From NCBI GenBank assembly GCA_964017185.1, contig OZ024880.1, forward strand, positions 43,041,071 to 43,105,070: a stretch of DNA of 64,000 nucleotides, in the 5' to 3' direction. The DNA comes from Rugalucina vietnamica (Eukaryota > Mollusca > Bivalvia > Lucinida > Lucinidae). Shown piece by piece: positions 1 through 64,000 of this stretch. Position 1 is the stretch's first letter. Each line of letters starts with the position of its first letter. Under the pieces are notes generated by a model. The model made no database searches, was not told the origin of the DNA, and was given only the letters and a program-made list of their open reading frames with translations. A program made the position numbers and the translations under genes.

Positions 1-28
1 TGCGTGAAAGACTCTTGACCTAAATTCA

Positions 29-266
29 AATGAGCCATCGCATGGGAAAACCAACAATCTGCATAGGCGAAAACAATGACGCAGATCAGCTTCGCGGTAA
101 CCGCGAAGCTGATCAGCGTCTTTGTTTTCGCTACACGGATATTACATTTCCTCTACTTTCTAAATACAAAATTTCCAGCCTATACCAATCTTCTGTGACA
201 CTACAGCCCGGTTTGTGTCGGACCTGGTCGGAACCCGAATTGTTGGTTTTCTCACGCACAGGCACA
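29..266. mobile_element. Palindromic MITE, copy 1 (TGAGCC family)
   Basis: The ends are inverted repeats that begin near TGAGCC and contain GGGAAAACCAACAA. Inside is a second, nearly perfect palindrome at about 84-114 (15-bp arms around one base, core GATCAGCTTCGCGGT). The same structure recurs about a dozen times in this window. There is no coding capacity: the open frame over it only reads through the palindrome. It is a non-autonomous DNA transposon of unknown superfamily. Confidence 0.8.
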
Positions 267-632
267 AATGAGAGCCTCAGCGGTCTTAGAATCTACGTAG
301 TTCTTGGAAATCATGATTTTTTTCACGTGATTCACGTGACGGGCGGTATATACATGTATACACAAATAGACAAGGATAAAAACAACACAGAAAATATTAT
401 TGGGTGAATTTATTCATGGCATGTAGAGAAACAGAAAAAAATATTGAACAAATATAGGAATCCAATGCTCTATCTCTTAAAACCTGAACATTATGGAATG
501 TAGAAACGATTAGTAATAAGATGTAAGAATATTGTTTTTCAATTTACGTGGATGCTTGGCACAACTTAACTGAAGAAAAGTCCACCAATGTCGAAATAAC
601 AATATTTCTTTAGAAAGTCTTTATTTTTGTAA
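267..632. other. Intergenic, nothing recognised
   Basis: AT-rich sequence between the MITE and gene C. A TTTATT at 620-625 (AATAAA on the minus strand) lies just past the gene C stop codon and could be its poly(A) signal, giving a very short 3' UTR. Confidence 0.5.
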
Positions 633-878
633 TCATGCGTTTGAAAGAATGCTATTGAACTCCGAAATGGCTTGTGCCATGCCCGTTAACCATGTATCAC
701 AGCAAGCCTGGTTGCCACGGTAACAATGCCATTCTCGGCATAGAACCCGTGAGCATGCGCATGTCCCATTAGTCTCCAGGGTTTGCGTAGAAGTTGTCTC
801 CGACGGTAACGATGAAACATGAACAGCAATGCAGAGAACAGACAGATACACGAGTCCACTGTAAACTTTGATACCCAT
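633..878 (-). CDS. Gene C: small secreted protein with six-Cys module
   Basis: Short secreted protein of unknown function. From the Met at 878 it has a hydrophobic signal peptide (MGIKVYSGLVYLSVLCIAV), a short Ser/Thr linker, and a module with the pattern C-x-C-x4-C-x-E-W-x-C-[YF]-R-G-x3-C-C followed by about 20 residues ending near AISEFN. The same module closes genes A and B on the same strand, so this is a stand-alone version of the protease C-terminus. An upstream Met at 899 gives 7 more residues, but a pyrimidine-rich tract and CAG acceptor fall at 882-884, just before the Met at 878. That suggests this is an exon with a 5' UTR intron and favours the inner start. The function is not known. 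It could be a gene or a relic exon that gained a start; the intact frame and signal peptide favour a gene. Confidence 0.6.
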   Translation of the reverse strand: MGIKVYSGLVYLSVLCIAVHVSSLPSETTSTQTLETNGTCACSRVLCREWHCYRGNQACCDTWLTGMAQAISEFNSILSNA

Positions 879-957
879 TCTCTGAAAAAAAAAATCCACA
901 AGGCATCAGAGACAAAATTCCTCATAATAATTTGAGCCTATGCATTAAACATTTTGT

Positions 958-1157
958 GCTTCCGTTCAGGTCAAACACAAACCAGTCTGTGCTGTGCTAG
1001 AAGCTTGAAATTTTGGATTTACAAAGAAGAGGTATTGTACTATATGTGTAGCGAAAACAAAAACGCTGAACATCTGTGCAGTCACCGCACAGCTGATCTG
1101 CGCCTTTGTTTTCGTCTGTGCATGTTGTTTGATTTAATGCGGTGGCTCATTTCATAT
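958..1157. mobile_element. TGAGCC-family MITE, diverged partial copy
   Basis: Shares the internal GCGAAAACAA and GATCTGCGCCTTTG arms and the GGTGGCTCAT end with the other copies, but lacks a clear left terminus. Confidence 0.55.
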
Positions 1158-1984
1158 TTCATTATGGTGTTCTTTCGGGAAGGCACCCGAAAAAGTATTC
1201 GTAGGCAAGGCATGACTAAAATGTGACATTTGAAGTTAATGCTTATCAGCAAACTTAGCTTATTTTTAAAAGTATGGTGGAATAGGCAAAACAAACTTTG
1301 ATATCATAAACATATCTCATTGACTAAAAAAATGTGATTAAGTAATAATTATATCAAAATAACCGCATTAGAACGGACAATATCAAGATACTGATTGAAT
1401 ATTTTCGTATAATTATTTCAAGATACTCACCCTTTCCTTCTGTTCAAAATGACGCTTTTGAAGTCAACGACTGTACCCAAGTTCGAATTCAGAATAAAGT
1501 ATCTATTGATGATGATTCGAATAGCATTTTAAGAAAAGAAATATTGGCGTATTTAATTGCATGATTAAAATGCCAGATTCTGACATTAGATGTGCCAGAT
1601 AAGCCTCTTGTGTGGTATTGTTAATTTGACGTTTCACCAGTAAACCATTTTATCATTTAATGACATTTAGCACTTACACGACTCATCACAAAAACATGCC
1701 TTTAATATGTATACACTTAGAAACAATCTGGTCAAGCCTGCATTTCTAAGAAACGAGCATTTTTTATTCCGCTGAAATTCACGAACTTACATGGGAAAAC
1801 GATTTTCATGTAACTGTAACTCGCAAGAATAGACAGGATGTTCCCGTCGGCGTTCCGGGATAACACTCCACACGAAAAATGAGCGAAGTCACGAAGTGTA
1901 ACGGAGGTTAGCCGTTGATCTCCGCAATAAATACTCGAAAGGTAATCACTCAGTAACCACACATCAACTTGCGGCCATAAAAAG
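1158..1984. other. Intergenic, nothing recognised
   Basis: AT-rich sequence with no supported exon. A 76-codon minus-strand open frame at 1732-1962 has no recognisable motif or splice context and is not called. Confidence 0.4.
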
Positions 1985-2740
1985 GTTGGTCTCCACTGAC
2001 AAAAACAAACGCCAAAACGACATATTTTACGGCAAGGTCAACATAGGTCTCCTATGCACTTGAATGGGAGAAAATTGTCAAAATTAGATTTAAAGTGCAA
2101 ACCTTGCAGGAAATGGGCAAATAAACTAGACATTGAAGGTTCCGAAAAGAATTTGGACCACAGGGGTGGGTCTGCTCCTGCCCTGGGGCATGATACATGT
2201 ATCTAACCATAATATCCAAAGATCTTCTCCTCTAAAACCGCTTGGCCAATCAAAGTCAAATTAATTTTTTTAAGGAAGCATCTGTATGAAGGATGAACCA
2301 ATTTGATCATGAATAAACTAGGTCACATGACCAAGATGGCCGCCATGCCCATATATGGTAAAAACCCTTCAAAATCTTCCTCGCAGGTACTGCTGAACCT
2401 ATTGCAACGAAACTTGACATGTAGCAATTAAGACTAGAGTACTACAATATATGTAAAATCATGATCCTGTGACGACCTTGACAGATTTTACGGCAAGGTC
2501 AACATAGGACACATATGCAGAAAACTGTTAAAATAACACTGAATGGAAAAACTTTCAGGAAATGGGCAAGTGTACAGAATATTTATGCATTTAAAAAGGA
2601 AATTAAAAGCAGGGATTGTTCTGACCCTGTCCTGGGGCTATATGCATGTATATGACCTTTATAGTCAAACAAGTTTATTGGTATATATCTCAGATCTGAG
2701 GCGACCCTTTACGGGACCATTGGTCCTCTGGTTCAACAAG
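1985..2740. repeat. Fragment of the large dispersed repeat family (reverse)
   Basis: Carries the phrases typical of the blocks at 22.4-23.9 kb and 34.5-36.2 kb: a CCCTGGGGC tract, GGCCAATCAAAG, GTCACATGACCAAG, and GGTCAACATAGG with CTTGCCGTAAA-like runs. It is non-coding and sits upstream of the LINE. The boundaries are approximate. Confidence 0.55.
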
Positions 2741-2837
2741 CGATAGAAAGAAATGAATGTAAATATAAGCAAAATGAGTTTAATTATTCTGATGGTCATG
2801 GAGCTATGAACCACAATAGGTCGCTAGCGAAGGTTAC

Positions 2838-3410
2838 ATGAAACATTTTTCTTTGTTGTCAAGAAATTATCAATGTAGTGTTGATGGTGATAGAACCGGT
2901 ACATCACTGAATTATAAATATGTTTGGGATAGTGCTCGGGCAGATTCATATAGGGCAGCATTAGAGTCAGATGATGTAAAGATGAATTTTGCTAATTTAA
3001 TCAATGATATCACTTCTGCAACAACAGCTGTTGATATAAATTCAAGTGTGTCATCTTTTCAAAGGGTCATGGAGTCTGTATGTGCACCATTGTTTAAAAG
3101 GAATATTAAACCTACAACGGATGATTATTCTTTTAATGAGTCAAAGCAACCTTGGTTTACAGATGAATGCAGAGAAAAAAGAAATTTATTTTATAGGCAT
3201 TTGAATATTTATAGGTCAAATAAACAGAATAATGACTTTCGTAGAGATATGGTCATGGCAAGGTCAGAGTACAAGAAAGTATTGCGGCATTGTAGATATG
3301 AGCACAGAAGAGCACAAACAGAAAAGCTGGTTAACTACAAGGCTGAAAATGCAAAAAACTATTGGAAAATGTTAAAAAATCTATGCCCCTCAAGTTCTTC
3401 TAAAAAGTAA
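2838..3410 (+). pseudogene. LINE pol, N-terminal part (post-endonuclease linker)
   Basis: 190 codons ending at a stop in an A-rich run. Residues such as KQPWFTDECREKR and the Lys/Arg-rich helix after it match the region between endonuclease and RT in LINE proteins. The next stretch, starting about 3413, continues the same protein in another frame, so a frameshift lies near 3403-3413. Confidence 0.75.
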
Positions 3411-3412
3411 CC

Positions 3413-3829
3413 TCACAACAGTTTGCAACCTATTTTAAGGCAATTAATGATCCAGAGAGCAGATTTTTTCAGGCAGATGATGATGTTTTATTATTTAATG
3501 AAAGGTATGTTAATGGGGAATTACAAATTATGTTTCAAGAGCTTGACACAGAAATAAGTTTAAGTGAAATCAAGAAGGGTATTAAATTATTAAAAAATGG
3601 AAAAAGCAGTGGACCTGATTTATTGTTGAATGAATTTTTGAAATATGGCAATGATGATATTTTATTGTATTTACATAGTCTTTTTAATAAAATTTTTGAT
3701 ATAGGTTACTTTCCTGAATCATGGGGAGATGGATTTATTGTGCCATTACACAAGAAAGGCAGTACAGATAATGTAGAGAATTACCGAGGTATCACTCTAT
3801 TGAGTATTGTGAGTAAACTTTTTTTCTAA
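3413..3829 (+). pseudogene. LINE reverse transcriptase, early motifs
   Basis: Contains KNGKSSGPD (RT motif 1 region), then a run to NYRGITLLSIVSK (motif 2). The frame is lost in a T7 run near 3818-3825, after which the protein continues in another frame with a QTGFRKGMGT motif to about 3980. This is a decayed copy with homopolymer indels. Confidence 0.8.
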
Positions 3830-3973
3830 TATTTTGAACTTGCGTTTAGATAAATGGGCAGAAGATTATCATGTATATGTTGAGGCCCAAACAGGTTTTA
3901 GGAAAGGGATGGGTACAATAGATAATATTTTTATATTGCATAGTTTGATTTCACATTGTGTAAATGAAAAAAG

Positions 3974-4570
3974 ATGCTTTTTTCGGCCTTTATAGATTTC
4001 AAAAAGGCATTTGATTTTGTTGTGAGAGATGTATTATGGTATAAATTAATTCAAATGGGGGTAAGAGGTAAAATACTCAATATAATTCAATCTATGTATA
4101 ATAATATTAAGTCCAGGGTGAAGTTTGATAATATTGTTAGTGAGGAATTCTCTAGTTTTCTTGGTGTAAGGCAAGGAGAATGCTTATCTCCTTTTCTTTT
4201 CAGTATGTATTTGAATGATATTGAGAATGTCTTAATTCAAAAAGGTACAGAAGGTTTTGATATTGGTATGTTGAAGTTATATCTCTTACTCTATGCAGAT
4301 GACATTGTTATTTTTGCTGAAACTAGTGAAGGTCTACAGTATGGACTGGATAATTTAGCTGAATATTGTAAAAAGTGGAAGTTGACTGTTCATATAGATA
4401 AAACAAAAATAATGATATTTAGGAAAGGGGGTAATTTAGTAAGGGATTTGAGTTTTAATTATGAAGGAGAAATATTGAAATTGTTGGAAAGTTTGTTTAT
4501 TTGGGAATCACTTTTACAACAGGTGGATCTTTTAATGAAACTCATAAAACATTATCAGGTCAGGGTTTAA
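3974..4570 (+). pseudogene. LINE reverse transcriptase catalytic core
   Basis: Contains motif A (AFIDFKKAFD), motif B (GVRQGECLSPFLFSMYLNDI) and motif C (YADD) in order, so the palm residues are intact here. The frame is entered by a second shift in a T6 run near 3977 and left near 4540-4570, where the C-terminal part continues in the third frame. Confidence 0.85.
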
Positions 4571-5382
4571 AGGCAATTTTTAAGTTAAATCAGTATTTGT
4601 ATAATTTCACAGATTTAACACCAAAGCATGTTTTGGATTTCTTTGATAAACTAGTCAGACCTATTTTGTGTTATGGTGCTGAAGTTTGGGGATTTTCAAA
4701 AATTAATTTACAAGAAAGAGTACATTTACAATTTTGTAAAAAGTTACTTGGGGTTAAACGCACTACACAAAATGATTTTGTGTATGGCGAATTAGGAAGG
4801 GTCACCTTACAGGTTAATATTTTTCAATCAATCATAAAGTATTGTCTTAAAATAGTAGAATGCGAAAACACAAAATATTTGAAGTTTGCTTATGAGTTTA
4901 TGTTGTCAGATTTAGAAAGAAAACCAAACACCATTAATTGGGCTTCTAAGGTCAAAGATCTATTATCATCTTTGGGTTTTTATGAGGTGTGGCTTGCACA
5001 GGGTGTTGGTAATAAAAATGCATTTTTGAGTGAGGTGAAATTAAGGTTAAGGGACAATTTTGTACAAAACTGGAACAGCAGGTTAAGTGAATCAAGTAGA
5101 GCAAGATTTTATAGTTCGTTTTCAAATTTTGAGTATCAAATATACCTAGATCTTGTAAAAATTAATAAATTTCGAGTAGCATTGAGCAAACTTAGAGTAT
5201 CTTCTCATAGGATAGAAGTTGAAGTAGGAAGATGGACTAGACCCAAAACGTCCTTAGTTGCAAGAAAGTGCAGAGTGTGCAATGTGGTAGAAGACGAGTT
5301 TCATTTTTTGTTTGAGTGTCAATTATTTACAGACTTAAGAATTAAATATTTAAAAAATATTTTTGGAACCGACCTAATATGA
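4501..5382 (+). pseudogene. LINE pol C-terminus with Cys/His knuckle
   Basis: Contains the RPILCYGAEVWG segment common after LINE RT thumbs and ends in a knuckle of the form C-x2-C-x5-E-x2-F-x4-E-C (CRVCNVVEDEFHFLFEC). It is the last part of the same protein as the three upstream pieces. Confidence 0.75.
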
Positions 5383-5697
5383 TAAAACTAAAGGAATTAA
5401 TGTCAAGTACAAATATTAAAGTAATTAAGAATCTAAGTACATATGTCGAAAAGGCCTTTAATATTAGAACTGAATTTATTCTTTCTAATAGGTAACTTTT
5501 AAATGCTATTTTATGCATTTATTTTCTTCCAAAACTCTGTGTATTCTCCCGATCTCACCGTTTGTATGTATTTATTTGATTATATGTTAAACCATTGAAC
5601 TCTTTAGTATTATTATATGCATATGTGTAATATGCTGAGTGTATGTATATATGACTCATGAGCATTGTATTGCTTTTTGTCGGATAAACTTACTTAC

Positions 5698-6049
5698 ATG
5701 AAACCCTTTGGGATTCATTCACTTAGCTACATGGTCATCAGAAAAAATGAAATGTATCTGATGTATTGTGATCGATTGATTAATCATGTTAATTGTTTGA
5801 AGTTTTAAGTTATCTATTCATTTGCTATTGTTATATGTTGCCTTTTTCTGTTTGCAACTCAGTTGCGCTCATCATCCTTATTTTTGATTGCATCCCCAAA
5901 AGGTAAGTAGGTAATTTTTTAGGTGTGAATCAACATTATAAGATTAATAGGGCGATATCACAATTTTAATAAATAACTTTTGCAAAGTCAAAAATGTCAT
6001 TTAAAGGTGCAAATGGGATCTAAAAGACGAATTATTCAGCTTTAATATA
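5698..6049. other. Intergenic, nothing recognised
   Basis: AT-rich, with no supported feature between the LINE tail and the TIR element. Confidence 0.4.
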
Positions 6050-6970
6050 CACAGGGAAATAAGTTAGGGAACAACTGTCATAATGTGACTTCTAACTTTG
6101 GACTGTATATATCATTCTTTGTAAAAATTATGAAGAATGTTTTGACAATTTGTCAAAATCTGCAGACTCCAAAGTTGCTTCTTCATGAAAATGGTTAGCA
6201 TCAAACATATACTGCGGCGGAGAGCGGTCATCTTTGATTCAGAAAATGTTTGCTTTTAAGAAACGCACTGCTAGTCTTTGCGATAACTTCATTATTTGAA
6301 CTCGCGTTGCTGTAATTTTTCGTAAGCATAAAGCTGAGACACTGATCATAAATTCTTTATTTTCTGACCGACTGTCAGCGGTAGGTTCATACTTTTCCGG
6401 GGGTAGGTTACATGCCTACGCTTTGTTCTTTGGGTATACATTTTGCAGGTTGTAAATGTTGGGCCAGATATTCGATATGACCCTTTAGGAATCTAAACAT
6501 GTACGTTCTGGTTATAGTGTCCTAGCGGAATTATTCTTTTACAGCTTTATTTGCAAAATATCCAAGAATTTGGCTTCTCGTAGAAATCAATGCAAACTGT
6601 AGATTTTGAATGATTAGTTGGTTTGGAGATGAAGCATGGAGTTTTAGGTCCAAAGTCGTTTATTCATTCAGAACGATCAGATTCAACATTATATTCCTGT
6701 TTTGCTTTCAAAAATTGAGTTTTGCGGAGTGCAGAAGCAAAAAGGCAAACTTGTATTCGGTAAAAGTGGAGTTTTTCGCATATGGCATATTGTATCCTCA
6801 GTAGCACAAAGACGAAATGTTGTGAATTTCCATAAACTGGGCTGTAGCTAGGCCAAGGTATGAAATATATGTGATGAAAATTTCAGTATCGCCAGAAAAA
6901 AAAAGGAAAATGGATTTTTTCTAACTCTCCCCAAGGGCTCAAAGTGTTCCCTAACTTATTTCCATGTGTA
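6050..6970. mobile_element. TIR element bounded by ACACAxGGAAATAAGTTAGG
   Basis: Both ends carry the same inverted terminal sequence: ACACAGGGAAATAAGTTAGG on the left, and on the right its reverse complement with T for G at one base. The interior (about 0.9 kb) has only short open frames, so it is non-autonomous. One end and most of the interior recur in reverse at 49152-49830. Confidence 0.65.
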
Positions 6971-7309
6971 TTTAATGTTTTTAAATTTAAGATAGCATAA
7001 TGTGAAATTAGTATCTTTGGGTACCTTGTCTAAGTACGCATTACATGGTTAAGCAAGTAGAAAAATGCCGAATTTGGAAACGGTACTTTTAAGATAATTC
7101 GCATTTATGTATAGCTAAGGTCCAAATGGATACATTATCTAGAGGTTTTATATTTTCATATGATATATGAAACTGCATAGGTATTTCTATGGAGTTTTGT
7201 GATAAAGCTGCAGATGTAAATGTTAAATATATGCTAGATACAATTTTACCAAGAAATACACAAAAGTTTATTGACTAATTGCAAACTGATGTAACACTAC
7301 TGCATGTAG

Positions 7310-8150
7310 CTGCCATTAAAAATCCATTAATTTTCCATTAATTTACCATTAAAATGCTGTTAAATCCAAAAAAACTGTCAATTTATGCCTTTAAATCTTG
7401 TTTTAATTTTTTTAATGGGCCCTCTGAATTCCCATTAAATATAATATAATTAATGGTGTAAGGCCCTTAAAAGTGCATTAAAATTTTGTAAATAAGAGCT
7501 GTTAAAAATTAAGCACCTTGAAAAAACCATGAATTTTTGTATGAACATATTTTAAGGGGATTTTAATGGCAATTAAACTAAGCAATGACCCATTAATCTT
7601 CAGCTTTCATGATTTTAAGTAGATCATCTTTCCATTAAAAGAAAAATTACAAGCATTTAATGGTCCAAAACTAAAAACTATACAATTAAGGACCCTTAAA
7701 AATCACTTGAATGGTTGATTCAAAGTATTTTAAGTATCTTTTAATGAATGGAATCACAATGCCAAAACATTAAATTTTCAAGCATCAATTTTAAGCAGAA
7801 ACATGATAAAGCCAGCCACTGAAAAGCTTTCAAATTTTACAAGAAAAAATAAAGGGCCCTGAAACCCCAATTAAATTAGTATACAAAAAAATAAGGGCCA
7901 TGAAAAGCTTTCAAATTTTACAAGAAAAAAATTAAGGGTCCTGAAACCACAATTAAAACAGTATACAAAAAATTAAGGGCCATGAAAAGCTTTCAAATTT
8001 TACAAGAAAAAAAATAAGGGCCCTAAAATTACATTTAAAATAGTGTACAAAAAATAATAAGGGCCCTGAAAAACATTCAAATTTTACAAGAAAAAATTAA
8101 GGACCCTGAAACCCCAATTAAAATAGTATACAAAAAAATAAGGGCCATGA
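7310..8150. repeat. Subterminal repeat region, left side
   Basis: Many degenerate CCATTAA/TTAATGG motifs, followed at about 7820-8145 by roughly four units of about 83 bp built on AAGGGCCCTGAAA and TTTACAAGAAAAAA. Non-coding. Confidence 0.6.
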
Positions 8151-8886
8151 AAACTAAATTAAAATTTCAGCAGACATCTATGGTTCTAAAAAAGCTGTTA
8201 AAATTGTATACAAACAAAATTAAGGGCCCTTATGGCTTCCTGTATTTATTCGATCAAAATGATGATATGATTCAGCATACTACCACATCCATGCTCTTAC
8301 TGAAGCATACCAACATTCATCAAAAAAATAATAATAATAGCCAAAACAGTGACAATTTAATAAACAATTTTGCAGAAAATAATCCTAAACTATTTATATA
8401 TGTACACATGAGTCTCACCATGCTCTCTGATATATTATGATAAAGTGTAGTTCAACTATTTTTTTTTTTTTTTTTTTTTAGCAATTTAAATGTTCCTTTA
8501 AAGGATAATGACAAAATGATATAAATAATTTGATTTCCAACATGATTATAAACATGAGATGACTTTATTTACACCTATTTACATTTTAAAAACATGATTA
8601 TTAAACCACATCCATATGACAACAGTCATCCTTCCCTGTAACTTCCTGTGTTACATGCACAAAACAGATTCTGCCCAGTTGGGATGCTTACTGATACAAG
8701 TCTACATGCTCCCTACATTATTCTTGAACTATCATGCAGTAGTGTCATATTGATTAGACTGCCTTTCAACCATCTTTCATACGGCATATTAATTATTCCT
8801 CGGTTAGATGCAACTGTGCTTCCCACCGGCCAGAATAAAATTTGCACCCCACAGTTAGAGACTACCATGTCCCCACTGACCCCCTG
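7517..8886. repeat. Tandem duplication, copy 1 (about 1.37 kb)
   Basis: The sequence from the GTATGAACATATTTTAAGGG phrase through the GGCCAGAATAAAAT phrase is repeated from about 8887. This copy is uninterrupted and serves as the empty-site reference for the Naiad insertion in copy 2. Confidence 0.75.
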
Positions 8887-9965
8887 ACCTTGAAAAAAAA
8901 CATGAATGTTTGTATGAACATATTTTAAGGGGATTTTAATGGCAATTAAACTAAGCAATGACCCATTAATCTTCAGCTTTCATGATTTTAAGTAGATCAT
9001 CTTTCCATTAAAAGAAAAATTACAAGCATTTAATGGTCCAAAACTAAAAACTATACAATTAATGACCCTTAAAAATCACTTGAATAGTTGATTCAAAGTA
9101 TTTTAAGTATCTTTTAATGGATGGAACCACAATGCCAAAACATTAAATTTTCAAGCATCAATTTTAAGGAGAAACATGATAAAGCCAGCCACTGAAAAGC
9201 TTTCAAATTTTACAAGAAAAAAATAAGGGCCCTGAAACCCCAATTAAATTAGTATACAAAAAATAAGGGCCATGAAAAGCTTTCAAATTTTACAAGAAAA
9301 AAATTAAGGGCCCTGAAACCACAATTAAAACAGTATACAAAAAATTAAGGGCCATGAAAAGCTCTCAGATTTTACAAGAAAAAAATAAGGGCCCTGAAAT
9401 TACAATTAAAATAGTGTACAAAAAAATAAGGGCCCTGAAAAACTTTCAAATTTTACAAGAAAAAATTAAGGACCCTGAAACCCCAATTAAAATAGTATAC
9501 AAAAAATAAGGGCCATGAAAACTAAATTAAAATTTCAGCAGACATCTATGGTTGTAAAAAAGCTGTTAAAATTGTATACAAACAAAATTAAGGGCCCTTA
9601 TGGCTTCCTGTATTTATTCAATCAAAATGATGATATGATTCAGCATACTACCACATCCATTGTCTTACTGAAGCATACCAACATTCATCAATAAAAAAAT
9701 AATTATAGCCAAAACAGTGACAATTTAATAAACAATTTTGCAGAAAATAATCCTAAACTATTTATATATGTACACATGAGTCTCACCATGCTCTCTGATA
9801 TATTATGATAAAGTGTATTTCAACTAACTTTTTTAGCATTTTAAATGTTCCTTTAAAGGATAATGACAAAATGATATAAATAATTTGATTTCCAACATGA
9901 TTATAAACATGAGATGACTTTATTTACACCTATTTACATTTTAAAAACAAGACAAACTTCCTACG

Positions 9966-11315
9966 ATGTATTGGTTACCTAAGCTTCACAAAAGACCATA
10001 CAAAGCTAGATTTATTGCAAATTCTAGCTCTTGTACTACCACTGAACTTTCTAAATTATTAACTTCTTGTCTTACTGCTATCAAATCTAATGTTATAAGA
10101 TACTGTGAGACAGTGTATGAAACTTCAAATAAAAATTGGTTTTGGTCAATAAAAAATTCTGGTGAGGTGCTCAGTAAATTGAAGTGTAGAGGGTTCCGTG
10201 CGACAAGCTTGTCCACATATGATTTTTCTACTCTGTATACAACATTACCACATAATCTAATTAAAGAAAAATTTCTGGATTTGATAGAGTGGACCTTCAA
10301 AAGGGCATTAAAAAACTATGGTTCACTTTATTTGGCATGTAATGACAGAAAGGCTTTTTTCACTTCCTCTGACCAAAGTCGGTATACACTTTGGTCATGT
10401 CAGAATGTGTGCGACGCCTTATCCTATCTCCTTGATAATATTTATATTAGATTTGGGACCAAGTTATACAGACAAATTGTTGGAATTCCGATGGGTACAA
10501 ATTGCGCACCTCTCGTAGCTGATTTATTTTTATACTGCTACGAAAGAGATTTCATGGATTCTCTTAACCATGATAATCAAGCTGATGTTATCGAGGCTTT
10601 TAATTACACATCTAGGTACCTCGATGACCTTTTGAACATTGTCAACCCTTATTTTGAAGGTATGGTCAATCAAATTTATCCACCTGAACTTCAGTTGAAC
10701 AAAGCTAATATCTCAGATACCGAAGCCCCCTTTTTAGATATACATCTTTCTGTTGCAAATGGATTTGTTTCTTCTAAAATTTATGATAAGCGCGATGACT
10801 TTGATTTTGATATAGTAAATTTTCCTTTTTTGGATGGTGACGTTCCTCGTCGTGCTTCTTATGGTGTATACATTTCGCAACTTATTAGGTTTGCTAGAGT
10901 CTGCAATCATGTTACAGACTTCAACGCTCGAAATAAATGTTTAATGGCAAAACTTCTCCAACAGGGCTATCGGTATCATAAACTTCGAAAAACCTTTTCT
11001 AAATTTTATCGTAGACACTATGAATTGATTTCCAAATTTAATGTTGGGTTAAAGACACTTTTAAGTGAGGGCCTTTCGGAACCTGAATTTTATGGTGACT
11101 TGGTTTACAAATTAAAGAAACTTAAAGGAATAAATGATTTTTCTCTTCAGTTCGGAAAAATCATAACACGTTACAGACGTATAGGTTATAACTTGAATGT
11201 TATGCGACAGTCTGCATGCTTAGTTTTTAACCCAATCATGGTTGATAACTATGCTGCCTTCTTTAATTGCACGCCGGTGGGTCGGGCGTCAGACTCTATG
11301 ATGGCCTCGACTTAA
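9966..11315 (+). CDS. Naiad reverse transcriptase (N-terminally truncated)
   Basis: 449 codons, open throughout. Motifs in order: YWLPKLHKRPYKARFIANSS (fingers), DFSTLYTTLPH (motif A), GIPMGTNCAPL (motif B) and YLDD with the Asp pair at 10623-10628 (motif C). This RT style (GIPMGTNxAP plus YxDD, LHK motif) is that of Penelope-like elements, related to telomerase RT. The first Met is internal to the domain, so the endonuclease and early RT are absent and the copy cannot be autonomous. Confidence 0.85.
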   Translation: MYWLPKLHKRPYKARFIANSSSCTTTELSKLLTSCLTAIKSNVIRYCETVYETSNKNWFWSIKNSGEVLSKLKCRGFRATSLSTYDFSTLYTTLPHNLIKEKFLDLIEWTFKRALKNYGSLYLACNDRKAFFTSSDQSRYTLWSCQNVCDALSYLLDNIYIRFGTKLYRQIVGIPMGTNCAPLVADLFLYCYERDFMDSLNHDNQADVIEAFNYTSRYLDDLLNIVNPYFEGMVNQIYPPELQLNKANISDTEAPFLDIHLSVANGFVSSKIYDKRDDFDFDIVNFPFLDGDVPRRASYGVYISQLIRFARVCNHVTDFNARNKCLMAKLLQQGYRYHKLRKTFSKFYRRHYELISKFNVGLKTLLSEGLSEPEFYGDLVYKLKKLKGINDFSLQFGKIITRYRRIGYNLNVMRQSACLVFNPIMVDNYAAFFNCTPVGRASDSMMAST

Positions 11316-11360
11316 AGCTATTCATTTTTTTAGTTGGTTGGGGCCGGAGCTTCTTGTCTG
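11290..11360 (+). promoter_or_regulatory. SECIS-like hairpin over the RT stop codon, copy 1
   Basis: Lower stem CAGAC/GTCTG (11290-11294 with 11356-11360), ATGA at 11298-11301 opposite GGAG at 11346-11349, a 10-bp upper stem (GGCCTCGACT with GGTTGGGGCC) and an apical loop carrying AAA. The stop TAA (11313-11315) lies in that loop. One base differs from the other copy (T for C), and it still pairs as G-U. Confidence 0.6.
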
Positions 11361-12239
11361 TTGCTTGGCCCACCGGGATCCAACTGGTGTTTTTCTTTTG
11401 CTCCGGAGTTAGTAGGTTATTCGGCGCCCAGGGATCTCCATCGTCGGGCAGCTTACTCAATCTGTGAGTCCTGGTTTTTGATTCATCAGGATGTTTATCA
11501 TGATTTATTTGTTTGTTCTTGATGATTCATTGACTAGTTAGAGATTCACCACGAGGACCGAAGAACTAACTAAATGTTGTGAACCACTGCAGAAGCTGAG
11601 GGTGAGGTTAGGTACCTGTAAAACCGGTTTAAGCCCGCCAGTAACTTTGTGTTACTGATCGTTCCAAGTCGATACTTCTGTAGTGGTTTTTTTAGTTTTA
11701 TGTCTTGGTGTTTAAAATTTTTTGTGCTGTTGGCGCCTTATGTATGTTTTCATATTTTTAGTTAAGTTAAGGTAACTGAGTGGCCACCTATTGGGAAAAT
11801 AGCTGCTCATTCGGCTTACGATATGTTTCATGGTATATGTACCTGATTGTTGGTTTGTTTTTTTCCCGCCTCGGTTTTTGGAGTGGGAATCTTTTTCTGA
11901 TTGCGCCTTTTCCTGATCTTTGCCTACTTGTACCTTTTTATGAAACCACATCAATATGACAACAGTCATCCTTCCCTGTAACTTCCTGTGTTACATGCAC
12001 AAAACAGATTCTGTCCAGTTGGAATGCTTACTGATACAAGTCTACATGCTTCTTACATTATTCTTGAACTATCATGCAGTAGTGTCATATTGATTAGACT
12101 GCCTTTCAACCATCTTTCATACTGCATATTAATTATTCCTCGGTTAGATGCAACTGTGCTTCCCACCGGCCAGAATAAAATCTGCGCCCCACAGTTAGAG
12201 ACTACCATGTCCCCACTGACCCCCCTGTAAACATTCATG

Positions 12240-12370
12240 CTCACACTCCCTTTCATACACTTTCATACTGCATATTTTATTCCTCGGTTAGATGCAACTG
12301 TGCTTCCCACAGGCCAGAATAAAATCTGCACCCCACAGCTAGAGACTACCATGTTCCCACTGTCCCCCCA
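12240..12370. repeat. Third partial copy of the duplication tail
   Basis: Repeats the CTCGGTTAGATGCAACTGTG and CCAGAATAAAATCTGCACCC phrases found at 8800-8885 and 12140-12230. Confidence 0.65.
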
Positions 12371-12562
12371 AAACTCATTTACACTGCACAACATGCACAG
12401 GCCAATGCTGCTGTACATGTATCAAGTTCATACTATCTCTCTATCCACTATATCATATCCAATGCCATCACATTACATCAGTAATATGGTAGGCCATTCT
12501 ACCAAATCTCTATGACCTTTAACTACGGGGCTTCTTAAAATTCCGCTTTACCATATGAAGCA

Positions 12563-12746
12563 TTTAGTTAAGTTAAGGTTACTGAGTGGCCACCTATTGG
12601 GAAACTATCTGCTCATTCGGCTTACGATATGTTTCATGGTATAAGTACCTGATTGTTAGTTTGGTTTTTTCCCACCTCGGTTTTTGGAGTGGGAATCTTT
12701 TTCTGATTGCGCCTTTTCCTGATCTTTGCCTACTTGTACCTTTTTA
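12563..12746 (+). mobile_element. Naiad 3'-end fragment, forward
   Basis: Last 180 or so bases of the Naiad 3' UTR, including the hairpin TTCCCACCTC...GAGTGGGAA and the terminal CTTGTACCTTTTTA. Faces the inverted fragment at 12901-13258 across a poly-T tract. Confidence 0.8.
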
Positions 12747-12853
12747 TTTCGACATTTGTATCAACTAAGTACACCAACCATTATATATTACAACCATATG
12801 TCTTCATACTACCTCTATATGGCTATATGGACTGGTAGCCAAAAGTGATTAAT

Positions 12854-12854
<1 letters not shown>

Positions 12855-12898
<44 letters not shown>
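12855..12898. repeat. Poly-T tract
   Basis: Run of more than 40 T between two inverted Naiad tails. Confidence 0.9.
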
Positions 12899-12900
<2 letters not shown>

Positions 12901-12902
<2 letters not shown>

Positions 12903-13258
12903 AGGTACAAGTAGGCAAAGATCAGGAAAAGGCGCAATCAGAAAGAGATTCCCACTCCAAAAACCGAGGTGGGAAAAAACCAAACTAACAATCAGGCACT
13001 TATACCATGAAACATATCGTAAGCCGAATGAGCAGCTATTTTCCCAATAGGTGGCCACTCAGTTACCTTAACTTGATTAAAAATATGAAAACATACATAA
13101 GGCACCAACAGCACAAAAAAATTTAAACACCAAGACATAAAACAAAAAGAACCACCACAGAAGTATCGCCTTGGAACGATCAGTAACACAAAGTTACTGG
13201 CGGGCTTAAACCGATTTTACAGGATCCCAACCTCGCCCTCAGCTTCTGCAGTGGTTCA
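12901..13258 (-). mobile_element. Naiad 3'-end fragment, inverted
   Basis: Reverse complement of the Naiad 3' UTR from GAACCACTGCAGAAG to the 3' terminus. It includes the CAGTAAC/GTTACTG hairpin. Paired with the forward fragment at 12563-12746 it forms a tail-to-tail arrangement of the kind described for Penelope-like elements. Confidence 0.8.
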
Positions 13259-13632
13259 TTTATACACAGATATAAACATGAAATAAGGTAAATCATGATA
13301 AGAAAATATATGATGTAGGTACCAACATGTAACATGTATAACGGAAAGCAGGGTGAGCAGCTATTGAAGTAAGGTGGTAATAGTAAGTAATAGAATCTTT
13401 TGGAGGACTTGATGAATTGTATCAGTGCACCAATGACCTCACACCTAGCCTCTTTGCTCATTGTCACAATGCTTCCAGCCATGAGTCTTAGGTCTATAGC
13501 ACCACCTAACATACCTTCTCTATTGAGAATGTCCTGCATTGTCTGTTCTAATGTCTGTCTTTCCTCTTTATACAAATCACAATCATACAAATAGTGTTCC
13601 ACAGTTTCTGTAACTTTACATGATAAACACAA
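13259..13632 (-). pseudogene. LINE C-terminal fragment with Cys/His knuckle
   Basis: Begins with MCLSCKVTETVEHYLYDCDL, that is C-x2-C-x7-H-x4-C, the knuckle found after the RT in many LINEs, followed by a short helical tail. The frame then runs into the adjacent Naiad fragment. It lies head-to-head with the LINE fragment at 13629-14196. Confidence 0.6.
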
Positions 13633-14196
13633 CTCTGAAAATTATAGAAGCAGCTTATAAAGGACTGGTGCGCCCAGTCCTGGAATATGGAAGTTCTGTT
13701 TGGGATCCTCATACTAAATGCCTCCAGGAGGAATTGGAGAAGGTACAGAATCGTGCCGCTAGATTTGTAACTAGGAATTATACTTTCGAGGAAGGTGGTA
13801 TGACTGGCATTCTTGAACAACTCAAATGGGAATCTCTCAAGAAAAGGAGGACGGATAATCGACTTATATTACTATACAAAGGTCTGAAGGGTAAAGCCAG
13901 AATACCTACAGATGACCTTATCCCAAAGACTAGGCGTTGTAGAAATAACCACTCCAAGGCATTTCAGCTTCCATCTGCTAGTATAGAGGCCTATAAATGT
14001 AGTTTCTTTCCCCAGACTATGAGGGACTGGAATGACCTCCCTGACTCTCTGTTTTCTACTGCTGAAATGTCAGATTGTGAGTCCAAGTTCGCTTCACTCG
14101 TGCGTTCCAGGGACTAATTTCTCCATCATCCGAACCCCCTGGTGAAATAATGTCATTTTGCGTGTCACCAGTAAACTATTCAGATTCAGATTCAGA
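13629..14196 (+). pseudogene. LINE C-terminal fragment (CR1/Jockey-like)
   Basis: About 165 open codons containing GLVRPVLEYGSSVWDPHTK and LEKVQNRAARFVTRNY, hallmarks of the region after the RT in CR1/Jockey-like LINEs, and a C-terminal TMRDWNDLPDSL motif. The stop is followed by a short ATTCAG repeat at about 14178-14196, the usual 3' end of such elements. 5'-truncated. Confidence 0.8.
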
Positions 14197-17100
14197 ACTG
14201 ATGGATTTATCTTTGTCATGTGTGCTCCCAAAATGGAGTGCCCACAAAGCAACTGATTCAATGCTGAGAAGATTATTCTGTCTCTCTCACCCTTACACAA
14301 CCTTTTCCCTACATCTGAAAATGACTCTTGAATCTTGTACATTTTCTCAGACAAAACAAACTTCAACTTCCACTTTTCTCCCATCTGGCTTTTTAATTCA
14401 GTAATTGCAAAATCTCACTTTTCTGAAAGATATTACCATGTCACCATTTTGCATTCCAAAAGTCTTAAAAAGTGCCACAAAAAGTTTGAAAATCGGTTAA
14501 CAAATAAAAAAAATATGCCAGAAAAATGTCACACAGTGATATTTTATAAAGTTTGAAGCAATAATCTCTGGCCTTTTAAATTGTAATAGATCTGTGATAT
14601 AGCTGGAAGGTTGTTGCAACTGTTTCTCTTCTGGGGTCGAGTTGACCAGAATTTGGTTTCATGGCCTGTGGGATGAAATGTCCCAAAATCCAATAAAATA
14701 TAATGGCTTACTTCCCTTTGTTGTTTTGAGAGAATGGATATGATTGGTTGAAATATCCAATATTAACCCTATGGCATGTATTTTAAGATACACTGCACAG
14801 ACACTTTTTGCGCCAGATAAGAAAAGATCTTTGAAAATAAATCACAATTTCTTCACTGTAAACTTCTCATAAGTTTCTATAAATTGAAGAAATGGGTTCT
14901 ATTATACAGCAGGTAATTGTTTAGTTAATCTCTACTTTTCTGATTGCTGTATTTTCCATTAGGTAAAATTGTACATGAGAGCAATCAGCTGTTGTGGTTC
15001 AATACTGTTAATTTCATATTTCTGGTGCAAGATTTAAACTCTTTGGCATAGTTACTTGTAAGCAATGAAAATGGAATTTGTTTATAAGTGTCTCAATCTA
15101 TATAGTTCTGTGTTCTGCACAAATACTTGATATACTGTCTGTGTAATTCTAAAGCATGCAACCAAGTAAGAAAAAAGGTCTTGATGTCATTACTTCATAT
15201 CGGCTTTGTTCATATAAGTTGATACTGTTCTTATCCATTCCATCCATTTGAATAAAACATTTCACTTCTGTGCATTGTGAAACATGACCGCAATTAAGGA
15301 CTTATGGGTGGTCACTGTATATACATAATTGAAGATTTACCTGTATAAAAAGCATTGTTTATTTTGTCAACAATGCTACATTCTTTAGCATGCTTTATCA
15401 TGGGACTATTGAATATGTTGCAAACACATGGATTTGTGTATACATGATTGTGGAATGAGTGGTCAGCTCAGAGCAAGTGAGTCATTTTTCAGTTACTTCC
15501 AGGTTGAAATCGTCGGACCCATTTTTCGTAGCTTTTTGAAAACAATAAGACAGATTTTTCGATGTAGTCATTGACTTCAATCATATTAGAACCTGAAACA
15601 AAAGGCATGTCATCTTTCAGCAAACAATAAGCGCACACGATCCGCCCCAAGTTACCCACTTTTAGAATTTTCCAGAAAAACATATTTACACTAACTTTTC
15701 CCAGAGAAATACATTTCCATGACCCCAAAATAACTTTTTATTTGTCAGATTATGTATCCTAGACATTTAGGCTTTGCGTAATTTTTATTCAAATGCATTC
15801 CATTTTCCAGGAAATGGGTCCCACGAAAACCAATTACATTTCCAATTTTACACCAAGCTATTTAAAATTTTAAAATAATAACTACATAGACTCATTCCTA
15901 GTATCAGTGACGTTTATTAGCAATAAATACACATCATCATTTGATTGACAGATTCAAGAAAACAGTAGATTTCTGTTTTACATACCCCACCCACTCATGT
16001 TAATATTGATAAATCCTTAAATGTCACAGGCTAAAGTATAAATGTATCAAGGAAGTTGCTAATACTTGCTTGCATCCAGATTTTTCTGTCATTTATGTAT
16101 CTACATGTGTACTTTGATTTGCCCTCATGGCACAATACTTTCATATGTATATATCTCATTTTAGGACACCCTTTATTCAAGGGGTTAAATAAATCATCGA
16201 TCATCACACCTCTTGATTTTCTCATAATTATACTGTAAACATGGAAAAATTTGTGTTTCTGTAAACATTAGAATTTGACATTATTTATAATATTTATCCT
16301 TCACCATATACTATTCTGTCAAAATGTAGATTCGGCTTTTTGGACAATGCAGTTTAGGTATTTTGAATCACCGTTCACAGTTCGGCATTTATCACATGAC
16401 ATTTTTTTTCACTTTCTGATTGTCTAGAAGACCAGATATCAGCACTGCGGGACTTGGTAGTCTGTAAGAAGGCCAAATAGCCATATTTTAAATCAAAACT
16501 GCAGGTCCAGCATTTTGTCATGAGGCCAACAATATGATACCCATGGTCTGTCGTCTGTCCACCATTTTCATGGATTGTCTATGAAACCTCTTGGCAAATC
16601 AAAGCCAAATGTTGTCAAGAGGTCTAACATGACTGAAAAATTGTTGACTAGGACGTAAAGCAATGAGCAAACCAACTTTACAGTAACTATGTCGTAACTC
16701 ATAATACCATATTTGTCATCCAGTACTTACATCCCTCTCCCAGTAACAAAAACATAACACATCTTGTTTATTTTATTTGTTTTTTCTTTTTTTCAAGTTA
16801 ATACATGTGCACAGAAAATTCAAATACAGAAAATACATGCGTCATACATACACATAAGCTTTTATCACAGTTTTTGGGCTTTCAACATGTTCAAGGTCTA
16901 TTCTGATGAGAAGTCAATTCAGTGTCAGAAAGCAAAGTCTATGTATGCTATCATTTGCCTAGATATACCGTAAAGCAGATTTGTGCTGCACTTAATTATT
17001 ATGAAAGTTGCTCGAGGAAGTTGTTAAAATTTGAAATAACTTGCATAAAGAGCTCCACATACTTTCCAACCTTTGGTTCTTGTCCAAACTCTTAAGTTTA

Positions 17101-17299
17101 CCTCTTTTTATGTATACTCAAATGATAGCATACACAGTGCCTGTTTAAATATTTGAGAACATGATTTCATGAACACAGTGAACTCTTCTGATTCCAAAAT
17201 CAATTATGTTCGAATTTTAAATGGCAATTTTCAAATTTACTTCAGGGGATTGCAGGTTTTAGCCATCTGGGACTGCAACAGTATTTCAGCCATTAAAAT
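14197..17299. other. AT-rich interior of the CACTA-type element, unassigned
   Basis: No convincing coding frame over 3 kb. A stretch near 16618-16670 (ACATGACTGAAAAATTGTTG, then GACTAGGACGTAAAG) matches the tail of the SINE at 57669-57851. If a transposase was ever here it is not recognisable. Confidence 0.4.
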
Positions 17300-18010
17300 A
17301 AATGTCATACCTGCAAATTCAGGGTTTTTTTTAAGGCCATTAAAATTAAAACAAATACCTTTTATTTAAAGGCCATTAAAATAAGTATGAATTTATTTAA
17401 GTGCCATTAAATTATTTTCTTTTAAAGTTCATTAAAATAAGTACCGTTTATTTAGCCATTAGAACAAATTCCTTTTATTAAAGGCCATTAAAATAATTAT
17501 GAATTTATTTAAGTGCCATTAAATTATGTACCATTAATTTAACATGCTTCTGTTTAAAAGCACTTAAAATTGAATTTAATTTTTCAGGGGTTTATAAAGG
17601 CCATTAAAATTTAAGGGCCCTCTTAATCACGCTATACTTTCCCTATGTTTTAAGGGGCAAAAAATTAAGGGCCATTACTTTTAAAGGCCATTATTTTTAC
17701 TGTGGAAATTTTTAATGGTCATTACAAAAGTGCAATGCATATTTCAAAGTCTTGTTAAAATGCTTTTAATTCTTAATGGTATTTTAATGGTCATTTCATG
17801 GTACTGAAAAAAAAAGTTGTTTGCTGCTTTAATGTTTTTTTCGATACTTAAATTTTTGATATTTTAAAGGCCATTACTTTTTCCAGTGCCGTTACAATTA
17901 AGGGGTTTTTTAGTATAGCAAATTAAGGGAAAATTATTGGAATTTTAATGCTTTTTTAATGTTTTTTAATGGGAATTTTTAATGCTTTTTAATGTTTTTT
18001 AAGGGGCTTT
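17300..18010. repeat. Subterminal repeat region, right side
   Basis: Dense degenerate repeats of GGCCATTAAAATAA and TTTTTAATGG, in the opposite sense to the left-side repeats at 7310-8150, ending directly at the right TIR. Confidence 0.6.
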
Positions 18011-18059
18011 TAACTACCCTGCATGCAGTAGTGTAAATAGAGGTGAATCACGTACAGGA

Positions 18060-18467
18060 AATGGCGGGAACAAACTTAGAACTTACAAATCTGTTAAACA
18101 AACCTTTCCAGTCGAGACTTGTTGCAAAACTGTCTTCAATCGGGGTCATCGTTGCGCACTTGCAAAATTCAGAAGTGGTACGGCCCCCATTGCGTTAGAA
18201 ACAGGTCGTTACAATGGTTCGTCCTTAAGCGATAGGAAATGTTTTCACTGCTGCAATACCGTTGAAAATGAAATGCATGAAATGCCCAAATACGACTCCT
18301 TAAGAAATAATCTAATTGATGAAATTAGGAATTTGTCTATTGATTTTGTTGGGTTCTCTGAAACAGATAAACTTTCCTTCATTCTATCGAATCCTTTAAT
18401 AGCAAAGGCGAATGCCAAAACCTGTCACTTCATTTTCGAAAGAAGACACACACTTCTAAACAAATGA
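18060..18467 (+). pseudogene. LINE C-terminal knuckle fragment
   Basis: Open from about 18080. It reads TGRYNGSSLSDRKCFHC, then an acidic segment with H and a tyrosine-leucine-rich helix, ending at a stop at 18467. This is the Cys/His knuckle that follows the RT in LINEs; the usual last Cys is replaced. It lies just outside the right TIR of the CACTA-type element. Confidence 0.65.
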
Positions 18468-19069
18468 TTTTTGTATACATGTATTATTGATAATACGATA
18501 AGTCTTAGAATTGTAATTACGTGTAAATACACCAATAGATTGTGTGTCATGCATCGCACGTACTCGTATGTCCGTATCTCCGCACAAGTTATGCGTCTTC
18601 TTGTCGTTTCTTAAACTACAGACGGGGTGTATGTTGGGAACGACCTCTGTAGGACCACTCCCTTTAAGTCTGCTTCTCGACGTGCTGTCCTGTGGTTTTG
18701 TAGCTTCTTATACAAGAATTTGCTGGGGTTTCGGGCCCCGTGTGAGGGTGGTGTTGGGCACACAATCTATTGTGTTGCTTTCGTTTTACCTGTACCTTAT
18801 TATGTACGCTACACGTATATGTATAGATACCTTGTAAAGTACCATTTTAACCTTATGTACCATGTTGTGATGACACTGCTAACTCCTTTTTATTACAGTA
18901 GCTTGTATATTTGTGTATATAAAACGAGATCTTGAGAGATTTACTAGCAATAAAGTTCATTTCTGTGTGCATTGCTGTTGGTACTTGCAACAACTGCGCA
19001 TCCGGGTGCTATAAACTATGATGAGGCGTCAGCCATATGGCGCTAGACGAACCTTATTGGGTCATAATA
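18468..19069. other. LINE 3' UTR-like or unassigned
   Basis: No supported gene. Two overlapping open frames at 18544-18935 are in different frames over the same DNA and have no known domain. An AATAAA near 18950 may belong to the retroelement. Confidence 0.35.
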
Positions 19070-19232
19070 ATGAGCCGCCTCGTGGGAAAACCAACAATGT
19101 GGTTTCCGAATAGGTCCTACACAAACCGACCTGTATAGTCACAAAAAAGAACTAGAAGCTTCGGATTTAAGTAGAAGAGGAACTGTACATGTACATGTAC
19201 TATCCGAGAAGCGAAAACAACGGCGCTGATCA

Positions 19233-20616
19233 ATGTTCACTCTATAACTATGCAGATGATAACACCCTTGCTTATATTCACAAAAAAAAAAAAAAAAAAA
19301 AGTGTTAGTCAAGGAAAGTCTTTCATTGATTCAGTGGTTTGAAAATAATCTCATGAAAGCTAATCCTGATAAGTTTCAGGCTATTTGTGTTGGAAAAAGA
19401 ACTTTTGGTGCTATAATATCATTTCAACTGGGTAACACGAAGCTTACATGTGAGGACAAGGTTTCTCGGCTAGGTGTTACTTGAGACGTTCAATTGAATT
19501 TTAAGGACCATATATCTCAAATTTGTACTAAAGCATCTCAGCGGCTAGCTGTTCTTAACCGTATAGGAAAGTTTTAAACAAGGCAAATTAATGATTTATA
19601 AATTTTTTATAATGTCAAATTTTAATATGGCATTTTTGCAGTCAGTCAAAGGTCAAGTGTAAATAAGATGGAGAAGATCCAGGAGAGAGCCCTCAGATTC
19701 ATCTGTGATGATTTTGAGTCTCCTCTGCCGGATCTTCTACAACAGAATGGGGTACTACCTCTGCTTATCAGCAGAATGAAACTTATAGCTGGGGAAGCTT
19801 TTTAAAATTGTCAACAACATAGCTCCATCCTATTTGCATGACTTGATAAGTCTTAAGTCCTCTTCGTATGATTTCAGATCTGAGAAGCAGGCACAGATCC
19901 CTCGTGTAAACAGTACCAGGTACGACTTAAGGAGCTTCCGGTATGAGGCGGCCCGGATCTGGAACAGCCTCCCAAATGAGCTGAGATTGGCAGAATCTTA
20001 TCCTCAGTTCCAGAGGTTGCTTCGGGCCTGGGACGGACTCAGTTGTAAGTGTCCTTCTTGTTCTGCCTGATTTCTTAATTTAAAAAGTTTTTGTTCAGTT
20101 TTATTTTGTTCTTTGTTCACTTTCATTTGTGTTATGTTCTTTCCATTTTCATTCAGTTTTGTCTGATAAAACCCTAAGTTTTATGTATCATTTTCTTTTC
20201 ACACAGGTTGCTGAGACCTGAGATGCTTTGTCCCACAGTTTCCTTTGTTTAAATTTTTAGATTTCTCCCCTCCTCCCCTTTTTGGTCCTTGTCGGTAAGG
20301 AACTACTGTGGGAGCCCACCCTTTGTGGTCTCCTTGCTGATCACATTGGGATCCAGGCATCTTTGCCTCTATAAACATTTTAAATAACTATGTGTGATAT
20401 TTATTAACTTAATTTACAGCAATTTGCTTGCCGTGATATAAATGTACTTCTTATTATCTGTGATAATTGTGATTTTACATGTGCATGCTGTGATATATTC
20501 TGTTACTTTTAATTATTTTACATATGTTTGTCGAAATAAAAGCCCTACTGGGCTTATGTTGTAATGTTCATCATATTCGACGTTAAATAAAGCCGGTTTC
20601 TATGTCTATGTCTATG
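19233..20616 (+). mobile_element. Decayed LINE nested in a MITE
   Basis: Starts in the RT (NYADDNTLAYIH, motif C), is interrupted by an A-run, and continues with WFENNLMKANPDKFQ and, in other frames, KDHISQICTKASQRLAVLNR. The last open part is at 19834-20070 (RSFRYEAARIWNSLPNELR). The 3' end is a TCTATG repeat at about 20599-20616. GATCA on the left and GACCA on the right may be the target duplication. Several frameshifts and stops make it inactive. Confidence 0.75.
19834..20070 (+). pseudogene. LINE pol C-terminal segment
   Basis: 78 open codons with RYEAARIWNSLPNELR, a signature of the extreme C-terminus of CR1/Jockey-type LINE proteins, then a Cys-containing tail (CKCPSC). Confidence 0.75.
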
Positions 20617-20640
20617 ACCAGCTTCGCAGTTACAGTATGG

Positions 20641-21585
20641 TATATAAAGGCAAGAAATTGAACAAATTTTGTTCAGCCAGCTTCATAGCTTATCTTGGTT
20701 CTAAATCTTTATCAAAACATATCTTTGCAGCAATGCTGGTCATGTTTATATATTCTCTCGGACAGTTCCAAAGTAACATAACTACAAGCCAAGCATCTCT
20801 ATTTTTGAAGTTATGACTAGCTTTCAAAGTGTTTTGTGACTGCTTTGAAATGTTTAAAAATTGCACATTTCACTTTTATTTTTATTTGTACAGACAAATG
20901 TTGAATTTGATGGGTAGTGCTATAATACATGAAGATGGTTTTAAATTATTTTATCAATTTTGCCAGTTAGTATAAATGATCTTGAACTTGAAATGCTTTC
21001 ATAAACATTTAAACTGTCTTGTGGGGAAAATGTTTGGCAATACAGATACAGTTAGAAAAATAATCACATTTTGAGCAATTTTTCTGAAATCGGACTTATA
21101 TTCCTCACTGGTTACTCAATTATATAGTTTTCTGTTGAGAAGGGCCAGTTTATTTTTGTTTCCTTTTCTTTTGTACATGTCTGTAGTACCTTATGTATAT
21201 AAAGATTGTCGTCGCAAGATTAGAATAAATTATCAGGTAAGCTACGAATATGTCCTTGTCGGGTCGGAAGCATTGTCGAGGCAGAGGGCTTGCTGTCTAG
21301 ATCTGGACATCGGTTTCCGCCACATGCGCTCTGCCTCTTGTACTTATATATTCTGATGTATATAGGTTATATACTCTTAAGTTAGACGTTTTGTAGTATC
21401 CTGCTACTCGTTGAAATAGTATTCATTTGCTTTATATGTATATATGTATGTACAATGTTTAGATATTTGCCAACGATGGTCTCTTGTAATTCTATGTAGA
21501 ATGGTTGATATAGTTCATATTGTTTTATGTTTATGATTGTATGTAATATTGTATATCAACATGAGACTCAAATAAACTATTGAAT
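20641..21585. other. Intergenic, nothing recognised
   Basis: AT-rich. A 73-codon open frame at 21135-21356 has no recognisable motif and no splice support. An AATAAA sits at about 21571-21576, close to the MITE junction. Confidence 0.35.
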
Positions 21586-21824
21586 ATGAGCCGCCGCATG
21601 GGAAAACCAACAATTTGCATAGGCGAAAACAAAGGCGCAGATCAGCTTCGCAGTAACTGCGAAGCTGATCAGCGCCTTTGTTTTCACCATATGGATAGTA
21701 CAATTCCTCTTCTTTCTAAATCCAATATTTCCAGCCTCTAGCCATCTTCTATGCTTGTACAGGCCGGTTTGTGTCGGACCTGGTCGGAACCCCAAATTGT
21801 TGGTTTTCTCACGCACAGGCTCAT
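21586..21824. mobile_element. Palindromic MITE, intact copy (239 bp)
   Basis: Ends ATGAGCCGCCGCATGGG and its imperfect complement CACGCACAGGCTCAT, inverted over about 31 bp (shared GAAAACCAACAATTTG core). The internal palindrome is built on GAAAACAAAGGCGC and GATCAGCTTCGCAGT. This is the cleanest copy of the family here. Confidence 0.85.
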
Positions 21825-22002
21825 ATATTTTTCAAAAGTGTAACATAAATAGAAATTAGTCTCTTTGTCTTTTTGCTCAAATTCGACTTGATGGATAGAG
21901 CCTTTGCATTCTTGAGCCAATGACTGAATTCAATTATAACTGCAAAATCCGTATTAAGGTTGCTGGCGCTGATCACTGAAAATCACGAAAACATGTCTGT
22001 AT

Positions 22003-22290
22003 AATGTATACCCCCTCAAACCCCATTTTTACATAGAAAAACTGGGGTATGCAGGGGTATACCTATTTCTCTTATTTTTGCTCCAAACACAGATTGTAAT
22101 TTTTGCTCCAAAACATAGATTGTTGGCACTCGTTAGAACCGCCTTGGCAAGGCGGTTCTAACGTGTACCCACAGTCTATGTTTTGAGCAAAAATAAGAAA
22201 AATAGCAAAAGGTTTCTACTGAAAATTTTCATTTTTTACAACTTTAAAAATCTCTGTATATTGCATGGGCATGTTTTCATAATGAAGTGT
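22003..22290. mobile_element. Hairpin MITE, GTATACCCC family
   Basis: Contains a 15-bp perfect hairpin at 22131-22163 (CGTTAGAACCGCCTT, 3-base loop) flanked by inverted TTTTTGCTCCAAA/TTTTGAGCAAAAA. Related copies lie at about 27437-27660, 29366-29700, 50640-50780 and 60577-60840. Confidence 0.7.
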
Positions 22291-22408
22291 GGATGTGTAG
22301 TGTTCATAGTCATTGTTTTAGTGGTAACTATATATTTTTTGACTACGAAGACAGAATGTTTAGGCCTGTATGCACTGGTTTCTGATCGATGCCTAAGTTT
22401 TTTATAGC

Positions 22409-23920
22409 CCCGGGCAGAGCAGACAACTCCCTGGGGTCTTTTTTTCATAACCATAAATCTTCTGTCCATTTGCATACTCCCAGCAAGTTTCCCCCACTTT
22501 AATTATATTTTACTAGTTTCCCCCCATAAAAAATGCATTGATAACCTATGTTGGCCTTGCCATAAAATTATGTTAATGCAATTCCAAGGTCATGATTCAT
22601 ACAAACTTTGTAGAGCTCCTCTACCTGATGTTCCATGCCAATTTCAAAATCATAGGCCTTCTGGTTCTGGAGAAGAAAATTTTAAAGGTTTTTTTTGCTA
22701 TTTATAGCCATGGCGGCCACCTTGGTCATGTGACCTTGACCATTCATATAAACGTTCATTCTCCGTTCCTAAGAATGCTTCACACGAACTTTAGCTTTGA
22801 TTGGCCGAGCGGTATCAGAGCAGATCTTTGAATATTATAGTAATATACATGTATATTGTCCCGGGGTGGGGGCATACCTGTCCCTGGGGTACATTTATTT
22901 TCAGAATTTTTAATATTCAGTCCATTTGCCCATTTCCTAAAAGTTTTTTTCCTTCAAATGACATTTTGACAATTTCCCCCATTCAAATGCATGGATGCCC
23001 TATGTTGACCCTACTAGTAGGCTTTCCATCAGATATGTCAAGGTCATCACAGGGCCAAGATTTATATAAACTTTGTAGAGCTTCTCCCCCTGATGTTTCA
23101 TGCCAGGTTTCAAAATCGTAGGCCCTCTGGTTCTGGAGAATATGATATTTAAAGGTTTTTGCTATTTATAGCATGGCGGACATCTTGGTCATGTGACCTT
23201 GACTATTTATATAAACTTTCATTCCCCTATCCCAAGGATACTACATATAAAGCTTGGCTTTGATTGGTCGAGCAGTTACTGAGAAAATTATGTTTTACAT
23301 TTAATTTGTAAATGACCTTTGGCCATGGTCAAGAAATTACCTTGACTTTTTATACTCTCAACACTGCATTAGCTTAACATGTTGCTTGTATCTACCGTTC
23401 AGGTCACAGGCTACAAAACTTCCTGAAAAATTCAATGTTTTCACCTTTTGTCATTGAAAAGCCTATGTAACCAAAATTGGGCTTGCCGTAAAATAGGTCA
23501 AGGTCAACCTAATGTCATGATTTATATAGATTATGATGGTCCTGGTATTTGCTTGTTAAATATCTACACCAAGAGCATCTACTTCTCCGGCTGCTGGTAC
23601 ATGTAAAATCTGTCAACCGCCAGATTTCCCGATGCTACACACCAAGTTTCATTGAATTCGGTTTACCGATTCCAGAGAAGATTATTTATGGTTTTTACCA
23701 TATATGGGCATTGCGACCATCTTGGTCATGTGACCTGGACCATTTATATAAACTTTCGTTCCCCGGGCCCATCCTAAGGATGATCCACATGATTTTTAGC
23801 TTTGATTGGCCCAGCGGTTTCAGAGGAGAAGATATTGTGGACGAACGACGGACGACGGACGGACGCCGGAACATGGCCATCCTATTAGCTCACCTTTTGA
23901 GCCTTCGGCTCAGGTAAGCT
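22409..23920. repeat. Large dispersed repeat block ending in a GCTCACC hairpin
   Basis: Built of diverged units of several hundred bases, each with GATTGGCCGAGCGGT-like, GTCATGTGACCTTGAC and CCGGGG phrases. It ends with GGACGACGGACGGACGCCGG and a hairpin (GAGCCTTCGGCTC) followed by AGCTAAA. Non-coding. The same family forms 34503-36245 and 36246-36957. The class is unknown; the hairpin plus CTAA end could suggest a Helitron-like element, but that is weak. Confidence 0.6.
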
Positions 23921-23959
23921 AAAAACAATAACAATTTGTAGTATATGATATTTAATGAT

Positions 23960-23965
23960 TTTATT
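23960..23965 (-). terminator. Possible poly(A) signal of gene A
   Basis: AATAAA on the minus strand about 500 bases past the gene A stop; it would give a 3' UTR that includes the 30-bp minisatellite. Confidence 0.35.
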
Positions 23966-24282
23966 GAGTATACATGTGATGCATATACATACACACAGTC
24001 AAATGATACTTCAAATAAAATAAAAAAAAATAATTTCTTGCCTTCAAACACTCATTGAGTGTACAAATAATAAGGAAAAGTTACTGAACACAATACAAGA
24101 ACATAGCAACAGGAAAAGTTGCACCGTGATGCTGAATACAATATCTGGAAAAACTTAAAACATGTAATGATGTACGGAAACGAAGTAAATTGCAACATTA
24201 AGATACTTGAAACAGTTATCGAATTAAAACAAAGGACACTGCAAAAAAAGTGAAAACTTTCTGTAGATTACTTTAATTCCTA

Positions 24283-24492
24283 TCATTCGTTCAGACTCTC
24301 ACTGAAATCATATCATTTGTTCAGGCTATCACTGAACTCAGATCATTCGTTCAGGCTATCACTGAACTCAGATCATTCGTTCAGGCTATCACTGAACTCA
24401 GATCATCCGTTCAGGCTATCACTGAACTCAGATCATTCGTTCAGGCTATCACTGAACTCAGATCATTCGTTCAGGCTATCACCGAACTCCGA
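24283..24492 (-). repeat. 30-bp minisatellite made of the last codons of gene A
   Basis: Seven head-to-tail 30-bp units start at 24283, 24313, 24343, 24373, 24403, 24433 and 24463. On the minus strand each is exactly ten codons: S-E-F-S/G-D-S-L-N-E/G-stop. The unit at 24463 is the real end of the protein; the other six repeat it, stop codon included, in the 3' UTR. Confidence 0.9.
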
Positions 24493-24765
24493 GATTGCTA
24501 GCAGCATGTCTGATATCCATGTGTTACAGCAAGCTTTGTTGCCACGGAAACAGCTCCACTCGCTACACAGAAACTGAGTGCACTCGCATGTCCCATTATT
24601 ATCCAGATCTGTAGGGGCTGTTGTCACCGTCGGTGCGGCTGTGGACGCTGGAGGTGATTGGGTCGGGGCTGGAGTGGGGCCTGTTGTTGGGGCTGCTGTG
24701 GGTTCAGGGGGAAGCGTCGAGCCACAAATTGTATTGCCTTCTGTGCAGTTTCCGAGGTAACAGTA
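24463..24765 (-). CDS. Gene A exon 14: linker and C-terminal six-Cys module
   Basis: 303 bp. YCYLGNCTEGNTIC closes the Cys-rich region, then about 40 residues rich in Pro, Thr and Ala, then CECTQFLCSEWSCFRGNKAC and a second adjacent Cys. Ends SEFGDSLNE at the stop 24463-24465. Confidence 0.9.
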   Translation of the reverse strand, partial: YCYLGNCTEGNTICGSTLPPEPTAAPTTGPTPAPTQSPPASTAAPTVTTAPTDLDNNGTCECTQFLCSEWSCFRGNKACCNTWISDMLLAISEFGDSLNE

Positions 24766-27700
24766 CTGCAGTATAGAAATATAGTTAATTTTCTAGTATA
24801 TAACGCTTTCGGTTTCCGAGTTTAAAGCGTAAACACTTACATGTATTTAACTCATTTTCCGGTAGACTCTGTAAGCTGCGAAAGTATAAAATCTAATGAC
24901 ATTGACTGGTTTGAATTCAGTAGATACGAAATAGTTTGAGGGAATATTATGATAATTAATATAGATCGCCTTCCCTCCAAAAATGCGGAAATATCAGTTA
25001 CACGTTTAAATGGTTCGTGATATTTATCAATTGGGCAGCATTTTAACATTTCTCCTACTGAAGCGGATAATATCGGGCTTTTAGGGTCACTGATGAGGGT
25101 TCATTACCCGAAATTGCGCAATATGGCACATGCGAGTACTGTCTCCCTATAAACGTTTTCACTGCTTCCGTATTAATGGCATGATTCGTTCGTGCTAAGA
25201 ATGGCACTTCGTTATAACACCCGCTTATTGTCCAAACCTATGTTACCCAATCCGCGGAAAGAGTAACTTAGATACATAAAGGGTTTGTGTTTTATCCAAA
25301 CTGTGCAGTAACGAACCGTCTGATACAGCAGATGATTTGATCGTCAGAATAACTTACATGCGGTTTAGAAGGGTCAGCACCGACACACGGAGTGCCGTCG
25401 TAGACCAGTTGTATCATTTTTCTGTTACTGATGGTCTGGTCACCATTGAGGCAGCACTGGACTGCCCATTGGTACCAGCACTCCCAAGCCTCTAATGTAG
25501 TCTGAGAGGTAAAAATACGATAATCATTGCGAAATCTTGCCCATACAGACGTTTTGCACCCTCAAAAATGTTACTTTTCATTGTAAAAAAACAACAACAT
25601 ATTTTCTTTCAATCAAAAAGAATAAAGATGGAATTCGGAAAACGCAATTATGATTTATTAAGATATGGAAGCATGATTTTTCCTGCAGTTGAATTTGAAA
25701 GGTAAAGTTTTGGAAAATCAATGCAAAAATTTAATAATTAACTTAAAAAGCACACAAATTCTGACTTAAACTGTATTGTTATACCTTAGTGGCATCGCAT
25801 GTCGCCCAGCCCGACCCAAAGGATCGCTCACACTGTGTGTTTAGTGAGGTAGCCCCAAACTGACCCCGGTGTCCGAGGCAGAAATTGTCCAAAAAGTCAG
25901 ATGACATACTGTGGAGACAATTGCCATTACTGAAAAAGCAAATACACGAGGTAATGGACGAACTAATACCATCTAAAACTCCGTTAACGGGATCCTTTGG
26001 GTTGCTATCTTATACCATTTGTGTATTATAATTTGAAATGTGTCTCTGAAAAGATTTTATCTACATTTAAATAGTTGCAAAATATATGCAAACACATATC
26101 AGGCACTTGAAAACATACAGCTCCGTTTCATAATTTTAGTACATACCGATTTGTTTCATAAGTAATGGCATAGCAGTATCCTTACTTGGAGCTTGGCCAA
26201 ATGTTTTTGGGTGTTTGCAGATTTGAACAGATTTCGTTATGTCAAATTTAATACATAAAACTATTCACTGATTGTAACATTTTAAATTTTTATCGATTTA
26301 TTTATTAACAGTTACACATTAAAATGACAAGTAAAATATAATAACTTCAGGGATACAAGTATCAACTTTAACATTGATTTCATACACTTCAAGAAAGTTT
26401 TAACCAAAAACAGATTATATCGTTAAATTGGCATATCACCCGGCAAACTACACCTAACATAATATTTTGTCTACAATGTGTATATTCAAGTTTATTGAAG
26501 CTTGGAATATTGCACCCAAATGGCCATGGTATGCCAAATTATAAAACCAGTCAGCGTTTGATACATAATTACACATACAAACGTTTGGTTTAACAAAGAA
26601 TACTGGTCAAACAGTTCAATATGAATATTTGACCCAAAGAAACCCGCTCGAAAAGGTACTGGGACACAAAATGGCGAAACGACAGTCCAAACAAGGTAAG
26701 GCAGACTAGTGGGATGCAAGATTTCAAGCTTCAATAACCTCGACTGTACATAGGGTAGACCAAATATTATATAAGGTGTAGTCTGCTGGACGCTCTGCCA
26801 TTTTATTGGAATAATAAATTTTTAGTTCAAACTGTCCTGTAATGTGAGAAATCAATGCTAACATTGACATGTGTGTCACAGAAGTTATGTTATTTCGTTT
26901 ATCATATTTATCATATTTATGTGCTATTATCTATTTATAAATCGATCAAAATCTAAATTGTTACAATCGGTGAATAATTCTATGCATTAGGATTGACTTA
27001 GCGAAATCCGTTCAAATCTGCAAACAGCCAATAAAATTTGGCCAAGCTTTATGTACGGATACTGCTATGCCATTACTTATGAAACAAATCGGCATGCACT
27101 AAATGACTTATGAAACGGAGCTGTACGTTAATATAATAATCTTCCTACGCGATTTCGAAGGAGAGTAATTTAATTAACCAAAAAGAACAAACAATAACAA
27201 AAATCGAAAAATAAAAAAATGAAACAGTTTTGAAATATTTATTTTATTTCTCAGTTAAAATAGTTCTGGACAGTTAGAATATTGGAGGTTAATGTCCATT
27301 AGTTAGGATTGCAGAGCCTGAAATGATCTCTGTTTGTTTGATTTGTGGCTTAATGTCCCAGTCACCAGCAACGGCTATGTGGGGACGTTGTCTCCATTTT
27401 ATGGAACTCCTAGCCAACCATCAGCATTACACGTCCATTTAATGTATACCCCTTATACCCCACTTTTATAAATCAAACTGGGGTGTGCAGGGGTATACAA
27501 TTTCTCTTATTTTTGATCCAAAACATAGATTGCGGGTACTCGTTAGAACCGCCTCGGCAATAGCAAATATATTGAAAATATCAAGAGATTTCCAATGAAA
27601 TTTTTAATTTTTAAAGTTGAAAGACAAACATGGGCAAGATTTCGTAACGAACTTACATGGTAAGGTAGACTAAAAACTGATCTGACGTGCACCGAGAAAA

Positions 27701-30700
27701 TGTGTAATATGTATTCTTGGTTTCGCTAGTAACTCCGTTGACAGAGGAGCTCATGATGTTGGACTGCGGATCACAACTGCTGGATAAATCACTCTCCGAA
27801 GACCCGTCATGATACGCACCTAGTCTGAACAATAGAATTAAACGTGGTTAACACATTTTTTTACGAATGTATTTGGGTAAGTCCACTATCATTTTAGGGG
27901 CATCAGGTGTTATTTTGAGGTTTTATACCATTTTTGATGAAAATCCTCTAAGCAGGATTTTAACTTTTATTGACGGGAACAGAAACAGTTTCACACACCG
28001 ATTATCATTTTTCCAATACATTTATACATTAAGACTATAATAAAAACAAAATTTTCAAAGCCGTGATAATGAAATTCAAGTCAGTCAGAACGCAGAACGC
28101 GGCGTCCCAACAATTGCTTGCATAACAACAATTGCTTGCATGTACTCCCCCTCTTCAGTTCCAGATAAGTTGGGAATTAATATTCTTAGGCTAGAATATG
28201 ACTTACGCATGAGCGATCTCGTGCGCTCCCACGTGCGCTACGTTATAGTCCAAATCTCTCTGAATAGACACCCTCTTGGAAGCGCGCTCGGCATCGTTAT
28301 TACATATAGTTCCAAAATACGCCATGCCTGTATGATGAAATAAGGGTGAAAATAAAAAGCGAGTTCTTTTCTTAAGAACACTGAAACTATTAGTGTATTA
28401 GTTTAGGGGGTGGGCTGAACCTAATGTTGATAGAACTTGTAGCCCGACCCCATTGTACATAAAAAGGCAATAAAATATATAGTATATTAGTATGTCAAGA
28501 GCTGTCGCAGGACAACAGAGCTCGCCTGACTTGTGCTTTGCCACAAAATCTATTAAGATATGTGACCAATGACCGTGACCTCAGGGTCACTCAGGTGGGT
28601 ACTGATGGTACAGCATAAAACTTCAGACCAATATTTACCAGCATGCAAAGTATCAACTTGATCCATCGAAAGGTCCAAGAGAAATAGACTTTTACTGCTT
28701 TCAAAGGATCTAACAATTATTTTTATTTAACCAAAAACTTTAACACACAATTTTCAATCAATTATTCTAACCAGCAATAGCCCTATTCTGCGGCGTCACG
28801 CCTGAGGCAATACTGTGTAGTGTATGACATAAGAACACTGGGACTTCCCTGTTTCCTTATACATTCATACAGGAATTTTATTAAAAATAAAGTGGACTCG
28901 TCGGTATGGTACAGATGGGAAAGTCTATTTTTGTCTTAGAGGAGCTAATCAATTTGTACTATGAAATTATGTTTTGAAAATAAATACGTACCTATTTTGC
29001 CTTCGATAGAAAGCTCGTTCCTGTAATAGACAGAAACATAACGTATGGAAATCCTAACTCGGACAGAAATTCGGCAGATGTCTTTATTTCAGGGGCAATG
29101 AAAGGATGTTTAGGGATACATAATTATTGTTTTATATTAAAAAATGGATAAAAAAAATACTTGTTTTACAGAAAGTATATAAAGTTGGGCCACGTAAGAG
29201 ACCGTGAAAGGATATTTAGGAATGATGGGTTTGGAAAATTCAACATGAAATTTGGAATTTGGTGAAAATTGCTTTATGCCCGAATGATAAAAACAGCTTG
29301 ACAATAAACTTAGACGTATCGAAGCCATAGTACGTGTGACATCATCAGGAAGACAAGGTCATGAAATAATACCCACACCCTACCAACTATGTCCCACTTT
29401 TATATAGATCTAGTAAAACTTGGGTAAACAGTAGTAGATTGTGGGTACTCGTTATCATCTATTATAGACTGAAACTGCCGCATCACAGAGACAGGCCCAA
29501 TGTGTACCCGCAATCAATGCTTTAAAAACAAAGTAAGAAAATATCTTTTTTTTCTTTCAATGGAAAATTATTTTTCCATATTTTTCCATATGAAAATAAA
29601 AATATACATACGTATGCATACAAAAGTTGCGCAAAAGCGACGTATTGGTCGCGCAAACGTGCTGTGCCATATATATTTCATGGATGTAACGGGTGTGCAT
29701 TTGTAACATTACCCTGTAATGAGCATGACATGATGGGCAATGGCGTTGCCCCCTGTGAATAGCGCCGAGACCTCCGCATCCTGATAGAACTCTACCACAC
29801 TTTGCACATCCGTCTTACCATCGCTAGTGTATCGCATGAACGAAAAATCCTCTCCTTCCTACAAACATATTTTCAAAAAATGATATTGTATCTTATAATA
29901 TATCTTGCATATTAGTTGTATTAGTTATTTCCCGCTTGGGTTTTAAGAATCCGTCAGTCATGTCAGTGCTTATGATTGTGCCAGAGCGAGTCCCTGGTCA
30001 TTTCGTCTTTTAAATTATCATTTTAGTTATTTTTATGTTCGACTGCTGTTAGGCCACACCAAATGAATTAATAGATTCTCATCCAAATATTTGAAAATTC
30101 TGGGGTGGGTGGGTGGATTTTATCTTTTATTTTGGGGGACCCACTTTGACTGTCTTGAAGGCCCAGTGCCTTTAAAATTTTATTTGATTTTTGCATTTAA
30201 AGGCACACAGACAATTAAATAAATGAAATTTATACATTATCTTGTAATGACTTTTTAGTGAAAAACAAATATTTTTTGTTCTTTTCCAACCAAAATAAAA
30301 ATGATTTTGGAGAGTTTTGAACAGGGGCGGGTGGGAATCAGAATCTGCAAATTTATTTGGCGTGGCCTTTACTTGGTAAAGAAACAAATACACGGCAATG
30401 CTTTCCAGTATACCTCATTAAGATTTCAGATCATTTCAGGAAAATTTCACGGCAAATCTTCACGGAGATACATCAATTCGAGTGCGCACGAAGAGCACTG
30501 GACCCCTTTTATCCCATATAACAATAGATTCCGGCTCTCAAATAAAAATACTTTATGTACATATACTGTACCAGGAGCATATAATTCTTGTGAGAATAAT
30601 TATATTCTCCTGACTGTACATAATAATATTTTTTTCTGCATAATGTATTTCATACAGATTACATGAAATAAATGTCTATTTTTTTATTTTTTTTTAATTC

Positions 30701-33700
30701 AGTTTTACGTCCCTTTCAAGATTATTTCAGCTCATATGAGACGGGCCAATCGGTAGGTGGGGCGAAAATGGGAGAACCCCGAGAAAAACCACGTGGCACA
30801 CCCGCAAGCAGAACTTGGGCTTGTCTCACATGAGGCCAGATCGGGGATCGAACCCACACCAGTCACAGCGGTGAAAATGATCGAGTGATTAAGAAACAGC
30901 GCTATTAACCGCTCGGCCACGGGGCCGCTCATAAATGTCTATGTTCCGTAAATATGAAACAATGCTACGACAGTAAATAGAATAAAAATTGAAAAGACAT
31001 AAAAAAAAGTCTGCGATAGATTACCGGCGGGTAAACAATCTCTACGACATTTACTGCCATGTCAAAGCCAGTCGACCATCCTGAATATTGTTTGATGGTC
31101 TGGTACCGGTACGTCCACTGAAAAGAAAAACATCCGAGAACAAAATGATATAACATCTTGTGACTAGTGTACTTGCACGTCATCATTGTTTAGGCGAGCC
31201 CACTCTCATTTGTAGGGACTACATGTACATGAGCGATTTTTATTTCGATAAAATTCCCCTAAGCAACCTGAAATCCCCAAATGAAACGCCACGTTCCCGC
31301 CGTTACATATGTCCCATACATATCTTAGAATCACATATTGACCCTTGCGTTTTTACCTAAACAGGTTGAAATAAGTTTTATTTCAAATAAATATTTTCGA
31401 ATTACCTCGTTTCCCAAGAGCACACAGTATTCTTCAGCGTCTAGAATTGCCTGAGCGTAATCTCCATTATTTATTTCTTTGAATCTGGAAAATATAAATA
31501 TTTCAAAAACAAATAACTCAATAATTAATGAAGGGACAAGGTTTTAACCATTCATTTGATAAGGTTTTAACTTCAACTTGTAAATGAAACTGAAATGACC
31601 TTGGAATGATATTGAACTTGAATATTCACCAGCAAGTGTGTGTATCTTCGAACTTTGAGGTCATGGTCTACGAAACATTCTGAAAAATCAAAATCCATTG
31701 AAAAGACTATGTCGCCAAATAAGCAACTTAATATCAATTCTCTGTAACCACCAAAAAATTTCGGCACGCATAGTCTCAGAATTGGATGAAACTTTCACAC
31801 AATAATCAGTACCACTCAAAACCAAGAAAAATGTTGTCAATATTTATTTTGGTTCTTCCGTTGCCATGGCAACCGCAAAAATCATTTTTTCCAAATTTCG
31901 GTAAAAAGGTTGCAGATAATTTTCTTGAAAAATACACTTTTCATGGTCTAATATTTTATAGTTCCAAAAAGAGCCGACCTAAACCAATGCTTTACTTAAA
32001 ACAACTATCTACCCACTAACCTTCGGCATAGTTCATTTATAAATCAGTATGTGCATCTTGCCGCAGCAGCATCTTAAAGTATGGGCATTTAGCACTTTTA
32101 CAGAAAACGTGAAAATAAGAAAAATAGGCTAATTCTGAAAAACGATATCTTAAAAAGACTCGGGATTTGAACATTCTCTTGAGATTGATAAGAAACTACA
32201 ATGTATGACAGTTGTATCTGTGAAAAAAATGGATTGGGGCAAGATCATTTTCTGAAAATAACTAGTGCATATTTGATTGCACTTTTAAGTAATATGAAAA
32301 TTTAAGTTTTTAAGACAAAGGTGGTTGTCTGTGACTAGTTTTGTAATAAGACATGTTAAAAGCATAGCATTAATAATTCCCAATAGCAGGTGATATCTTT
32401 AATGTATTTTGCTAATAAATTTCTTTGTTTGAAGAAAATGTCACCAGATTTGCATGATTTTTAGCATTAAAATGGAAGAAAATAGGGGGTAGGGGAAGCA
32501 TATCAGCTGTATATTTTAATTGACAATGATATAAATAATGACGATTCTCTAAAATGAGCCAATATCCACCCAACTTTATTTTAAAGGCAAAAAAGATAAA
32601 GATTGTAAGTACTTGCATGCTCTCAAGGGCGATAACTCTTCAAAATTTGATGAAAATCGAAGGAATATTAGAGAAAATCAGATTTATCTGTTAACTGACA
32701 TATTTTTCTACATAAAACACATTGACTGACAATCCAATCAAATTTTGCCTATAGAAGGAAACAACCACAGTGCAATTAATTAGAATCTCACGTTGTGCTT
32801 ACAAAATATAACTAATTTTCTTGATTTTCGCTTTGAAATTGATACAAAATAGGGGGTAGGGGTAACATATCAACCATTTACTTTTATCGTAAATGCTGAA
32901 ACCAACCAAACTTCATTTACAAACATAACTATGAACTAAACAATACTTTAAAGATGAAACAGATATGGAGTGTAAGTATTTGTATGCTGTCAAGGGCGAT
33001 TACTCTTTGTGCTTTGGTGAAAAATGAAAGAAAATGTAAAAAATCGGATTTTTCGGTTTAACTGACATATTTTTCTGAATAAACCTCATTGGTAGCTAAT
33101 ATAAGTGTAATTGCCAAGTGTAGAAAAATGTTTATATGTAAATATTTGGAATCTGACACTGCGTTTACAAAATACAGCCCACTTTTCTTAATTTTGCCTA
33201 TGAAATTTAAGACAAATTAGGGGGTAGGGGTAACATATCAAACATATACTTTTATTGTAAATGCCGAAACCATCCAAACTTCATTTATAAACATACCTAT
33301 GAACTAAACTTTACTTTTAAGACAAAATAAGTATGGATTAAACGTACTTGTATGCTGTCAAGCGCAATAACTCTTCAGAATTTGGTTAAAAATGAAGGAA
33401 AATGTGAGAAAATTATATTTTTTATCTTTATCTGACAATTTTTTCTGAAATAACCACATTGGCAGTTAATGTAACTGCATTTGCCGATGGTAGAAACTCA
33501 TTTAAATGTTACTAATTGGAACCTGACACTGTGCTTACAGAATACAGCCTACTTTTCTTGATTTTGTCTGTGATGTTAAGACAAAATAGGGGGTAGGGGT
33601 AACATATCAAACATATATTTTTATTGGAAATGCTGAGATCAACCAAACTTCATTTACAAACATAATTATGAACTTAACTTTTCTTCAAAGGGGAAACTTC

Positions 33701-36700
33701 TATGGATTGTAAGTTCTTGTATGCTGTCAAGGGCGATAAATCTTCGAAATGTGATGAAAAATGAAAGAAAATTTGTGAGAATCAGATTTTTCTGTTTAAT
33801 TGACATATTCTTCTGAATAAACCTCACTGGCGGTAAATAAAACTGTCATTGCCAATAGAAGGGAAACATTAAATTGTAAATAATTGATATATGACAACAA
33901 CATACTCTTCTTGATTATTGGCTGTGAAACTGAGACAAAATAGGAGGTAGGGGTAACGTATCAAACATATACTTTTGTTGTAAATGCAGAGATGAACCAA
34001 ACTTCATTTACAAACATTATATATCTATGAACTGAACTTTATTTTTTGAAACAAAATAAATATGGGTTTCTAAAGCGTTTATGCTGTCAAGGGCGGAAAA
34101 TGTGAGAAAATCAGATTTTTCTTTTCACTTTCAAGATGAAATGAATACTTATTGTAAGTACATGTATGATGTCAAGGGCGATAACTCATTAAAATTTCAT
34201 GAAAAATGAAGGAAAATGTGAAAAAAATCAGATTTTTTGATCTGTTAATCTGACATATTTTTTTAAAATAAACCTCATTTGCGGCTAATATTTCTGTAGT
34301 TACCATTTAAATGCAAATAATTGATGTCAGACACTGTGCTTACAAAAACAACCTACAAATGACCATGTATTGGTCAAGGAACCAATCAATAAACTATATG
34401 TGAAAATGGAGCCTGAAAATAGTCACATTTTCTTTCAATTAAAGTGAATTGCTTGTGTAACCTATGTTTGTAAAGGATGTTTTGTTGATCCCAGAGTTTA
34501 AAACAAGTAGCCCAAGGGCAACGATCGCTCACCTGAGAGTCAACAAGAACAGTCACTGGACAATTTTTTTTTTTTTTTTTGTTTTTTTTTTTTGTTTTTT
34601 TTTTTTGAAAATCTGATCAAAATTGAAGATGCTGGAGTGGCCAGAACACTAACCAGAGGACCAATGGTCCTGTAAACGCTCACCTGAGACCTGAAATATA
34701 TACCAATAAACTTGTTTGACTAGAATGGTAATATACATGTATATAACCCCAGGGCAGGGTCAGAGCAACCTCTGGAGTCAATTTCTTCTTTAAATCATAA
34801 AGATTCAGTCCATCTGCCAATTTACTGCAAGTTTTGCCCTTCAAATGACATTGTAAATTTTTTCCCCATTCAAATGCATGGACAATCTAAGTTGACCTTG
34901 CCGTAAAAAAGGTCAAGGTCATCCCAAGGTCTTGATTTATACAAACTTTGTAGAGCTTCATTGCCTGAGGCTTCATGCCAAGTTTGGCTTTGATTGGCCA
35001 AGCGGTTTCATAGAAGAAGATGTTTGAATATTATGGTCATACACATGTATATAGCCCCAGGGCAGGAGTAGACAACCCTCTAGGCCCAAAATGTTTTCAT
35101 AAACATGAATATTCTGTCCATTTGCTCATTCTTTGCAAGTTTTTTGCCATTAAATGACATTTTCCTATTTTTTCCAATTCAAATGCATGGGGGGACTAAG
35201 TTGACCTTGCTGTAAAAAAGGTCAAGGTCATCCAAAGGTCATGATTTATACAAACTTTGTAGAGCTCTACTGCCTGATGCTTCATGCCAAGTTTCAAAAT
35301 CATAGGCCTTCTGGTTATGGAGAAGAAGATTTTTAAAGGTTTTTGCTATTTATAGCCATGGTGCCCATCTTTGTCATGTGACCCTGACCATTTATACAAA
35401 CTTTCATTCACTCTTCCTAAGAATGCTCCACATAAAGTTTGACTTTGATTGGCCAAGCGGTTTCATAGAAGAAGATGTTTGAATATTATGGTCATACACA
35501 TGTATATAGCCCCGGGTCAGGTGCAGACAACCCTCTGGGCCCAAAATATTTTCATAAACCTGAATATTCTGTCCATTTGCTCATTCCTAGCAAGTTTTTT
35601 GCCATTTATTGACATTTTTCAATTTTTTCCTATTCAAGTTTGGCTTTGATTGGCCAAGCGGTTTCAGAGAAGAAGATGTTTGAATATTATGGTCATACAC
35701 ATGTATATAGCCCCAGGGCAGGAGTAGACAACCCTCTGGGCCCAAAATGTTTTCATAAACATGAATATTCTGTCCATTTGCTGCTCATTCTTTGCAAGCT
35801 TTTGCCATTAAATGACATTTTCCTACTTTTTCCCATTCAAATGCATGGGCAACCTAAGTTGACCTTGCCGTAAAAAAGGGCACGGTCATCCCAGGGTCAT
35901 GATTTATACAAACTTTGTAGAGCTTCATTGCCTGATGCTTCATGCCAAGTTTCATAATCATAGGCCTTCTGGTTCTGGAGAAGAAGATTTTTAAAGGTGT
36001 TTACTATTTTTAGCCATAGTGGCAATCTTGGTCATGTGACCTGGACCATTTATACAAACTTTCGTCCCCCCTTCGTAAGGATGCTCCACATGAAGTTTGG
36101 CTTTGATTGGCGTAGTGGTTTCAGAGTAGAAGATCTTTGAAATTGTGAACGACGGACGACGGACGCCGACGGACGACGGACGACGATGGACGCCGGAGCA
36201 TGGGTATACTATAAGCTCACCTGTGAGCCTTCGGCTCAGGTGAGCTAAAAATTGATTTTTTCAAACATTCAAGGGCAGCTAACTCCGCAGGCCAGGGTCG
36301 AATCTGGCTCAAATTCGAACTCATTCAAGATGTTATGGTTATCCTTGTTTCTTCCTAGTATGAAGAAGATCTGATCAAAATCGAAGGCGCTAGAGTGGCC
36401 ACATTACAAAATATAGATTTTTCAAACACTAAAGTGCAGTTTACCCCGCAGTCAGAGGTCGGATCTGGTCGAAATTCGAACTCATCCGAGATATTGTAGT
36501 GATTCTTGTTACCTGCAAGAATGAAGAAGATCCACTGAAAAACAAAGATTCTAGAGTGGCCACAACACAAAATATGAATTTTTCAAACACTCAAGAACTC
36601 ATCCAAGATATTGTAGTTATCCTTGTTACCTGCAAGAATGAAGAAGATCCAATGAAAAACAAAGATCCAATTTAATTTAAAAATGAAGTTGCTAAAGTGG

Positions 36701-39700
36701 CCACAACATTTCCCCCATTATAACTCAATGGGAGCTATCTGTTGCCATGGAAACCAGAGTTCTGATCCGACCTGGCCCAAAACCTAATGCAACCTTTCCC
36801 TCTCCTCAATGATGCTTTAGATTAAATTTGATCGCGATTAACCTTGTTGTCTTAGAGATATTCAAGATTGAAATTGTGAACGGACGGACGCACAGACGCC
36901 GGCTCGACTACCATTCTATAAGCTCACCTTGTGAGCCTTTGGCTCAGGTGAGCTAATAAAAGACGATATATGAGCCGCCTCGTGGGAAAACCAACAATGT
37001 GGTCTAGGAACAGTTCCGACACAGACCAGCCTGCACAGTCACAGAAAAGAGCTAGAAGCTTGAAATTTCGGATTTAAGGATGTTCGCTGCCAATGAAAAA
37101 GTATTCAAACTTTTTTTCTTACCACTCTTTTTTGATTCCAAAATACAATACAAGACATTTTTGAAAACAAAATAAGTATAGGGTAGTGTGCATTTTTTCA
37201 AGCTACAGGTCTGTGAATGAGACCGCTATACACCATATTAAATATTTAGTAAAATTAATTCAATTTTTAATTCTTTGAAACATACCCGTCTTGAACAAAA
37301 ATATACCCAGAAAGATTTTAAAAGTCATAATTTTTACGTAATGCAGACTATTTTTGACCAAAAGCATAGAAAAATTTGCAATTTGAAGTGGATGACAAAA
37401 TTTTACGAGTCGTTTTCCACCCTACCCCAATACTTGAAAAGTCGAAAAATCAATATTTTGAAATGTGCCAAACCTATATTTGTAAATTCAAACTTTTTCT
37501 TGTATTTTCACACAACATAGATCTTGGTAATATTGTTCGAATAAAAGAAAGAAATATATAGGGTAGTGTGCATATACGAGAGAACCAACAACTTGAAAAT
37601 CGCCATTTTAAGCCTTTTTTCGGCTGTTTTATTTCTTAAAGCCCATTTCATAAAACCATCCAAAATTTTAAAACTAGCATACCAAAGACAGAAAGACTGA
37701 CTAAGAAGACAATGCTAAAATAAACATAGAACTAGTGCAATCTATTTGAAGATGTGTAATATGCAAGTTTAATCTACCCTACCCCCTAAATTTTACTGAC
37801 AACTAAGTTTCAGAAAAAGTGCAGAAAATGGGGAGAAAAAATGAAGTTCCTTAGATTGACAATTTTTGCGGCTCGTTCAATGCATATCATCAATATGTAT
37901 CCAAATATAAAATATTAGGAAAATATCTGCAACCGTTTAGAAGATATTCAACAAAATAAAAACCGGCAGTTCCGAAATGTCAAATGTTGCCAGCGAACAT
38001 CCTTAAACAGAAGAAGAATTGTACTATCCGTGAAGCAAAAACAAAGGCTCTGATCAGCTTCACGGTTAACGCGAAGCTGATCTGTGCCTTTGTTTTCGCC
38101 TATGCAGATTGTTGGTCTTCCCGTGTGGTGGTTCATATATATATATATATATATATATATTGGGAGAAATAGGACAAACATCAAACAAAAATCTTCCCGG
38201 TGGCACTGGATCCTAAGAAAGGATTCGAAAATGACTGAAATAAGTATATAGGGGGATTAAACCATTAACAGTGCAAGAATAAATCAAACTAAGCGCGCTT
38301 TCGGCTTTCGCCTTCTTCAGAGTCAATATGTATTTACAGGTAAAAACTGGAAAAAAATGAAAAAAAGGTAAATAAACAAAATAAATAAAAAACAATGCAA
38401 AAATACACAAATACACAAAAATCACATGAAATGTGACAAAGTTGACACCACTGTATGTTCGGCAGTGGGTAAACGACTTAAAATTAATTCATGAACGCCC
38501 TTTATATATATATATATATATATATGTCACCCCTATCCCCTATTTTGTGTAAAAGTTAAAAATCAGGATAATTAGGTTGTGTATATTATATAAACACTAA
38601 GTTGGATTCCAATCATTGGCATTAAACATGTTTTCTTCTGCTGACATGTGCAACGTATTGCCCAAAATGTGTTTTAGTTAAGAAAGATATGTCCTGTTAA
38701 CTGCCAAAAAAATGCCATTTTCAAGCAATTTCCAAGCAATTTTCAACACTTTTCGAAGATTTATCCTTCTTGACAGCATACAAGAAAAAACATCAATATT
38801 TATTTCGTGATTAAAGAAAATTTAAATTCAAAAATACTTTTGTTACCGACGTTTGGTTTATCTCAGCAATTAGAATAAAAGTATACAGTTGATATGTTAC
38901 CCCTACCCCCCATTTTATCTCAATTTCACAGCCAAAAGAAAGAAAACTTGGTTGTATTTTGTAAGCACAGTGTCAGATTCTAATTACATTAAAATGGTTT
39001 GCTACTACTGGCGGATATATGAACCGCCTGTGTGGTTTATTCAGACAAATATGTCAGTTAAACAGAAAAATCTGATTTTCTCACATTTTCCTTCATTTTT
39101 CATCACATTTCGAAGATTTATCGCCCTTGACAGCATACAAGTACTTACAATCCATATAAGTTTTGTCTTAAAAGAAAAGTTTAGTTCACATTTATGTTTA
39201 TAATTGAAGTTTAGATGGTTTCGGCATTTACAATTAAAGTATGTGTTTGATATATTACCCCTACCCCCCAATTTGTCTCAAATTTCAGTCATAGGCAAAA
39301 TTAAGAAAAGTAGGCTGTATTCTGTAAGCACAGTGTCAGGTTCCAATTATTTACATTTTAATGATTTTTCTACCATTGCAGTTACATTAACCGCCAATGC
39401 GGGTAATACAGAAAAATATGGCAGATAAAGAGAAAAATGTCATTTTCTCACATTTTTCTTTATTTTAAACCAAATTCTGACGAGTTATCGCCCTTGACAG
39501 CATACAAGTACTTTCAATCCATACTTATTTCGTCTTTAAAGTAAAGTTTTGTTTATAGTTCTGTTTATAAATGAAGTTTGGATGGTTTCGGCATTTACAA
39601 TAAAAGTATATGTTTGATATGTTACCCCTACCCCCTAATTTGTCTTAAATTTCATAGGCAATCATTTATGCTCTAAGTCTACTATCACTTCATCTGTGAA

Positions 39701-42700
39701 TGGTAGGACATTTTCAGTTGTTAATGATTCTGATTTAGACTGAAAATCAATGGATCTTGTATATGTTCTTACTTGAAATACAAACAACTGTAGGATGCAA
39801 TATGTCGGACAAACTTGTCGAACTTTGCAAAAACGATTTGGTGAGCACTATCGTAGAATTCGAAAGCCCAAAAATAATGATACCTTTCTGTACCAACATT
39901 TTAAGCGCACTGGTCATTCTCCCAATAATGTTATAGTTCAACCAGTGGAGAAAATCTCATATGATGTAAATTCTTCGGTTAGGTTCAAAAACATCAAACG
40001 ATTTGAAACTGAACTTAAATGGATAAAATTATTGCAAACTCCCTTTCCACTGGGATTTAACGACAACATTTACCATGAAGGTAATATTTCTAAGATGCCC
40101 GATTTTGATGTTCTTACACTTTTAGAGTCTCGTAAACGTAAATCTAGATCTCATGGTATACGGAAAAAGGGCAATGACAAACGTAAGCGGTGCGCTGCAA
40201 TGAAATTGAACACTTCCCTTAATGATTTAGCTGTTAAACTAAGGATTCATGGTCGACATCCAATGCTGTCTTATCTTAGTTCTCTACCTATTGCTATATT
40301 ACGTTCCTTGGACACAGAGGCTAATAGATTTTACGATAGAAATCATCAAATGTATGACGCTGCACTGTTAACAAGATGTTATACTCAGCATGCTCTCCGT
40401 CCATTTATCGATTCCGAATCTAATCACATTAGAAGTTTTATTAAAATTCCTTTCATTAATAAAGGAATTGACTTTATTGATTTACCAAGCATATTCCAGG
40501 ATAAATCAGTGATTCAGTCTATACCTACGTACTTCCAAAATTCAGAACCTCCTATTATTTGTTACAAATATAATAAACCAATCAGAAATACTATTTTTAA
40601 TTTCAATAAGCTTGTTTCTGATCTTGATATCCATGCAAATACTCCTAAGTCTTGAGATTGTAAAGATTCAAAATTTGTTTATCAACCAGCCGGACATATA
40701 GTTACTGGAAATTTAAAAATAATTTCGGATTCTAGAATTCGCAAAATTGTTTCTAAAGGTCCGAAATATAGATTCCCTTCCTACATTAATTTCGACAAAT
40801 GTAGAGAGGAGATTGCATCTGCATTGAATGATTTCGGTAATCGATGGTGTAAACGAGAGGGTGTTGAAGATAATGCTCTTAAAGAATGGAAAAGAAGTAT
40901 CTTCACTATCGTGGATAAACGTATAAAGTTTTATTCACAAAATACTAATCTTTTACCTCCTAAGCCCAAATCGTCATTTAGGCATTTGAAGCAGGGTATC
41001 CAGGAATTTCACAGAAAGTATGTCTTGGTTCCGGCAGACAAAGCCGCAAACAATGTTGTCGTCGTTTGTAGGCTACACTACGTTAACACCTTAAAGCAGG
41101 AGCTTGATGGTACCAGGGCTTATCTGGAGACAGATACTGATGAAATGTCTGTAGTTAATACCCATTTAAACGATTTACCTATTAAGTTTTCTGTTTGTGT
41201 CAATGAAGGCCAAGACAAACTTCCTACGATGTACTGGTTACCTAAGCTTCACAAAAGACCATACAAAGCTAGATTTATTGCAAATTCTAGCTCTTGTACT
41301 ACTACTGAACTTTCTAAATTATTAACTTCCTGTCTTACTGCTATCAAATCTCATGTTATAAGATACTGTGAGACAGTTTATGAAACTTCAAATAAAAATT
41401 GGTTTTGGTCAATAAAAAATTCTGGTGAGGTGCTCAGTAAATTGAAGTGTCGAGGGTTCCGTGCGACGAGCTTGTCCACATATGATTTTTCTACTCTTTA
41501 TACAACATTACCACATAATTTAATTAAAGAAAAACTTCTGGATTTGATAGAGTGGACCTTCAAAAGGGCATTAAAAAACTATGGTTCACTTTATTTGGCA
41601 TGTAATGATAGAAAGGCTTTTTTCACTTCCTCTGACCAAAGTAGATATATACTTTGGTCATGTCAGAATGTGTGCGACGCCTTATCCTATCTCCTGGATA
41701 ATATTTATATTAGATTTGGGACCAAGTTATACAGACAAATTGTTGGAATTCCGATGGGTACAAATTACGCACCTCTCGTAGCAGATTTATTTTTATACTG
41801 CTACGAGAGAGATTTCATGGATTCTCTTAACCATGATAATCAAGCTGATGTTATCGAGGCTTTTAATTCCACTTCTAGGTACCTCGATGACCTTTTGAAC
41901 ATTGACAACCCTTATTTTGAAGGTATGGTTAATCAAATTTATCCTCCTGAACTACAGTTGAACAAAGCCAATATCTCGGATACCGAAGCCCCCTTTTTAG
42001 ATCTACATCTTTCTGTTGCAAATGGATTTGTTTCTTCTAAAATTTATGATAAGCGCGATGACTTTGATTTTGATATAGTAAACTTTCCGTTTTTGGATGG
42101 TGACGTTCCTCGCCGTGCTTCTTATGGCGTATACATTTCGCAACTTATTAGGTTTGCTAGAGTCTGCAATCATGTTACAGACTTCAACGCTCGTAATAAA
42201 TGTTTAACGGCCAAACTTCTCCAACAGGGCTATCGGTATCATAAACTTCGAAAAACCTTTTCTAAATTTTATCGTAGACACTATGAATTGATTTCCAAAT
42301 ATAATGTTGGGTTAAAGACACTTTTAAATGAGGGCCTTTCGGAACCAGAATTTTATGGTGACTTGGTTTACAAATTCAAGAAACTTATAGGAAGTAATGA
42401 TTTTTCTTTTCAGTTTAGAAAAATCATAACACGTTACAGACGTATAGGTTATAACTTGAATGTTATGCGACAGTCTGCATGCTTAGTTTTTAACCCAATC
42501 ATGGTTGATAACTACGCTGCCTTCTTTAATTGCACGCCGGTGGGTCGGGCGTCAGACTCTATGATGGCCCCGACTTAAAGCTATTCATTTTAGTTGGTTG
42601 GGGCCGGAGCTTCTTGTCTGTTGCTTGGCCCACCGGGGTCCAACTGATGTTTTTCTTTTGCTCCGGAGTTAGTAAGTTATTCGGCGCCCAGGGATCTCCA

Positions 42701-45566
42701 TCGTCGGGCAGCTTGCTCAGTCTGTGAGTCCTGGTTTTTGATTCATCAGGATGTTTATCATGATTTATTTGTTTGTTCTTGATGATTCATTGACTAGTTA
42801 GAGATTCACCACGAGGACCGAAGAACTAACTAAATGTTATGAACCACTGCAGAAGCTGAGGGTGAGGTTACGGCCGTGTAAAATCGATTTAAGCCCGCCA
42901 GTAACTTTTTGTTACTGTTCGTTCCAAGTCGATACTTCTGTGGTGGTTCTTTTTGTTTTATGTCTTGGTGTTTAATATTTTTGTGCTGTTGGCGCCTTAT
43001 GTATGTTTTCATATTTTTAGTTAAGTTAAGGTAACTGAGTGGCCACCTATTGGGAAAATAGCTGCTCATTCGGCTTACGAAATGTTTTCATGGTATAGGT
43101 ACCTGATTGTTGGTTTGGTTTTTTCCCACCTCGGGTTTTTGGAGTGGGAATCTTTTGCTGATTGCGCCTGTTCCTGATCTTTGCCTATTTGTACCTTTTT
43201 AAGAAAATTGGGCTGTATTTTGTAAACGCAGTGTCAGATTCCAAATATTTACATATAAACATTTTTTCTACACTTGGCAATTGCACTTATATTAGCTGCC
43301 AATGAGGTTTATTCAGAAAAATATGTCAGTTAAACCGAAAAATCCGATTTTTCACATATTCTTTCATTTTTCACCAAAGTAAAAGAGTTATCGCCCTTGA
43401 CAGCATACAAATACTTACACTCCATATCTGTTTTGTCTTTAAAGTATTATTTAGTTCATAGTTATGTTTGTAAATGAAGTTTGGTTGGTTTCAGCATTTA
43501 CAATAAAAGTATATGGTTGATATGTTACCCCTACCCCTATTTTGTCTCAATTTCAAAGCTTAGATCAAGAAAATTTGTTATATTTTGTAAGCTCAACGTC
43601 GGATTCTAATTAATTGCACTTTGGTAGTTTCCTTCTATAGGCAAAATTTGATTGGATTGTCAGTCAATGTGTTTTATGTAGAAAAATATGTCAGTTAACA
43701 GAAAAATCTGTTTTTCTCTAATTTTCCTTCGATTTTCATCAAATTTTGAAGAGTTATCGCCCTTGAGAGCATGCAAGTACTTACAATCTTTATCTTTTTT
43801 GCCTTTAAAATAAAGTAGGGTGGATATCAGCTCATTTTAGAGAATCGTTATTCTTTATGTCATTGCCAATTAAAATATACAGCTGATATGCTTCCCCTAC
43901 CCCCTATTTTCTTCCATTTTAATGCTAAAAATCATGCAAATCTGGTGTTATTTTCTTCAGTCAAAGGAATTAATCAGCAAAATACCATAAAAATATCACC
44001 TGCTATTGGGAATTATTAATGCTAGGCTTTTAACATGTCTTATTACAAAACTAGTCACAGACAACAACCCTTATCTTAAAAACTTAAATTTTCATATTAC
44101 TTAAAAGTGCAATCAAATATGCACTAGTTATTTTCAGAAAACGACCTTGCCCCAATCCATTTTTTTTCACAGATACAACTGTCATACATTGTAGTTTCTT
44201 ATCAATCTCAAGAGGGTGTTCAACTCCCGAGTCTTTTCAAGATATGGTTTTTCAGAATGTGCCTATTTTTCTGATTTTCACGTTTTCTGTAAAAGTGCTA
44301 AATGCCCATACTTTAAGATGCTGCTGCGGCAAGATTCCCATACTGATTTATAAATGAACTATACCGAAGGTAAGTGGGCAGATAGATCTATTTAGTAAAG
44401 CATTGGTATAGCTGGGCTCTTTTTGGAACTATAAAATATTAGACCATGAAAAGTGTAATTTTCAAGAAAAAAATCTGCAAATTTTTACCGAAATTTGGAA
44501 AAACTTATTTTGGCGGTTGCCATGGCAACGGAAGAAGCAAAATAAATATTGACAACATTTTTCTTGGTTTTTAGTGGTACTGATCATTGTGTGAAAGTTT
44601 CATCCAATTCTGAGACTATGCGTGCCGGACCCCCATGTTAAAATTTTGGTGGTTACAGAGAATTGATATTAACACAAGGTAATGATATAAACATATTTCG
44701 TTTCCCTGATGCTGCATATATGTATCAAGTTTTGTTGAAATTGGTCCACTGATCCCAGAGGAGACGATATCTAAGGCTTTGTTACCACATATGACCAGTT
44801 TGGTTACGAGACGCAGACCATTCATATCAACTTTAGTCCACATTTATCATGACGAATGGATTTTCCCATCATTATCATTTGGGTAAGTGCACTTCCACGT
44901 TTAGGGGCATTTTTATCTCATTTTTCGATGAAAATCCTTTAAGCAAACAGAAAAGCCCCAGATGGGACGCCGCGTTCTGCGGCGTCTCATCTGGAGCTAT
45001 TCTGTTTGCCTATGCCCCATAAATAGTGCGCCAGGCTTATACGAGTTGTTTCTCGCGGGCCACGGAAAGGCATTGATTGACATGCGGTCTAAACGGAGAA
45101 TAAACATTTTGAAAGATGTTGACGGACAATGAACGCCAGAGGATGCTATCGGCTCCGGTGAGCTAAACATCTGCTTCATGGTGAGCGTCGCCAACACACT
45201 ATTTTTGTAGTGTTTACGTAGGAGAGGGATATTTAATTACTTTCTAAGACAAAATGAAAATTTCCCGATTAATACCCCGTGGCATAGGGCAAGTTGCCCG
45301 GCAAGTTGACATTTTAATATCTCGGTTACAGCTGTAGTGTTATATAATAATCATCATAACTCTAACACAAGGATAGCTTTTAAAATAGCTAGAAGCGGCT
45401 CGTTTAGCATTTTGTATTATGACCACACCATTTTGGAAATCTATTCATTTTTTAAACAAATAAACTTGTATGCTAGTGGTTTCTGAGAAAACAAATTTCT
45501 TATTTTGATGTGCATGAGCTCAAGATTACTCTCACACTGATCTCATGAGAATAAGTCGTAAAGTAA

Positions 45567-45652
<86 letters not shown>

Positions 45653-48600
45653 CAGTTACACTTTTATGATCTTTTATAGGCTAGAAACGGCCCTGTGTGC
45701 ATAAACATAATGGACAAGTAGGATAAAAATATGTTGATTTCCGACCCACACTAATCAGTCATTAAGTAGGCATAAGCCACAGTACTGCTTGCAATGAAAT
45801 AGCTATAGAAATTAGAGGTGTTTCGGAGGCGAACAGACACGGTCCAATGTATGGAAGTCGTGTGCATGGTTTACTTGGTGTGAATTGTGTCAGTGAAAGT
45901 GGGGTCCCTTTGATCACGGTGCGAGACCTTCTGCTTGCGGTTTGCCAGATGGTTTTTCTTGTGGACCTCCCGTTTTCGTACCACCCACTTATATGAGCTG
46001 AAATCATCGTAAAAGGGACATAAATTGAATTAAAAAAGAAAAAAAGGCCGAGTGGACTTGGTAAGACCAAAAAGTAAAAAGGCAGAGATGACCTGCTTCC
46101 TGGATTTCCTGTTCGGTAATTAGTCGACCCTTACGGCCCCGATATCAGCATACGCAAAATGGTCTACATCCGAACTTTGCTTAAAAGAAAAATGATGATT
46201 GGCTTGATTTCATTAAACCAATCACTGCTAACGTTTAAAACATCACATGTTTTCGGCTTACCGGATGACTAATTAGTGTAGATCGGAAACCAACCTGTGT
46301 AGTCATGCGGAGTGTTCGGTATTTTTCGTAGGTTCCAAGCCAAAATCCTATCGTATATTCGGCTCGTCGAGACGAGCCGAAATTATGTAGCTGCTATACA
46401 ATATTAATCATTTTTTACACATGTGTATTTGGAAATTTTTATGTTTCATTCAATTGTAAAGCTTTTACTTTTGCAGACTGTTACTCTTAAATCACGGACA
46501 GGCTCGTCCCTGTGATTTGGCTGATTGTTTGATAAGTTATGCATGTCCAGGAAAGACCCGGATTGGCTAATAAAACGTGCCGCTTGGCTTGACGTTATCT
46601 TGTTTCCGTGGACTTTAATCAAGACAAAAACATTCAAACAAGTATACCATATTTGACCGTATACATTTTATAGTCCAATTTCTTTTACCATACCAGCTTA
46701 CCTTTGTCATAGATTTGCATTTGTTGATCGGGCTGCTTCAAATAGGTAAGTTTTCAACAATGTGAGTCTATTAGGGTAAATAAGATATACTCACGTGCTT
46801 CACGTGACACTGGAAAAATGTATAAAAGCAAGTAGGTACCCTTTCTCTATTGTTTACAAAACTTAACTCATTTCAGCCTGGCGTCCCTTTTATGGGACAT
46901 AGGCAAACAGCATAGCCCAAGATGTGACGCCCCAGAACGCGGCGTCCCATCTGGGGCTATTCTGTTTGCTTAAGTCCAATTCGCATGCGCCAAAAATACA
47001 CACGTGTAAATATATTCCGGTGTGCAAATTTTACTCGGGGTGAGTAAATGGCGCATGCGAACGCAAAAAACACACCGGAGTATATTTACATATGGGTAAT
47101 TTTACTCCTGGGTCTGACCAGATGCAAATTTTATTTTTACAAATACACACGTGTAAATTTACTATTATGTCCCATGCGAACGCAAAGTAAAATTTACCCA
47201 TGAGTATTTTTATTTCAAGTCAATATTCTGTTTTTAGATAACAAATGTTCACATTTTTTGTTCCTAACTGATTATATGATAGTTGCTGAAACTGTGGACA
47301 TTGTTGCTAAATAAGAGTTTATTGCCATTCATAACATTTTAGATCATATGGAGTGCAAACAGCCACACTATTTCTTCATCATTCTTGGTTAGGATTCTTG
47401 GGGCAATTTTTTAACAGTAATTTCTTGTGAAAGGATGAAAAAAGGGAACTGTATAACTGCTAAGGTTATGCCAGACCATTACATGATTCCCCTCTGCTGC
47501 CAAAGTGTACATGAACACCTTGAAGCAGCCCGTTCTTGTTTTGCAAATACAGAAAACTTAAATGAACAGGTTTTAATCCAGAAATGATTTACCTACAAAA
47601 ATACTCCTGGCGATAAAACCCATGCGAACGCAATTTAAATTTACTCAAGGGTTGATTTGCACACCGGAGTATATTTACACACCGGAGTATATTTACACGT
47701 GTGTATTTTTTTGCGCATGCGAATTGGACTTTAGAGAATTTTCATCGAAAAATTGAATAAAATTAAAAAAATCACTCCTGATGCTTCTAAAATGAAAGTG
47801 GACTCACCCAAATGATAACGATGGGAAAATCCATTCGTCAAATATGGGTTAATCTGACACGTGAGGTCAAACTGCACGCTCCAAATGCTTTACTATACCT
47901 ATCCATGATAGATTTATCCAGATACAGCGCAACACTGATGACACTGGTAGTGTTGAATGGTTCTGTGACCTGCCGTTTAAATCTCCCCTGTGTCAGGGGA
48001 CGTAGTTTGTCTGTTATACTTCTCTTCTCGAGGGGTCGATCTGGAAATAAATGAGCCAAGTCATGAAAAAAACAACAACAACAGCATTTTGCATATGCGA
48101 AAGCAAAGGCGCAGATCAGCTCCGTATTAACTGTTTTATCTACACGGATAATGCATTTCCTCGTCTTTCTACATAAAAACAATTGAAGCTTCTGGCCATC
48201 TTCTGTGACTGCTCATATTATTTCGAACGTTCTAAACGCATGTAATAGACAAAATAAAACTACTATGGTAATGTTTGGTATGCTAAAGAATAACTGTTAT
48301 ATCGACTAGGGTTATGGCGTTTTCTGTATGTCCTGTATATGTTGATATATTATGGTTTTTAAAGAAATGGCAAAAATCATTTTGAACAGCTAACCTGTGG
48401 ACGGGTCCAGCACTAACTCTTCTCCAGGTTGAACTTTGAGACAGATGGCGCGATCTCGGATAATTAGACAATTCTCATCATTGTCATGGTCATGCAGCAA
48501 TCCGACCTGGAATTTAATTGAGCCCCGCCGTAAGAATACAGGTCTTCGGGGTTTCCGACCAGGTCCGACAAAAACCGGCATGTGCAGTCACAAAAGAATG

Positions 48601-50023
48601 CTACAATCTTCAAAATTTGGCTAAAAGTAGAGAAGGGATTGTACTATCCGTGTAGCGAAAACAAAGGCGCTGATCAGTTGTGCAGTTAGTGCACATCTGA
48701 TCTGCGCCTTTGTTTTCGCATATGAAAAAAGCCGGTTTTCTCATGACGAGTCTCAATTTGTTAACCCATTGATGACAAGTGGATTCATCCATTGTTATTA
48801 TGTGGGTGTTCACCTTGATTTTTAGGGGCTTCAGGTACGATTTCAAAATTTTGTTCAATTTTGTCGATGAATTCCTCGAAGCAAACAGAATAGCATCATG
48901 CTCTGCTATACTGTTTGTCTATGTCCCATAAAAAAGACGCCAACTTAAATGAGCTACTGCGATAAAACTTGGGCTGTATCATATTACGGCCCCACGTTTT
49001 AGAACTTAACTATGCTAGTTTAACAGTCATAAAACACAATTTTCGTAAAACTATGTTCGACTCTATATAATACTCCGCATAGGCCACAACATTTAATTTG
49101 TTTTTTCTTAGATTAGAACATCTACATGTACTATAATACTGCAAACACATATACACATGGAAATAAGTTAGGGAACACTTTGAGCCCTTGGGGAGAGTTT
49201 GAAAACATCCATTTTCCTTTTTTTCTGGCGATACTGATATTTTTATCACATATATTTCATACCTTGGCCTAGATACAGCCCAATAAATTCACAACATTTC
49301 GTCTTTGTGCTACGGAGGATACAATATGCCATATGCAAAAAAATCCACTTTTACTGAATACAAGTTTGCCATTTTGCTTCTGCACTCCGCAAAACTCATT
49401 TTTGAAAGCAAAACAGCAATAAAATGTTGAATCTGATCGTTTTGAATGAATAAACGACTTCGGACCTAAAACTTCATGCTTCATCTCCAAACCAACTAAT
49501 CATACAAAATCTACAGTTTGCATTGATTTCTACGGAAAGCCAAATTCTTGGATATTTTGCAAATAAAACTGTAAAAGAATAATTCCGCTAGGACACTATA
49601 ACCAGAACGTACATGTTTAGATTCCTAAAGGGTCATATCAAATAACTGGCCCAACATTTACAACCAGCAAAATGTATACCCAAAGAACAAAACGTAGGCA
49701 TGAAACCTACCCCCGGAAAAGTATGGGCCTACCGCCGACAGTCGGTCAGAAAATAAAGAATTTATGATCCAAGTTCCACAAGCAATGCCTCAGCTTTATG
49801 CTTACGAAAGGTCTTCCATGTAGCCTACCTTAAAACCTTGGTCCATAGACCTTTTTTTGAGAATAGAACATGTCCTATTCCACACACCTTAACTTATACA
49901 TCTTTTTCATTATCTGAATGACTCACCGACAATAGACCAATGGGGATGGGGTGAAAGGGTAGTGTGTTAATGTTTGTTCACAAATATGTAACATCATGAC
50001 AGAAAAAAACTGCCGCAATGATT

Positions 50024-50056
<33 letters not shown>

Positions 50057-50532
50057 GATTTGGCATTTGGATGTAAGTTTTGTAGATCATTGCAAGAAGG
50101 ATGCAAGGCACAGAGCACTGACTAAAATTAAATTCAGAAACATTTTGAAAATAAAGTCACATGAAAGTGAGCTTTTTATTGTTAATTGTGTACTTGAATT
50201 AAAACAATTGTTACGAATTTGTTATGAAGAAAGTACAAAGGTCAATACATCTAGGACTATCATGTAGTTCCACAAGGTCTATGAACCAAAAGTTGTATAG
50301 ATCAAGATGTATACATCTTGTATCTCTCGTGTAGCTCAGTCTGAAGACCGCCTCTGAAGCTAGTATCCCATGCGCAGTAAATTCCCAACCGCATACCTGA
50401 TTATATTACTTACGATTTCACATTTTGTCTTGCCCCTTGCCCCAGTTTTAGCCTTGCAAGCAAACGAACCATCTGGACCCGTGTAGAATGCCGTATCCTA
50501 CAAACAATACGAAAACAAGCTTATGCATTGAA

Positions 50533-50570
<38 letters not shown>

Positions 50571-51597
50571 AAAATAAAAGATTTCAGTTGATTTTTTCTC
50601 TTACTTATAATTGCTCAAATTGCTGAAAACATTGATTGTGGGTACACGTTAGAATCGCATCATCGAGGCGGCTTTAATAAGTACCCAAATGAGTACCCAA
50701 ATCCTATATTTTATATACAAATAAGAAAAAATGTATACACTTATACACCCCAGTTTTATATAAAAGTACGGGTTAAGGGAGTTTTTATCACACAGACACG
50801 CTATCCTGTTGAAGGGTACTATTATGTCATTACATGTCAAAAATGATGGAACTGAAATCAAATGTTCTTTTTCCTTTTCTTGTTTTCCTACTTCGGCTAT
50901 AGAGACAAGAAGAAGAAGAAGAAGAAGAAGAAGAAGAAGAAGAAAGAATAATACTTTCCTTTAATTCCATCCTCTGTTTACTGCCAGCAGGCCGATGTCT
51001 GCTCCTTTCTTCAACAATAGGTGGACGAACATTTTCTACTCGCTGACCAATAAAATGTCTCAACCCTCTGCCTGAGATATCCACATCTCCCTCGACCGAG
51101 CTGGGAAAAATAAGAGTGCCATCTTCGCCGGTAATGTCGCCTATCAAGTCTCGAATCTCGGCTAACCTTTTTAGAATTCTTCCTTTGAAAAGTCTTGCTG
51201 TTCAAATATAAAAGTAAAAGAACATTTCTTTCATGAACAATATACAGCGACAGAAATTTTTTGAAACTATGTAGAAAGTATTGGTACCAAAGCCGAGAGT
51301 AAAAATGGTACCAAAGCCGAGAGTGAAAAAAAGTTAAGCCGACCATTAGCGCATTATCTTTTTTATAATCAGCATTTTAATTACTCGTACTAGAGGTGGA
51401 GAGGAATGGCTCACGCTTCTTTTACTTATTTTAGTGATGTTTTTTAAATGCTTTACTCCATAATTAAAAATGCAATTAAATCTTAATTAATTAATTGCGT
51501 TTGTAAACAAAATATACGACTTACGTGAAATAGGTGCAACGAGAACGCTGCATAAAAGGGCCAAAACCAAAATGTGGCTGCAATGCCTAGGCACCAT
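24463..51597 (-). CDS. Gene A: secreted ADAM/reprolysin-like metalloprotease (spliced)
   Basis: Zinc metalloprotease of the metzincin M12B type, probably secreted and activated in the Golgi. Coding exons by GT-AG sites and phase: 51525-51597, 50955-51197 (3' end uncertain), 50414-50497, 48395-48506, 47899-48040, 31406-31484, 31025-31117, 29713-29858, 28992-29020, 28207-28327, 27657-27824, 25785-25929, 25358-25501, 24463-24765; about 627 residues. Domains: signal peptide 1-21, prodomain to about 193 ending in furin-type RFKR, catalytic domain with HEIAHALGAYHD (about 369-380) and Met-turn NIMS (about 396-399), Cys-rich region, Pro/Thr linker, six-Cys module. There is no transmembrane segment, so it is secreted rather than a membrane ADAM. 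Substrate unknown. Intron 5 is 16.4 kb and packed with transposons. Weak point: exon 2 ends in phase 1 but exon 3 needs phase 0. Confidence 0.85.
25358..25501 (-). CDS. Gene A exon 13: Cys-rich region
   Basis: 144 bp, phase 0. WAVQCCLNGD and LVYDGTPCVGADP resemble the Cys-rich/disintegrin-like segment of ADAM and ADAMTS proteins. The gene B exon 60409-60552 is also 144 bp. Confidence 0.85.
25785..25929 (-). CDS. Gene A exon 12: Cys-rich region
   Basis: 145 bp. NGNCLHSMSSDFLDNFCLGH, then QCERSFGSGWATC. Matches gene B 61413-61554 (NCLHRIPNDFLNNFC). Confidence 0.85.
27437..27660. mobile_element. Hairpin MITE (GTATACCCC family), partial
   Basis: In intron 11 of gene A; shares the ACTGGGGTGTGCAGGGGTAT and GGGTACTCGTTAGAACCGCC parts, but half of the hairpin is missing. 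Confidence 0.55.
27657..27824 (-). CDS. Gene A exon 11: second half of the zinc site and Met-turn
   Basis: 168 bp, phase 2 at both ends. Starts LGAYHDG, which completes HExxHxxGxxHD, then C...NIMSS (Met-turn) and FSRCTSDQF. There is no counterpart in gene B. Confidence 0.9.
28207..28327 (-). CDS. Gene A exon 10: first half of the zinc site
   Basis: 121 bp. GMAYFGTIC, then HVGAHEIAH and the donor GTAAGT, so the HExxH helix ends at the splice junction in phase 2. Confidence 0.9.
28495..28990. other. Intron 9 of gene A, nothing certain
   Basis: Non-coding sequence with GTGACCAATGACCGTGACC, faintly like the dispersed repeat families, but too diverged to assign. Confidence 0.3.
28992..29020 (-). 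CDS. Gene A exon 9: 29-nt microexon
   Basis: Encodes NELSIEGKI between good splice sites (ATTACAG and GTACGT). Gene B has a microexon of exactly the same length and phase at 62578-62606. Confidence 0.8.
29366..29700. mobile_element. Hairpin MITE (GTATACCCC family), diverged
   Basis: In intron 8 of gene A. Shares GTGGGTACTCGTTA and CAATGTGTACCCGCAATC with the better copies; the hairpin is degraded. Confidence 0.45.
29713..29858 (-). CDS. Gene A exon 8: protease domain
   Basis: 146 bp. Ends in AHHVMLITG, the conserved strand before the active-site helix. The gene B counterpart at 63187-63323 ends AHHVMLITG too. Confidence 0.85.
30680..30930 (-). mobile_element. tRNA-derived SINE with 12-bp target duplication
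   Basis: Minus-strand head GTGGCCGAGCGGTTAA (A box of Ser/Leu tRNA type) and GGTTCGATCC (B box), a tail ending in GGGACGTAAAACTGAATT. Flanked by perfect copies of ATAAATGTCTAT at 30668-30679 and 30931-30942. It is in intron 7 of gene A. It is not a tRNA gene, because the body and tail are SINE-like. Confidence 0.85.
31025..31117 (-). CDS. Gene A exon 7: protease domain
   Basis: 93 bp, phase 0. WTYRYQTIKQYSGWSTGFDM, then the hydrophobic VNVVEIVYPP, the strand that precedes the active-site helix in reprolysins. Confidence 0.8.
31406..31484 (-). CDS. Gene A exon 6: protease domain
   Basis: 79 bp. Reads FKEINNGDYAQAILDAEEYC; phase 2 in, phase 0 out. Confidence 0.8.
31725..34360. repeat. Left arm of a long inverted repeat with a 367-bp array
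   Basis: An outer part of about 0.7 kb (CTCTGTAACCACCAAA, GTTGCCATGGCAAC) is followed by about five tandem units, each marked by TAGGGGGTAGGGGTAACATA near 32485, 32850, 33218, 33586 and 33940. The reverse complement recurs at 38520-39661 and 43200-44665. All lies in intron 5 of gene A. Confidence 0.75.
34503..36245. repeat. Large dispersed repeat block with GCTCACC hairpin end
   Basis: Starts near a CGATCGCTCACCTGAG tract with long T runs and contains at least three units of a TTTGATTGGCCAAGCGGTTT repeat. It ends in GGACGACGGACG-type simple sequence and the hairpin AGCTCACCTGTGAGCC/GGCTCAGGTGAGCT. Non-coding. Confidence 0.65.
36246..36957. repeat. Second dispersed repeat block, same end
   Basis: A shorter relative ending with GACGGACGCACAGACGCCGG and the hairpin GAGCCTTTGGCTC, then AGGTGAGCTAA. 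Internal TGAAGAAGATC and GGCCACA phrases repeat three times. Confidence 0.55.
36970..38136. mobile_element. TGAGCC-family MITE split by a TTAA-targeting element
   Basis: Left half 36970-37077 and right half 38007-38136 make one complete MITE when the 925-bp insert and one TTAA are removed. The right end runs into an (AT)n tract. Confidence 0.8.
37078..38002. mobile_element. piggyBac-like non-autonomous element
   Basis: Ends GGATGTTCGCTG (37078) and CAGCGAACATCC (to 38002) are inverted, and both sides carry TTAA (37074-37077 and 38003-38006), the target site of piggyBac transposases. The 925-bp interior has only short open frames. Confidence 0.75.
38520..39661. repeat. Right arm of the inverted array, first part
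   Basis: Four units marked by TTACCCCTACCCCC near 38527, 38894, 39255 and 39622, in the opposite sense to the left arm. Interrupted at 39661 (CATAGGCAA) by the Naiad. Confidence 0.75.
39663..42578 (+). CDS. Naiad EN-RT polyprotein with three in-frame UGA (candidate selenoprotein)
   Basis: One frame runs from the left junction to TAA at 42576-42578, broken only by TGA at 39741, 39774 and 40653. Endonuclease: LVYVLT (GIY part), QYVGQT (YIG part), RTLQKRFGEH (catalytic Arg), ETELKWIKLLQTPFPLGFN (catalytic Glu). Linker: TGA-Asp-Cys at 40653-40661, where the clade has Cys-x-Cys. RT: VPADKAANNVVVVC, YWLPKLHKRPYKARF, motif A DFSTLYTTLPH, motif B GIPMGTNYAPL, motif C YLDD (Asp pair at 41886-41891). 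The first two TGAs sit in the endonuclease's zinc-binding Cys positions. Naiads of clams are known to encode multi-selenocysteine proteins, so reading the TGAs as Sec is the favoured explanation; random nonsense is the alternative. It nicks DNA and copies its RNA for insertion. Confidence 0.8.
42553..42620 (+). promoter_or_regulatory. SECIS-like element spanning the stop codon
   Basis: Lower stem CAGAC (42553-42557) with GTCTG (42616-42620); core ATGA at 42561-42564 facing GGAG; upper stem GGCCCCGACT with GGTTGGGGCC (10 pairs, two of them G-U); apical loop with AAA 12 bases after the core. These are the defining parts of a eukaryotic selenocysteine insertion element. The TAA stop supplies two of the loop As, so the structure straddles the end of the ORF. 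Confidence 0.65.
42841..42959 (+). promoter_or_regulatory. Conserved long-range stem in the Naiad 3' UTR
   Basis: GAACCACTGCAGAAG near 42840 pairs with CTTCTGTGGTGGTTC near 42945 over 15 pairs (two G-U), enclosing a CAGTAAC/GTTACTG hairpin. The same layout occurs in the copies at 9949, 12901 (reverse) and 56912. The role is unknown; it could be an RT-recognition fold. Confidence 0.5.
43200..44665. repeat. Right arm of the inverted array, second part
   Basis: Resumes at AAGAAAATTGGGCTG and runs through two more units (TACCCCTACCCC near 43525; CCCCTACCCCC near 43890), then the outer arm with GTTGCCATGGCAAC and TTTGGTGGTTACAGAG. Reverse complement of 31725-33300. Confidence 0.75.
44865..45100. 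mobile_element. Hairpin MITE, GCAAACAGAA family
   Basis: The long inverted repeat at 44942-45010 runs from AAGCAAACAGAA to TTCTGTTTGCC and includes GATGGGACGCCGC/GCGGCGTCTCATC. Related copies lie at 46865-47840 and 48750-48945. Confidence 0.65.
45571..45650. repeat. (GT)n(GA)n microsatellite
   Basis: Pure GT repeat passing into a pure GA repeat, in intron 5 of gene A. Confidence 0.95.
45920..46045 (+). mobile_element. SINE 3' part
   Basis: Matches the body and tail of the SINE at 30680-30930 (CTTCTGCTTGCGG, ATATGAGCTGAAAT, AAAGGGACATAAATTGAATT). No tRNA-like head is seen. Confidence 0.6.
46358..46381. repeat. Perfect 11-bp hairpin
   Basis: TTCGGCTCGTC, two-base loop GA, then the exact complement. 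No known function. Confidence 0.8.
46865..47840. mobile_element. GCAAACAGAA hairpin MITE split by another element
   Basis: The hairpin half at 46903-46969 continues after the insert with GAGAATTTTCATCGAAAAA and CACCCAAATGATAACGATGG, phrases that flank the hairpin in the 44865-45100 copy. Confidence 0.65.
46973..47730. mobile_element. TIR element with TTA target duplication (Harbinger-like)
   Basis: The ends are inverted for roughly 55-60 bases, starting AGTCCAATTCGCATGCGC and including ATACACACGTGTAAATATA and CCGGTGTGCAAAT. TTA flanks both sides (46970-46972 and 47731-47733). A 3-bp TWA target is typical of PIF/Harbinger. 758 bp, no transposase. Confidence 0.7.
47899..48040 (-). CDS. Gene A exon 5: furin site and start of protease domain
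   Basis: 142 bp. Basic stretch with RFKR followed by Q, a furin-type cleavage site, then a hydrophobic strand (SVISVALYLDKSI) that opens the reprolysin fold. Ends in phase 2 before a 16.4 kb intron and joins exon 6 to give IMDRFKEI. Confidence 0.85.
48089..48225. mobile_element. TGAGCC-family MITE, partial
   Basis: Holds the GCGAAAGCAAAGGCGCAGAT part and the CTGGCCATCTTCTGTGACTG tail part; the palindrome is incomplete. In intron 4 of gene A. Confidence 0.55.
48395..48506 (-). CDS. Gene A exon 4: prodomain
   Basis: 112 bp; begins VGLLHDHDNDENCLI and ends in phase 1 at LDPST. Clear pyrimidine-rich acceptor. A TGAGCC-family MITE copy starts about 30 bases upstream of this acceptor. Confidence 0.8.
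48535..48760. mobile_element. TGAGCC-family MITE, diverged
   Basis: In intron 3 of gene A. GGTTTCCGACCAGGTCCGAC and the palindrome with GATCAGTTGTGCAGTTAGTG and GATCTGCGCCTTTG. Confidence 0.65.
48761..48945. mobile_element. GCAAACAGAA hairpin MITE, diverged
   Basis: GAAGCAAACAGAATAGC faces GCTATACTGTTTG; flanking phrases match the other two copies. Confidence 0.5.
49152..49830. mobile_element. One-ended copy of the 6050-6970 element (reverse)
   Basis: Begins with the same terminal ACACATGGAAATAAGTTAGG and follows the other copy in reverse for about 650 bases; the second end is missing. Confidence 0.65.
50414..50497 (-). CDS. Gene A exon 3: prodomain
   Basis: 84 bp, phase 0 at both ends. 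Reads FYTGPDGSFACKAKTG; two Cys. Donor GTAAGT. Confidence 0.8.
50640..50780. mobile_element. Hairpin MITE (GTATACCCC family), partial
   Basis: GATTGTGGGTACACGTTAGAA, half of the hairpin, and a reversed TACACCCCAGTTTTATATA part. In intron 2 of gene A. Confidence 0.5.
50910..50944. repeat. (GAA)n microsatellite at the exon 2 edge
   Basis: About eleven GAA units (TTC on the coding strand) lie some ten bases after the proposed exon 2 donor. Without splicing they would encode a Ser run. Confidence 0.9.
50955..51197 (-). CDS. Gene A exon 2: prodomain start
   Basis: The acceptor CAG at 51198-51200 continues the exon 1 frame through a helix (RILKRLAEIRDLIGD). The best donor (AAA|GTATTA) leaves phase 1, which does not fit exon 3. 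A (GAA)n microsatellite lies directly behind it. Either a small exon is unseen or the true donor is elsewhere. Confidence 0.6.
51525..51597 (-). CDS. Gene A exon 1: start codon and signal peptide
   Basis: Met at 51597, then a hydrophobic stretch (HILVLALLCSVLVAP) typical of a signal peptide. 24 codons plus one base, donor GTAAGT; phase 1 fits exon 2. Confidence 0.8.
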
Positions 51598-51989
51598 TGT
51601 GTTAAATGTTCAAGTATGATCAACCATTAAGTTATTCAAATTTGTAACTATGTGTTTTGCTGCACCAACAGCAGATCACCGTCTATCCTTCCTATTTCTA
51701 TCCGCAACAAAAACGTAAATTTCAAGATATATCAATAATTCTGCTTTCAGAATTTGCACGTGTCCGATGTGAAACGTTCTTATTTTCCATTGGACAGAAT
51801 AAAATATTAAATAAAAAGAAATAATAAACACTTTTGATTATACATTTAATCTGTCAGATTAGTATCTTATATTTCTAATTCTTCTACTTTGAAATTAATA
51901 TTGACGATAAGTATCTCCATATTTAATATTGTCCTTTTGTTTCAGCTTTTAATCTGAATAGGATGGAGAATACAATTGCGCCGCGACAC

Positions 51990-52165
51990 TAGAAAACTGG
52001 TCTTCGGGGGTTCCGACCTGGTCCAACACAAACCAGCCTGTACAGTCTCAGAAGAAGGATATAAGCTCGAAATTTCGGATTATTAAAAAGAGGAGGGATT
52101 TACTATCCGTGTAGAGAAAACAAAGGCGCTGATCAGCTCTGCCCATGGCCTCTTTTTGTTTTATC
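51990..52165. mobile_element. TGAGCC-family MITE, partial
   Basis: GGGGTTCCGACCTGGTCC, AAGCTCGAAATTTCGGATTA and ACAAAGGCGCTGATCAGCTC; outer ends lost. Confidence 0.55.
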
Positions 52166-52434
52166 CACGTTGAAACTGAATGAATCATGATAGAGCAAAA
52201 TCTTAATTATTCACTATTTGACCTTAATGATTCCCCTTTGGCTATCCGAATCAAACAATCAGCATCATCTAGACACAGTCCCGTGATACATATATATTCA
52301 TGTATTTGTTCGATAGCTTTCCTCGAAATTGAACGACAAGGACAGGCCTGCTCTGCTAGGGTATTTAGAAACAAAATATTCGTTGTAGCACTTCCTTTGC
52401 TGTCCATAATTTAAATCTCGGTCAGAGCATTTGT

Positions 52435-52439
<5 letters not shown>

Positions 52440-52482
<43 letters not shown>
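52440..52482. repeat. (GT)n microsatellite
   Basis: About 20 GT units, just left of the Tc1-like foldback element. Confidence 0.95.
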
Positions 52483-52486
<4 letters not shown>

Positions 52487-52927
52487 GGATTTGAGAATGT
52501 GAAAGGTTTGTTCATGGCCATCCATGTAATATATACTCATTAAAAGAAGTTTTGCACCATCTAATATTTTGGTGCTATGTTTTTTCAAGACAAAATTTAT
52601 CAATGTTAAGCCCAATTCAAATCATACAAGTCTGATGGATGTGAAAACACTCATTTTGGGGGTACATTTTGATTGTGAAACAAATGTAATAAAAACTCAT
52701 GGCTTTAACTTAGAATGCAGAAATCGTTTCAGGAAAATCATGCTTCAATGCAGTTCTTTCTAAAGCGGTGCGTGCTTTTAGACAGAACCTCTACACTCAA
52801 TATTTTCACACGCACGCTATAACCAATACCATAACATATCCATGTAATGTTGTATAGGATTCTATAGCGCGTGCTTTGGAAGGAAATGAAACATTTCATA
52901 GTCATGGGTAGGGGGCTTACTCTGTCA

Positions 52928-53012
52928 ATGCCAGAGTTCAAGCTCTGGGTATGCTCAGAGCAGGACAGACTCGTCAACGAGTTACAACTGTGTTTGGAGT
53001 GACCAAACGTAC
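52928..53012 (+). pseudogene. Tc1-like transposase N-terminal HTH relic
   Basis: About 28 codons: RVQALGMLRAGQTRQRVTTV and FGVTKRTI fit the first DNA-binding helix-turn-helix of Tc1 transposases. Cut off by the MITE at 53016. Confidence 0.6.
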
Positions 53013-53015
53013 CAT

Positions 53016-53253
53016 ATGAGCCGCCTCATAGGAAAACCCACAATCTGCATAGGCGAAAACAAAGACGCAGATCAGCTTCGCGGTAACCGCGAAGCTGATC
53101 AGCGCCTTTGTTTTCGCTTAATGGATAGTACAATCCCTCTTCTACTTATATCCAAAATTTCACGCATCTAGCATTTTTCTGTGCTTGTGCAGCTCGGTTT
53201 GTGTCGGACCTGTTTAAAAACCACATGGTTGGTTGTCCCACAAGGCGGCTCAT
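53016..53253. mobile_element. Palindromic MITE, intact copy
   Basis: ATGAGCCGCCTCATAGG and CCACAAGGCGGCTCAT ends, with the central palindrome complete (TTCGCGGT/ACCGCGAA). Inserted directly behind the Tc1 relic. Confidence 0.85.
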
Positions 53254-53274
53254 ATGAAGACTTGTGGAGAAGAC

Positions 53275-53345
53275 TCTGTGGCGCAGTACATAAGCCATTC
53301 GCCGTGTGAAACAGGGGTCGCAGGTTCGATCCCGAGTTTCTCATA
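53275..53345 (+). repeat. tRNA-like (SINE head) segment
   Basis: TGTGGCGCAGTACATAAGCC and GGTTCGATCCC look like A and B boxes of a pol III promoter; no full tRNA fold and no clear SINE tail. Confidence 0.4.
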
Positions 53346-53699
53346 TCCGTCCAATGAGTCTATACATTCCTATATAGCAATGTATGTACATGTTATGGTA
53401 TTGGTTAAAGTGTGCGTGTGAAATATTGAGTGTAGAGGTTCTGTCTAAAAGCATGCACCGCTTCGAAAAAAAGTGCCTTAAATATGATTTTTTTTTCATG
53501 AAATGATTCCTGCATTCTAAGAGAAAATCGGGCATTTTTATTACATTTGTATCACCATCATTATGTACCTCATAATGAGTGTTTTCACATCCATCAGATG
53601 TGTATGATTTAATTTAGTCTAACATGAATAAATTTGTCTCGAAAAAAATAGAACAAAAATATTAGGTGGTGCAAAACTTCTTTTGATGAGTATATGCAT

Positions 53700-55440
53700 T
53701 CAACAAGTGAAGAATCGGTGCAATGAGTCGTTGATTTTTCAGTAAGTTTTGGCCATATAACCGGTATAACGTATCCCATTGCCTGAATATATTGATATTA
53801 TCTGGGTTGTTTGCAAAATTGTTGTGGTCACCATTAGTGTGGTCAAAGTCTTTAGGCTATGCACTCCCTGGCCCTTCCATGTATCAACCTTTTATTCATG
53901 TGCCTACTATTTGTACTCGCTAACCTTCAAAGACTCTGAAACCCACGTTTCTGTCGGGTGGTCATGGCAATATTTTATGTAGAATCTGCTGCTTTAAAAC
54001 CTATAAACGTGAAAACAACATACCCGCGAAAATGAGTTACTAAAAAGGTTTGTTCACGTTTTGAATCAAAAGGTTTTCTAACTTAGCATTACTTGGGCCG
54101 CAGGCAGGCCCAGGGATGGGTAGCTCCTCTTTATGGTTTATTGTAGTATATTGGCGTTTCGCATCTAGCGTTGCGTCTGTGGTGTTAGATTTGGTTATGT
54201 GCGAATGGTTGCTAGCTCTGTGGCGAAGAGCATATACCTAAAATTCTAAGCTATTTCATTATTCTCTGTTCCACTCGCCATCTTCATTTCTCATAGATGT
54301 TAGACAGATTATCGCTTTGGTGGGAAATAGCTAGTGATATTGCTAGTCATACGTATTGTTTCTTTAATAGTAAAGTAAAACCGTCCATACTATGTTGTTT
54401 CCTTGGGTGGTTATATTGTCAAGCGCAATTTGGGTGCAATGGCATACTAATATTGGACTGACGTCCCATTAAACGAATGCAACGTCCCTTAATGGCCATT
54501 GCAAATAAACAAACAAAAGTTTATTCATTCTTCCCGACAGTTGGCTGTGTTGGAATTTTAAATTTGATTGAATCAGTTCCTGAACTAAGTTATTTCGTTT
54601 TAACACTGAGAAAGATAAGCAAACTCCCATACAATAGAACAGAATGTGACCAGCCGATCCGCAGTTAAGTTGGCGATGTCTCGGGATCTTGAAAATGTCA
54701 ACGAACTGGAAATCTATCCAACCAATCACTTCAACAAAAAAGTTCAATAAGGCCAATGTCAGAAGTTATAAAACATACCCAAAAGTACACGAGCGCAAAT
54801 GACCTTGAAATTTTGAACGCGTGTTGTTGTTTTCGTTTTTTTTTTCTACCTTCTGGCTACAGACTGAATGAAGTATAGATGGGGTTGCTGATCGGTTACA
54901 TTCATATTGTCCGCATCTAAAATATCTTTAATATCAGCGGTAAAAAGGCCGAATGTGATTATACAAAAATAGTACATAAAAATAGTTTGATCTTTTTGAG
55001 CTTGGTCAACAAACATTTAAGTGGGTCCAAAGTCGTTTTACATGCGTGTACTTAGACCATTAACCTCAATGATATCTACGCTTTCTGGAAGAGATAAAGC
55101 CAAACTGGCATCAACATGTTGCAGGAAGTTATTCAAATATATGGAAAACTCGGGTTAAGTATACAGGCAAAGAATTTGTGAACAAAAAATGTGATTTTTT
55201 TTTTCAACTGTCGACTGACCCATTATGTATAGTTTTGACCTAATGGTTTTTGTTTGTTTCATATTAGTACAGTGTATAAGTTTACACCCTGAGGAACTTC
55301 AGGTGTTGCTAAACATTATTTTTGTCAGGTCTTTGTTTTATCAAAGTACTTAATCATGATTTATTTGATTATCGTGATGATTTACTGACGGGTAGATGGT
55401 CACCAAAGAAATTAAATAACTTTGATGGTTTTAAACAGGG
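53700..55440. other. Intergenic, nothing recognised
   Basis: No supported exon or repeat. Short open frames lack motifs and splice context. Confidence 0.35.
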
Positions 55441-55443
55441 TCA

Positions 55444-55446
<3 letters not shown>

Positions 55447-55500
<54 letters not shown>
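55447..55500. repeat. (CT)n microsatellite
   Basis: About 27 CT units. Confidence 0.95.
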
Positions 55501-55505
<5 letters not shown>

Positions 55506-56029
55506 AAAGACAAAGCGTTTATACCATTATCTGAACTCATAGTCAGGACCCTTTCTTCTGAAAGACAGTTTAAAGTCGGGACCGTCTGAGGTCCGACACA
55601 CCGGCGTGAAATTAAAGAGAAATTCAAAACCTTTTATATGTTTTAACCGTATTTTTGGTGAAACTCAAAGCATACTGTATGATCCTTAACATTCATATAA
55701 ATACTGGTTGAAAATCGTGTTGAATAATGTAGAAAAGTTTACTCATTTAAGATCTTTATTACTTTCATTCCAAATTTCCCTATAGTCATAATACTCGTCG
55801 TGGGTTCCGACATCCCTTGAAGAAGAAATGTGTTTCAATTTAATTGATTATGGCAGAGGACATTAACACAAAGATACAGAGAAGCAAATATGCCGCATGC
55901 AATACAGGATCGGTGCTGAAACAACCGAATTTAACATACAAGCTATGTCAAGAAGAGTGCGGAAGATCAAAAGATTCACTGACATTCGGGAAAAGTTGAA
56001 CATATGTGCCCCCGTGTAACCTTTTAGTT

Positions 56030-56310
56030 GGTTGGGACCAGAGCTTCTTGTCTATTGCTTGGCCCACCGGGGTTCAACGTGTTTTTCTTTTGCTCTGGAG
56101 TTAGTAAGTTATTTGGCGCCCTGCGATCTCCATTGTCTGGCAGCTTACTAAATCTGTGATTTTTCGTTTTTATTCATCATGGTGGTAATCATGATTTATT
56201 TGTTTGTCCTTGATGATTCATTGACTAGTTAGAGTCTCACCACGGAACGAACAAGTAACTAAACTGAACCACTGCAGAAGATGAGGGCGAGGTTTTTTCC
56301 TGCAAGTACC
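56030..56310 (+). mobile_element. Naiad 3'-end fragment
   Basis: Starts in the SECIS right arm (TTAGTTGGTTGGGACC, AGAGCTTCTTGTCT) and continues to GAACCACTGCAGAAG. Diverged; the left arm of the SECIS is missing. Confidence 0.7.
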
Positions 56311-56769
56311 TTTTCATTTCTTCTGTATCAGATATAGATGAAAGGGACAATAAACATGTTGGGGCGTTGCCTCCATTTTATGCAACTTCTACCCATGATC
56401 GGGGCGTAATGACATCCGAATTGTGCTTTGAATATAACCATTCAATTATATTGTGGTTTGATTCATTGACACCTACTTTTCCTGGGCAGGATCTGGCCTT
56501 CTAAGCTTTAACAGTAACCAAGGAGTCGGCAAGTCGATAATAAGCTTTGCCTGGAGGCACAATCAGTCCAATTATTGTTCACGGTTCGGAAACTAAACGT
56601 TCCCATGGAGCAAGTTTTGATATAGTAAGAGGCTTTGGTTTTCTCTGTCAATTCTCTTAGATACGCAATGACGGACCCTTTTTTCGCATGTGAAGATTGT
56701 TGGTTTTCTAATGATGCGTCTCGTTTAATTATATCAAATACTGGTATTCCTATTCGCATTTTATCAGTT

Positions 56770-56908
56770 CTGTTGTAGTTTTATTTATTCTGTGTCTTGG
56801 TGTCGGTTTCTTTGCCATTTTCAACTATTATGTGCGGATTCATATACATATGTCTAGTTGAGTTCAGGGAAAAAGAGTGATCACCTTTAAGGAAATAGCT
56901 GCTCTCTT
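56770..56908 (+). mobile_element. Naiad 3' UTR fragment, diverged
   Basis: Contains TCTGTGTCTTGGTGT and AAATAGCTGCTC phrases in the order of the Naiad 3' UTR, with large gaps. Confidence 0.45.
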
Positions 56909-57405
56909 ACAGGGATCTCCATCGTCGGGCAGCTTACTCAATCTGCCTCGTTTTTTGATTCATCATGGTGTTTATCATGATTTATTTGTTTGTCCATGAT
57001 GATTCATTGACTGGTTAGATTCATCACGAGGACCGAACAACTAATTAAATGATGTGAACCACTGCAGAAGCTGAGGGTGAGGTAAGGTACTGTAAAATCG
57101 ATTTAATCCCGCCAGTAATTTTATATTACTGATCGTTCCAAGGCGATACTTCTGTGGTGGTTCTTATTGTTTTATGTCTTGGTGTTTAAATTTTGTGCTG
57201 TTAGCGTCTTATGTATGTTTTCATATTTTTTGTTAAGTTTAAGTAACTGAATGGCCACCTATAGGGAAAATAGCTGCTCATTCGGCTAACGATATGTCTT
57301 CATGGTATAAGTACCTGATTGTTAATTAAGTTTTTTTCCCACCTCGGTTTTTGGAGTGGGAATTTTTTTCTGATTGCGCCTTTTCCTGATCGTTGCCTAC
57401 TTGTA
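56909..57405 (+). mobile_element. Naiad 3'-end fragment
   Basis: From GGGATCTCCATCGTCGGGCA to near CGTTGCCTACTTGTA, with the 15-bp stem and both hairpins recognisable. Follows two other Naiad tail pieces in the same orientation. Confidence 0.8.
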
Positions 57406-57668
57406 TCTCTCGGCTTATTGTTTGTTATCTGTATCTAAGTATCTATTTGTCATTTTGGAAATAGTTGAACCCCAGTGGGCATTAATGGACAAGAACAAGT
57501 TCAGCACGAAGAAAGATTATCCTCTCGGGCGCAATTAGACCATGTTTGTGTTATCACTAGGTATATAGGGAATGAGATAAAGCCATGTTTGTTTGTTTGC
57601 ATCGGATTGTATTTTACAAGACATTACATTTTCTACAAAGCTGAAAAATCATGAAATTGACAAACGTT

Positions 57669-57851
57669 AGGGAGCGCGGTGGCCTAGTGGTAGAGCGTCG
57701 GACTCCGAATCGAGAAGTCCCGGGTTCGATCCCCACAAGGGTCACTGTGTGGTGTCCTTGAGCAAGACACATTAACAAGAAGCGATGGCTCCGTCCCGAC
57801 ATGACTGAAAAAATGTTGACTTGGACGTTAAACCTCAATACAAACAAATAT
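57669..57851 (+). mobile_element. tRNA-derived SINE with 9-bp target duplication
   Basis: Head GGGAGCGCGGTGGCCTAGTG (A box) and GGTTCGATCCC (B box, about 57724-57734), body GTCCTTGAGCAAGACAC, tail ATGACTGAAAAAATGTTGAC and GGACGTTAAACC. Flanked by perfect ACAAACGTT at 57660-57668 and 57852-57860. Confidence 0.85.
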
Positions 57852-57885
57852 ACAAACGTTGTTTCAAGACTACACAAAACAAAAC

Positions 57886-57891
57886 TTTAAT
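57886..57891 (-). terminator. Possible poly(A) signal of gene B
   Basis: ATTAAA on the minus strand about 65 bases after the gene B stop. Confidence 0.45.
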
Positions 57892-57955
57892 AAATAGTAC
57901 ACAAGTATTAGCTCATTTTGAGCTATAGACTATTTACAACCACCGAGAAACAAAT

Positions 57956-59830
57956 TCAGCTTATAATTTTACGGAAATCGGCAATGCCAAAGAACGTGTC
58001 TGTGATCAATTCATGGCAGCATGTTTTATCACCACGATAACATCTCCATTCCCGACACAGCGGTTTGTCGCAGTGACATATCGGTCGATGTGGGGGCTTA
58101 GTTGGTGAAACCGCCGTAGGTGTTATAGTTCTAGTTGTCGTTGACGATGTTGTACCAGATGTCGGCGAGGTAGTTGATCCAGTCGACATTTCCGTCGGCT
58201 TAATGGAGCTAGTTAATGAAGTCGGTGATTGCGTAGGTTTAACTGTCCTTGTTGTCATTGAAGGTGTTGTCTCAGATGTAGGTAACACTGTTGAACTTGA
58301 GCTAGTAGATACAGACGTCGGTGTAATTGTTGATTCTGTCGACGTTTTTCTTGGCGTTTCATTCATAATTGTCGTTGAAGATGCTTGCGCCGGTGTCGAG
58401 GACATTGTTGATCCAGTCGAAGATTTCACTGACCTTACTGGCGTAGATATTGTTGTAATTAATGATGCAGATGTCGGTCCCATTGTTGATCTTGTCGACG
58501 TTTTTGCTGATATTAACATGGTTGTTGTCGCTCGAGTTGTTTGTGTATCTGACGAAGTGCTCGTCATTGGTGTTTTGGACGGGGATGTCGGGCTTTCAGT
58601 TGTTTCAGCCGTCATTGTTGATACTGACGAAATGTCAGACTGTTCAGTTGACGTGTTGTCTGACGGTATTGATGAAGAAGCAATTGCAGTTGTCTCCGAA
58701 GTCGACGACGTCATTGATGATGTTGCTTGTGATAAAGTCGACAACGGTTTAGTCAAAAGTGTCGATGCGATCGTCGATTTTCTATCAGTTGCCGATGTCG
58801 ATTGTATCGCGGAAGTTGTCGACTGTGGCGTTGATTCAGGTGTTGATGGTTCTGCTGATGCTGTTGTATGATGTTTTTCGATTGTAGTCCGTGACCGTGT
58901 TGATGCTGTTGCTAGGGGTGGTTCTGAGGTAGTTGTTACAGGTTGAAACGACGTAGACGCCTTTGCTTGTGTTGGCGATGGATGTCCCGATTCAGTATCT
59001 TTTGTTGTCAGCGATCTAGTAGTTTGGTTTTCTGTTGTAGTTGAAACCGTCCCTGTTGTAGTTGAAATGGATGGAAATGATGTAGAAGTCATTGAAGCAG
59101 TTGACTGAGAACGCGAAGAATTGGCTGTCGTAGATATTGGTGAACGTGTTGAGGATGGTGGATTAGACTCTGACATTGTTGGACTAGATTGTGGCGTAGT
59201 CTTTGTTTCACTCGATGCAGTAGTAGGTGACTGTGTTGTGGGTTTTCTAGAATGCCGTGCTGACACAGTTTCTGTGACTTCCGTCAAACGTGTTGAAGAC
59301 CGAGATGTCACTGTAGTAGAAGCCCCAGGTGATAAAGTTGAAGGCTGCCCTGTATCCGCTGTATTTGCATATGTTGAGGAATCGTTTTGGGGCTCAAGAG
59401 AAGTAGCAGCTGTTGTAGGCCAATAAGATGCCATAGTTTGCGACTGGGCTCTCTCAGCTGTGGGTGTCGATGGGCGTGCAGTTACAGTCGTAGATGGGTC
59501 AGAGGTGGCTACAGATGTTCCAGTGGTAATAGATTGACTGAAAATAGTATGTGAATTAGTAGCCGTCGTTGTCGATGTTCGCTCCGTCGATGGTGTCTGG
59601 GGATTAGACAAAGTTGTAATTGGTCGAGATGTTGCAAAATCCAGGGACTGATCTGGATTTGTCGAAACATTGTTCGGAACTGCTGATGCTACTGTAACCG
59701 GATGTCCTACTGTCGAAACTGTCGACGAAGATTTGGACGCAGTTGTGGTCTCGGATCTCACCGTCGTTGATGAGCTGGCCAAATTACCACACATCTCATC
59801 AATGTCGGTGCACTCGCCATTGTAGCAGAT
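57956..59830 (-). CDS. Gene B last exon: mucin-like region and six-Cys module
   Basis: 1875 bp, 624 residues. Starts ICYNGECTDIDEMCGN (as YCYLGNCTEG in gene A), then about 550 residues dominated by Ser and Thr with Pro, with imperfect repeats toward the end (SPTSGTTSSTTTRTITPT), then CHCDKPLCREWRCYRGDKTC and a second Cys, ending FRKIIS. Confidence 0.9.
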   Translation of the reverse strand: MCYNGECTDIDEMCGNLASSSTTVRSETTTASKSSSTVSTVGHPVTVASAVPNNVSTNPDQSLDFATSRPITTLSNPQTPSTERTSTTTATNSHTIFSQSITTGTSVATSDPSTTVTARPSTPTAERAQSQTMASYWPTTAATSLEPQNDSSTYANTADTGQPSTLSPGASTTVTSRSSTRLTEVTETVSARHSRKPTTQSPTTASSETKTTPQSSPTMSESNPPSSTRSPISTTANSSRSQSTASMTSTSFPSISTTTGTVSTTTENQTTRSLTTKDTESGHPSPTQAKASTSFQPVTTTSEPPLATASTRSRTTIEKHHTTASAEPSTPESTPQSTTSAIQSTSATDRKSTIASTLLTKPLSTLSQATSSMTSSTSETTAIASSSIPSDNTSTEQSDISSVSTMTAETTESPTSPSKTPMTSTSSDTQTTRATTTMLISAKTSTRSTMGPTSASLITTISTPVRSVKSSTGSTMSSTPAQASSTTIMNETPRKTSTESTITPTSVSTSSSSTVLPTSETTPSMTTRTVKPTQSPTSLTSSIKPTEMSTGSTTSPTSGTTSSTTTRTITPTAVSPTKPPHRPICHCDKPLCREWRCYRGDKTCCHELITDTFFGIADFRKIIS

Positions 59831-62800
59831 CTGAAATACAATGTTGAGAAGGCGATGGTCAGATAAAAATGGTCAAAATAAGTTATGCCACAGCTGAAAT
59901 TTCTCCATAGTCTTACTGACAAAACCTCCAAAATTTGATTTGCCATACGTATTGACTGAATAAACGTTTTATGTACAATTTTTAGCAATTAATTAAGCTT
60001 CAATCATTTTTTTGTAAATGGTTAGATTTTCATTTATTTTGATATGTTTTCTATAGAGAGACATATGTTTTAATACACACAACGAAAAGCTCCCTATTAT
60101 TACTGTATTTAGTATAATTGGCAAAGATCTAGGCACCATCGGATTAAGAAGCAAATATCGCAAGACTATCTGTATTTTAACTTGAAACTTTTTGTAATCA
60201 TGCTTTGTTGAAGTCTAAAAGCGCTCAATGTGATATTCTATCGTTTATCTGACAACAGGATAGTAAATTTTTTGTATAAGTGGCATTGTGAATGATACAT
60301 GCACAACAGCAATCGTCATTACATCAGTATATATCACATTTTCATGAAATAATATGGACAAGGAATATCACTATGCCGATCAAGCTAATACAATGACGAT
60401 GAACTTACATAGTTAGCCATTGGATCAGAGCCTTCACACAGTGTTCCGTCCTCAATAGTGTACAACAACGTAGTGTAACGCACACCAGTGTTACCTCTGG
60501 TACAGCATTGAACTGACCATGGCTGCCGACACTGGTGAGGACTCACGCGCCTCTGAAAACACCAGGAAAACATGTACAAATAATGCATACCCCTTTGAAC
60601 CCCACTTTTATATAGAAGAAAATGGGATTTGCAGTGGTATACCTATTTTTCTTATTTTTGCTCCAAACATAGATTGTGGGTACTCGTTAGAACCGCCTCG
60701 GCGAGGCGGTTCTTTCGTGTACCCACGATCTATGTTTTGAGCAAAAATAAGAAAAAATCCAAACATTTCCACTGAAAATTTTCATCTTTTTACAACTTTA
60801 AATCTCTACATGCATGGGCGTGTTTTCGTAATGAGATAGCCGCGGTATGATAAAATGAAGACAAAACTAGCCATAGCGACGTGCTAGATTATACGATCAT
60901 ACAGTCTGAAAGAAGCGCTTTTGTACAGTGCAAGACCAGCTCCAACTACGACTGTTCATATTCATTCGGGAAGGAGTGACCTTCATTTTCGTGAGCTTTC
61001 TTATCGTTTAGTATAGAAAAGAATGAATCTTAGACCACTGTATGTCTTGCAACTACAAATGAGCCCTCGCATGAGAAAAAAAAAATATTTGGGTTTCTGA
61101 CCACGTCCGGCACAAACCGGCCTGTACAGTCACAGAAGCAGGTGAGAAGCTTGAAATCTTGGATTTAGGACTTCGCAGTTACTCCACAGCTGATCTGCGT
61201 CTTTGTTTTCGCATATGCAAATATTGTTGGTTTTCTGATACAGCGGCTTATTAATAAGTATTATTTTCATAAAGTTTCAAAGACAAATGCGCTCCTTAAA
61301 ATGCGTTTACAAGATGGCATCGAAATTATTCTAACTGTGACAGGCTTCGTGAAACTTTTAAAAGTTTTACAAATATAATTATATTACACGACATTGGATT
61401 GTATAAACGAACCTGTTCCGCACTTGTATCGCAGCCTGGTCCAGACCACCGCTCGCATTGTTCAGCAACCGAAGTAAAATTCAATCTCCCCAATGGACCA
61501 AAGCAGAAGTTATTGAGAAAATCGTTTGGTATTCTATGAAGACAATTTTCTGCACTACAAAGGAAAAATACAATTAAGAGGACAGCTCCGTATTTATTGA
61601 AAAGGTAAGCCATTGATACATGTACACTTGGAGGTCTTTCCAAAGAATCTAACTTTTCCATTTTTAAACCTTCGTGTGAAAAAACCAACAATCTTGGTTT
61701 CCGAAAAGGTCATGTACAAACTATATAACTACAGGATACACGGATAGAAGCTTGAAATTTCAGACATAAAAAGAAGAGGAATAAAACTCTCTGTGGAGCG
61801 GAAACAAAGGCGTTGATCAGCTGTGTAGAAAGCAGTTATTGCACGGCTGATCTGCACTTTTTGTTTTCAGATATGCAGATTGTCGGTTTTCCAATGCAGC
61901 ATCCCTTTAAATTCATAAATATTCATAAATTGAATTTTTCGCAAAGCAAACGTCTTTTTTTACGTGTACAAGTTTTGGTTTTCCAATTCCATACTAGTCT
62001 GAAAAGCATGATAGGTGAAAGTGAAAATTAAACGACTATACAACTTACGCATTTGCTATTTCAATGGCCTGATCATCCACAAAATTAAAGTCCATATTCC
62101 TTCGTAGAGACACTCTCTTGTCACTGTATGTGACATTGCAAATACTGGTATCATAGGCCAAACCTGTAATCATCCAGTTAGGAAATTCTACAAATTACAG
62201 GTTAAGTAATAACATGAATAGGAAAATTTTTGTTTGTTTGTTTGTTTTGATGCTTTACGTCCCAGTTAACAGCCAGGGTCATGGCGGGACGTTGCCTGCA
62301 TTTTATGACATTTTTACCCAAAATTTGGATGACATGACATCCAGAAAGTGCTTCAAATATAACCACCTCAACTAAGCCAATAAAGATTATATATATATGA
62401 AGCCACTCTATCATTTGGACCCAATCGTGTTAACCAAGTGTTTGTACCGAAATTATCATTTAGCTCTTGCTCAGATATAGGAATATAGTAATACAATAGC
62501 ATTTTGCAGCCAACCACTAAATTACTGTTTTAATTTTCGGTTTAGTATTACAGTAAAAAAGTAAATGAGAAACTTACCAATTATACCTGGAGTTGGCGGC
62601 TCTGACCTGAAACACATACAGTCAAGGTCAATGTCATTGCCTGTGGGATTTGATTAATTCAATTTTACAGCCATCTTTTTTCTTATGTTTGCCGCAGCCA
62701 GGTATGTTTTTTCCAACACCTCGACTAATATTAACAGTGACAATTATTTTTAAATCTGTATGAACTTATAACCCTGCCCAATATACTTCAAAGCTACACT

Positions 62801-63323
62801 GTTTTAATGTTATACAACATGGAATCGGCTGAATGCTCTCTTCTTTTGCATCGTTTTTATAAAGCCCTGTTATCTTGCTCTTCAAGCGTAGTGTCGGTTT
62901 GGTGATGCTTTGTGCTGTCTTTCTTTCCCGCCCAGTGTCTACGTTTCGGGACTTAAATCTAATGACATCGATTCCTGGCCCCTTTATTCTTACTTAATGA
63001 TTTCGTCCGAGTAAATGCCAAAGAAGTGGTTATTCCTTCTTGCGTTCTTGTGGTTATTCAGAGGATACAACATTGTCACACTGAGCAGCTAAAACCCTCG
63101 TTAACGTTTTGTTAACAAAATCTAACTTTTACAACAACATTTTACATAGCGATGCATCCATTCTCCAACTTAATATTTTTACCTACCCGGTGATAAGCAT
63201 GACATGATGCGCTTCCCCTTCCAATAGAGCTTGAACACCGCTGTCATCTGCCAATTCTAGGATGGTTGCTATATCAGTCCTACCCTCGGTGTCATTTTGT
63301 ATAAAATGGAAGTCCTCGTCCTC
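57956..63323 (-). CDS. Gene B: mucin-like metalloprotease paralogue, probably inactive (5' end outside)
   Basis: Paralogue of gene A, cut by the window's right edge. Coding exons: 63187-63323, 62578-62606, 62049-62163, 61413-61554, 60409-60552, 57956-59830; 814 codons in phase throughout, with GT-AG sites. The exon with the first zinc-site half reads AIEIANA where gene A has AHEIAHA, so both histidines are gone. The exon with the second half and the Met-turn (gene A 27657-27824) is absent; a MITE lies in that intron. The frame is kept because the lost exon is phase 2-2. The Cys-rich exons are conserved. The last exon adds a Ser/Thr-rich, probably O-glycosylated region of about 550 residues before the six-Cys module. 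No stops or frameshifts occur, so it reads as an expressed pseudoenzyme, perhaps a mucus or matrix protein. The prodomain and start lie beyond 64000. Confidence 0.82.
60409..60552 (-). CDS. Gene B exon: Cys-rich region
   Basis: 144 bp, phase 0; WSVQCCTRGN and YTIEDGTLCEGSDP match gene A exon 13. Confidence 0.88.
60577..60840. mobile_element. Hairpin MITE (GTATACCCC family)
   Basis: In an intron of gene B, only about 25 bases upstream of an exon acceptor. Hairpin AGAACCGCCTC/GAGGCGGTTCT, flanked by TTTTTGCTCCAAAC and TTTTGAGCAAAAA. Confidence 0.75.
61059..61251. mobile_element. TGAGCC-family MITE, diverged
   Basis: In an intron of gene B. ATGAGCCCTCGCATGAG and TTGTTGGTTTTCTGATACAG ends; the centre is shortened. 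Confidence 0.65.
61413..61554 (-). CDS. Gene B exon: Cys-rich region
   Basis: 142 bp; NCLHRIPNDFLNNFCFGP, QCERWSGPGC. It follows the degenerate zinc exon directly in phase 2. Confidence 0.85.
61669..61905. mobile_element. TGAGCC-family MITE in the intron where gene A has its zinc exon
   Basis: CTTCGTGTGAAAAAACCAAC and GATTGTCGGTTTTCC ends; the palindrome is degraded (GATCAGCTGTG ... GCACGGCTGATC). It occupies much of the intron between 61554 and 62049, where the exon 11 counterpart should be. Confidence 0.7.
62049..62163 (-). CDS. Gene B exon with degenerate zinc half-site
   Basis: 115 bp. GLAYDTSIC ... RVSLRRNMDFNF ... AIEIANA, then GTAAGT. Aligned to gene A GMAYFGTIC ... RVSIQRDLDYNV ... 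AHEIAHA: both zinc ligands are changed (H to I, H to N) while the catalytic Glu position is kept. Confidence 0.88.
62578..62606 (-). CDS. Gene B 29-nt microexon
   Basis: Encodes SEPPTPGII between TTTCAG and GTAAGT. Same length and phase as gene A exon 9 although the residues differ. Confidence 0.75.
63187..63323 (-). CDS. Gene B exon: protease-like domain
   Basis: 137 bp, phase 0 in and 2 out. EDEDFHFIQNDTEGRTDIAT ... AHHVMLITG, collinear with gene A exon 8. Confidence 0.85.
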
Positions 63324-64000
63324 CTTTAAACGGAAACAAACATGATAGGGCAATGTTTTCAATGTTACTGAGGCTGATTATATTTTAGTTTGAATTAGTT
63401 TAAATTTGAAAGAAATTCGAATGTGGGGCGGCCGTTTGTCAGAAGCATCTTCTTGTAGCCAAACCCCTTTGTATCTAACATATCTTTTGAGACTGCAACA
63501 TTTAGTAATATGAGTTGGCTTGACCATGAGCAATCTGTACTTTAGAAAGAGGATGAAATGGACATATTGATATACGACTTCGGCAGGAATAAAATATAAA
63601 ATTTAGTTCCTTTGGAATCAGTGAAAACGTTCAAAATGAGATGGTATAGGCCATATTGCGCAATTTTAGATACTGAACCCTCATCAGTGACCCTTTATAA
63701 ACCGGCGACGATAGCCAAATAAATATACTGCAATTTCACAATTGTACAGAAGGGGAGTCTAAATCAAAAGGCACATGCCTAAACAGGGGCAAATAATTAA
63801 AACAAAGTTTAGAAGATGGCTCTAAACGTACAATTTTAATACTCTGAATATTCTTACTGATCTCAAAGGACCGAAAGAAATGATATAATCTGCACTATGG
63901 ATGATGTACGGGGAGACTTTTTAGGGCCGCCACACGGACAACGTCAGCTGCAGTAATAGCAAATAAAATATAAAAGTTAGATCCTTTGGAAGCAATAAGT
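63324..64000. other. Intron of gene B, no exon recognised
   Basis: No further exon is clear up to the window edge. The CCATATTGCGCAATTT and GAACCCTCATCAGTGACCCT phrases near 63650-63690 also occur, reversed, at about 25080-25130 in gene A, so a short repeat is shared. Confidence 0.4.

Follow-up and report, generated by a model that had tools for sequence, protein, structure and literature searches.

A Naiad-type retroelement family of Rugalucina vietnamica whose single reading frame very probably encodes three selenocysteines

The stretch of DNA analysed here, 64,000 nucleotides from the bivalve Rugalucina vietnamica (the window), contains a copy of a multi-copy Naiad family, the single open reading frame (ORF) of which, judged from its sequence, very probably encodes a selenoprotein with three selenocysteines (Sec); we infer Sec insertion at three in-frame UGA codons. 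A multi-selenocysteine Naiad had been proposed in a preliminary description of this DNA, and the proposal now finds support in the cysteine columns of homologous proteins, in dN/dS, in a SECIS element and in tRNA-Sec loci. The features of the window are:

39658..43200, + strand: copy of a Penelope-like element of Naiad type, truncated at its 5' end and inserted in repetitive sequence, boundaries known to within a few bases
39663..42578, + strand: open frame with three in-frame TGA, 971 codons then TAA, without start codon and N-terminus
39741..39743, + strand: first TGA, shortly before the GIY-YIG domain, where the column is otherwise Cys
39753..40040, + strand: GIY-YIG endonuclease domain, approximate, placed by aligning it with relatives in which Pfam detects the domain
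39774..39776, + strand: second TGA, in a column otherwise Cys; of the two Cys lying between the GIY and YIG motifs it takes the place of the first
40653..40655, + strand: third TGA, at the initial residue of the CxC linker motif (UGA-Asp-Cys, residues 331-333)
40656..42575, + strand: reverse transcriptase part and C-terminus, predicted telomerase-like fold (RVT_1 of the relative P0035 maps to about 41298-41909)
42553..42620, + strand: SECIS element (Rfam RF00031), 39.0 bits against a gathering threshold of 35, fold z-score -4.37
42576..42578, + strand: UAA terminator, inside the SECIS
42579..43200, + strand: remainder of the element's 3' untranslated region, part of a segment that matches the second copy at 96% identity
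9948..11945, + strand: second copy of the element, more strongly truncated, reverse transcriptase part open over 455 codons

The TGA codons at 39741, 39774 and 40653, which correspond to residues 27, 38 and 331 of the open stretch, are the only stops in the frame ahead of the TAA at 42576, exactly as the preliminary description had placed them in a frame of about 2.9 kb. Its assignment of the third TGA to a UGA-Asp-Cys at the CxC linker likewise stands, most aligned relatives having CxC at this position; residues 331-333 conform to the linker motif of Naiads provided that UGA is read as Sec. The further claim, that random decay would hardly pick TGA at three Cys sites, agrees with a crude chance estimate of about 2e-4 for three of three nonsense codons being Cys-to-TGA changes, in which each nonsense codon is treated as a random single-step change and Cys-to-TGA makes up about 6% of such changes.

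The family is a recently active, multi-copy Naiad, that is, a Penelope-like retroelement with an N-terminal GIY-YIG endonuclease, a CxC linker and a telomerase-like reverse transcriptase (RT); dS among five long copies is merely 0.008-0.025, and in copies possessing a start codon the ORF comprises about 1,077 residues. A Pfam scan of the window protein itself gave no match above cut-off, GIY-YIG included, and the domain order was mapped onto it from four relatives (P0035, P0113, P0033 and P0036) in which GIY-YIG precedes the RT, the RVT_1 score lying below the Pfam cut-off in the latter three. Pfam RVT_1 was found in 28/45 aligned sequences. The endonuclease carries the CCHH pattern at U38, C43 and two later His at aligned positions (U being counted as Cys), a pattern which, to our knowledge, is universal to the endonucleases of Penelope-like elements except Chlamys. 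The RT of Naiads contains an insertion-in-fingers domain. When the whole predicted model of the window protein (pLDDT 85.8, pTM 0.70) was compared with the PDB by Foldseek, the first 16 matches were telomerase chains (best E 1.4e-10), and on this model the RT of the element appears to be related to telomerase RT, as Penelope-like elements require.

Head-to-tail copies and 5' truncation are typical of Penelope-like elements. Here a head-to-tail arrangement is apparent from the 4,226-base spacing on C11 and C15, and in L016, L022, L025 and L027 a 3' end is followed by a 5' region, with truncation points that vary among copies. The window copy shares its letters with L025 from 39658 to about 43200, and the flanking repeat matches extend to 39661 and resume at 43199. 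It has no start codon and lacks about 106 residues (the ATG stands 106 codons upstream in L025) and, being 5'-truncated, cannot make the whole protein; most likely it is inert, a record of what an active source copy encodes. Neither this loss of the start codon and N-terminus nor the SECIS figured in the preliminary description. In the second copy of the window a SECIS-like match (11290-11360) reaches 34.9 bits, just below the cut-off of 35. We know of no hammerhead ribozyme motif in Naiads, and none was found in the Rfam scan at gathering thresholds, which covered the window as well as 20 copies and returned SECIS_1 alone.

The three UGA codons fall, as had been predicted of such an alignment, in columns that are Cys in distant Naiads and mostly stop in close relatives. 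Aligned homologs have C in 44/47 cases at the first site, 51/53 at the second and 90/102 at the third, and the partner Cys 333 of the CxC motif is C in 96/100; the predictions with neither Cys nor W at column 331 (P0013, P0014, P0016, P0022, P0075 and P0083) look fused or unrelated N-terminally and are still counted among the 102. Among the 120 best-listed relatives for each flanking piece, 100 terminate exactly before the first UGA (first piece, 66-100% identical) and 76 exactly before the third (later piece, 58-97% identical), the end-point comparison covering the first and third sites, not the second. For most database relatives the codon in a UGA column is visible only as a predicted protein end or as W. 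Of the 120 for the first piece, six continue past the first and second sites with W at both, the result expected of a gene caller that reads TGA as W; not all six are independent, since P0275, P0287 and P0295 have a common tail. Two others of this set have L at the first site. Of the 120 for the later piece, five have W and one has S at the third site.

W at UGA columns, as in P0003, P0012, P0017, P0018, P0028 and P0087, could possibly reflect a gene call with TGA=W, or TGG mutants kept for longer ORFs. The former suits P0087, in which all three columns are W, and a copy from the same genome, L029, demonstrates that TGG mutants exist; in P0096, otherwise Cys-type, a lone W replaces Cys, so that a change from Cys to W is also possible. 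A search by DNA pattern confirmed no relative in viral contigs. In genome contigs a single one came up, L032 (30-31% identical); it is deposited under a Flavobacteriales MAG, where it is presumably eukaryotic contamination, and reads TGT, TGT and TGC at the three sites, with an alignment gap next to the second. We do not claim a fourth Sec site at column 469, which is C in 109/120 homologs, W in 11/120 and TGT in 20/20 copies. The W of P0019, P0022 and P0023 in that column is probably a true TGG, because their matches begin at residue 339 or later, past the third UGA column, as expected if their gene caller took TGA as a stop.

The frame also has other marks of a eukaryotic selenoprotein gene, its in-frame UGA codons lying at Cys columns of homologs and its terminator being UAA, not UGA. 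The SECIS was detected as SECIS_1 in all 20 fetched copies (L009-L028). It is not wholly contained in the 3' untranslated region, overlapping the stop codon and the 8 sense codons before it (the most upstream of these in part), and the two A's of the UAA are the first two of its conserved AAA; where the Rfam consensus has UGAU it has GGAG, the GA being kept. Lying across the stop codon, the SECIS might be disturbed by termination. The genome has two tRNA-Sec loci that score above the cut-off and carry the anticodon TCA (UCA); the model used for them passes the cut-off in 5/14 prokaryote control genomes too, and this match is therefore supporting, not decisive. It is quite improbable, in our judgement, that the UGA codons are read by general readthrough, as Trp or as another amino acid, and not as Sec: the W letters in some database proteins would suit such a reading but are best explained by TGA=W gene calling or by single-step TGG mutants like L029, and neither the coincidence of the sites with Cys columns nor a SECIS at the ORF end of every fetched copy would be expected from it.

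Within the same genome the three sites are retained almost without exception. Among 34,011 first-look candidates, 47 full-length copies were scored over 971 codons; every one of them has three TGA, neither more nor fewer, and lacks TAA and TAG. The query for these copies had Cys at the three sites, so that real Cys-codon copies should have ranked higher; none appeared. A distant Cys-type query gave three TGA only in 46 of the 48 copies scored (of 17,199 first-look candidates), the other two having an extra TAG. A further list, for the N-terminal half, shows three TGA only in 71/73 copies, with one copy having four TGA and one an extra TAG, and in a list for the third site alone 55/58 scored copies have one TGA, two have two, and one has TAA without TGA. 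These lists overlap and hold the best candidates only, and decayed copies are therefore under-sampled; all the close-family DNA comes from one assembly. Scoring gives the number of stops, their positions having been read codon by codon in the fetched copies: TGA stands at the first site in 6/6 copies covering it, at the second in 7/7 and at the third in 20/20. An additional stop or indel occurs in 4/21 copies (L012, L013, L015 and L028), while L029, chosen for looking odd, has TGG at the third site and TAA elsewhere. The expectation that the sites would be free of varied sense codons holds for nearly all copies scored or fetched, which carry TGA, and fails for a few sense codons, namely the TGG of L029 and the W, S and L of relatives.

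The coding sequence bears the signature of purifying selection. Against copies of the other subfamily that cover all 971 codons (dS 0.14-0.15), Nei-Gojobori dN/dS is 0.06-0.07. By segment it is 0.07-0.09 between the second and third UGA and 0.04-0.05 after the third, far below 1, as had been anticipated, in the two segments long enough for the comparison; before the first UGA it is 0.29-0.62, resting on 2-4 changes, and the 10 codons between the first and second show no change. In comparison with L025, 8 amino-acid changes stand against 25 under random placement, and 10 against 46. This pattern bears on the proposal that the copies descend from a non-autonomous, defective source that had inherited three stops and was amplified in trans by another element, its UGA codons never being decoded. 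Copies within one genome do share sites by descent from few sources; however, amino-acid change is selected against downstream of the second and third UGA between subfamilies at dS 0.15, a constraint not expected of untranslated sequence, and the 48 best-scored matches to the distant Cys-type query in this genome are all of the TGA type. We accordingly regard amplification of this kind as very improbable. A decaying pseudogene with three TGA by chance is exceedingly improbable, for although the window copy is 5'-truncated without a start codon and decay is seen in L012, L013, L015, L028 and L029, the 47/47 scored copies whose stops are just the three TGA, the dN/dS of about 0.06, the stops that most best-listed relatives have in these columns and the presence of a SECIS all speak against it.

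If the UGA codons are decoded as Sec, the host SECIS-binding protein and Sec elongation factor would load on the SECIS at the ORF end, and the ribosome would insert Sec at each of the three UGA codons and terminate at the UAA inside the SECIS. Termination at the first or second UGA would yield neither an intact endonuclease nor an RT, and termination at the third an endonuclease without the RT; the amount of complete protein should therefore vary with selenium and with the Sec machinery. Sec would replace cysteines that are probably metal ligands, in the endonuclease Cys pair and in the CxC linker.

The residues encoded within the SECIS are S-D-S-M-M-A-P-T, and a matching C-terminal peptide occurs in 14 database relatives (72-98% identical), a pattern suggestive of an overlap fixed throughout a Sec-Naiad clade. 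It is conceivable, though somewhat short of probable, that the SECIS is built into the coding end throughout that whole clade, that the ribosome unfolds its own recoding signal, and that transposition is selenium-gated. Were this so, a ribosome reaching the ORF end would run into the SECIS and transiently unfold it, and the selenium supply of the host would gate transposition of the element.

What emerges is a well-supported mobile element whose endonuclease-reverse transcriptase needs three UGA codons decoded, most likely as selenocysteine, and to which are added a SECIS overlapping the stop codon in every fetched copy and UGA columns that remain stops even in relatives only about 60% identical. 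A possible selenium dependence of transposition becomes directly testable. The example is also a warning that ordinary gene calling fragments such genes, most of the 120 best relatives per piece stopping exactly at a UGA column.

Cys-type Naiads (such as P0025-P0027 and P0029-P0047) are 36-43% identical to the window protein, and in the four whose domain positions were scanned the GIY-YIG lies ahead of the RT, as in the window element. They differ in having Cys where the window element has UGA, with C at every covered site column, and in lacking the C-terminal S-D-S-M-M stretch that the window SECIS encodes, some of these predictions being partial. Clam and spider Naiads with multiple selenocysteines were reportedly described by Craig, Yushenova, Rodriguez and Arkhipova in 2021 (Mol Biol Evol 38:5005); they reportedly resemble the window element in N-terminal GIY-YIG, CxC linker, RT, several in-frame UGA codons and tandem copies. 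Multi-Sec Naiads are an already known kind of element, and the window family may be one of those published. Among the papers listed, our literature search found none on Sec-type Naiads; most subscription papers lay outside its scope, and it is therefore silent on priority. Naiads are named in PMC10941475. A SECIS inside a reading frame is described, in PMC6769590 and PMC8310308, for the GPX4 gene of Fowlpox virus, and the SECIS thus overlaps coding sequence in both that gene and the window element. As described there, the viral gene is a captured cellular glutathione peroxidase gene with an in-frame UGA, whereas the window element is a retroelement with three, and its SECIS, unlike that of the virus, straddles the terminator.

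The open frame is the one given in the preliminary description, every testable point of which was supported: 971 codons read through three in-frame TGA, at sites 1, 2 and 3 (residues 27, 38 and 331), before a TAA. From the evidence below we infer that selenocysteine (Sec) is incorporated at these UGA codons. The element lies in a repetitive stretch, and the repeat picks up again at 43199; the source genome comprises 1.09 Gb in 47 contigs.

Features of the window (basis of each assignment in brackets)
39663-42578, forward strand: open frame of 971 codons with three in-frame TGA (frame reading)
39741, 39774 and 40653, forward strand: the TGA codons (frame reading)
42576-42578, forward strand: TAA terminator of the open frame (frame reading)
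about 39658-43200, forward strand: element copy (flanking repeats and letters shared with the same-genome copy L025)
32459-34356, 38500-39661 and 43199-43930: dispersed, locally repeated sequence around the element (repeat matches)
9948-11945, forward strand: second, shorter copy (96% identity to the copy at 39658-43200)
12563-13259 and 56022-57408: further 3'-tail fragments of the element, one inverted
42553-42620: SECIS element (Rfam SECIS_1, 39.0 bits, gathering cut-off 35)

Elsewhere in the window, judged by eye, open frames at 2820-5382 resemble a broken LINE-type reverse transcriptase, and a 638-codon frame on the reverse strand (57956-59872) is Thr/Ser-rich and mucin-like with a Cys-rich end.

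The assignment to the Naiads is borne out by the relatives and by the predicted structure. A protein search with the window frame returned 131 relatives, the best 120 of which were examined; in all four scanned for domain positions the GIY-YIG endonuclease precedes the reverse transcriptase (RT), and these positions, carried over to the window protein, put GIY-YIG in residues 31-128 and RVT_1 in residues 546-757, both approximately. The Pfam scan of the window protein itself gave no match above cut-off. Among 45 aligned sequences GIY-YIG was matched in 31 and RVT_1 in 28. The AlphaFold2 model built on that alignment (pLDDT 85.8, pTM 0.70) has telomerase chains as all of its top 16 PDB matches. 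GIY-YIG ahead of a telomerase-like RT is the Naiad architecture; the 2021 Naiad paper reportedly describes these as Penelope-like elements whose domains are permuted. P0025 and P0026, both Naiad-like and about 1,300 residues long, additionally have a ubiquitin carboxyl-terminal hydrolase domain by Pfam, and L032, a contig listed as part of a Flavobacteriales MAG, encodes a Naiad-like protein, presumably through eukaryotic contamination.

That the UGA codons occupy positions where cysteine is expected holds at all three sites, distant Naiads having Cys in 44/47, 51/53 and 90/102 aligned sequences at columns 27, 38 and 331, respectively; the 12 exceptions at column 331 divide evenly between W and other letters, the latter in predictions apparently fused or unrelated there. 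Closer relatives tend to end at columns 27 and 331. With the stretch between sites 2 and 3 as query, the best 120 of 1,222 matches include 76 that stop exactly ahead of column 331, two within three residues and 24 earlier, together with 12 that continue unaligned, five with W, one with S and none with Cys. When the first 132 residues of L025 were the query, the best 120 of 445 matches comprised 100 stopping exactly ahead of column 27, three within two residues, six earlier, three continuing unaligned, two with L at site 1 and six that have W at each of sites 1 and 2 and read on beyond them. Among the matches listed, the lowest identity with an exact end is 58% for site 3 and 66% for site 1. 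The paired W residues fit TGA translated by a gene caller with TGA as W; alternatively, a single base change in TGA can yield W, S or L. A fourth Sec site was considered at column 469 (41067-41069), where 109 of the best 120 of 131 homologs have Cys and the 11 with W belong mainly to the near kin of the window family; it was rejected, W there being probably a true Trp.

Within the genome the same three codons recur. Exactly three TGA and no TAA or TAG were found in 47/47 scored full-length matches; an N-terminal-half search gave three TGA only in 71 of 73 (one with four TGA, one with an extra TAG), a distant Cys-type query 46 of 48 (two with an additional TAG), and a search over site 3 alone one TGA in 55 of 58, two in two, and a TAA without TGA in one, L029, which has TGG at site 3 and the TAA at codon 434. 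These four lists overlap and are confined to the best-scoring copies, so that decayed copies are under-sampled. Read codon by codon, the fetched copies have TGA in 6/6, 7/7 and 20/20 at sites 1, 2 and 3, though not all are independent, L017/L018 and L019-L021 resembling duplicates of one another. Of 21 copies (20 fetched plus the second window copy; L001-L008 were omitted as repeats of the window copy and L009-L015), 17 have neither a further stop nor an indel within the covered part, the lesions in the other four being a TGA (L012), a TAG (L015), an insertion (L013) and a deletion (L028).

The predicted dN/dS below 1 was likewise obtained. Between the window copy and other-subfamily copies covering all 971 codons the ratio is 0.06-0.07 at dS 0.14-0.15 (Nei-Gojobori), and for five of these it is 0.07-0.09 between sites 2 and 3 and 0.04-0.05 downstream of site 3, with zero changes in the 10 codons from site 1 to site 2; ahead of site 1 the value of 0.29-0.62 derives from only 2-4 changes and hence means little. 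L025 shows 8 amino-acid changes between sites 2 and 3 against 25 if the same changes were placed at random, and 10 against 46 after site 3. Comparison with the 99% copies gives 0.12-0.29, based on few changes; dS among five long copies is 0.008-0.025.

Truncation of the window copy is seen from L016, L022, L025 and L027, where the frame extends upstream, free of TGA, up to an ATG, which in L025 lies 106 codons ahead of the window frame's first codon and gives 132 residues before site 1 and about 1,077 in total; L023 and L028 cover all 971 codons but lack the upstream ATG. Copies are frequently arranged head-to-tail at a spacing of about 4,226 bases. Identity between the window copy and L009-L014 is about 99%, and the points at which these copies begin to match it differ, a pattern suggesting that the insertions were recent, separate and truncated.

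Candidate components for decoding UGA as Sec are a SECIS in the element and tRNA-Sec matches in the genome. SECIS_1 is the sole Rfam family above cut-off within the 64-kb window and recurs in 20/20 fetched copies (L009-L028; 22 matches in total, 37.4-39.0 bits), the second window copy falling just under cut-off at 34.9 bits. The SECIS stretch has a folding energy of -32.9 kcal/mol (z -4.37) and retains the 5' AUGA, the apical AAA and, in a 3' quartet side reading GGAG, the GA. Two tRNA-Sec loci exceed the Rfam cut-off in the source genome (79 and 71.2 bits), both with anticodon TCA by ARAGORN, and 22 further matches lie below it; in prokaryote controls the model exceeded cut-off in 5/14 genomes.

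The SECIS begins inside the frame, where its 5' arm codes for the C-terminal residues; the UAA terminator consists of the U ahead of the conserved A-run and the first two A's of that run. S-D-S-M-M is present in 14 of the best 120 of 131 relatives, which share 72-98% identity with the query and all close with a T three residues further on; several of the 14, being so close, may come from the same species as the window. P0021 ends in S-D-A-M-M-A-R-T, and S-D-S-M-M occurs in no other of these 120 relatives, many of which are partial predictions. Judged from the proteins alone, the shared C-terminal motif is what a conserved SECIS at the end of the frame would give.

Multi-Sec Naiads are a kind already known, and the window family itself may have been described before. 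Two features may be new: how deeply the UGA sites are conserved, and a SECIS that overlaps the stop codon. According to a review, cellular SECIS elements all reside in the 3' UTR, with fowlpox as the exception (PMC8310308; see also PMC6769590).
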